Source: a virus. From it: a stretch of DNA of 29,178 bases. The stretch spans positions 1 through 29,178 of IMG/VR virus record IMGVR_UViG_3300018428_005699; one strand, written 5' to 3'. A program made the translations under genes and the position numbers. Position 1 is the first letter of the stretch. Every line of letters starts with the position of its first letter. The notes below the pieces were generated by a model, which saw only the letters and a list, made by a program, of their open reading frames with translations, searched no databases and was not told the origin of the DNA. Below, piece after piece: positions 1 to 29,178 of the stretch.

Positions 1-965
1 ATCACCTCGTCGAAGTTGTGCTTGAGAGACAAGATACATTCTTCGAAGGGATACCCTTGTGCAATGCAGTTGTATGTTGTCGTATAGGCACCGATGGTGG
101 AAGTTATATCCATACATCGATTTATATCGATCCAGAACCGTTCTGGAAGAGCTTTTAAGTGTTCTAGCATTGAATCAGGCGTACCTAATTCGAACCATGC
201 TTCATTAGCCATCTGCACGTTATCATTGAGCTTGAGTTCACAACCAAGAATCTTCGCCTCAATCACCACTCTCGGGCATGTATCACCACCACGAGGCAAG
301 AAACAGAACCCATTCGCTTCAAACATTTTATTGAGAAGCTGAGACCTCGTTAGGTTCGAAAACAATTCGTAGTCTTTCTCAGTCTTTTCGCACCAATCGA
401 TAGCATCTTCGGTACCTTTGATCCACGAATCAGATTTCTGAATTAACCAACCTCCTTTGTTCGTGCCTCCTTTCAAAAACTCTAATATTTTAAGATCGGA
501 CTTATCGAAAACAGAACCGAGCACTCGACCTTTGAACTCCAAGAAGGGAAATCTTTCTACGTATCTCTCCTCTTGTTTCGAAGACATCCAGAATACTTTC
601 TCGGCACCGAAGAAGAATGCGGACACCAATTTACCTAATTGATCATCATGACAGTCACATTCTTCGCCTGTTTCGTGTTTGTGTCGCTCTATTGATCGAT
701 ACTTACAGAACTTGTAATCATATTCTAAGACAGCATATCGAAGATTACCGACTATAGACGGGATTAATTGCAACTGAAGTTGAGATGCATTGCCAAAAAT
801 CCAAAAACACTGCTGATACTGTTGTAACGTTGCTATCGTTACATCTTTGGCATTTATTTTCTCATACTCAAAGGGACAAGCTTCAATCAAAGCTTCTGTA
901 GTTAATTCGGCTCCGCCGATATATTGGTCGGCAAATAGATCTGCCACAAATACTATTTTCGTCAT
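1..965 (-). CDS. Glycosyltransferase-like protein (GT-B type), C-terminus cut by the window edge
   Basis: The minus-strand frame is open from the ATG at 965 to the window edge (321 codons, no stop). The N-terminus, MTKIVFVADLFADQYIGGAE, is a Rossmann strand followed by the GGAE signature of GT-B glycosyltransferases. Around residues 219-242 (GFCFLPRGGDTCPRVVIEAK, then LGC) sits the donor-binding glycine/acidic region, with E235 the usual EA glutamate. Such enzymes move a sugar from a nucleotide donor to glycan, protein or DNA; the acceptor cannot be told. A Cys/His-rich patch (HKHETGEECDCH, residues 95-106) is unusual. The AGGAG Shine-Dalgarno lies 7 bases before the ATG and the start codon sits inside a 14-bp inverted repeat (955-1001). 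Together with the phosphomannomutase, cupin and nucleotidyltransferase elsewhere in the window it suggests phage sugar metabolism. Confidence 0.8.
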   Translation of the reverse strand, partial: MTKIVFVADLFADQYIGGAELTTEALIEACPFEYEKINAKDVTIATLQQYQQCFWIFGNASQLQLQLIPSIVGNLRYAVLEYDYKFCKYRSIERHKHETGEECDCHDDQLGKLVSAFFFGAEKVFWMSSKQEERYVERFPFLEFKGRVLGSVFDKSDLKILEFLKGGTNKGGWLIQKSDSWIKGTEDAIDWCEKTEKDYELFSNLTRSQLLNKMFEANGFCFLPRGGDTCPRVVIEAKILGCELKLNDNVQMANEAWFELGTPDSMLEHLKALPERFWIDINRCMDITSTIGAYTTTYNCIAQGYPFEECILSLKHNFDEV

Positions 966-1001
966 AAACACTCCTATACGAAGCTATTTTATGACGAAAA
1001 T
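955..1001 (-). promoter_or_regulatory. 14-bp perfect inverted repeat enclosing the glycosyltransferase start codon
   Basis: Arms 955-968 (ATTTTCGTCATAAA) and 988-1001 (TTTATGACGAAAAT) are exact reverse complements with a 19-base spacer. In minus-strand RNA the downstream arm contains the AUG and first codons, while the Shine-Dalgarno is in the loop, so RNA read through from upstream should be poorly translated. The -10-like box TAAAAT (991-986) lies at the end of the upstream arm, so a transcript started there would lack that arm. Confidence 0.65.
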
Positions 1002-1014
1002 CCGATATGTACAG
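986..1014 (-). promoter_or_regulatory. Candidate promoter CTGTAC-17-TAAAAT
   Basis: On the minus strand the -35-like CTGTAC (1014-1009) is separated by exactly 17 bases from TAAAAT (991-986). The -35 differs by one base from TTGTAC seen at 10885. The predicted start point near 979 falls in the loop of the adjacent hairpin. It is weaker than the other promoters listed here. Confidence 0.4.
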
Positions 1015-1016
1015 GA

Positions 1017-2378
1017 TTAGATAGATGAGAGAACTACGTCCCATACGGTTGCATTGCTTGTTTTGAATAAATAAGCTTTTTGAAATGCTTCCAACGTAAA
1101 ATTATCCCGGAGAGGGGGATCAAAAGACCCAATATAAAAATGTTCTGTCGCTGCGATACTGGAATCATCCTGTATGGACATGTCGTGTACACTTGCATTC
1201 ATAATTGTGATCTTTGTGTACGCTGGATACGATGAGGGAGGAGGAACAGTTAGATTTCCAGAAAAATTTGCGGTATTGACGTAAGAAATATCGTTATACT
1301 GATTTCCTGATTGAAGAGTTATATTGGCTGCTGTGTCAGCGTTGTTAACTGTATTTATCGGGCCAACAGTTGAACCACCGGTTTGATCGATCAATTCGTA
1401 TTGATATTGCTCATCCACACCTGCGGTTTGACTGATGGCCATGCCTGTTTCCAGAGCAGAGGCTGTTGTAGAAGGATAAAGAATGTTTGTGGTGGAATAC
1501 TGACCGTTGGCCATACTATTTGCCGTCATAGTCATCGTTGGACCCGAACCAGTGATGGTGTATTGAGTAGATTCAGAGCCGTTTTGGAACACTGCCATAA
1601 GCGTTCTTAGGTCTGCTCCCAATTGATCGTTTGTGACGGCTGCACCATTTATAGTTGCACTCTTCGTGATCGCATCGAAGCCTGTATCGGATGAAGCAGT
1701 GCCTGACGAATCATAAGATATCTGATACTCTGTGCCTCCTACCGTAAAATAGATAGTCTGTGTGACATAATCGTCTGCAATTGCAGAATGATCCAACGTT
1801 AGAACCGACGCAGTTCCACCTGTACTAACAACTCCTACAACTTTGTCTTCGTGTGACGCGTCGAGAGTAGCTGGTGTGGAAACATCTGATAAATCATTGA
1901 GGTCGTCGACTGTTGAATAACCTTGCGTGCTATGATCTCCCCAGCCATAAGCTGTGTCCCAGTTTGCAGAACCCGCATCGACAACCGTGTAAGTAGTAGT
2001 CCAATTCGCAGCATTCGTATTAACTGAAGTATAGGCGGAATCCCAGTTGGCAGAATTAGAACTTACTAGTGTACTTGTAGAATCCCAAGACGTGACCTTC
2101 GCAGTATCTATCGAGGAAGTTTCTGCTGTGTCTGTGTAAATTGTTCCTTCTTTCATCAAGATATTGTTCCCAACAGTGTCGAGATTGCCTCCGAGTTGAG
2201 GGGTGGTGTCTTCGACTACGTTAGCCAAACCACCTCCCCCGCCCCCGGAAACATCGGCCCAAGACCCATTAGACTTCAATCGAAGCACATTATCCACAAT
2301 AGCGAGCTCACCGTTCTCAGCGGTGGGATCACTTCCAGTGTAAAGTCTCAATTTAATCTTATCGGTCTTGAAAGCCAT
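1017..2378 (-). CDS. Tail-fibre/structural protein with SANWDxAY repeats
   Basis: A 453-residue protein, low in cysteine and rich in Ser, Thr, Asn, Ala and Gly. The N-terminus (MAFKTDKIKLRLYTGSDPTA, then a V-D-N-x-L-x-L-K-S-N-G-x-W motif) is a short attachment module ending in a Gly6 linker near residues 45-50. Residues about 105-150 hold three near-repeats, NSANWDSAYTSV, NAANWTTTYTVV and GSANWDTAYGWG, running into YGWGDHSTQGYSTVDDLNDL, a pattern common in marine phage fibres. The rest is beta-rich. It is last in the structural run, 28 bases after the previous gene, with AGGAG before the ATG. The role as fibre or fibre-associated adhesin is inferred from composition, repeats and neighbours. 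Confidence 0.75.
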   Translation of the reverse strand: MAFKTDKIKLRLYTGSDPTAENGELAIVDNVLRLKSNGSWADVSGGGGGGLANVVEDTTPQLGGNLDTVGNNILMKEGTIYTDTAETSSIDTAKVTSWDSTSTLVSSNSANWDSAYTSVNTNAANWTTTYTVVDAGSANWDTAYGWGDHSTQGYSTVDDLNDLSDVSTPATLDASHEDKVVGVVSTGGTASVLTLDHSAIADDYVTQTIYFTVGGTEYQISYDSSGTASSDTGFDAITKSATINGAAVTNDQLGADLRTLMAVFQNGSESTQYTITGSGPTMTMTANSMANGQYSTTNILYPSTTASALETGMAISQTAGVDEQYQYELIDQTGGSTVGPINTVNNADTAANITLQSGNQYNDISYVNTANFSGNLTVPPPSSYPAYTKITIMNASVHDMSIQDDSSIAATEHFYIGSFDPPLRDNFTLEAFQKAYLFKTSNATVWDVVLSSI

Positions 2379-2406
2379 TTTAATCTCCTAACAGTTATCT
2401 ATTTAA

Positions 2407-4275
2407 TTATAGTCCAGAACGGATTTCGTGATACCAATTGACAACAGGGCTGTTTGGATCGGATCGATCAACACACGCGTGGAGAAGGAACACTTGGCCT
2501 TCACCTACGGAGACGTTGAGACTGTCGTCGAAACGAAGATTAATAAATCTATCAGAAGTAGTAAAACCAACACTGTCAGTATCTCTACCGGTATTATCGT
2601 ATGATAAGATGTCAGTGAATAATTTGAGATCATTGTCACTATTTGCAGTCTTTGCAGCATCACCATCACCAACAGCGTCAGCTTTTAAGTTCACAACTTC
2701 AATGTCGAATGGCTGAGTGCCAATAGAATAGATTTCAAAGTGCATCGTATCATACGGATCATTAACTGGAAGTTCATCGAGTTTCAACTGCAGTTTGTTG
2801 TTTCCACCCATGTTCAAAGTATCAACGATTAATTTTCCGCCGAGTTTGCCTTCAAGATGCGGGTGCACTTGATGGATGGCATTGCCTCCAGCAACGAACT
2901 GTGCATAACGATGGCATACGAAAGAATCTCTTTGTGCAATCGGCTTTGGAACGAAACCAGCGTTGTCACCCGCTTGATATATGAGTGCGTCGCCGGCTTG
3001 GACATCTGTTGTAGATACATCAGTTAAATCGTTGACTGTCGTTGCTCCACCGCCAACAGAGACAGCTTCGTTGATAATTTTCATTCCCATGTAGCCATGA
3101 TTGTCACAACCATACCAGAACTCAGCTGGAAGAGTATCGTCGACAGTGAGTTCCACGTATAGACCCAGATTTTGGAACTCGGATGGAGTGTGAGCAGGTG
3201 GATCATTTGCTAGGCCTGTGAAAACCGCTTCGTATTCACCGAAATTATTAGAGGAATCACCGTCCCACCAAAGTACTTTGCCAGCGTGATTGGTTTCTAA
3301 CAATTCTGATCTATCTTCGCTAGTGTAAAATCTTAATGGGTGTGCTGCTGCACCAAGAGCTGCTCCTCCCCCATCATACGCATTCGAAAGATGTTTTTGA
3401 TAAAAACGATACTTACCGGCCTTCAATCGAAGTTCAGGATGAGGTATACCATCGATGTAGAATGCATTTCCACCACTTTCTCCAGAAGCCCCTCTCCATA
3501 CGCTAGCAACTTTATTGTCGACAGCTACGCTGAAAGATTTCACGACAGAAGTAGAAAATGATCCAAAATATGGTGAATCTTCTAAGTTTTCTTGTGTCCA
3601 ATCAAGGTCATTGTCCTTATCGTAAATATTTTCGAAAGCAGGCTTTCCGTCTATAGACGAATATAGTCGCCACTGTTGTAAAGTCATGTCAGCAAATGAT
3701 CCGCCAACTGGAGGAATAGATCCAGCATCGATGTCTGGAATACCTGCGATTGCGTTGCGCACAGTGACGTAATCCTCACTAACACCAGAGGGTGCTTTAT
3801 CTTTACGTCTACGGAGGAACTTCATCTTTCCGGTGGTTTCGTCGATAGAAATTTTCTGTTCGTCTCCAAGATACAACGAATTGTTCGACAAAAACAAGTG
3901 TCGAACTTTAAGTTCAGCTGTACCCAAATCGTAAGATGAATTGGTTTGTGGGATAAGATGTCCACTTTGATCAATTTTCCAACGAGCAGAGCCGTTTGTT
4001 GAAAACGTTATCTCACCGTCAGTTCCTGTATCAGAAAGCGCAACCGATGTATCACCAACTGATAGAGATGAACCACCGCCGCCACCAGAGGATACTACAG
4101 TCCAAGAGTTTGCAGCATTCGCACCATCATACGGATCCGTATTTCTTTTCATGAATTCGCCATTGGCACTATTAAAAATAATATCGCCAGCAGCGAATTT
4201 GTCACCTTGACCTTCGTCACCAGGACCAATCCCGTCGACAGATTTTATTCGTATTTCGCTATGTAATTTAGCCAT
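2407..4275 (-). CDS. Large tail-fibre/structural protein with an embedded cupredoxin-like domain
   Basis: A 622-residue virion-type protein. Residues 1-45 form an N-terminal module (MAKLHSEIRIKSVDG, later AAGDIIFNSANGEF) shared with the 183-residue protein at 5223-5774, followed by a Gly linker (63-68). Residues 104-138 carry the marine-phage motif SSYDLGTAELKVRHLFLSNN. Residues about 270-402 look like a cupredoxin: H312 (AHPLRF) and, at the end, C390-x2-H393-x4-M398 (FWYGCDNHGYMGM), the His-Cys-His-Met ligand set and spacing of type 1 copper proteins. After NDLTDVSTTDVQAGDALIY (about 415-433) comes a beta-rich C-terminal region. Fibre identity is inferred; the copper ligands are read directly, but binding is untested. 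The start follows GGAG at good spacing. Confidence 0.75.
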   Translation of the reverse strand: MAKLHSEIRIKSVDGIGPGDEGQGDKFAAGDIIFNSANGEFMKRNTDPYDGANAANSWTVVSSGGGGGSSLSVGDTSVALSDTGTDGEITFSTNGSARWKIDQSGHLIPQTNSSYDLGTAELKVRHLFLSNNSLYLGDEQKISIDETTGKMKFLRRRKDKAPSGVSEDYVTVRNAIAGIPDIDAGSIPPVGGSFADMTLQQWRLYSSIDGKPAFENIYDKDNDLDWTQENLEDSPYFGSFSTSVVKSFSVAVDNKVASVWRGASGESGGNAFYIDGIPHPELRLKAGKYRFYQKHLSNAYDGGGAALGAAAHPLRFYTSEDRSELLETNHAGKVLWWDGDSSNNFGEYEAVFTGLANDPPAHTPSEFQNLGLYVELTVDDTLPAEFWYGCDNHGYMGMKIINEAVSVGGGATTVNDLTDVSTTDVQAGDALIYQAGDNAGFVPKPIAQRDSFVCHRYAQFVAGGNAIHQVHPHLEGKLGGKLIVDTLNMGGNNKLQLKLDELPVNDPYDTMHFEIYSIGTQPFDIEVVNLKADAVGDGDAAKTANSDNDLKLFTDILSYDNTGRDTDSVGFTTSDRFINLRFDDSLNVSVGEGQVFLLHACVDRSDPNSPVVNWYHEIRSGL

Positions 4276-4304
4276 TTGTTATCTCCAATTAGAGTATTGT
4301 TTGT

Positions 4305-4318
4305 TTTATACGTATAAA
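4305..4318. promoter_or_regulatory. 14-bp perfect palindrome upstream of the large fibre gene
   Basis: TTTATACGTATAAA is a perfect palindrome within the 105-base gap before the 2407-4275 gene, flanked by partly matching GTTTGT and ACAAAC. On the minus strand it reads CGTATAAAACAA, which resembles GTGTATAATACAA at the helicase promoter, but no good -35 box lies 16-18 bases upstream. It could be an operator or a phage-type promoter element. Confidence 0.35.
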
Positions 4319-4354
4319 CCGAACAAACTGAGATTAACTTAACGAGACTAAATA

Positions 4355-4390
4355 TGCTCCATCGAAGCTTGTGTGAATAATTATGGAGCA
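4355..4390 (-). terminator. Possible terminator hairpin after the LamG-like gene
   Basis: Arms 4355-4362 (TGCTCCAT) and 4383-4390 (ATGGAGCA) match over 8 bp with a 20-base spacer, the downstream end of the gene lying in one arm. On the minus strand the hairpin is followed by TATTTAGT, a weak U-tract. The long loop makes this a tentative call. Confidence 0.35.
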
Positions 4391-5220
4391 GAATTTTTAT
4401 ATGGATGATCACTTGGAAGAGATCCTGTCAGGCCCCACTTATGTGCGAGGTATCCTTCCGCTTTTTCTACATCACTAATGTCCGTACTGCCTGTCCCCGG
4501 GATTGCCGCGACGTGAAAGTACTCTGCCATCCGGCCATTGAGTTTTTGTCCGGATCTGTTTCGCATCATTCGAAGATCTGAACATGTTGCATTCATTGAA
4601 TTAGAGTAAGAGTGAATTGAAGTTCTTGTTGTGCCATTCAACCGACCAAAAACTTGGTTTCCAGACTTATTAAATACGATAGAGACGATTGTCCAAGTAT
4701 CCCGGGAGATGGTTCTCGTAAAATCGTTCTTGGCTGTTCCTGATACGATAGAGTTGCCGCCATCATAGTCGATTTCTCCATTCCAACCACCATCAGATCC
4801 TGATGAAACCGCGTACGTTCGTGATCCATCGGCACTCCAGAAAGTGTCTTTCGTGCTGTCTGTGGCATGCCATTCGAAGACACCGATAGCCCAATGGTTT
4901 CCAGAGGATGCGTAAGGTCCTCCACCCGAAGAGATTAAGGATTCGCTCCCATCGAAATCAAATACATACATCCCATTCAAGTCAATGAGCCTCGTTGGAT
5001 GGCCATCTACTTGCATATTAAAGTTGCCCGATTTATCGTATTGCTTCGAAGTATTAGTGGAACTTAGAAGAGTTGAACCACTTACTGAATAACTAGACGT
5101 ATCACTCGCATCAATCCAAGCTGCAGTCGTTATTGTAGATGGATCCCAAGGTTCTATAGAACTCAATCTTACTGATGATCTTTTTCCACCCTTGAAAGAT
5201 CCTGACATTGATCCAATCAT
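4381..5220 (-). CDS. LamG/concanavalin A-like lectin-domain protein (virion adhesin)
   Basis: A 279-residue beta-rich protein. Near residues 24-40, PWDPSTITTAAWIDASDTSS, then SSTNTSKQYDKSGN, VFDFDGSESL, HWAIGVFEWH and SIVFNKSGNQVFGRLNGT give the strand order of LamG/concanavalin-like jelly-roll domains. The C-terminal EGYLAHKWGLTGSLPSDHPY (about 255-274) is the characteristic ending of this domain in phage structural proteins. Such domains bind glycans, so host-surface recognition is likely. The gene starts 2 bases after the 183-residue protein's stop, behind GGAGG. No signal peptide or enzymatic motif was seen. Confidence 0.8.
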   Translation of the reverse strand: MIGSMSGSFKGGKRSSVRLSSIEPWDPSTITTAAWIDASDTSSYSVSGSTLLSSTNTSKQYDKSGNFNMQVDGHPTRLIDLNGMYVFDFDGSESLISSGGGPYASSGNHWAIGVFEWHATDSTKDTFWSADGSRTYAVSSGSDGGWNGEIDYDGGNSIVSGTAKNDFTRTISRDTWTIVSIVFNKSGNQVFGRLNGTTRTSIHSYSNSMNATCSDLRMMRNRSGQKLNGRMAEYFHVAAIPGTGSTDISDVEKAEGYLAHKWGLTGSLPSDHPYKNSAP

Positions 5221-5222
5221 CG

Positions 5223-5774
5223 TTATCCTCCAAACGGAACCATCTGGCCGAGTACAACTTCGCTGTCAGAAAGCTTGAATATAGTGAAAGAGAAGACATC
5301 AATACCGTTTGCAGTAGGAGTCGGTGCTTGATTATCCATCCACTTGATTGTTGTGGTGGTCCCAGATCTTGTGTCAGTAGATGAAATCGTAATTGACGAT
5401 GGGATTTGGGGTGAGCCATCTTGTGCAACAATGATAGTGATGTTTGTACCGCTGTTATCTGAAAGTGCAAAATTAATAAGATTCACTCTCCAGTCTTCTG
5501 AATATGGAGTACCATGAAATATTTGACCCAATTGGCAGTCATAATTAGTGTCCGATACTGACGAAGGATTTACGGTGACTATAGATTCTGCAATCCCTGT
5601 CTTAATAAATAGTCCTTTCCCTACTTGGACACCTTCGAATTCAGTTCCATTATGCCGGACTAGTCCGTCCGCTTGGTCGTATACAACGTCGCCAGATGCA
5701 TATTCACTGACTCCTGTTGCAGATGATGTGGTATCGATTTGTTTTATTCGTGTTTCTGATTTAAGTACAGGCAT
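5223..5774 (-). CDS. Structural protein sharing the fibre N-terminal module
   Basis: A 183-residue, beta-rich protein. Its first 50 residues (MPVLKSETRIKQIDTTSSAT, then EYASGDVVYDQADGLVRHNG) parallel the start of the 622-residue fibre (L-x-S-E-x-R-I-K, later A-x-G-D-h-h-x-x-x-A-x-G), so both probably dock to the same virion site. The remainder (VSDTNYDCQLGQIFHG, FTIFKLSDSEVVLGQMVPFG) matches no family I recognise. It lies between two small structural genes and the LamG gene, which points to a baseplate or fibre accessory. AGGAGACCTAA precedes the ATG. Confidence 0.65.
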   Translation of the reverse strand: MPVLKSETRIKQIDTTSSATGVSEYASGDVVYDQADGLVRHNGTEFEGVQVGKGLFIKTGIAESIVTVNPSSVSDTNYDCQLGQIFHGTPYSEDWRVNLINFALSDNSGTNITIIVAQDGSPQIPSSITISSTDTRSGTTTTIKWMDNQAPTPTANGIDVFSFTIFKLSDSEVVLGQMVPFGG

Positions 5775-5783
5775 TTAGGTCTC

Positions 5784-5972
5784 CTACGTAGAAGTGATAT
5801 AGTATATTTTCCCAACGAAACTTGAATCACTAACATGTATTGTCCAAACGCTTGAATACGTAGCCCACGCATTCACGTTATCACTCGGTGTGACCACCAC
5901 CTTGAGACTTGAATCACCTAAATCTGTGTCAACTGAAGCTGTACTACCATCGAAAGAAACGTAATTATTCAT
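5784..5972 (-). CDS. Small structural-type protein (SSFxGKIY family, short copy)
   Basis: A 62-residue acidic beta-type protein. Its C-terminus (VSDSSFVGKIYYITST) repeats the end of the upstream protein (VGDSSFTGKIYVHIGEG), and VNAWATYSSVWTIHVSD parallels VNVWISSISANGG there, so the two are probably duplicates. Its ATG overlaps the upstream stop (TAATG), which suggests translational coupling. Virion role inferred from context; no function recognised. Confidence 0.6.
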   Translation of the reverse strand: MNNYVSFDGSTASVDTDLGDSSLKVVVTPSDNVNAWATYSSVWTIHVSDSSFVGKIYYITST

Positions 5973-6292
5973 TATGGATTTCCTTCGCCGATGTGTACGT
6001 ATATCTTTCCAGTGAAACTAGAATCACCCACGGCTACGGTGATGTCGAAAGAGCCTCCACCGTTCGCACTAATCGATGAAATCCAAACATTCACATTTTC
6101 GTTGGCAGAAGCCACAGCGATTGGAGAATTATAGACCTCATTTGTCGTAAAAGTCAAAGGATCTGGAACGCTTAAATCGATTTCTCGAGATTCTCGAACA
6201 GCATTTGTATCTCTATAAAACCAATGCGGACTCTTACGTTGTAACGGATATATCTTTTTGAATCTATTTAGATCTAATCTGGTACGAGCCAT
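5972..6292 (-). CDS. Small structural-type protein (SSFxGKIY family, long copy)
   Basis: A 106-residue protein with a basic N-terminus (MARTRLDLNRFKKIYPLQRK, then SPHWFYRD) followed by a beta domain with ASANENVNVWISSIS and VAVGDSSFTGKIYVHIGEG. It begins 9 bases after phoH's stop behind AGGAG, and overlaps the next gene by one base. The C-terminal half is shared with the 62-residue neighbour. It may be a head-proximal or fibre-attachment component, by position only. Confidence 0.6.
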   Translation of the reverse strand: MARTRLDLNRFKKIYPLQRKSPHWFYRDTNAVRESREIDLSVPDPLTFTTNEVYNSPIAVASANENVNVWISSISANGGGSFDITVAVGDSSFTGKIYVHIGEGNP

Positions 6293-6301
6293 TCGAATCT
6301 C

Positions 6302-7639
6302 CTAGAGAATGTTCGATGCCACGCTAGCTAGGTCAGAACGTTGTCCTTTGGATAGGTTTACGTGTGCACAGAGAGGTGAGTTTTGGAACTTGTCAATAAC
6401 TATGCTTAAACCTGAACTTTGTCTGTCGATATATGGAGTATCGATTTGGTCGATATCACCTAGAAGAACAATCTTAGAGTTCGCACCCATACGAGTGATG
6501 ATTGTTTTGAGCTCATGTACAGTTGCGTTCTGAGCTTCATCAACAATAAGTATAGAATTATTGAACGTCCTTCCTCGGATATACGGAATTGGCGCAATTT
6601 CTATGTCACCTTTTTCGATCATCATCTGGAAATACGAAGTATCTTTGAATGCGTGGCGTACGTTATCAAGAATAGGCATCAACCAAGGTTGCATTTTTTC
6701 TTCCATTGAACCTGGGAGATAACCTAAGTCACGACCAACAGGCTGGAGTGTTCTTGAGATAACGAGTCTGTCGTATCCAATCTTCATATTTTCTGGCAAT
6801 GAAGCTCCTAACGTGCTTCCTCCGGGTGTGTTACCTGATTTCAAACCGTACAATCCGGCCATCAGAGCGAGGAATGTCTTACCGGAACCAGCAAGCCCGG
6901 TTAGACACACGAGTGGAATCGAAGGATCGAGGAGAGCCTCGATAGCGAACGATTGTTCCGCGTTTCTAGGTTCTACACAGATAAGACCTTCCATCTTTCG
7001 AATCATCTTCCTGATAAAGCCTTTCCGATTGATACCTAATAACGACTGATTCGACTGTGATTTACCAATAACAAATTGGTTTTCATTCAATCCAGATTCA
7101 GGTAGGAACAGCTTTCCTGTTTCGTAGAACTCGGCAAAGTGTTCGGGTTCTAATTCGATTTGTTTCCACCCGCACAAGTTATCTACATCTTCTTCAACTC
7201 GATCTTTCAGATAATCTTCTACGCCCAGACCGACTGCATCACACTTCACTCGAAGATTAATGTCTTTGGTGATTACGTATACGTTGTCTTTTTCTGAAGC
7301 TAAGTGCAATGCACAACCAATGATGATGTTATCGTTGTATCCAATGTCGAATCCTTCTGGCACACATTCGTGAATCTCGTTAGAAAGCTCGAATCTATAT
7401 CGCATGTCGAACTCTTCTTTTGTTCTCCAACCATATTCGTCGACTGGGATGGATCTCATTTCGTCCAAGAATCGATTGACATATCTTGCATTCTGTCCTA
7501 CGAGGCCTTGTCGTTCCTTAAACTTATCAAGCTCTTCTAGAACCACGAGAGGGAGGACTATATCGTTACCTTCGAAAGAGTGAATAGCTTGAGAATCATA
7601 AAGAAGTACGGAAGTATCGAGAATAAAAGTCTTTCGCAT
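6302..7639 (-). CDS. phoH: PhoH-family ATPase with N-terminal PIN domain
   Basis: A 445-residue protein of PhoH2/YlaK architecture. The N-terminal PIN ribonuclease-like domain (about 1-150) starts MRKTFILDTSVLLYDSQAIH and keeps acidic residues at D8, E35/E36, D103 and D126. The PhoH ATPase domain (about 220-445) has Walker A GLAGSGKT (248-255), Walker B ILIVDEAQN (D367, E368) and VLLGDIDQID (about 391-400). PIN-PhoH proteins couple an RNase fold to an RNA helicase-like ATPase; phoH is frequent in marine phages, where its role is unsettled. Here it heads the tail-gene run with no terminator between, so late co-expression is likely. A plus-strand gene diverges upstream. Confidence 0.93.
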   Translation of the reverse strand: MRKTFILDTSVLLYDSQAIHSFEGNDIVLPLVVLEELDKFKERQGLVGQNARYVNRFLDEMRSIPVDEYGWRTKEEFDMRYRFELSNEIHECVPEGFDIGYNDNIIIGCALHLASEKDNVYVITKDINLRVKCDAVGLGVEDYLKDRVEEDVDNLCGWKQIELEPEHFAEFYETGKLFLPESGLNENQFVIGKSQSNQSLLGINRKGFIRKMIRKMEGLICVEPRNAEQSFAIEALLDPSIPLVCLTGLAGSGKTFLALMAGLYGLKSGNTPGGSTLGASLPENMKIGYDRLVISRTLQPVGRDLGYLPGSMEEKMQPWLMPILDNVRHAFKDTSYFQMMIEKGDIEIAPIPYIRGRTFNNSILIVDEAQNATVHELKTIITRMGANSKIVLLGDIDQIDTPYIDRQSSGLSIVIDKFQNSPLCAHVNLSKGQRSDLASVASNIL

Positions 7640-7649
7640 ATTGTTTTCC

Positions 7650-7678
7650 TTGTAAAATTAATTTTCGCACTTTATAAT
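7650..7678 (+). promoter_or_regulatory. Sigma70-type promoter TTGTAA-17-TATAAT for the sigma-like gene
   Basis: TTGTAA (7650-7655), a 17-base spacer and a consensus TATAAT (7673-7678) lie 21 bases before the plus-strand ATG at 7700. The spacer starts AATTAATTTT; a closely related TTGTAC/AAATTAATT sequence forms the promoter at 10885. Confidence 0.75.
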
Positions 7679-7699
7679 AATTCATTATAGGAGCATTTT

Positions 7700-7942
7700 A
7701 TGAATGATAAAGACGAAACTTGTTGGCAAGCCAACGAAAAGAACGAGACGCCTTGCCAAAACAAGGAGTGTCGACTTTGGCTTAAGTGTAAAGCCAAACA
7801 AAACTGTACGATCATAGCGGCGCAAGAAGGTCCTCTAACATTACAAGAGATAGGTAATTTACATGAATTAACTCGCATGCGCATCTGCCAAGTCGAAAAG
7901 GAAGCACTAAGAAAAATTAGAGAATCTGTCTTAGGTACGTAG
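7700..7942 (+). CDS. Small Cys-rich protein with a sigma-70 region 4-like helix-turn-helix
   Basis: An 80-residue protein, one of only three on the plus strand. Residues about 44-74 (PLTLQEIGNLHELTRMRICQ, then VEKEALRKIR) have the pattern of sigma-70 region 4: T-L-x-E-I-G, turn, T-x-x-R-I-x-Q-I-E, A-L-x-K-I-R. The first half is unlike sigma and holds cysteines at C8, C19, C24, C30 and C36, which could bind a metal or Fe-S cluster. GGAG lies 6 bases before the ATG and a near-consensus promoter lies upstream. It may bind -35 elements or host polymerase to redirect transcription. It is far too short for a full sigma factor, so adaptor or anti-sigma roles also fit. Confidence 0.75.
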   Translation: MNDKDETCWQANEKNETPCQNKECRLWLKCKAKQNCTIIAAQEGPLTLQEIGNLHELTRMRICQVEKEALRKIRESVLGT

Positions 7943-7966
7943 ATAAATATGAAGGGTAAAACTAAA

Positions 7967-7992
7967 ATGGGCGGAACAATGAGTCCGCCCAT
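7967..7992 (-). terminator. Rho-independent terminator between convergent genes
   Basis: ATGGGCGGA (7967-7975) pairs with TCCGCCCAT (7984-7992), an 8-base loop between. On the minus strand it is followed by TTTAGTTTT, so it ends the operon that finishes with the 67-residue gene. It also lies 24 bases past the plus-strand sigma-like gene and may serve both. The stem base resembles the terminator at 24025. Confidence 0.8.
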
Positions 7993-8015
7993 CTAATTTG
8001 TTCAATAAGAAACAA

Positions 8016-8219
8016 TTACTCTTTATCAGCTTTACGAGCCTTATCGCTTTCAACGGTGATTTTCACTAGTTCAGCTGCTTGATTCTTCAATAAACGAAGA
8101 CCTTTTCGTGCTCGAACACCGGCAGATACATTTCCAGCCGCGTTTTTGTGAACGTCCAGATCGATGGATTCGATAAGAGTTTTGATCTCTTGCCATTTTG
8201 ACGTGATGTCGTTACTCAT
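8016..8219 (-). CDS. Histone H1-like (Hc1-type) small basic protein
   Basis: A 67-residue helical basic protein: W-x-E-I-K-x-L-I-E-S-I-D-L-D-V at the start, then NAAGNVSAGVRARKGLRLLK (25-44) and a Lys-rich tail. This resembles the Hc1-type small histone-like proteins of bacteria and phages, in which the G-N-x-x-A-G-x-R-A-R-K-x-L-x-x-L-K segment is typical; they bind DNA and may compact or mark nucleoids. It lies last in the 10.8-8.0 kb operon, 2 bases after the previous gene and before a strong terminator. Identification is by pattern only. Confidence 0.6.
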   Translation of the reverse strand: MSNDITSKWQEIKTLIESIDLDVHKNAAGNVSAGVRARKGLRLLKNQAAELVKITVESDKARKADKE

Positions 8220-8221
8220 AA

Positions 8222-8455
8222 TTACTCTCCTGTAATGATGTTGGATTTAGTCCCTTCACGAGACTGGGTTATTGATTGCGTCAGTTCCTTCATAAGGCTG
8301 ACATTTTCTAGCTCCATCGCTAGAAGATAGATCATTTGCTCGAGTTGTTTTTGATTCACACCGTATTCAATCACGGTTTGAACGATTTCTCTCGCTTTGA
8401 TTTTATCTTGAATGTTTTGTTCTTCTGTAGATGTGCCAAATTGTTTCGTTGTCAT
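8222..8455 (-). CDS. Unrecognised small helical protein
   Basis: A 77-residue, probably all-helical protein (IQDKIKAREIVQTVIEYGVN, then QKQLEQMIYLLAMELEN). Charged and hydrophobic residues alternate as in a coiled-coil or helix-bundle dimer. It overlaps the upstream gene by ATGA (8452-8455), so translation is probably coupled. No family recognised; position next to the histone-like gene suggests a nucleic-acid accessory role, but nothing in the sequence proves it. Confidence 0.6.
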   Translation of the reverse strand: MTTKQFGTSTEEQNIQDKIKAREIVQTVIEYGVNQKQLEQMIYLLAMELENVSLMKELTQSITQSREGTKSNIITGE

Positions 8456-8913
8456 ACGATTCTCTTTTGTAAGAAAGGTTCCAGACGATAGTTGCCGGGC
8501 CCAATGAACTTAAGGATCTTACCACTAAGATCGCCACCTTCGGTTTCTTCACGGTGTATAATAATAAAGTCACCCCATTTTTCATTTTGTAAAATGTAAA
8601 GTGCGTGTTCCCAATCAGGTACCTCGCAATCATACGTCTCAAGCATCTGTTTTACTCCGCTTGGAAGCATCATTCCACAGTCTTTCTTCGTCATCACCGC
8701 TCCCACTTCTTGTCCCGGAAGGATTTCAGATTTACATACGTCTATAACGTTATGAATTACACCACAATTGTTACATCTCGCATGTTTTGGAATAGCTGTA
8801 TCGCTGTCATCGAACAAAGAAAACGCTACAAACGAATGATACTTGGGATTAGGATCCTTTCTGAACTGTGGTAAAACACAGTGGCACTCGATTAAATGTT
8901 TAAGTCCTTTCAT
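8452..8913 (-). CDS. Conserved phage-type protein with zinc-ribbon-like cysteines
   Basis: A 153-residue protein. The N-terminal half has MKGLKHLIECHCVLPQF (C10, C12), KHARCNNCGVIHNVIDVCKS (C47, C50, C60) and HSFVAFSLFDDSD, which looks like a small zinc-ribbon made from C-x-C, C-x2-C and a further Cys. The C-terminal half (WEHALYILQNEKWGDFIIIH) is a mixed alpha/beta segment. The pattern E-C-H-C-V-L-P-Q, then C-N-N-C-G-V-I-H, recalls a protein conserved in T4-like marine phages of unknown function; this is from memory and unchecked. GAGG precedes the ATG; 57 bases separate it from the RNase H-like gene. Confidence 0.65.
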   Translation of the reverse strand: MKGLKHLIECHCVLPQFRKDPNPKYHSFVAFSLFDDSDTAIPKHARCNNCGVIHNVIDVCKSEILPGQEVGAVMTKKDCGMMLPSGVKQMLETYDCEVPDWEHALYILQNEKWGDFIIIHREETEGGDLSGKILKFIGPGNYRLEPFLQKRIV

Positions 8914-8970
8914 ACGTTCCTCACAGATAGTAATTATGGGTGGAAACGCATTATCGTAAAATTAATTTTG

Positions 8971-9411
8971 CTATCTTGTATGATAATCTGCACATCCTGT
9001 TGCGCACCAAGCGCCTGGTTTATTCACATACTCAAAACCACAGCCAGTCACGTAGCCATGTGCAGACTTATTCAGAACAGAACTAGGAAATTTATCGTCA
9101 GAGTTTATATCACAATGTACTACGATATGAATGTTTGGTAGGCTCTCTCGTATCTTCCAAGCGATCGATAGCGACTTTTCAACTTCTGTCCATAACCTAT
9201 ATCGTATCTCTCGGGGCATGTTGGCAGAATGTTCCTTAGAGTACCAATATGTGACACACGGATTCTGGTATACTGCTATGGCTGTTGCAAATTTTGTGCC
9301 TCTGGAATAGTATTTTGAATCGCAACCTACGTGAACTGTGTCATATTTCTCAAGATACTCTATGATTTTATCGAATTCCCATTCGTCATTTTCACTTAGC
9401 CACCATTTCAT
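8971..9411 (-). CDS. YkuK-type RNase H-fold protein (DUF458 family)
   Basis: A 146-residue protein with the hallmarks of the YkuK/RNase H-like family: TVHVGCDSKYYSRGTKFATA (strand, catalytic-type Asp), EVEKSLSIAWKI (helix), IVVHCDINSD (second acidic strand), SAHGYVTGCGF and KPGAWCATGCADYHTR (the last acidic/His cluster). Family members keep the RNase H fold and its acidic residues; no activity is firmly established that I know of. I chose the ATG at 9411 (MKWWLSEND) over an upstream one at 9492 because GGAG and AAGG lie just before it and homology starts there. It overlaps the end of the chaperonin-like gene by 20 bases, suggesting coupling. Confidence 0.8.
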   Translation of the reverse strand: MKWWLSENDEWEFDKIIEYLEKYDTVHVGCDSKYYSRGTKFATAIAVYQNPCVTYWYSKEHSANMPREIRYRLWTEVEKSLSIAWKIRESLPNIHIVVHCDINSDDKFPSSVLNKSAHGYVTGCGFEYVNKPGAWCATGCADYHTR

Positions 9412-10621
9412 CCTTAACTCCAACAAGAAAACCACCAATATTAAGTATCTCTCGACGTAAGGATTGCGCAGTATCTTTTGCAGCGTCCACAAAACATCTA
9501 GGAAGAGGTCCTATAGGTGTTTCTACTTTTCCGGATGCTACGAAGCCGTTGTAATGTTTAAGAAGAGCATCGAGCTCTTCGAGAAGGTGTACGTTTTGTT
9601 TGTTCACCCAGATTTCTATTGCGTCATTTGATAACGATAGGATACGATCTTTATATAGAGTTTGTATCTCTTCTTCTTCAATTGTCTTTAATTTGTTTAT
9701 TAAATTACGAATGTGTCCATCTACGTTGGCTTCTTTATATAAAGATAAACCAAATTGTGTCCATTCTAATCTGTCGACAACGCCCCACTTATCTTCGTTC
9801 AAGACACTTGCGGAGATCAAATCACCAAAGTGTGCACTAATGAGTTCTCCTTCCGTGATTGCACACATGTCTGCAGCCAAGTTTATCGATTCAATCGAAT
9901 CTCCATAGGGTATCGGCAGAACATTCAATGCATTTCTTGTCCAATTAGTCGCTAGAGTCGCACTTATTTCCTCTGGAAAGCTTCTCGCTATGAGCAACAC
10001 AGGCCTTTTCGAATCATGATTCCACTGTAGAAGTGAATTAATTTCTCCTACTGTTTCGGGTGCTCCTTCGATCATGAGCACGATTGGATTTGATAACTCG
10101 ATATGTTCAACGTTCCCGATCATTCGATGAAACTGTGCGTCGAGTGATAACGGAAATCGAAAAGAGTTTCGATACTTGATAACTGTCTCGGATTCGTAAG
10201 AAGGCTTGAACATAATTTTTGTCAATGGGCCGACTACATCGTAGATGCTTCTGAATATATCTTTTGCTAGATCAGATCTAGATAACGAAAGAGTCGACTC
10301 TAGATAAGATTCTGAACTGGATCTCTCTGCGATCATATTTTCACAATCGATGTTGTGAAGAAACCACGGCACATACGAACCAGCACCAGGCTGCAGCCTA
10401 TCTGCAGAGAGCATAGAGTCTAATAACAGGTTTCTTAAAAGTAATTCGACACCATCGAAACTGTGGCCCAGTATCCACTTTTGCATCTGCAGATGAGAAG
10501 TCCTGTGAATATCGTTGATCACGAAGTGTTTTTCAGTGCAATACAAGTCTAATAATGACTTGGACCACCGAAACCACCCGTTGTGTCCGACTGTGTCGTA
10601 GAATTTAGTCTTTATTTGCAC
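9392..10621 (-). CDS. Divergent GroEL/Cpn60-like protein with a degenerate ATP site
   Basis: A 409-residue protein (GroEL about 548). Residues 178-275 follow the GroEL apical domain segment by segment: NPIVLMIEGAPET, KRPVLLIARSFPEEISATLA, TNWTRNALNVLPIPYGDSIE, DMCAITEGELIS, corresponding to [62 protein letters not shown]. Residues 301-355 match the return through the intermediate domain; D351 in LDALL lines up with the catalytic D398 region. At the N-terminus TVGHNG (10-15) sits where GroEL has TLGPKG, but the GDGTTT nucleotide loop has become SFDGVELLL (54-62) and KDGVSVA is lost. The C-terminal equatorial part is about 55 residues, not 130. It is probably non-cycling: a substrate holder or partner for host GroEL. 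GTG start with AGGA 7 bases before. Confidence 0.82.
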   Translation of the reverse strand: MQIKTKFYDTVGHNGWFRWSKSLLDLYCTEKHFVINDIHRTSHLQMQKWILGHSFDGVELLLRNLLLDSMLSADRLQPGAGSYVPWFLHNIDCENMIAERSSSESYLESTLSLSRSDLAKDIFRSIYDVVGPLTKIMFKPSYESETVIKYRNSFRFPLSLDAQFHRMIGNVEHIELSNPIVLMIEGAPETVGEINSLLQWNHDSKRPVLLIARSFPEEISATLATNWTRNALNVLPIPYGDSIESINLAADMCAITEGELISAHFGDLISASVLNEDKWGVVDRLEWTQFGLSLYKEANVDGHIRNLINKLKTIEEEEIQTLYKDRILSLSNDAIEIWVNKQNVHLLEELDALLKHYNGFVASGKVETPIGPLPRCFVDAAKDTAQSLRREILNIGGFLVGVKDEMVAK

Positions 10622-10832
10622 TGAACAATCCTGTCAAAGCAGAGCTGAACTCTTCTGCAGTCTGATTAATCGCCTCTGCCTTCTTCAATTCCTGTCCATA
10701 TTCTACTAGATAAGATCCAACTCTAGAAAATACTCCTAAACAGAACGCTATGATCGAAAAACTAAATGACTGACTGAACATTAATAGACTAAATATAACC
10801 AGAACTTCTGGCATTCCCAGTTTCACTTGCAT
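10605..10832 (-). CDS. Small membrane protein coupled to the chaperonin-like gene
   Basis: A 75-residue protein: MQVKLGMPEVLVIFSLLMFS, then FSFSIIAFCLGVFSRVGSYL, give one long or two short hydrophobic segments (about 8-42). A charged amphipathic tail follows (GQELKKAEAINQTAEEF), which should lie in the cytoplasm. AAGGAGG precedes the ATG. It overlaps the chaperonin-like start by 17 bases, so the two are probably translated together. It is not GroES-like. It might anchor the chaperonin-like protein or act on the membrane (for example holin-like), but there is no direct evidence for either. Confidence 0.65.
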   Translation of the reverse strand: MQVKLGMPEVLVIFSLLMFSQSFSFSIIAFCLGVFSRVGSYLVEYGQELKKAEAINQTAEEFSSALTGLFSANKD

Positions 10833-10884
10833 CGTTCCCTCCTTATTAAGAACCCATAATTAATTCTAATTCTGTAAAGTGTCT

Positions 10885-10913
10885 TTGTACAAATTAATTC
10901 TAGAAATTATAAT
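10885..10913 (+). promoter_or_regulatory. Sigma70-type promoter TTGTAC-17-TATAAT for the GIY-YIG gene
   Basis: TTGTAC (10885-10890), a 17-base spacer and a perfect TATAAT (10908-10913) lie just 6 bases before the ATG at 10920. This leaves almost no leader, so the transcript would be near-leaderless and no Shine-Dalgarno is visible. The surrounding gap (10833-10919) repeats AATTAATTCTA twice and TTGTACAA is itself palindromic, so it may also be an operator. Confidence 0.7.
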
Positions 10914-10919
10914 TCTAAT

Positions 10920-11171
10920 ATGAATAAATGGTACGTATACATAGTCGAATGCGCAGACGGAAGTCTGTACACTGGGATCACAACAGACGTAAATAGACGT
11001 CTTCTTGAACACAATTACTCTTTCAAGTCAGCAAAGTATACTAGGTCTAGACGTCCTGTACGATTGGTCTGGTCCAAAGAAGTTGCAGACCGATCAGAAG
11101 CCTCCAAAGAAGAATGGAGGATTAAACGATTGAAACGAAAGCAAAAGCTTGAATTAATTCAGGGTTTATGA
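10920..11171 (+). CDS. GIY-YIG nuclease-domain protein (YhbQ/UPF0213 type)
   Basis: An 83-residue single-domain protein. KWYVYIVECADGSLYTGITT has the Y-V-Y and Y-T-G-I elements that define the fold; R26/R27 (DVNRRLLEHN) supply the catalytic-type Arg and the His; SAKYTRSRRPVRLVW and ASKEEWRIKRLKRKQKLEL (the E on the last helix) complete the usual UPF0213 pattern. It probably cuts or nicks DNA structures; no target-recognition domain is present, so it is not a classic homing endonuclease. One of three plus-strand genes, with its own promoter, converging on and overlapping by 6 bases the minus-strand gene 11166-11732. Confidence 0.88.
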   Translation: MNKWYVYIVECADGSLYTGITTDVNRRLLEHNYSFKSAKYTRSRRPVRLVWSKEVADRSEASKEEWRIKRLKRKQKLELIQGL

Positions 11172-11732
11172 TACAGGAGGAAAAGTCATCCAGGGCGAAT
11201 CTTCTTGTGTATTGTTAGAGGCCCATGCGATGAAGTCCTCGAGAAGTCTTTCTACATCAGCTGGATCGTTTGTTTCAGCTCCAGCTGCGAAACCATTCTT
11301 GACAGCATCCGGCGATACACTCGAGATGAAACAACCCTCACCGGTGAAATCGCTATGATTTTTTTGCACATTGTATGATTTGTAATCACATCTCGCTTTG
11401 ATACCTGATCCCACCAACGTAAAATAGAACATGTCCGGTGGACTACCGTTTCTGCCGGGCATAAGTTGGAGGTCATCACCAATACCACCACCTCTGATCA
11501 TGTCAGCAACCATCTGTAATTCAGGTTTCAGTCGGTGCATCTTTTTTGGCCTTAGAGGTCTGTTGGATGCGTAGTCCCAGTTTGGATCGAAACCTATCGT
11601 TCCACCGTCCATGCCTATCCCTATCATCTTTTCTCTGTTTTGAGATTGTCTAATAACTTCTGCGTCACTCTCACCAAACTCTAGGATAATTTTTCGTAAG
11701 ACTCGTCTTAATCTCGACTCTGTAATTCTCAT
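11166..11732 (-). CDS. Unrecognised protein with an ITEsrLRRvlRkiiLE N-terminal tag
   Basis: A 188-residue protein. The first 18 residues, MRITESRLRRVLRKIILE, form a basic amphipathic helix of a kind that recurs at the N-termini of unrelated marine-phage proteins; a related LIRESVRRIILE occurs in the protein at 20758-21321. The body (MVADMIRGGGIGDDLQLMPG, FYFTLVGSGIKARCDYKSYN, DPADVERLLEDFIAWASNN) matches no family I know. GGGGAG lies before the ATG. Upstream are the hairpin and -10-like box at 11753-11783, which separate it from prkA. Confidence 0.65.
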   Translation of the reverse strand: MRITESRLRRVLRKIILEFGESDAEVIRQSQNREKMIGIGMDGGTIGFDPNWDYASNRPLRPKKMHRLKPELQMVADMIRGGGIGDDLQLMPGRNGSPPDMFYFTLVGSGIKARCDYKSYNVQKNHSDFTGEGCFISSVSPDAVKNGFAAGAETNDPADVERLLEDFIAWASNNTQEDSPWMTFPPVS

Positions 11733-11752
11733 TGTTTTCTCCCCAAACTAAA

Positions 11753-11783
11753 ATCGGTACAACTACTGAGTAATTATACCGAT
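11753..11783 (-). terminator. Hairpin after prkA, stem kept by G-U pairs, with an embedded -10-like box
   Basis: Two 15-base arms around one base (11768). Read as minus-strand RNA all 15 positions pair, two by G-U wobble; on the plus strand those two would be A-C mismatches, so the structure is made for minus-strand RNA. The outer end is followed by TTTTAGTTT, so it can terminate prkA transcription. The upstream arm contains a perfect TATAAT (11778-11773), but its -35 region (TCATAC) is poor. Confidence 0.6.
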
Positions 11784-11806
11784 TCACACGAAATAGTATG
11801 ACTTTA

Positions 11807-13729
11807 TTAAGAGTCACGCCATAGGTTATTCGATGCGTACGTTAGGACTTCTTCTGCAGAAGTTTCGTTATAGCCGTATTCGTCCATTAAAGTCTGAACC
11901 ATATCGCTGTATTTTTGCTTTTGCTCATCATCTCGGGTTTTGCTCTTAGTGACAATCCTCGCCATGTCCTTCACAGAGTTTATCAGATACGATTCGATCG
12001 CTTCCTTCAAGGGTTCATACGATTGGTAATCTACTTTAACGCCACGACGCATTTTTGCGAACATATACGCGGTGACATCTGAACGGAAACCTTGTCGAGA
12101 AGATCCCGTGATACCAATGAGTTCCTCGATGGACTTCATAAACCTTTCATCTGGTTCTCTTTCCTCTTTTGTAGTGCGACACTTAAGCTTTTGCTTCGTG
12201 GTGTACGCCTCTGCATTGTCAAGATAGGTGTCGAATAATGACTGAGCTTGTTCTTCGTACGCAGTGATGAAGGCTTTGGCGATTTCTGTTTCCAAAATCT
12301 TCAGATATTCTTCTCTCACAACGTTCTGTACGATTTCTAAACACCTTTCTCTAAAATCTTCATCTACGATTTGTTCTTTCACCATCTTTGTGAGTGATTT
12401 CATTACGCCGATAGGCGTGACACAATGGTTTTCACTCATGACCAACGCATGATCAATCGACTTCATAATGAATCGTGTAGAAATACCGTTCATGCCTTCT
12501 TCACGATGTTCTTCTCTTAGATCGTTGATGTCGATATTCTTGACTCTTCCCTTTTCAATCACTTCCTCACCGTTATAGATTTTCATCTTCGTAAGGAGAT
12601 CACACTTGCCTGACTTCTTCAATCGACTCATGATGGAGAACATCGATGCAACCTTAATAGTATGAGGTGCAATGTGAGCTTTGAAGTCTGATCTTTTAAG
12701 AATCTTTTCGTAGATCTTAATCTCTTCGTTTAATTCGAGACAGTATGGTACGTTGATCTTAACGACTCGGTCGAGGATCGCTTCGTTAGTATGCTCGGAC
12801 TTAAAACGATTCCACTCAGATTCGTTGCAGTGAGCAAGAATAACACCGTCGAAGAAAACCATATCGTGCTTACCAGGCGCCGGTACACGCTTTTCCTGTG
12901 TCGCAGTAATAATCGTATGTAGGAACTCAATCTCATTTTTGAAAACCTCGATGAGTTCGACGATTCCTCTGTTTCCTACATTGAATGCACCTGTAAGATT
13001 GAGTACTCGTGGGTCATCTTCTGAAAACTTATCCAGCTTAGATATGTCTTCAGATCCGATCAATACGGAAACATCTTGCGAATTTGCATCCATTGGAGGT
13101 ACAGAGGCGATCCCTCTACGACCTCGTTGCGAGAACGTGGAAGTCTTAACCTTAAAGTTTTCATATTTACCATCGTAATCTTCGAGGAGCCGGTGTCGAG
13201 CTACGGGACTAAGATCACCTTCGATCTTGACTCCCAACATGTCTTCGAACTGAGGTCGCAGGGATCGGGGGAGCAACTGAAGTGGTTCCCCTCTCTGTGG
13301 ATCACCATCGAGGTGGTAGTAGACTTCACCATCGAGTGCATCCTTGATGTGTTCGGTCAGTGCGGACTTTCCGGCACCTACTGGACCCATCAATAACAGA
13401 ACTTGTCTAGATTCTTCTCCTCGCAGTGACGCACTCTTAAGGAAGTGCATCAATTTTTCGATGACTCGTTCGTTACCAAAGAACTGTGATTTAAAGTAAT
13501 CGTAGATCTTAATGTTGTCATCGTTAAAGATCTTCTTCTTTCGAGGATCTTCGTTATCCATCGTAGCTACACCATGCTGCTTGATTGCATCATACAATCT
13601 TTTGTGCGCAGGCTTTGCGATGTCAGAATCTTGTTGTAATTTTTCTAGGTACTCAAGGAAGGTTCCTTCGAACTTTTCTTCCTTTTTCTCCGATCTTTGT
13701 TTGTTGATTAAATCGAGAAATTTACTCAT
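11807..13729 (-). CDS. prkA: PrkA/YeaG-family AAA+ serine protein kinase-like protein
   Basis: A 640-residue, full-length PrkA (E. coli YeaG about 644). The AAA+ part starts near residue 75 (YDYFKSQFFGNERVIEKL); Walker A is GPVGAGKS (115-122), followed by the PrkA-specific HLDGDPQRGEPLQLLPRSLR. Further family marks are GNRGIVELIEVFKNEIEFLH, the Q-E-K-R-V-P segment, HCNESEWNRFKSEHTNEAIL and DRVVKINVPYCL. The C-terminal PrkA domain follows from about residue 400 (GISTRFIMKSIDHAL). It is known as a Ser/Thr kinase, or AAA protease in some accounts, acting in starvation responses and sporulation. Here it is last of yhbH-spoVR-prkA, 15 bases after spoVR, behind AAGGAG. All key residues seem intact, so it is probably functional. 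Confidence 0.95.
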   Translation of the reverse strand: MSKFLDLINKQRSEKKEEKFEGTFLEYLEKLQQDSDIAKPAHKRLYDAIKQHGVATMDNEDPRKKKIFNDDNIKIYDYFKSQFFGNERVIEKLMHFLKSASLRGEESRQVLLLMGPVGAGKSALTEHIKDALDGEVYYHLDGDPQRGEPLQLLPRSLRPQFEDMLGVKIEGDLSPVARHRLLEDYDGKYENFKVKTSTFSQRGRRGIASVPPMDANSQDVSVLIGSEDISKLDKFSEDDPRVLNLTGAFNVGNRGIVELIEVFKNEIEFLHTIITATQEKRVPAPGKHDMVFFDGVILAHCNESEWNRFKSEHTNEAILDRVVKINVPYCLELNEEIKIYEKILKRSDFKAHIAPHTIKVASMFSIMSRLKKSGKCDLLTKMKIYNGEEVIEKGRVKNIDINDLREEHREEGMNGISTRFIMKSIDHALVMSENHCVTPIGVMKSLTKMVKEQIVDEDFRERCLEIVQNVVREEYLKILETEIAKAFITAYEEQAQSLFDTYLDNAEAYTTKQKLKCRTTKEEREPDERFMKSIEELIGITGSSRQGFRSDVTAYMFAKMRRGVKVDYQSYEPLKEAIESYLINSVKDMARIVTKSKTRDDEQKQKYSDMVQTLMDEYGYNETSAEEVLTYASNNLWRDS

Positions 13730-13744
13730 TAACGGCTCCTTAAC

Positions 13745-15046
13745 TTAAATCTCGTATGGTGCGTCGTCCACCATTGTTATTAATTTTACCTCACTTCCCC
13801 AAAGGTGTGAAATGTGAGAGACGACTTTTTCAGCATATTGTATTTCGAGGTCACGTCCATCGTGTTCGTGATGTAACACTAATATATATCCATCTTCGAT
13901 AGAATCTGCGTAAATAGTTGGAATAGAATTACCGGCAGTCTGTCGTAGCAGGACATTTTTTACGTTCTCCCATCCTTCTTCGTCGCTTACATCATCGACT
14001 TCGTAGTGATCTTTTTTCGCACTAAACGAAAATAGATTAAGCTCTTCGCAATCCTCTCGTGTCAGGTACTGTCTAATGAATGATTCATCATTGTGTACCT
14101 CTCTTGCGATGAAGCATTCCTCGAGACCATAACGTTCTTCGATCTTGTTGAACAGATGAAATCCTAAGTGGTACGGATTGATACGTCCTACGTGAGGTCT
14201 GACTACTTGATTATGAGACTTCAAGAATGGAAGATGTAAACCTTGCGGCAAATCAAGTTCATGAAGAATCTTATAGTGCCAAAAACACGCCCATCCTTCG
14301 TTCATAGTCTTGGTTCTGATCTGAGGCATGAAGTAATATGCTTCGTCTCTGACGATTTGCATCACATCTTTTTCCCAATCTTCCTTATGCTCACCATAAG
14401 CAGCGCAGAACCCGATCAGATCGTATTCAGGCCGATATGGCAGATCTCTTGCATCGACTTTATTCTTTCCGACTTTGTCGATATTTGCTAAACGGTATTG
14501 CTCATATTCTTCTGGAAGATTTGGAATGTCCATTGGATACCTAGGAACTTGATATGAAATCGCGTGACACGCATCAATTAGCGCTTCCACTTTTTCAATA
14601 CCAATATGTGGATCTTCACAATACGATTGTATACGTTTCTTTGCGTTTCTCATGCGCGGTACAACTGTATCGGCGCGGGTATACCCGAAGTTTCTATTCA
14701 TCTTGAAGAAATCGCTATGACCAACGCAGTGTGCCATGATAAGAATTTGCAAGTACAGCGGATTTTCCAACATCAAATAAGAGATACAAGGATCAGAGTT
14801 AATGATCAACTCGTAAGGTAGCCCGGTCATCCCGTGTTGGTATTGTGAGTGTTGCTGCTCAAAGGATTTACCATACGACCAGTGGCCATAATGTGTAGGC
14901 ATTCCGTGGTATGACATGTTACCTAACATCTCAAAGTAGTCACATGTTTCGTATGTGATAGGATACCAATCGAGGCCGTGTTTCTTTGCTATCTCACAGA
15001 TTCGATCATCCCAGTCTTGTAGGTCTTGTAAGTTCCAATCACTCAT
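13745..15046 (-). CDS. spoVR: SpoVR/YcgB-family protein
   Basis: A 433-residue protein (bacterial members about 470-510). It opens WNLQDLQDWDDRICEIAKKH, followed by GLDWYPITYETCDYFEMLGN and THYGHWSYGKSFEQQ, then YELIINSDPCISYLMLENPL and AHCVGHSDFFKMNRNF, all typical of SpoVR. NEGWACFWHYKILHELDLPQ and GRINPYHLGFHLFNKIEERY hold further conserved His/Glu residues. The function is not settled; it is needed for spore cortex in Bacillus and widely co-occurs with PrkA and YhbH. It lies between them with 2- and 15-base spacings, AGGAG before ATG. The shortfall in length is mainly at the C-terminus, which ends in short beta segments. Confidence 0.95.
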   Translation of the reverse strand: MSDWNLQDLQDWDDRICEIAKKHGLDWYPITYETCDYFEMLGNMSYHGMPTHYGHWSYGKSFEQQHSQYQHGMTGLPYELIINSDPCISYLMLENPLYLQILIMAHCVGHSDFFKMNRNFGYTRADTVVPRMRNAKKRIQSYCEDPHIGIEKVEALIDACHAISYQVPRYPMDIPNLPEEYEQYRLANIDKVGKNKVDARDLPYRPEYDLIGFCAAYGEHKEDWEKDVMQIVRDEAYYFMPQIRTKTMNEGWACFWHYKILHELDLPQGLHLPFLKSHNQVVRPHVGRINPYHLGFHLFNKIEERYGLEECFIAREVHNDESFIRQYLTREDCEELNLFSFSAKKDHYEVDDVSDEEGWENVKNVLLRQTAGNSIPTIYADSIEDGYILVLHHEHDGRDLEIQYAEKVVSHISHLWGSEVKLITMVDDAPYEI

Positions 15047-15048
15047 TA

Positions 15049-16221
15049 TTAACTCCTGAAAAATTCTCTAAATACTTTCCACACGTCATCTTTACGATAG
15101 ATACGACCAATCTTAAACTTTTCATCTTCGTATGGTTCGTATGCTTCGGACAGTGTTGTTCCGTTACCCCATCTGATGCGTTCATCTTCGGGTGTGATCT
15201 CACAATAACCGTAGAACTGACACATCTGTTTAAGAGTTTCGTTAGAAGCGATGGTTCTATCCATATCTTCTCCCCAGTTATCCCCGTCTGAACAGTGGAA
15301 AGCATAAAGATTCCAAGAGCTAGGGTTGTATCGCTTGTTTGCTTGTTCGATAACATAGTCGATACAAGGTGAAACCATCGTACCACCACCTGTACCACGA
15401 CCGAAGAACTTATCTTCGTCTACTTCGTACGGCTGAGTATCATGTGCAACGAATACAATTTCTGTCTTCTCGTATTTGCTTCGAATAAAATGATACAAGA
15501 GGAAGAAAAAAGATCGTGCTAAATATTTCTTATCGGTAGTCATCGAACCGGATACGTCCATCATAAAGAAAATACAAGCATTGGTTGCAGCCTTTTGTGT
15601 CACAGTGATATGCTTGTAACGTAAATCTTGCTCAATAAAAGGAAATACTTCATCTCCTGTATCTGGATCTACCTTTATATCGCCTTGTTTCCGAGCTGCC
15701 ATCTTGCGTTTAATGCGTTGTTTAGCTGATTCTTTCTTAGAAAGTCTTGGTCTGATGCCATCAGAACGATACCCTTTGCGTTTGAACTTCTCAGACAAGA
15801 TCTCTTTCATCTGTTTCTGTTCCATATCGGGTAATTCGAGGTCTTTGAAAAGGTAGTAAGCTAACTCTTCGAGTGTCACCTCGACATCATAGTACTCCTC
15901 ACCGGGTTTGTTACCTGCTTTGTCGGGTTTACCCTTACCTTGCTTTTGTTTCTGGCCAATCTTCTGGCCTCTCTGAACGTCAGCATCGCCACCAGAGCCT
16001 GTTTGTTGTTGATTATTAGATCCATATACGAACTTATATTCCTTTATTCCTCTGACAGGAATACGAATCTTCTTCTTGCCGTCTTGACCAATGATGGATT
16101 CTTCAGCGACTATATCGTGAATACCCTCTCGAATAGCTTTTTCTATCTTTTCTTTATGTCGACCACGATCCTTTGCGCTTCTATCTGCGTTTGTTCTGTG
16201 GTGTGAAAATACAGATCCCAT
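15049..16221 (-). CDS. yhbH: YhbH/YeaH-family (UPF0229, DUF444) VWA-like protein
   Basis: A 390-residue protein (E. coli YeaH about 427). The N-terminus (HHRTNADRSAKDRGRHKEKI, then REGIHDIVAEESI) is typical; residues 68-106 are a low-complexity Gly/Gln/Lys stretch; EVTLEELAYYLFKDLELPD follows. The C-terminal half is a VWA-like domain with DVSGSM (222-227), GGGT (278-281) and CSDGDN (about 312-317) for a MIDAS-type metal site. It is the first gene of the yhbH-spoVR-prkA set. The 53-base gap upstream holds a 6-bp inverted repeat (GTGACA/TGTCAC, 16238-16262) but no clear promoter, so it may be read from upstream genes. Confidence 0.95.
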   Translation of the reverse strand: MGSVFSHHRTNADRSAKDRGRHKEKIEKAIREGIHDIVAEESIIGQDGKKKIRIPVRGIKEYKFVYGSNNQQQTGSGGDADVQRGQKIGQKQKQGKGKPDKAGNKPGEEYYDVEVTLEELAYYLFKDLELPDMEQKQMKEILSEKFKRKGYRSDGIRPRLSKKESAKQRIKRKMAARKQGDIKVDPDTGDEVFPFIEQDLRYKHITVTQKAATNACIFFMMDVSGSMTTDKKYLARSFFFLLYHFIRSKYEKTEIVFVAHDTQPYEVDEDKFFGRGTGGGTMVSPCIDYVIEQANKRYNPSSWNLYAFHCSDGDNWGEDMDRTIASNETLKQMCQFYGYCEITPEDERIRWGNGTTLSEAYEPYEDEKFKIGRIYRKDDVWKVFREFFRS

Positions 16222-16274
16222 GTTGTGCTCCTCTTTAGTGACATTTTACTCGAGTGTGTCACGATGTATACGAA

Positions 16275-16679
16275 TTAGAAATGGTTAAATGCCCAATGAA
16301 CAAAAGGTCTAAGGTATGGATACATCAATTTCAACGCTTGTTGTTCCGTTAACCAATCGAATCCATCGTGTTCATACTTGCCTGTGATGGGATTCTTCTC
16401 AATGATCACAGGTGTGTCTTTTGGAATCTCAGCCATCCACATCGATAGATACGAAGTTTTGTAAGGTCCTTCGATAATTTCTGAGGGATGAATAACAATT
16501 CCCGTCTCTTCTTGCGTTTCTCTTAATGCGCATGCAAAAGACGATTCACCCGGGTCTTCTGTTCCTTTTGGTAAATCGTATGTTGCGCCTTGCTTTCGCC
16601 TTGTTGCGATGTCACCGACAAGCCCAAGTATTTTTGGTACGTCATTATCGTATGTCATTAAAATTATTCCTGCTCCCAT
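16275..16679 (-). CDS. Nudix hydrolase
   Basis: A 134-residue protein with a complete Nudix box near residues 36-58 (KGTEDPGESSFACALRETQE, then ETGI): G-x5-E-x7-R-E-x-x-E-E-x-G-I. It hydrolyses some nucleoside diphosphate linked to another group; the small C-terminal domain and LPKGTED suit the diadenosine polyphosphate/(di)nucleotide type, but the substrate cannot be assigned. I chose the ATG at 16679 because GGAGG ends 6 bases before it; the alternative ATG at 16691 would itself overlap this ribosome-binding site. It starts 1 base after the HEAIH gene's stop. Possible roles are nucleotide sanitation, alarmone breakdown or RNA decapping. Confidence 0.9.
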   Translation of the reverse strand: MGAGIILMTYDNDVPKILGLVGDIATRRKQGATYDLPKGTEDPGESSFACALRETQEETGIVIHPSEIIEGPYKTSYLSMWMAEIPKDTPVIIEKNPITGKYEHDGFDWLTEQQALKLMYPYLRPFVHWAFNHF

Positions 16680-16680
16680 T

Positions 16681-17043
16681 TTACCCTCCATCGTTCTTCA
16701 GCCAATTGAATCGTTTTCTCGTATCTAAATAATCTAGATTCTTATCGTTATCATACGCTTCTTTTTCGAAAGGTATCATGTAATACGCTGTTTGGCCATC
16801 TCGGTACCGAATATAATTCCAAAGATAAAACATGTAGTACAACGGGATGAATCCAATCACGCCACAATCGATGTATTGTTGCCAATGAATTGCTTCATGG
16901 TTCTTGGTCTCTGCAGACATTTCGCCTCTTGAAAAAACAAAAGGGCCAATAGTGATCGCACCAATATCGATTGGTGCGAAATAAGAAAGGATAACTGGTA
17001 TCTTGCTATTTTCAAAAAACCAAGGCCTTGAATCTTTAAACAC
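16681..17043 (-). CDS. HEAIH-motif putative metalloprotease, membrane-associated
   Basis: A 120-residue protein. TKNHEAIHWQQYI (about 47-59) has the H-E-x-x-H zinc motif, and PFEKEAYDND (about 92-101) supplies a Glu of the kind used as third ligand in minimal gluzincin-like peptidases. Between them VIGFIPLYYMFYLWNYI is hydrophobic enough for a membrane segment. A similar arrangement is frequent in marine-phage and Bacteroidetes small proteins. GTG start behind GGAG at 7-base spacing. It leads directly into the Nudix gene. Possible jobs are host-envelope or lysis-related processing, but no substrate is evident. Confidence 0.65.
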   Translation of the reverse strand: MFKDSRPWFFENSKIPVILSYFAPIDIGAITIGPFVFSRGEMSAETKNHEAIHWQQYIDCGVIGFIPLYYMFYLWNYIRYRDGQTAYYMIPFEKEAYDNDKNLDYLDTRKRFNWLKNDGG

Positions 17044-17079
17044 AGTAGCTCTCCAAAGAAGGGGGACACTACTAATTAT

Positions 17080-17427
17080 CTAGCTTCTCTTATAATCGTC
17101 TGCTAATCGTACAACATCGTCTAATTCAGGAGATGAGCACTCTATGAGTACAACATCTTCTGTTTCGTCAGCACCGAATCTATGAACTTGCTTGGGGGAA
17201 CAATGGAATGTGTCTCCTTTCTTAAGTACTATATAATCGTTATCATCGTCACTTTGCCAATTAAGGAGCATGCCAGATAGAACATATATGGTTTCCTCTT
17301 TTTGTTGGTGATACTGTAAACTTAATCTGTGACCCGCTCTGATCGTAATTTTTTTCATAGCGTATTTAGGTGTAAGAGAAAGTAGTTCCTCGTGACCCCA
17401 AGGCTTCTTCGTTATCTTTGGCTTCAT
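17080..17427 (-). CDS. Mannose-6-phosphate isomerase type II-like cupin
   Basis: A 115-residue single-domain cupin: KPWGHEELLSLTPKYAMKKI, then RAGHRLSLQYHQQKEETIYV, LSGMLL, LKKGDTFHCSPKQVHRFGA. This equals the C-terminal cupin of GDP-mannose pyrophosphorylase/phosphomannose isomerase enzymes; H-x-x-Q-K-E-E with the later H suits a metal site. It would act on fructose- or mannose-6-phosphate or a related sugar. I chose the ATG at 17427 (MKPKITKKPWGHEE) because GGAGG lies 6 bases before it, though the frame is open further up. It overlaps the nucleotidyltransferase by 62 bases. It is a natural partner for the phosphomannomutase at 25.5 kb. Confidence 0.85.
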   Translation of the reverse strand: MKPKITKKPWGHEELLSLTPKYAMKKITIRAGHRLSLQYHQQKEETIYVLSGMLLNWQSDDDNDYIVLKKGDTFHCSPKQVHRFGADETEDVVLIECSSPELDDVVRLADDYKRS

Positions 17428-17992
17428 TGTATCCCTCCGCCCAACCTTGGAGCTCAACCGCTTCCAAGTTAAATCTATCTGCGTTTTCGACCAAGTCGCT
17501 GCTTGACCTAATTTTTCCTCCGCCAACTCCCGTGATGACTTCGCAACCCACTTGCTGACAGATCTCCCATTCAGGAATGTTCGTAGCATCCGTTCTATCT
17601 CCACCTTTAGTAAACCATTTTGGTCTAATTGTATTGATAGCTTTTACGACAGTAAAGTCATCATTCGTATAGAACCAAGGTAGAACGACATCTACACCTT
17701 TGATACTATGAACAATTTCCATCCGGTCTTCCAAAGACATAAAGTTATATCCTTTCTTTGCTTTCAAGAAATCATCACAGTTTACAAGTATTGTGACCAA
17801 AGGTCTACGACATGATGGGAACTTCTTGGGATTATTCGCCATCTTTACTGTTTCCTGAATACATCGTAGGTGACCCACATGAAGAGGATCGAATCCGCCC
17901 GATGTCAGCATGATGTCTTGCGAGTATTCAATTACGTCACGACATAGCTCTCGCCATTCTAGGAACTCATTAATATTCTTAAAAATTGCCAT
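17366..17992 (-). CDS. Cytidylyltransferase-like nucleotidyltransferase (RfaE2/TagD type)
   Basis: A 208-residue protein. LTSGGFDPLHVGHLRCIQET contains the H-x-G-H motif (H38, H41) of the nucleotidyltransferase superfamily; PLVTILVNCDDFLKAKKGYN, SLEDRMEIVHSI and FTKGGDRTDATNIPEWEICQ are the ADP-heptose synthase/glycerol-3-phosphate cytidylyltransferase pattern, with GGGKIRSSSDLVE as the I-x-S-S end. It activates a sugar phosphate or alcohol phosphate with CTP or ATP. The last 20 residues overlap the cupin gene. AGGAG precedes the ATG and it follows the methylase by 2 bases. Confidence 0.85.
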   Translation of the reverse strand: MAIFKNINEFLEWRELCRDVIEYSQDIMLTSGGFDPLHVGHLRCIQETVKMANNPKKFPSCRRPLVTILVNCDDFLKAKKGYNFMSLEDRMEIVHSIKGVDVVLPWFYTNDDFTVVKAINTIRPKWFTKGGDRTDATNIPEWEICQQVGCEVITGVGGGKIRSSSDLVENADRFNLEAVELQGWAEGYNEAKDNEEALGSRGTTFSYT

Positions 17993-17994
17993 CG

Positions 17995-19107
17995 TTATCT
18001 CCTCGCGAGTATCGCATATTCTGTCAGTGGTTCTTTTTCATTATCTCTATCGATGCAATGGCCTTTGGTACGACCAGCTTTCGTATGAGAATTTTTAGTG
18101 TGTAATTTTTTATACGTCACAATCGATGATCTGTTAAATCCACCTGCGGAAATAACATCCTCAAGTTCTCCTAGAGTGAGTAATCCCTTGTTAGAATAAG
18201 AAAACATAAGATATGGTGATTGTACCATCGATAGGATTCGTTCAAACGAAGGTATCACAATGGATTTATCGTTATATTCGAGATCTCCACAGTATCCTTC
18301 TAGTTCAACTCTTCGTTTTGCTCTACCTGATACCTCAGGCTTGTCGTTTCTTACGAGATTATTCCACAGATGGTAGAAAGAATCGTATCTACATCCTCCT
18401 GTACGTGACACTTTCTTATTATTTGTACCGTAAGGAGGGTCTATATAGGTTATGTCAGTTTCCACTTTGTCGATAATGTCGTACATATCTTTACAGTGAA
18501 CCACATGGCTGTGTTTATGTGACGTTTCTATCGGAGGTAATTCGAGGTGCAGTTTTCTTAACTTACCTTTCTTCCAATCTTTAAAGTATCCTGTTTGGTG
18601 ACCCATCCAATTTGAAATCTTTGACACGGCTAATATAAGCGAAAGAAGGAGAACTGACTTCTCCACGTGATCATTTGGATATATGTCATCTATCTTGTAC
18701 CGAATTATATCGATCTTTCTTGCGTTGTAGTCGACCCAGGGCTTGGGATTGCCATCAGATCCGATAGAACACCCGTCGTTGAACGGTGCACCGTATGTGT
18801 TCGCATACCAGCCGTCTGTCGACCCCCAGAAAGAATCGGGCATTGCGTTTAGTCTGTCAATTAAATACTGAAAATACTGTAAGTTTTTTGTATTCTGTAA
18901 ATAAGATTCTAGAATCACCTTTGTGTACGATTGTCTATCGTTAGCGACGATCTTGTACTTGTTTCTAAAGTGATGTGACACTCTGCCAGAACCAGCGAAT
19001 GCATCGAAAAAAGAATTGAGTTCGGTTCCATCGAGGTAATCTTCTAAAGAGTCTTTTAGAAACGGAAGAAGCTTACGCTTGGAACCCATATATGGAATAG
19101 TTTTCAT
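17995..19107 (-). CDS. D12-class DNA N6-adenine methyltransferase
   Basis: A 370-residue protein starting MKTIPYMGSKRKLLPFLKDS, the usual opening of D12/Dam-type enzymes. FDAFAGSGRVSHHF (FAGSG 37-41) binds S-adenosylmethionine, and YIDPPYGTNN (D223-Y226) is the catalytic DPPY. The insertion between them, about 180 residues including TDGWYANTYGAPFNDGCSIG, suits the longer HpaII/FokI-like members. It overlaps the helicase by ATGA. No restriction enzyme lies nearby, so it probably protects phage DNA from host nucleases or marks it; the recognition site cannot be read. Confidence 0.92.
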   Translation of the reverse strand: MKTIPYMGSKRKLLPFLKDSLEDYLDGTELNSFFDAFAGSGRVSHHFRNKYKIVANDRQSYTKVILESYLQNTKNLQYFQYLIDRLNAMPDSFWGSTDGWYANTYGAPFNDGCSIGSDGNPKPWVDYNARKIDIIRYKIDDIYPNDHVEKSVLLLSLILAVSKISNWMGHQTGYFKDWKKGKLRKLHLELPPIETSHKHSHVVHCKDMYDIIDKVETDITYIDPPYGTNNKKVSRTGGCRYDSFYHLWNNLVRNDKPEVSGRAKRRVELEGYCGDLEYNDKSIVIPSFERILSMVQSPYLMFSYSNKGLLTLGELEDVISAGGFNRSSIVTYKKLHTKNSHTKAGRTKGHCIDRDNEKEPLTEYAILARR

Positions 19108-20702
19108 TTAAGTGTCTCCTTGAATCCTTTTGGAAACACATCTTTATTCTTGTCCCAGAATCGTTCCCAATCGGCATCTAGGATATATGTGACAGCTGTA
19201 TCGGTATCACTACGTACAGATCTACCAACGGACTGTACGATCACCTTCGCTGTTTGGAGAGGATACCACCACTTCCATTTATTCATCCGTTTCTTTACGA
19301 GCTTGTCGCCTAGGTATGGATATGGCACTTTACAGATAATCTGGAACCGACTGAGATCTCCTTTCAGGTCGACACCTTCTTGCATTGATGGCGATAGAAG
19401 CACCGTAGGACGAGGATCTGCCATGTGTATCTTCAATTTCTTTTCTCTATCTGCAGATGTATGCGTTAGTAGACGTTTAGATCGAACATTTCTTTTGAGA
19501 TACTGTGCGATTTTATACGAGTGACAATGGATAATGCCTTTCTCGTTCGGATGAGCGTCGAGGATTGCCTTTACAGCTTGTGCCATCTTGGGTAAACCCG
19601 CATCTATATTCTTGAATGACATAGACGCGATAGGAGATACGATGATTGGTCGGTTCTCTACGGGGAATGGTGATGGTATCGATATGAATGCGACCTGCTC
19701 GATTGGTAATCCTAGTACTTCACAAAAGGCCTCTTTATTCATGACCGTTGCTGACATAAGGAGAACCTTCTTTGCACTACGAAAGAGATAAGGTTCTGAA
19801 TATGGACCAACACAAATTGGTTTAAACTCGTACTTCTTCGTATTCTTTACGTCTGTTTCAGTAATGTTCAGGATCCAATTGTCTTTATGGTACGTCTTGA
19901 TGAACCTTGAAAGTTTGCAAAGATGTTTATCGATGAGCTCGTATTGGCTAGACACCTTTAAGAACTCCTTCATCTTCTTTTGAAGTGACAACTTTTCGAT
20001 CATCTTCTCGTAGTGATATTTGATTGTCTCAAGTTTTGGCTTGTAAATGTCTACGACCCAACGAAACACTTGGTACTGTGTCTTCAATTGTGGGATTTTA
20101 AGCTTTAGAACCTGATTTGCGAAGTGTTCAGAGATAACGATCTCTACGAAATTACCTAATTCAAGCTCTGTATTGTGGCATTCGTCTACCACCATCATCG
20201 TGCGAGGTTCCAATTGTTGCGAATAATGCGTCTCGGCCAAGAAATATGAGAAATTAGTGACGCCATGTTCGCCATCCATAAAGTCTTGTTTCGCTTTGCG
20301 GTATCTACAACCCGTACCACCACAGCATTGTTTAAACTTCTGATCCTGTGACACTTTCATTTCACGTCTGGCCATCGCACAAGTCTTAGTTTTATAGTAC
20401 TTGCATTGGAAGTTCGTGGAGGATTGAAGATTAAACATGCCTTTCTTTTGGAAATCACGCATGTACTGTTGCTGTAGGACCTTTTGTGTCGTAAGATAGT
20501 AAGTACCAGAACCCTTTACGTGTTGGTTATAGTACTGCGCAATCGTAAAACCAATCGCACTCTTGCCGACACCGGTTCCTGCCTCGATCACTACGAATCT
20601 TTTGTCATCATTGATAAATGCATCAAGTGCGAAATTAATCGCGAGGTCCTGCTCTGGACGTGTTGTGGGATACGGAAAAAATTGTTTCCAGTTGTGTGTC
20701 AT
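19104..20702 (-). CDS. Rad3/DinG-type superfamily 2 helicase with Fe-S-type cysteines
   Basis: A 532-residue protein. Motif I is EAGTGVGKS (40-48), motif II VVDECH (171-176); later SATVMN, IIHCHSYKIAQYL, SPSMQEGVDLKG and QSVGRSVRSDTD are motifs III-VI. Four cysteines (C100, C108, C126 or C127, C132) lie between motifs I and II where XPD/DinG proteins bind a 4Fe-4S cluster. It should unwind DNA 5' to 3' from single-stranded tails in replication or repair. The gene has its own promoter inside a leader hairpin (20712-20746), and is coupled to the methylase. Not confidently DinG itself, which is longer. Confidence 0.9.
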   Translation of the reverse strand: MTHNWKQFFPYPTTRPEQDLAINFALDAFINDDKRFVVIEAGTGVGKSAIGFTIAQYYNQHVKGSGTYYLTTQKVLQQQYMRDFQKKGMFNLQSSTNFQCKYYKTKTCAMARREMKVSQDQKFKQCCGGTGCRYRKAKQDFMDGEHGVTNFSYFLAETHYSQQLEPRTMMVVDECHNTELELGNFVEIVISEHFANQVLKLKIPQLKTQYQVFRWVVDIYKPKLETIKYHYEKMIEKLSLQKKMKEFLKVSSQYELIDKHLCKLSRFIKTYHKDNWILNITETDVKNTKKYEFKPICVGPYSEPYLFRSAKKVLLMSATVMNKEAFCEVLGLPIEQVAFISIPSPFPVENRPIIVSPIASMSFKNIDAGLPKMAQAVKAILDAHPNEKGIIHCHSYKIAQYLKRNVRSKRLLTHTSADREKKLKIHMADPRPTVLLSPSMQEGVDLKGDLSRFQIICKVPYPYLGDKLVKKRMNKWKWWYPLQTAKVIVQSVGRSVRSDTDTAVTYILDADWERFWDKNKDVFPKGFKETLK

Positions 20703-20711
20703 ACGAAAACT

Positions 20712-20746
20712 CCTGTGTATAGTTCGGTTATTGTATTATACACAGG
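20712..20746 (-). promoter_or_regulatory. Leader hairpin sequestering the helicase Shine-Dalgarno
   Basis: CCTGTGTATA (20712-20721) and TATACACAGG (20737-20746) form a perfect 10-bp inverted repeat with a 15-base loop. In minus-strand RNA the downstream arm ends in ACAGG, the first part of the AGGAG ribosome-binding site, 9 bases before the ATG. Read-through RNA would mask it; RNA begun at the promoter 20735-20763, starting near 20728, lacks the upstream arm. Confidence 0.65.
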
Positions 20747-20763
20747 TATGACAGATTTTACAA
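20735..20763 (-). promoter_or_regulatory. Promoter TTGTAA-17-TATAAT for the helicase-methylase operon
   Basis: On the minus strand TTGTAA (20763-20758, also the stop codon of the gene upstream) and TATAAT (20740-20735) are 17 bases apart. The -10 box overlaps the upstream arm of the leader hairpin. It is among the best promoter matches in the window. Confidence 0.75.
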
Positions 20764-21321
20764 CTCTCCAAGCAACATTCCGTAGAATAAGTCTTCACCT
20801 CTACGACCGACGTATTTATCGATAAATTCAGGGATAGTATGTTGTTCCATGTGTTCCGAATACCCAAAAGGATCCGGATCAGAAAGTCCGAACGTAACGT
20901 AGAATCCTTCGACATCATTCTGTAACCAGTTGGAGTATCGTTTACATTGAGACCACATTTCTACCATTCCTTCGAACTGTGCGAACGTCATCTCGCTCCA
21001 ATCTTTTGCCGCAAACCAGAATTCGTTTGCGTTGGAAACTTTTATCCATCCGTCAGGCATCGGCCACGGCCTAGCACTGTCATCCTGATTATACACTCTG
21101 TCCCAAAGCCAATCCGTATGATCGCAGCCTTCGGTGTCGCGGTAATTCCCTTTATCGTCAATGAAACCGAGAGAGTGACTATTGCATTGAAAATCGCTAG
21201 CCTCTAAAATTATCCTCCGAACAGATTCTCTAATCAGTTCTTCTTCTTCGACTGCAACGTCCATCTGACCTATTTCTTCTGCAGAAGAAGCAAACGGATT
21301 ATCGTATCCTCTAGTATCCAC
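20758..21321 (-). CDS. Unrecognised phage protein with an internal LIRESVRRIILE motif
   Basis: About 187 residues from a GTG at 21321, chosen because GGAG lies 7 bases before it; a TTG at 21348 in the same frame is weaker. After an acidic start (VAVEEEELIRESVRRIILEA) comes a Trp- and Asp-rich body: GCDHTDWLWDRVYNQDDSAR, EFWFAAKDWSEMTFAQFEGM, EMWSQCKRYSNWLQND. The RRIILE segment resembles the N-terminal tag of 11166-11732. It looks soluble and acidic. Its end contains the -35 box of the helicase promoter. No function proposed. Confidence 0.6.
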   Translation of the reverse strand: MDTRGYDNPFASSAEEIGQMDVAVEEEELIRESVRRIILEASDFQCNSHSLGFIDDKGNYRDTEGCDHTDWLWDRVYNQDDSARPWPMPDGWIKVSNANEFWFAAKDWSEMTFAQFEGMVEMWSQCKRYSNWLQNDVEGFYVTFGLSDPDPFGYSEHMEQHTIPEFIDKYVGRRGEDLFYGMLLGEL

Positions 21322-21691
21322 TTTCTGTCTCCAATTCCCACGGTCCAAACGTACCTGTTTCGGACATCCATTCCATCACTTCTTCTCTCGTGTATTCATA
21401 TATCTTTGGAGTTCTCGATACACGACCCATAGTGTCATCCCAGTATTCACTCTGATCGATTTTACCAAGGAGATAATAGATTGCACGTGGCATCTTTATA
21501 TCGCGGCCATTTGATCGATCATGAACTGTATCGGTGGCTTTGTGAATGAGAAAGCAATGCCCGTATGGTACGCCGGCAAGTTGACCCTGGCCCATGACTT
21601 CTGCATGCACGAGGATATATTCGTCTGCTTCGCTAAAATTATTCAGCATGAATCTTCCGTGAACCTCGTAACAATCGCCTAATCTACTCAT
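21311..21691 (-). CDS. Small protein with a possible Cys-His-Asp (papain/NlpC-like) arrangement
   Basis: A 126-residue protein. MSRLGDCYEVHGRFML puts C7 at the start of a helix; ILVHAEVMGQG and GVPYGHCFLIHKATDTVHDR bring H45 on a strand followed by D54/D58; IYYLLGKIDQSEYWD and YTREEVMEWMSETGTFGPWE complete it. Cys at a helix start followed by G-H on a strand and then D is the layout of papain-fold enzymes (NlpC/P60, transglutaminase-like). Similar proteins are common in marine phages, unassigned as far as I know. It starts in the end of the upstream gene and overlaps the next by 11 bases. Activity is speculative. Confidence 0.6.
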   Translation of the reverse strand: MSRLGDCYEVHGRFMLNNFSEADEYILVHAEVMGQGQLAGVPYGHCFLIHKATDTVHDRSNGRDIKMPRAIYYLLGKIDQSEYWDDTMGRVSRTPKIYEYTREEVMEWMSETGTFGPWELETESGY

Positions 21692-21920
21692 CTTCTTCCC
21701 ATGGTATTTTTTCTACGTAGTACGATGGTGTCACTACGATTTGGTCACCAATAAGTATGTGATAAATCCAGTCTTGATATGTCGATGGTGCCCAATAACA
21801 GAAATTCTTTATGTCTACAACGATGCCGATCGAGTAGCGATAGCCCGAACCTCTTTCGCGACACCAGCACAGCTCACCGACCCTGGCGGTTTTCTCCCAG
21901 AACGCAGCGCTATTTCGCAT
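21684..21920 (-). CDS. Small beta-barrel-type protein (VGELCW copy)
   Basis: Up to 78 residues; the ATG at 21920 overlaps the aldolase by 106 bases and has no good ribosome-binding site, so the start is uncertain. TARVGELCWCRERGSGYRYS, IGIVVDIKN, IYHILIGDQIVVTPSYYVEK, I follows the pattern h-G-D/E-L-h, G-I-V-h-x, Y-x-h-L-h-x-D-x-h of the small barrel-like family in this region. Function unknown; SH3-like folds often bind proteins, RNA or DNA. Confidence 0.5.
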   Translation of the reverse strand: MRNSAAFWEKTARVGELCWCRERGSGYRYSIGIVVDIKNFCYWAPSTYQDWIYHILIGDQIVVTPSYYVEKIPWEEDE

Positions 21921-22486
21921 ATATGTTCGAGTCTTTCAATGTGTTCATAGGCATCCCAAGGGTTGGCACCCACGGAACATACACCATGCGCCGCTTGGCC
22001 AACGATGTCAAATTTAACTATGTTTGTCCCAGAATTACTCCAATTGGTCATCGCCTCAAACGTGGCCTCTGCGAGCTCTGCAGAGGTGACAGGCAGCACA
22101 GGGACACTTGGGCCTACACGAGTGTATCGAGATACTTCTGGGAAATCTTCGGCTAACTGCTGAAGATCCCAACCTGCGTACATTGCTGCGATAATATTTG
22201 TAGGATGAAGATGTACGACTGCTCTCGTATACTTTGCATATCTCTGTAGTTTGGCATGCATGTGTAATTCACCCGATGGGGTCGTTCCTTCCGGGACATC
22301 GATTCCCGCGGGTGTCAACTTACATTTGATCATGTGTTCTGGATGTAGTATAGTCTTACGCCATCCAGACGGTGTGATGTACAATATATCCTTTCCTGTC
22401 ATGCGTAACGATATATTGCCATCCCTTGTTGTAATCCATCCTTTCTCGTACGCTCTGCGCATCACATCACCCATTGCTGTTAGCAT
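21815..22486 (-). CDS. Class II aldolase/adducin-family protein (fuculose-phosphate aldolase-like)
   Basis: A 223-residue protein. Family marks: TTRDGNISLRMTGKDILYIT, PSGW, GTTPSGELHMHAKLQRYAKY, TRAVVHLHPTNIIAAMY (zinc His pair), DIVGQAAHGVCSVG (third His) and AYEHIERLEHICEIAL. PSGELHMH includes the catalytic-type Glu. Such enzymes cleave sugar phosphates such as fuculose-1-phosphate; some are dehydratases or epimerases. GGAG precedes the ATG by 8 bases. Family similarity ends near residue 195; the last 28 residues (RSGRKPPGSVSCAGVAKEVR etc.) overlap the next small gene and look like a non-homologous extension. Probably part of the sugar pathway of the phage. Confidence 0.85.
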   Translation of the reverse strand: MLTAMGDVMRRAYEKGWITTRDGNISLRMTGKDILYITPSGWRKTILHPEHMIKCKLTPAGIDVPEGTTPSGELHMHAKLQRYAKYTRAVVHLHPTNIIAAMYAGWDLQQLAEDFPEVSRYTRVGPSVPVLPVTSAELAEATFEAMTNWSNSGTNIVKFDIVGQAAHGVCSVGANPWDAYEHIERLEHICEIALRSGRKPPGSVSCAGVAKEVRAIATRSASL

Positions 22487-22719
22487 GATTCGTACTCCTT
22501 TTCAAATTGCATAGTCCACTTTAATAGAGTCTCTTCGTGTGGTTCGTCTATTAATGTCATGTAATTTCTGAAACCCGTCGTGATAATCTTGCCTTCGTGT
22601 AAACACGTATACCTCACACCAAATTGTGGATCTGGATGTTTTTCCAAGATAGTAGCATAAAGGATTCCCTCTACAGACTTCCACTTGACCAAGTCACCTA
22701 TTTCAAAATCTCGTATCAT
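22480..22719 (-). CDS. Small beta-barrel-type protein (IGDLVKW copy)
   Basis: 79 residues from the ATG at 22719, which forms an ATGA overlap with the preceding gene and has GAAGG 7 bases upstream; an in-frame ATG at 22734 is less likely. RDFEIGDLVKWKSVEGILYA, then TILEKHPDPQFGVRYTCLHE and GKIITTGFRNYMTLIDE give five short strands in the small-barrel family pattern. Function unknown. Confidence 0.65.
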   Translation of the reverse strand: MIRDFEIGDLVKWKSVEGILYATILEKHPDPQFGVRYTCLHEGKIITTGFRNYMTLIDEPHEETLLKWTMQFEKEYESC

Positions 22720-23141
22720 GTGCGCACCTTCCATAAACTATTCCGATCCCAATGATCCAAACAACGCCATTGTAATCGACTTTCTACAACTGTTTGGACT
22801 TTTCTTTCGCCACAGACACGGCACAGCTTGATTCCTTCGTTGGCAATGCTGTTGACTGCGTTTCTGATAGAATCAGGTACCTCGCCTTCACCGTTACCAT
22901 TGTAAGGCTCGAGATATACCACGAATTGTCCAAACTTTTCTTTCATCTGAAAGATACGAAGTTTGTGGTTTTCGGCACAATCGGAGTTCCATTCTTCAAT
23001 CAGTTCAATGATTTCGTCTATTAATGGTTCCCACGCAGGCACCAAACAAGGTGCGTAATGAAAAAGATCATCTTTCTTTAAGTATTTGTCTTTCATGCGT
23101 TCTTGAATCGCACTAAAATTCAGTTCCAGTTCCGTCTTCAT
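22716..23141 (-). CDS. Phage protein of the K-E-K-F-G / C-x2-C-G family, copy 1
   Basis: A 141-residue protein. WEPLIDEIIELIEEWNSDCA, LRIFQMKEKFGQFVVYLEPY and IANEGIKLCRVCGERKV ... WRCLDHW follow the pattern W-x-P-L-I, hQ-h-K-E-K-F-G-x-h-x-h-Y-h, E-x-x-x-x-x-C-x-x-C-G, C-x-x-H seen in phage proteins, ending in a C2-CH zinc knuckle. The protein at 23595-23981 is a second copy. Function unknown; the zinc knuckle may bind nucleic acid. It overlaps the next gene by ATGA. Confidence 0.7.
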   Translation of the reverse strand: MKTELELNFSAIQERMKDKYLKKDDLFHYAPCLVPAWEPLIDEIIELIEEWNSDCAENHKLRIFQMKEKFGQFVVYLEPYNGNGEGEVPDSIRNAVNSIANEGIKLCRVCGERKVQTVVESRLQWRCLDHWDRNSLWKVRT

Positions 23142-23415
23142 TAATTTCTCTCACGTTGAAATAAGGTTCTATGTTTGGATGAGGCGATGGTGTTCTAAGA
23201 ATATGATACACACGATCTTCTATTAAAACATCGAGCCAATCGTACCTTGAATCGACCTGAGGATGATGTTCTACTACGATACCTATCACTTCTTCTTCGT
23301 AGGAAGGCACGATTGCGATGGATCCTTCTCCGCAATCTATTCGAGTACCAGCGTTCAGTGCGACAATAGAATTAATCCTTGGCCACTTCTCTTTCTGCAA
23401 ATTCTTCTCTGACAT
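23113..23415 (-). CDS. Small beta-type protein (divergent barrel copy)
   Basis: 100 residues from the ATG at 23415 (MSEKNLQKEKWPRIN), with GGAG 7 bases upstream; a GTG at 23421 would be too close. GEGSIAIVPSYEEEVIGIVV, then DWLDVLIEDRVYHILRTPSP matches the second half of the small-barrel pattern (h-G-I-V-V-x ... D-h-L-h-x-D-x-h). Overlaps the preceding gene by 44 bases. No function recognised. Confidence 0.6.
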   Translation of the reverse strand: MSEKNLQKEKWPRINSIVALNAGTRIDCGEGSIAIVPSYEEEVIGIVVEHHPQVDSRYDWLDVLIEDRVYHILRTPSPHPNIEPYFNVREINEDGTGTEF

Positions 23416-23623
23416 AAACACGCTCCAGCTTGGTTATATCATACCATTGTGGCCCTGTTTGTTCAAAGTACACAAGAGCTTCTTGATCTTTGATTTCTAA
23501 AACGATTGATGGTTCTGTGAAATATCTTGTTAATTTCGCAGCACCCGTGTTGTTCCATCCGTATTTATTGACGCCGATGACGAGATCTCCGACTTTAATT
23601 GGTTTCGTGGGGAAGATGCTCAT
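23372..23623 (-). CDS. Small beta-barrel-type protein (KVGDLVIG copy)
   Basis: 83 residues: PTKPIKVGDLVIGVNKYGWN, then LTRYFTEPSIVLEIKDQEAL, VYFEQTGPQWYDITKLERVY and a charged tail. The K-V-G-D-L-V, S-I-V-L-E-I, A-L-V-Y-F, W-Y-D-I-x-x-L-x-x-V order is the cleanest SH3-like barrel pattern in this cluster. AGGA lies 10 bases before the ATG. Overlaps its upstream neighbour by 29 bases. Function unknown. Confidence 0.65.
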   Translation of the reverse strand: MSIFPTKPIKVGDLVIGVNKYGWNNTGAAKLTRYFTEPSIVLEIKDQEALVYFEQTGPQWYDITKLERVYVREEFAEREVAKD

Positions 23624-23981
23624 GACAATATGTTCCTAGGACGAGAGATTCGTCTCTTCTAGATTTGGTGAAAGTCCCAGGAGCACCGCATGTTTCGCAC
23701 ATTTTACATGATAGAGTTTCAGCTAGATGGATTGCACCAAATACTTCTTCTGATATCGTTGATTGCGAACCCACAGGATAGTGATGCACTACGAAATGAA
23801 GTCCACCATGTCGTTTTTCTATCGAATAGATCTGAATCTTTGAGCCATGAACTTGATTGTGCCAATGGATATACTCTAATAACGATTGCACCAACGATTT
23901 CCAACCCTCAGGTGGATCGAACCTATATAGGTCTTCGAGTTCCTCTTCGTATTTTTCGACAAGATGTTGCTTCCAGTCCAT
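23595..23981 (-). CDS. Phage protein of the K-E-K-F-G / C-x2-C-G family, copy 2
   Basis: A 128-residue paralogue of 22716-23141: GWKSLVQSLLEYIHWHNQVH, KIQIYSIEKRHGGLHFVVHH, then LSCKMCETCGAPGTFTKSRR ... GTYCHEHLPH keep W-x-x-L-h, Q-I-x-x-I-E-K-x-x-G-G-L-x-F-h-V, C-x2-C-x2-C-G and C-x-x-H. GGGAGAAGG precedes the ATG at 23981. It lies after the terminator at 24025 and opens the next run of small genes. Function unknown. Confidence 0.7.
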   Translation of the reverse strand: MDWKQHLVEKYEEELEDLYRFDPPEGWKSLVQSLLEYIHWHNQVHGSKIQIYSIEKRHGGLHFVVHHYPVGSQSTISEEVFGAIHLAETLSCKMCETCGAPGTFTKSRRDESLVLGTYCHEHLPHETN

Positions 23982-24024
23982 ACCTTCTCCCGGTTCAGGA
24001 GTTAATTATATCCGATAAATAAAA

Positions 24025-24048
24025 TGGGCGTACGAAATTGTACGCCCA
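24025..24048 (-). terminator. Rho-independent terminator
   Basis: TGGGCGTAC (24025-24033) pairs with GTACGCCCA (24040-24048), a 6-base loop between, followed on the minus strand by TTTTATTTAT. It ends the transcript of the 24074-25766 genes. A second small hairpin (GAGATAA/TTATCTC, 24053-24075) covers that gene's stop. The 92-base gap holds no other feature. Confidence 0.85.
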
Positions 24049-24073
24049 CAACGAGATAATCACTAGTCTTATC

Positions 24074-24340
24074 TCACTCTACGATAAAGTCGAACAATTG
24101 TTGTGCATCAGTGATAACGTCTTCCACGTGAATCTTCTTAGGTTTCTGTTTATTAGTTTCCCAGTCGATTGCTTGATTGTGTTTCCGAAGGTCTGATGCA
24201 AACTTTACCAGCTCCAACTTAATGGCGACTGTGTCGACTTCTCCTGCAGGCTGTACAACTGTCGCTAGTTGTGCCTTAAACTCGGGTGGAAGGTCTTCGA
24301 GTGCTTGTGTAAATTCTTCTAAAGTTGGTTGATCTGACAT
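24074..24340 (-). CDS. Small helical protein, paralogue of its neighbour (EDVItdAqqLfdFI)
   Basis: 88 residues, acidic, helical: QPTLEEFTQALEDLPPEFKA, AIKLELVKFASDLRKHNQAI, then HVEDVITDAQQLFDFIVE. The end matches that of the gene upstream (TEDIIGEAEKLYKFVQTK), so the two share a C-terminal helix module. AGGAG lies before the ATG. Last gene before a terminator. Function unknown. Confidence 0.65.
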   Translation of the reverse strand: MSDQPTLEEFTQALEDLPPEFKAQLATVVQPAGEVDTVAIKLELVKFASDLRKHNQAIDWETNKQKPKKIHVEDVITDAQQLFDFIVE

Positions 24341-24348
24341 TACGTCTC

Positions 24349-24576
24349 CTATTTGGTTTGTACGAACTTATATAATTTTTCAGCTTCTCCAATAATGTCT
24401 TCTGTCGTTGGCATCGTTGGATAAACTACCGTAGAAAAATCAAAGTTTGGATTCATCTTCAAGTTAAGATGTACATCTTCTCGTATTCTATCGGCTTCTT
24501 GATGGTATCTTGCGAATAGGATACCTTCGGCTTGTTTAAGTAATTGAGCTCGTAGCTCGTAAGGTGTAGCACTCAT
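24349..24576 (-). CDS. Small PYELR-type phage protein, paralogue of its neighbour
   Basis: 75 residues from the ATG at 24576 (MSATPYELRAQLLKQAEGIL), chosen over an ATG at 24624 because AGGAG lies 7 bases before it. TVVYPTMPTTEDIIGEAEKL, YKFVQTK ends it. The P-Y-E-L-R start and T-T-E-D-I-I-x-E-A-E-K-L-Y-K-F-V end recall a small protein common in T4-like marine phages, function unknown. The next gene begins 9 bases on. Confidence 0.7.
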   Translation of the reverse strand: MSATPYELRAQLLKQAEGILFARYHQEADRIREDVHLNLKMNPNFDFSTVVYPTMPTTEDIIGEAEKLYKFVQTK

Positions 24577-24605
24577 GTTATTCTCCTGTGTTTGATGGGT
24601 GAGTG

Positions 24606-24785
24606 TTATATACGTACCATCCATTTTAGTGGTACATTGATAATTATACCATCCGACAGTATTTTGTACACGAGAATCCTATTAGTCCCTGGAGGGAGAA
24701 CCTCTAGAGTTTTATCCACGATCACGCCGACCCTACCCTCGTAAGGATGACCGGGTGCTAGTTGCACGAGTTCACCGATATTCAA
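24606..24785 (-). CDS. Small beta-barrel-type protein (IGELVQL copy) with a TTG start
   Basis: 59 residues read from a TTG at 24785: NIGELVQLAPGHPYEGRVGV, IVDKTLEVLPPGTNRILVYK, ILSDGIIINVPLKWMVRI. A TAG lies four codons upstream of the TTG, and no ATG or GTG comes before the conserved start. The fit to the family (h-G-E-L-V, V-G-V-I-V-D-K, L-V-Y-K-I-L-S-D-G, W-M-V-x-I) is the reason to call it. It overlaps the 24772-25011 gene by 14 bases, with AGGG about 7 bases before. Without it the stretch 24577-24771 would be empty. Function unknown. Confidence 0.65.
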   Translation of the reverse strand: MNIGELVQLAPGHPYEGRVGVIVDKTLEVLPPGTNRILVYKILSDGIIINVPLKWMVRI

Positions 24786-25011
24786 AGAACTGCCCTAAAA
24801 GAGTTTCTGTCATCCACACAATGTCTCCATCGTGTAACACGACCCATCGCCAATCTACAACTGTGTCAGATTGGCAATCATTCGGATCGTCTGATTCGTA
24901 GATCTTCTTTTCTATTAACAAAGCTGGATGATCACCCCAAAAAGGAAGTACCATCTGGCCTGTTTTTGTATTTGTTCGAGGGATAGGCCATAGAACGTCA
25001 CCTGCTTTCAT
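24772..25011 (-). CDS. Small beta-type protein (AGDVLW copy)
   Basis: 79 residues: MKAGDVLWPIPRTNTKTGQM, FWGDHPALLIEKKIYESDDP, VVDWRWVVLHDGDIVWMTET. K-A-G-D-V-L-W, P-A-L-L-I-E-K, W-V-V-L-H-D-G-D match the barrel-family pattern, and the strongly acidic middle (SDDPNDCQSDTVVDW) is a loop. GGAG lies 5 bases before the ATG, which overlaps the upstream stop (ATGA). Function unknown. Confidence 0.65.
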   Translation of the reverse strand: MKAGDVLWPIPRTNTKTGQMVLPFWGDHPALLIEKKIYESDDPNDCQSDTVVDWRWVVLHDGDIVWMTETLLGQFFEYR

Positions 25012-25175
25012 CTTTTCTCCAAATATTTAGAAGACACATACACTTGTCTCACGCCGAACACGACACCGACTTCAAAATGTCTAGTTAATTTCTTGACGTG
25101 AAACACGATTCCAAATTTTGGTCGACTCCAATACCCGTGTCCTACGTATTCTACGAGATCTCCAACACTGATCAT
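25008..25175 (-). CDS. Small beta-barrel-type protein (VGDLVEY copy)
   Basis: 55 residues from the ATG at 25175 (MISVGDLVEYVGHGYWSRPK, then FGIVFHVKKLTRHFEVGVVF, GVRQVYVSSKYLEKR). This start is preferred because it forms an ATGA overlap with the previous gene and begins at the conserved V-G-D-L-V; an ATG at 25241 lies 67 bases inside that gene. The smallest clean member of the family. Function unknown. Confidence 0.65.
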   Translation of the reverse strand: MISVGDLVEYVGHGYWSRPKFGIVFHVKKLTRHFEVGVVFGVRQVYVSSKYLEKR

Positions 25176-25435
25176 AGATCCGCCAATGGATAGAAAGTAC
25201 CTAGATAACCCTCTGGCACTTCGAGTCGTACGAGACGCCATCCCATAAAGGGTGTTCTCAGAGTATCTTTACTTTCGGGAGGCACTTCTCCTTCGAAGGC
25301 TACAACGATGTGCTCGCCCATATCGTCAGAATGAAATAACACTCGATACTCTGTATCCCATTTCAAGATACATATATCGTGTAGTGCGTCTTCAACTTCA
25401 CTCTTCGGAGCTTTCTTCTGTTTCGACAGTGCCAT
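25172..25435 (-). CDS. Unrecognised small protein
   Basis: 87 residues: a basic start (MALSKQKKAPKSEVEDALHD), then strands CILKWDTEYRVLFHSDDMGE, HIVVAFEGEVPPESKDTLRT and a Pro-rich end (VRLEVPEGYLGTFYPLADL). It is beta-rich but lacks the G-D-L-V motif. GAGAGG precedes the ATG. It overlaps the upstream gene by 38 bases and the next by ATGA. Confidence 0.55.
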   Translation of the reverse strand: MALSKQKKAPKSEVEDALHDICILKWDTEYRVLFHSDDMGEHIVVAFEGEVPPESKDTLRTPFMGWRLVRLEVPEGYLGTFYPLADL

Positions 25436-25766
25436 CTAAATACCTCTCAATCATTGTTATTTTTTGGTCTCCAACGAGAACTTCGTAGAAATGCATTGTG
25501 GGACCATTGTGTATAGGATCGAAGTCACACACTTCCGTTATAATGCCCACTTCCTGATGTAAGTGTTTGAATTGGTGGTGATAACGTATCTTTACAAGCT
25601 GACCTTCTGAGTATTTCGGACAAGATTCGACAGGTTGATTCCGGACCGTCGGTCTGTATCCCGTAATCTCCTGCTTTAATAAATCCTTCGTAATCGTTTC
25701 CCATGGGTTCGCATTTGTCACCGATGAAATAGATTCTTTCAAAACCTTCAAAATTCTTGAAAACAT
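25398..25766 (-). CDS. Small beta-barrel-type protein (EGQLVKI copy) with an uncertain start
   Basis: The frame from an ATG at 25766 gives 122 residues, but that start lies 242 bases inside the phosphomannomutase gene and has a poor ribosome-binding site. The recognisable part is the end: KYSEGQLVKIRYHHQFKHLH, QEVGIITEVCDFDPIHNG, FYEVLVGDQKITMIERYLDG, the barrel-family pattern, plus an acidic tail. A GGAG lies in the frame near 25670 but no ATG, GTG or TTG follows at normal spacing, so the real start is open. Confidence 0.55.
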   Translation of the reverse strand: MFSRILKVLKESISSVTNANPWETITKDLLKQEITGYRPTVRNQPVESCPKYSEGQLVKIRYHHQFKHLHQEVGIITEVCDFDPIHNGPTMHFYEVLVGDQKITMIERYLDGTVETEESSEE

Positions 25767-26334
25767 AAGACTTGTCCCACCCTGACGGGTATATGTCGAA
25801 TGAAGTTTGCCCGCCTAACTTAATTACTGTCTTCTCGTGAAACAATGGTCGAGTTTTCATCTGATTCATGAAATTAATCCTTAAATCGAATGCATGGTCG
25901 AGTCCTACGAATCTTTTTCTCATCCTATCTGATGCATCTCTTCCAATCGGACACCAATTGATTGCACTTCCTCTATATTCGATTATTTCGTCAGGCACAC
26001 GGATATATTTTCCACCGAGCGAGTGTCGCATTCTATAGTCTACAGCCCTTATATCGTGTATCAACCAATTCCAATCGAAGTCCGAATACTCATTGCGCAT
26101 GTCGAGGCCTTGTGTACCGTTTACTGGATACTTGTGTATCTTCGGATGATCTTCAGAATAGTTCTTCCAGTCATTTAATTGTTCGTCCATGTATTCTAGA
26201 CTCGAGCCAGATACTATTCCTAGTTCGTATCCATCAGCGATCATCGAATCTAATTGAACAATCATCTCAGTTTCGATTTGTTTTCGTGGTGGTGTGATCG
26301 TACCATCCATGTCTAACAGAATAACTTTTTTCAT
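25525..26334 (-). CDS. Eukaryotic-type phosphomannomutase (HAD superfamily)
   Basis: A 269-residue HAD protein. KKVILLDMDGTITPPRKQIE carries the catalytic D-x-D-G-T; GIVSGSSLEYMDEQL, YPVNGTQGL, EYRGSAINWCPIGRDASDRM, KLGGQTSFDIYPSGWDKSYV and IYFIGDKCEPMGNDYEGF are, in order, the signatures of the eukaryotic PMM family (e.g. S-x-G-G-Q-x-S-F-D-x-x-P-x-G-W-D-K). It converts mannose-6-phosphate to mannose-1-phosphate, the step before GDP-mannose. Similarity ends near residue 245; the remaining 24 or so residues overlap the next gene and look unrelated. AGGAGGAG precedes the ATG and a clear promoter lies at 26352-26380. Confidence 0.88.
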   Translation of the reverse strand: MKKVILLDMDGTITPPRKQIETEMIVQLDSMIADGYELGIVSGSSLEYMDEQLNDWKNYSEDHPKIHKYPVNGTQGLDMRNEYSDFDWNWLIHDIRAVDYRMRHSLGGKYIRVPDEIIEYRGSAINWCPIGRDASDRMRKRFVGLDHAFDLRINFMNQMKTRPLFHEKTVIKLGGQTSFDIYPSGWDKSYVFKNFEGFERIYFIGDKCEPMGNDYEGFIKAGDYGIQTDGPESTCRILSEILRRSACKDTLSPPIQTLTSGSGHYNGSV

Positions 26335-26351
26335 CAGCTCCTCCTACACGT

Positions 26352-26380
26352 ATCATACTTAATTTTGTACGGTTGTTCAA
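26352..26380 (-). promoter_or_regulatory. Promoter TTGAAC-17-TATGAT for phosphomannomutase and the small-gene cluster
   Basis: On the minus strand TTGAAC (26380-26375) and TATGAT (26357-26352) are 17 bases apart, 18 bases before the ATG. The stretch TTGAACAACCGTA is nearly the same as TTGAACAACTGTA at 27535, which suggests one phage promoter class. Confidence 0.75.
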
Positions 26381-26400
26381 ACACTTAGGGGAGATACGAT

Positions 26401-27114
26401 GTGGAGAGGATACTAAAATTGATGGGGATGGTAGCTGTTTTTTCGTTTATAGTCGGCTGTTGTGCGAAAAGAGTACCAATGCTAGTCACAGAAAGAGACA
26501 TACCGATAGAACCAGCTTCTGTAATGTTCATGGTAGGCGCGAATATGGTGACAGAAGAACAAATGACAGGAACTGCAATTATTGTCGAATCTAACGAAAC
26601 AGAGTCATGGGCTGTGAGCGCAGGCCATGTGTGTTATCCAGAGCCAAACGATCAGCTCGTGATGTGGAACGAGGTGTGGCTACTGATGGGATTTAATCAT
26701 AAAGGCGATTACGAACCAATCTTTATGGTCGGTTTGGACCAAGTGAATGATACATGCGTGTTTAGAATCCCTATGGGCAACTTACCTGCAGTGCCGCTAG
26801 CTACGAAGATGCCGAATATTGGTGAAAAAGTGTGGCTTGGTGCATATCCACTTGGTGTCTATAATCCGGGACATACGCCGTTCTTTGAAGGATACTTTGC
26901 TGGCATCCTTGATGGTCGTGCTTCTTATACCATTCCAGTGACACATGGTGCGTCAGGAGGCGGTGTTGTGAACTCGGATGGAGAATTGCTAGGTGTTATA
27001 TCGATGGCTTTGGAAGGATTCGAAAATATAACGCTTGTGTCGAAATTAGAAAACGTCCAGACATTGCTGGACGTTGCGAAGAAGAACCCAGAAAGGCTTA
27101 CGATCATTCGTTAG
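26401..27114 (+). CDS. Lipoprotein trypsin-like serine protease
   Basis: A 237-residue plus-strand protein from a GTG (GGGGAG 8 bases before). MERILKLMGMVAVFSFIVGC is a lipoprotein signal with lipobox I-V-G-C20, so the mature protein should be lipid-anchored outside the inner membrane. The body has a chymotrypsin-type triad: H76 in VSAGHVC, D117 in NDTCVFRI and S185 in THGASGGGVV, followed by GELLGVISMALEG. Such a secreted protease is unusual for a phage; it could cleave host surface proteins, help superinfection exclusion or lysis. It converges on the gene 27111-27455 with a 4-base overlap. I see no good promoter in front. Confidence 0.88.
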   Translation: MERILKLMGMVAVFSFIVGCCAKRVPMLVTERDIPIEPASVMFMVGANMVTEEQMTGTAIIVESNETESWAVSAGHVCYPEPNDQLVMWNEVWLLMGFNHKGDYEPIFMVGLDQVNDTCVFRIPMGNLPAVPLATKMPNIGEKVWLGAYPLGVYNPGHTPFFEGYFAGILDGRASYTIPVTHGASGGGVVNSDGELLGVISMALEGFENITLVSKLENVQTLLDVAKKNPERLTIIR

Positions 27115-27455
27115 TAATCGGGATTAGCACCACCATACTCTTGTTTCCTAACAATCGCTCGGATGGCAGCCCATTCTTTCTTCTGTAATGTCGTAAAATC
27201 CGAGTCATGAACAGGGATGGGATATTCGTAGCCCCACGTGTATCCTTTTTGGATCAACTCTGTCAACTGCTCACCATATTCTTTCTGTGCTTTTTCGAAC
27301 ATCGACGCATGTGGCAAAGAATTAAGGAACTTTAAAATATCGCCTAGTACTCGACGGAATCGATATGTCTGCTCAGATACTGGCTTTCGAGGTTTTCTAT
27401 CTCGGTTGTTGTTTCTATTGTTATGATATTTTCGTGGATTTTCTGGTCTGGCCAT
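27111..27455 (-). CDS. Unrecognised small basic protein with an Asn/Arg-rich start
   Basis: 114 residues from the ATG at 27455, chosen because GGAGG lies 6 bases upstream; the ATG at 27467 overlaps this site. MARPENPRKYHNNRNNNRDR and KPRKPVS form a disordered basic stretch, followed by a helical domain (VLGDILKFLNSLPHASMFEK, EYGEQLTELIQKGYTWGYEY, WAAIRAIVRKQEY). The basic arm suggests RNA or DNA binding. Its own promoter lies at 27507-27535. Function unknown. Confidence 0.65.
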   Translation of the reverse strand: MARPENPRKYHNNRNNNRDRKPRKPVSEQTYRFRRVLGDILKFLNSLPHASMFEKAQKEYGEQLTELIQKGYTWGYEYPIPVHDSDFTTLQKKEWAAIRAIVRKQEYGGANPDY

Positions 27456-27502
27456 TGAGACCTCCAATTTGAAGAGTTTTGGTATAGGGTGAATGTGTTA
27501 AT

Positions 27503-27721
27503 TTATATTATAGTCGAATCTTTACAGTTGTTCAAAAATTGTTGGCCTAGTGGTGTCATCCCATATCGGCCTTCTTGAAGATAAATAAACCCGATGTCAA
27601 CGAGGTTATTGACTAGCTCTTCTCTGATTGTCGCAGAACACGGGAACCGGGTGATAGTAAGCCACGTTTCATACGACAATGTTTCGAGTACGGCAAGCAC
27701 CACTGTGGCCGGGACGATCAT
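27503..27721 (-). CDS. Small winged-helix-like protein
   Basis: 72 residues: VVLAVLETLSYETWLTITRF, TIREELVNNLVDIGFIYLQE, GRYGMTPLGQQFLNN. The final helix and wing (h-x-x-L-V-D-x-G-F-I, G-R-Y-x-h-T-P-L-G-x-x-F-L) resemble MarR/PadR-type winged helices, so DNA binding is plausible. It is coupled by an ATGA overlap to the metallopeptidase-VWA gene, and its last codons contain the -35 box of the next promoter. Confidence 0.6.
   Translation of the reverse strand: MIVPATVVLAVLETLSYETWLTITRFPCSATIREELVNNLVDIGFIYLQEGRYGMTPLGQQFLNNCKDSTII
27507..27535 (-). promoter_or_regulatory. Promoter TTGAAC-17-TATAAT
   Basis: On the minus strand TTGAAC (27535-27530) and a consensus TATAAT (27512-27507) are 17 bases apart, in front of the small basic protein gene. 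The -35 region is nearly identical to that at 26380. Confidence 0.75.
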
Positions 27722-29118
27722 GACTTCGGCTCTTTCATCTGAATGAGGAAGTCACGACCTTTCTTTTCGAACTGAAGTTGACCAGTGGGACAGATAACCC
27801 AACCAAGTTTGGTGCGACACATGCCGGGATCGGGTGCGTAGCCATCGGTGAGGATAAGTGCACCATCGAACTTCTTACCGGCCGGCGAATGAAGATGTTT
27901 GGTGACACATGAGAAGTCGGTACCACCGCATCTTGTACGATTGAGCTCTACACGCTTGCCTTTACGTAGTTCACGTTCGGACTTGGTGTCGACCTCTGTA
28001 TCGAAGTTGAAGAGAGTGAAGGTGACACGTTTAGCGAGACCATCGAGTTCTCCTGCGAAGAGTGCAAGGTCGGAGTCGGACACAGACCCGGACTGGTCGA
28101 GGTAAACGGCAATGTTGGCCTTGTAGTCGCGGTATGCGCCAGGGTGGATACCTGCGTACTTGCGATGGATACGGCGGATAGAAGAAGCACGGTCTGCACG
28201 ACGAGACATACCACAGAAACGCTTGAGAACTGCTTGCCAAGGGATTTCACGTGATACCATATCTCGTAGCTTGGATTGCATGGATGCGCCTATAGAACCC
28301 CACGAGTTGGAACCATCGCATTTTTCGACAGCTTTGCGAAGTGCTTCTTGAACCTCACCTTTGATTTGGTCACGTTCTTCGTCGGACATTTCACCCCAAC
28401 CTTCGTGGTCATCACCGCCACCAGGGACAAGGGTGACAGGATTACCGTCTTGATCGACCAAGTTGCCATTCTCGTCTAGTTGAACATCGCCATCTGCCAA
28501 GGCCTGTGCGAGGCTTTTGCCTTGCATCTTCTCTTGAGATTGGATAGATTCGCTGACTTCGGGATCGTCCATAAGCTGTTGGAAGTACCATTCGGCTGTC
28601 ATTTCCTTCGGGAAGGACGCAATCTTAGCGGAGACTTTCGCATAACGGTCAGCAGCCTGTTGACCCATCTGTTCGATTTGTTCGGGAGTGAGAGGCTCGA
28701 AGGCTTTACCGGGTATGAGACCACCTTCGGGAAGCTCTCGTTCGTCAATGAGCGAGTTGATACCGAGGTCGGTAGCGTAGTTCCATACGATATGTGGCTC
28801 TTGCTTACGATTTGAAGTATGTTCAAAGATGATGTGATAAGCTTCGTGTTTGAGAAGACCTTTGATTTGATCGGGTGTGAGACCAGCGAGGAACTTACGA
28901 TTCCATACGAGATGCATTTCACCATCTTTGGTGTATACGCCAGCGGTTGGCACCTGCGTGGTTTCACGCTTTTTGATGATTCGAAGAAGTGTGGCGAAGA
29001 AAGGCTCGTCCCACATAAGTCGAATGAGGTGAGGGGAAAGGTCGAAGGAATCGACAACTGATTGGTCTACAGTTTCTGCGATGAGTGCGTCATTTGACGT
29101 GGTATTTTGTTTTGGCAT
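27718..29118 (-). CDS. Metallopeptidase-domain plus VWA-like protein (MoxR-partner type)
   Basis: A 466-residue protein. The N-terminal part has IKGLLKHEAYHIIFEH, an H-E-x-x-H zinc motif (H91, E92, H95), with WNYATDLGINSLIDE and LPEGGLIPG as in the putative metallopeptidase family DUF2201. The C-terminal part is VWA-like: VYLDQSGSVSDSDLALFAGE (D-x-S-G-S, near 342-346), CGGTDFSCV and ILTDGYAP complete a MIDAS-type site. In bacteria and phages this protein usually follows a MoxR AAA+ ATPase, which would lie beyond the right edge. The base composition looks richer in G+C than the rest of the window. AGGAGG precedes the ATG. Confidence 0.88.
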   Translation of the reverse strand: MPKQNTTSNDALIAETVDQSVVDSFDLSPHLIRLMWDEPFFATLLRIIKKRETTQVPTAGVYTKDGEMHLVWNRKFLAGLTPDQIKGLLKHEAYHIIFEHTSNRKQEPHIVWNYATDLGINSLIDERELPEGGLIPGKAFEPLTPEQIEQMGQQAADRYAKVSAKIASFPKEMTAEWYFQQLMDDPEVSESIQSQEKMQGKSLAQALADGDVQLDENGNLVDQDGNPVTLVPGGGDDHEGWGEMSDEERDQIKGEVQEALRKAVEKCDGSNSWGSIGASMQSKLRDMVSREIPWQAVLKRFCGMSRRADRASSIRRIHRKYAGIHPGAYRDYKANIAVYLDQSGSVSDSDLALFAGELDGLAKRVTFTLFNFDTEVDTKSERELRKGKRVELNRTRCGGTDFSCVTKHLHSPAGKKFDGALILTDGYAPDPGMCRTKLGWVICPTGQLQFEKKGRDFLIQMKEPKS

Positions 29119-29139
29119 TTTGCCTCCTGAGTGTGATTG

Positions 29140-29158
29140 TTAATAGTTATACTATTAA
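29140..29158. promoter_or_regulatory. 8-bp inverted repeat upstream of the metallopeptidase-VWA gene
   Basis: TTAATAGT and ACTATTAA flank TAT (29148-29150), 22 bases before the ATG. On the minus strand TATAAC lies inside the repeat, but no -35 box is recognisable at 16-18 bases before it. Possible operator or hairpin. Confidence 0.35.
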
Positions 29159-29178
29159 TTTAATTCCGATTGTTGGTG

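Follow-up and report, generated by a model that had tools for sequence, protein, structure and literature searches.

A complete bacterial three-gene module in viral DNA

We asked whether a phage can carry, as an intact and maintained unit, the PrkA, YhbH and SpoVR proteins that are common in bacteria and whose joint biochemistry is poorly understood, and what such a unit would do there. The window, i.e. the whole stretch of DNA that was analyzed, is a 29,178-bp IMG/VR virus record, the minus strand of which carries full-length YhbH (DUF444), SpoVR and PrkA as a tight operon at positions 11807–16221, with intergenic gaps of 2 nt (yhbH/spoVR) and 15 nt (spoVR/prkA). The three genes are as follows.

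15049..16221, minus strand: yhbH (DUF444), VWA/MIDAS protein of 390 aa, operon gene 1; Pfam PF04285, 4e-109
13745..15046, minus strand: spoVR, 433 aa, operon gene 2; Pfam PF04293, 2e-120, and SpoVR_C (PF24755), about 3e-8 to 4e-8
11807..13729, minus strand: prkA, AAA+ ATPase with PrkA C-terminal domain, 640 aa, operon gene 3; Pfam PF08298, 8e-138, and PF06798, 3e-80

All three proteins covered their Pfam profiles almost end to end, with PF08298 (AAA_PrkA) at residues 23–376 and PF06798 at residues 379–631 of PrkA, and PF04293 at 1–403/407 for SpoVR. A reading made earlier from the sequence alone had described the trio as complete, adjacent and intact in its motifs, which agreed well with our results, as the coordinates were exact and the motifs GPVGAGKS (PrkA), DVSGSM (YhbH) and HxxxH with NEGWA (SpoVR) were all present and also conserved in relatives. 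The NCBIfam equivalog cut-offs were missed by all three proteins (PRK15455, 392/576; PRK11767, 284/679; TIGR02877, 391/468 bits), and by these sequence scores the window proteins are to be regarded as family members, not as the named NCBIfam orthologues. The best PHROGs families for the trio carry the label "unknown function", so that viral annotation pipelines can overlook the module.

Co-inheritance of the trio in marine T4-like phages

Relatives were collected using a SpoVR protein scan of IMG/VR, giving 14, together with profile scans from which 80 of 233 confirmed PrkA candidates and 80 of 264 confirmed SpoVR candidates were taken. Merging of repeats left 103 distinct contigs, viral and mis-binned, recovered with either PrkA or SpoVR, three of which were filed as bacterial MAGs. 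The order yhbH-spoVR-prkA on one strand was complete in 99 of these 103 contigs, with the remaining four being truncated by the contig end, and the spacing between yhbH and spoVR, mostly −8 to +13 nt, suggests translational coupling of these two genes. The trio had previously been proposed to act as a self-contained unit, a claim that only this co-inheritance supports.

Of the 16 trio-bearing records tested with lengths of ≥130 kb, 15, reaching up to 293 kb, encoded a T4-type capsid protein (gp23), and the 361-kb record gave no match; the window itself, too short to show one at 29,178 bp, had no capsid gene. The nearest gp23 relatives were capsid proteins of Microcystis phage Mel-JY01, Flavobacterium phages and Rhodothermus RM378. 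One MAG contig (G014:C5) carried both gp23 and the trio, and is thus a phage filed as a bacterium. In a large group of marine T4-like phages the trio is conserved and uninterrupted, and in the literature searched, with its partial coverage, we found no description of it in such phages. With regards to membership in a defence system, a weak match of the ATPase to DolB was found and nothing else.

Three loci filed under bacterial MAGs bore the phage trio (L166, L167 and L168; NHDW01000006.1, PBNF01000027.1 and PBIO01000025.1), and one of these contigs, of 305,838 bp, also has gp23 and so is a phage. The three bins gave conflicting indications of a host (Methylococcaceae, Legionellales and Halobacteriovorax), at least one of the contigs being itself a phage. 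As separate observations, gp23 was seemingly tandem-duplicated in G020 and G026, and a TAA stop was seen within the gp23 match of G022 (G022:C1:150918-151724).

Selection on the trio and conservation of key residues

Comparing near pairs of sequences, we found median dN/dS values of 0.036 for PrkA (30 pairs), 0.042 for SpoVR (16 pairs) and 0.067 for YhbH (10 pairs), with few pairs and high dS in these estimates; the trio is under strong purifying selection. The Walker A residues K121 and S122 together with R321 of PrkA were conserved at ≥95% among the cellular and the marine phage sequences, and every Thermus or huge phage tested had them too. Likewise, the MIDAS residues D222-S224-S226, T281 and D312 of YhbH were conserved in both the phage and cellular sets, and E79, H106xxxH110 and E250 of SpoVR were invariant in the cellular and marine phage sets, the residues of both proteins being kept also in the divergent Thermus phages. 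In one relative (L066:3255-5816) a 410-residue LAGLIDADG intein, with Pfam intein and LAGLIDADG matches, splits SpoVR directly after NEGWA, a placement that fits an important SpoVR site.

These results bear on whether the locus could be contaminating bacterial DNA, or a passive, non-functional piece recently derived from a host. The lack of a capsid gene in the window and the three relatives filed as bacterial MAGs could be taken to speak for this, but T4-type gp23 and the trio share one contig in the carriers, including the MAG contig, the frames are intact and under purifying selection, and identity to any sampled cell copy was ≤57%. On the grounds of gp23 linkage, selection and intact frames we rejected contamination or a decaying fragment as scarcely credible. 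The sequence-only reading had considered the DNA to be that of a phage and had named two findings that would speak against its interpretation, a bacterial origin of the DNA and a recent host fragment with inactivating changes; neither was found.

One genomic site, with and without the trio

The trio resides in a widely kept gene order, namely DinG helicase, nucleotidyltransferase, Nudix, trio, GroEL-like gene, a small gene (8452-8913), Hc1, sigma region-4 (opposite strand) and PhoH. The main flanking genes of the window are the following.

19104..20702, minus strand: DinG-like helicase (PHROG 2488, 1e-117), upstream neighbour in 50 loci and used as phage-backbone tree marker
16275..16691, minus strand: Nudix gene (Pfam NUDIX, 3e-11), the upstream border of the cassette, present also in trio-less sister phages
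9392..10621, minus strand: GroEL-like fragment gene, 409 aa (PHROG 5725, 7e-11; NCBIfam GroEL, 9e-7), conserved downstream in 57 related loci
6302..7639, minus strand: PhoH2-like gene (PIN and PhoH; Pfam/NCBIfam), on the same strand in 68 related loci

The GroEL-like fragment gene matches GroEL weakly at positions ~210–350, and in the trio-less sisters a similarly sized gene occupies a similar place. Other genes seen here were those for a stand-alone sigma-70 region 4 protein of 80 aa on the opposite strand (7700-7942, plus; conserved in 69 related loci), a histone H1-like Hc1 protein (8016-8219, minus; adjoining PhoH in 74 loci), an RNase H-like protein (PF04308; 8971-9492, minus), being another family common to cellular genomes, and a sugar-nucleotide-like set (16681-26334, minus) of a mannose-6-phosphate isomerase-type cupin, an RfaE-type nucleotidyltransferase, a class II aldolase and a phosphomannomutase-like HAD protein.

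A sister group of phages (L312, L315, L316, L318, L319, L320, L321 and L324) had largely the same neighbouring genes but no trio between them, and PrkA was not found elsewhere in their records, several of which are fragments. In a DinG tree, the presence or absence of the trio could be explained by two changes, one of them being L309, which indicates that the trio was gained or lost at the level of a clade and at a single site. With the flanks thus present in sister phages having no trio there, the trio is a clade-defining cassette, not recent host debris.

Origin of the phage genes

Cellular copies were sampled from three bacterial phyla (Pseudomonadota, Bdellovibrionota and Bacillota), and a closer cellular source may therefore exist. 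A scan of genome contigs with strict exact-peptide patterns returned four loci. The earlier reading had proposed phylogeny of each gene as a check, and for all three genes the marine phage copies were monophyletic. In the PrkA tree the marine phage copies formed one clade (SH-aLRT 99) grouped with a divergent Bacillota subfamily (99), which is chromosomal, lies among metabolic genes and has the order prkA-yhbH-spoVR. Identities of the window proteins to this subfamily were 53–57% for PrkA, 42–47% for SpoVR and 42–45% for YhbH, with 30–39% for PrkA against other cellular PrkA, giving a maximum of 57% against any sampled cell copy. The SpoVR and YhbH trees also gave one phage clade each (99 and 96), without firmly resolving whether the same Bacillota group is its sister (supports 66 and 24), and capture of all three genes from a single source is thereby not proven. 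Two Bacillota, G017 (L188/L189) and G066 (L252), encoded PrkA of both the common lineage and the divergent lineage closest to the phages.

In the PrkA tree the branches of the Thermus phages (100) and of two types of huge phage lay apart from the marine clade. The module thus appears to have entered at least four lineages of phages, with exact placements uncertain given the long branches. The yeaG-yeaH pair of Enterobacter phage LAU1 was considered as another independent capture and set aside, as it lies at the end of its record, is Pseudomonadota-like and is possibly host DNA.

The yhbH-first order had been noted as differing from the usual prkA-first order. This holds for most bacteria, with prkA-yhbH-spoVR in the sampled Pseudomonadota, Bdellovibrionota and most Bacillota, but yhbH-spoVR-prkA was also found in two Bacillota (L260 and L261) and in the Thermus phages examined, so that prkA-first is a common arrangement and not a strict criterion.

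Comparison with known systems

The bacterial prkA-yhbH-spoVR operon, as known from E. coli (yeaG-yeaH and ycgB) and the R. etli prkA operon, has the same families at full length, adjacent and with active motifs kept, whereas the trio of the window is phage-borne and permuted in order to yhbH-spoVR-prkA. Among phages, the cultured Thermus phages YS40, phiLo, MN1 and Lalka8 have the complete trio in the same order as the window, although the Thermus phages (YS40, TMA, phiLo, MN1 and Lalka8) share only 21–34% identity with it, form a separate PrkA branch and have D at the position of K423. All three genes are also present in huge uncultured phages of ~600 kb (LR756502, LR745206, LR756504 and LR756511), in which, unlike in the window, the order is prkA-yhbH-spoVR or spoVR is distant (LR756502), and which branch with Pseudomonadota or Bdellovibrionota. 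The Ralstonia jumbo phage RsoM2USA, which was not among the matches of our searches, encodes SpoVR (ORF28) and PrkA (ORF30), with an intervening unnamed ORF29 (PMC8504454), and in viromes of the ETNP oxygen minimum zone spoVR was reported to exceed all other viral "sporulation" genes in abundance (PMC8940887). The novelty implied by the sequence-only reading is lessened by these reports and by the Thermus phages.

What the trio may do

A kinase function, with phage PrkA phosphorylating host proteins and redirecting metabolism and with YhbH and SpoVR being accessory, draws on E. coli YeaG, of which the kinase-domain mutant K426A was tested for its effect on viability under nitrogen starvation (PMC4664914), and on the equivalent lysine (K423 in the window), which is retained by the phage, by the divergent Bacillota and by most Pseudomonadota. 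However, the main Bacillota have N or D there, Bdellovibrionota and Thermus phages have D, and purified PrkA of B. anthracis had no detectable kinase activity and had negligible protease activity (PMC13001217). Kinase activity of PrkA is accordingly disputed (PMC13001217), though the phosphoproteomics proposed in the earlier reading presumes it, and we find kinase signalling quite unlikely. The negligible protease activity also speaks against a dedicated ATP-dependent protease, in which Lon-like PrkA, or SpoVR, would cleave host or phage regulators. The PrkA ATPase domain does match Lon (2e-5) and SpoVR retains an HxxxH...E pattern, but the latter reads HCVGH, not HExxH, and thereby lacks the zincin catalytic Glu, with no match to a zincin fold in the PDB; we regard proteolysis as unlikely, while giving it some weight. 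SpoVR as a hidden zincin was rejected on these grounds despite a good AlphaFold2 model (mostly helical, pLDDT 84.6, pTM 0.85), as its profile also showed no similarity to the DUF2201 metallopeptidase using hhalign. The model found no recognizable fold relative in the PDB, which leaves the enzymology of SpoVR a guess.

Remodelling of phage structural proteins, i.e. a role in virion assembly or late in infection, could be argued from Lalka8, where the trio lies between portal/minor head genes and TerL, and from YS40, where it is near the terminase gene; in the marine clade, however, it is found among Nudix, GroEL-like, Hc1, PhoH and sigma-like genes. The signals upstream of yhbH were also considered.

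16222..16271, minus strand: yhbH leader, with ribosome-binding-like AGAGGAG and a weak −10-like TAAAAT

Across 97 loci, the −10-like TATAAT was enriched upstream of yhbH (37 of 97, as compared to 15.1, at most 24, in shuffles), which suggests from sequence that the trio has its own promoter, with no indication of timing, whereas the T4 late-promoter element TATAAATA was not enriched at these loci. As TATAAATA was missing at gp23 of these phages too, its lack of enrichment upstream of yhbH is uninformative on timing. Considering the neighbourhood, we find a virion role distinctly improbable.

MoxR AAA+ proteins pair with MIDAS-type VWA proteins, often beside a third client gene. The PrkA trio is similarly composed of an AAA+ ATPase, a MIDAS-type VWA protein and a third gene, although PrkA is outside of the MoxR family and SpoVR is no known MoxR client. 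The PrkA family was covered at 3e-117 by PDB entry 9xip, named a serine protein kinase, with Lon next. These PDB matches, the disputed kinase activity and the variability at the K426-equivalent position favour an AAA+/VWA machine having SpoVR as third component, and the trio is on balance probably such a remodelling machine. PrkA would form the AAA+ ring, with YhbH serving as VWA/MIDAS adaptor in the manner of MoxR-VWA pairs; SpoVR would be an effector or client, probably metal-binding in view of its conserved E79, HxxxH and E250. Together, the three would remodel or quality-control proteins. Speaking against this, B. anthracis PrkA was monomeric (PMC13001217).

As to the target, the bacterial genes are induced by stress and starvation and work jointly: yeaG and yeaH are functionally linked in nitrogen-starved E. 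coli (PMC4664914), no gene of R. etli is induced more strongly by ppGpp than prkA, which heads the three-gene operon there (PMC3188799), and mutants in yeaH and in ycgB have a peptide-sensitivity phenotype in common (PMC2375023). By supplying its own copy during infection, the phage would override stress or growth-arrest control in nutrient-limited host cells. This starved-host role is extrapolated from bacterial biology, and action on host stress physiology is a tentative proposal, somewhat short of even odds. Our best explanation for the locus as a whole, with a probability of roughly one half, would be that a bacterial PrkA-YhbH-SpoVR stress module was captured by an ancestor of the marine T4-like phages and kept as an operon at one site, as a remodelling machine tuning the physiology of the stressed host.

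A DUF2201 protein (HExxH metallopeptidase-like with VWA) was also seen in the window (27718-29118) and in a relative (L291:3404-4510 and the 5240-6658 region), with DUF2201_N in 13 of 15 records searched. In that relative a MoxR-type AAA_5 gene lies immediately upstream of the DUF2201 gene, and these phages thus carry a second AAA+/VWA pair, which counts in favour of our explanation of the trio. We consider it rather unlikely that the trio and this pair, MoxR-type AAA+ with DUF2201 metallopeptidase-VWA, are parallel machines of one remodelling programme keeping dormant or starved marine cells productive, recruited separately for that purpose by at least four phage lineages.

Implications

That at least four lineages of phages seem to have taken up all three genes separately, and that the set is fixed in a widespread marine clade, suggests that the three proteins act together and that their product matters in infection, which the cultured Thermus phages having the same operon make testable. 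Viral spoVR in these phages is part of a stress/AAA+ operon and not a sign of viruses steering sporulation. With the trio being intact here and conserved across marine T4-like phages, a poorly understood bacterial machine becomes open to study as a phage tool.
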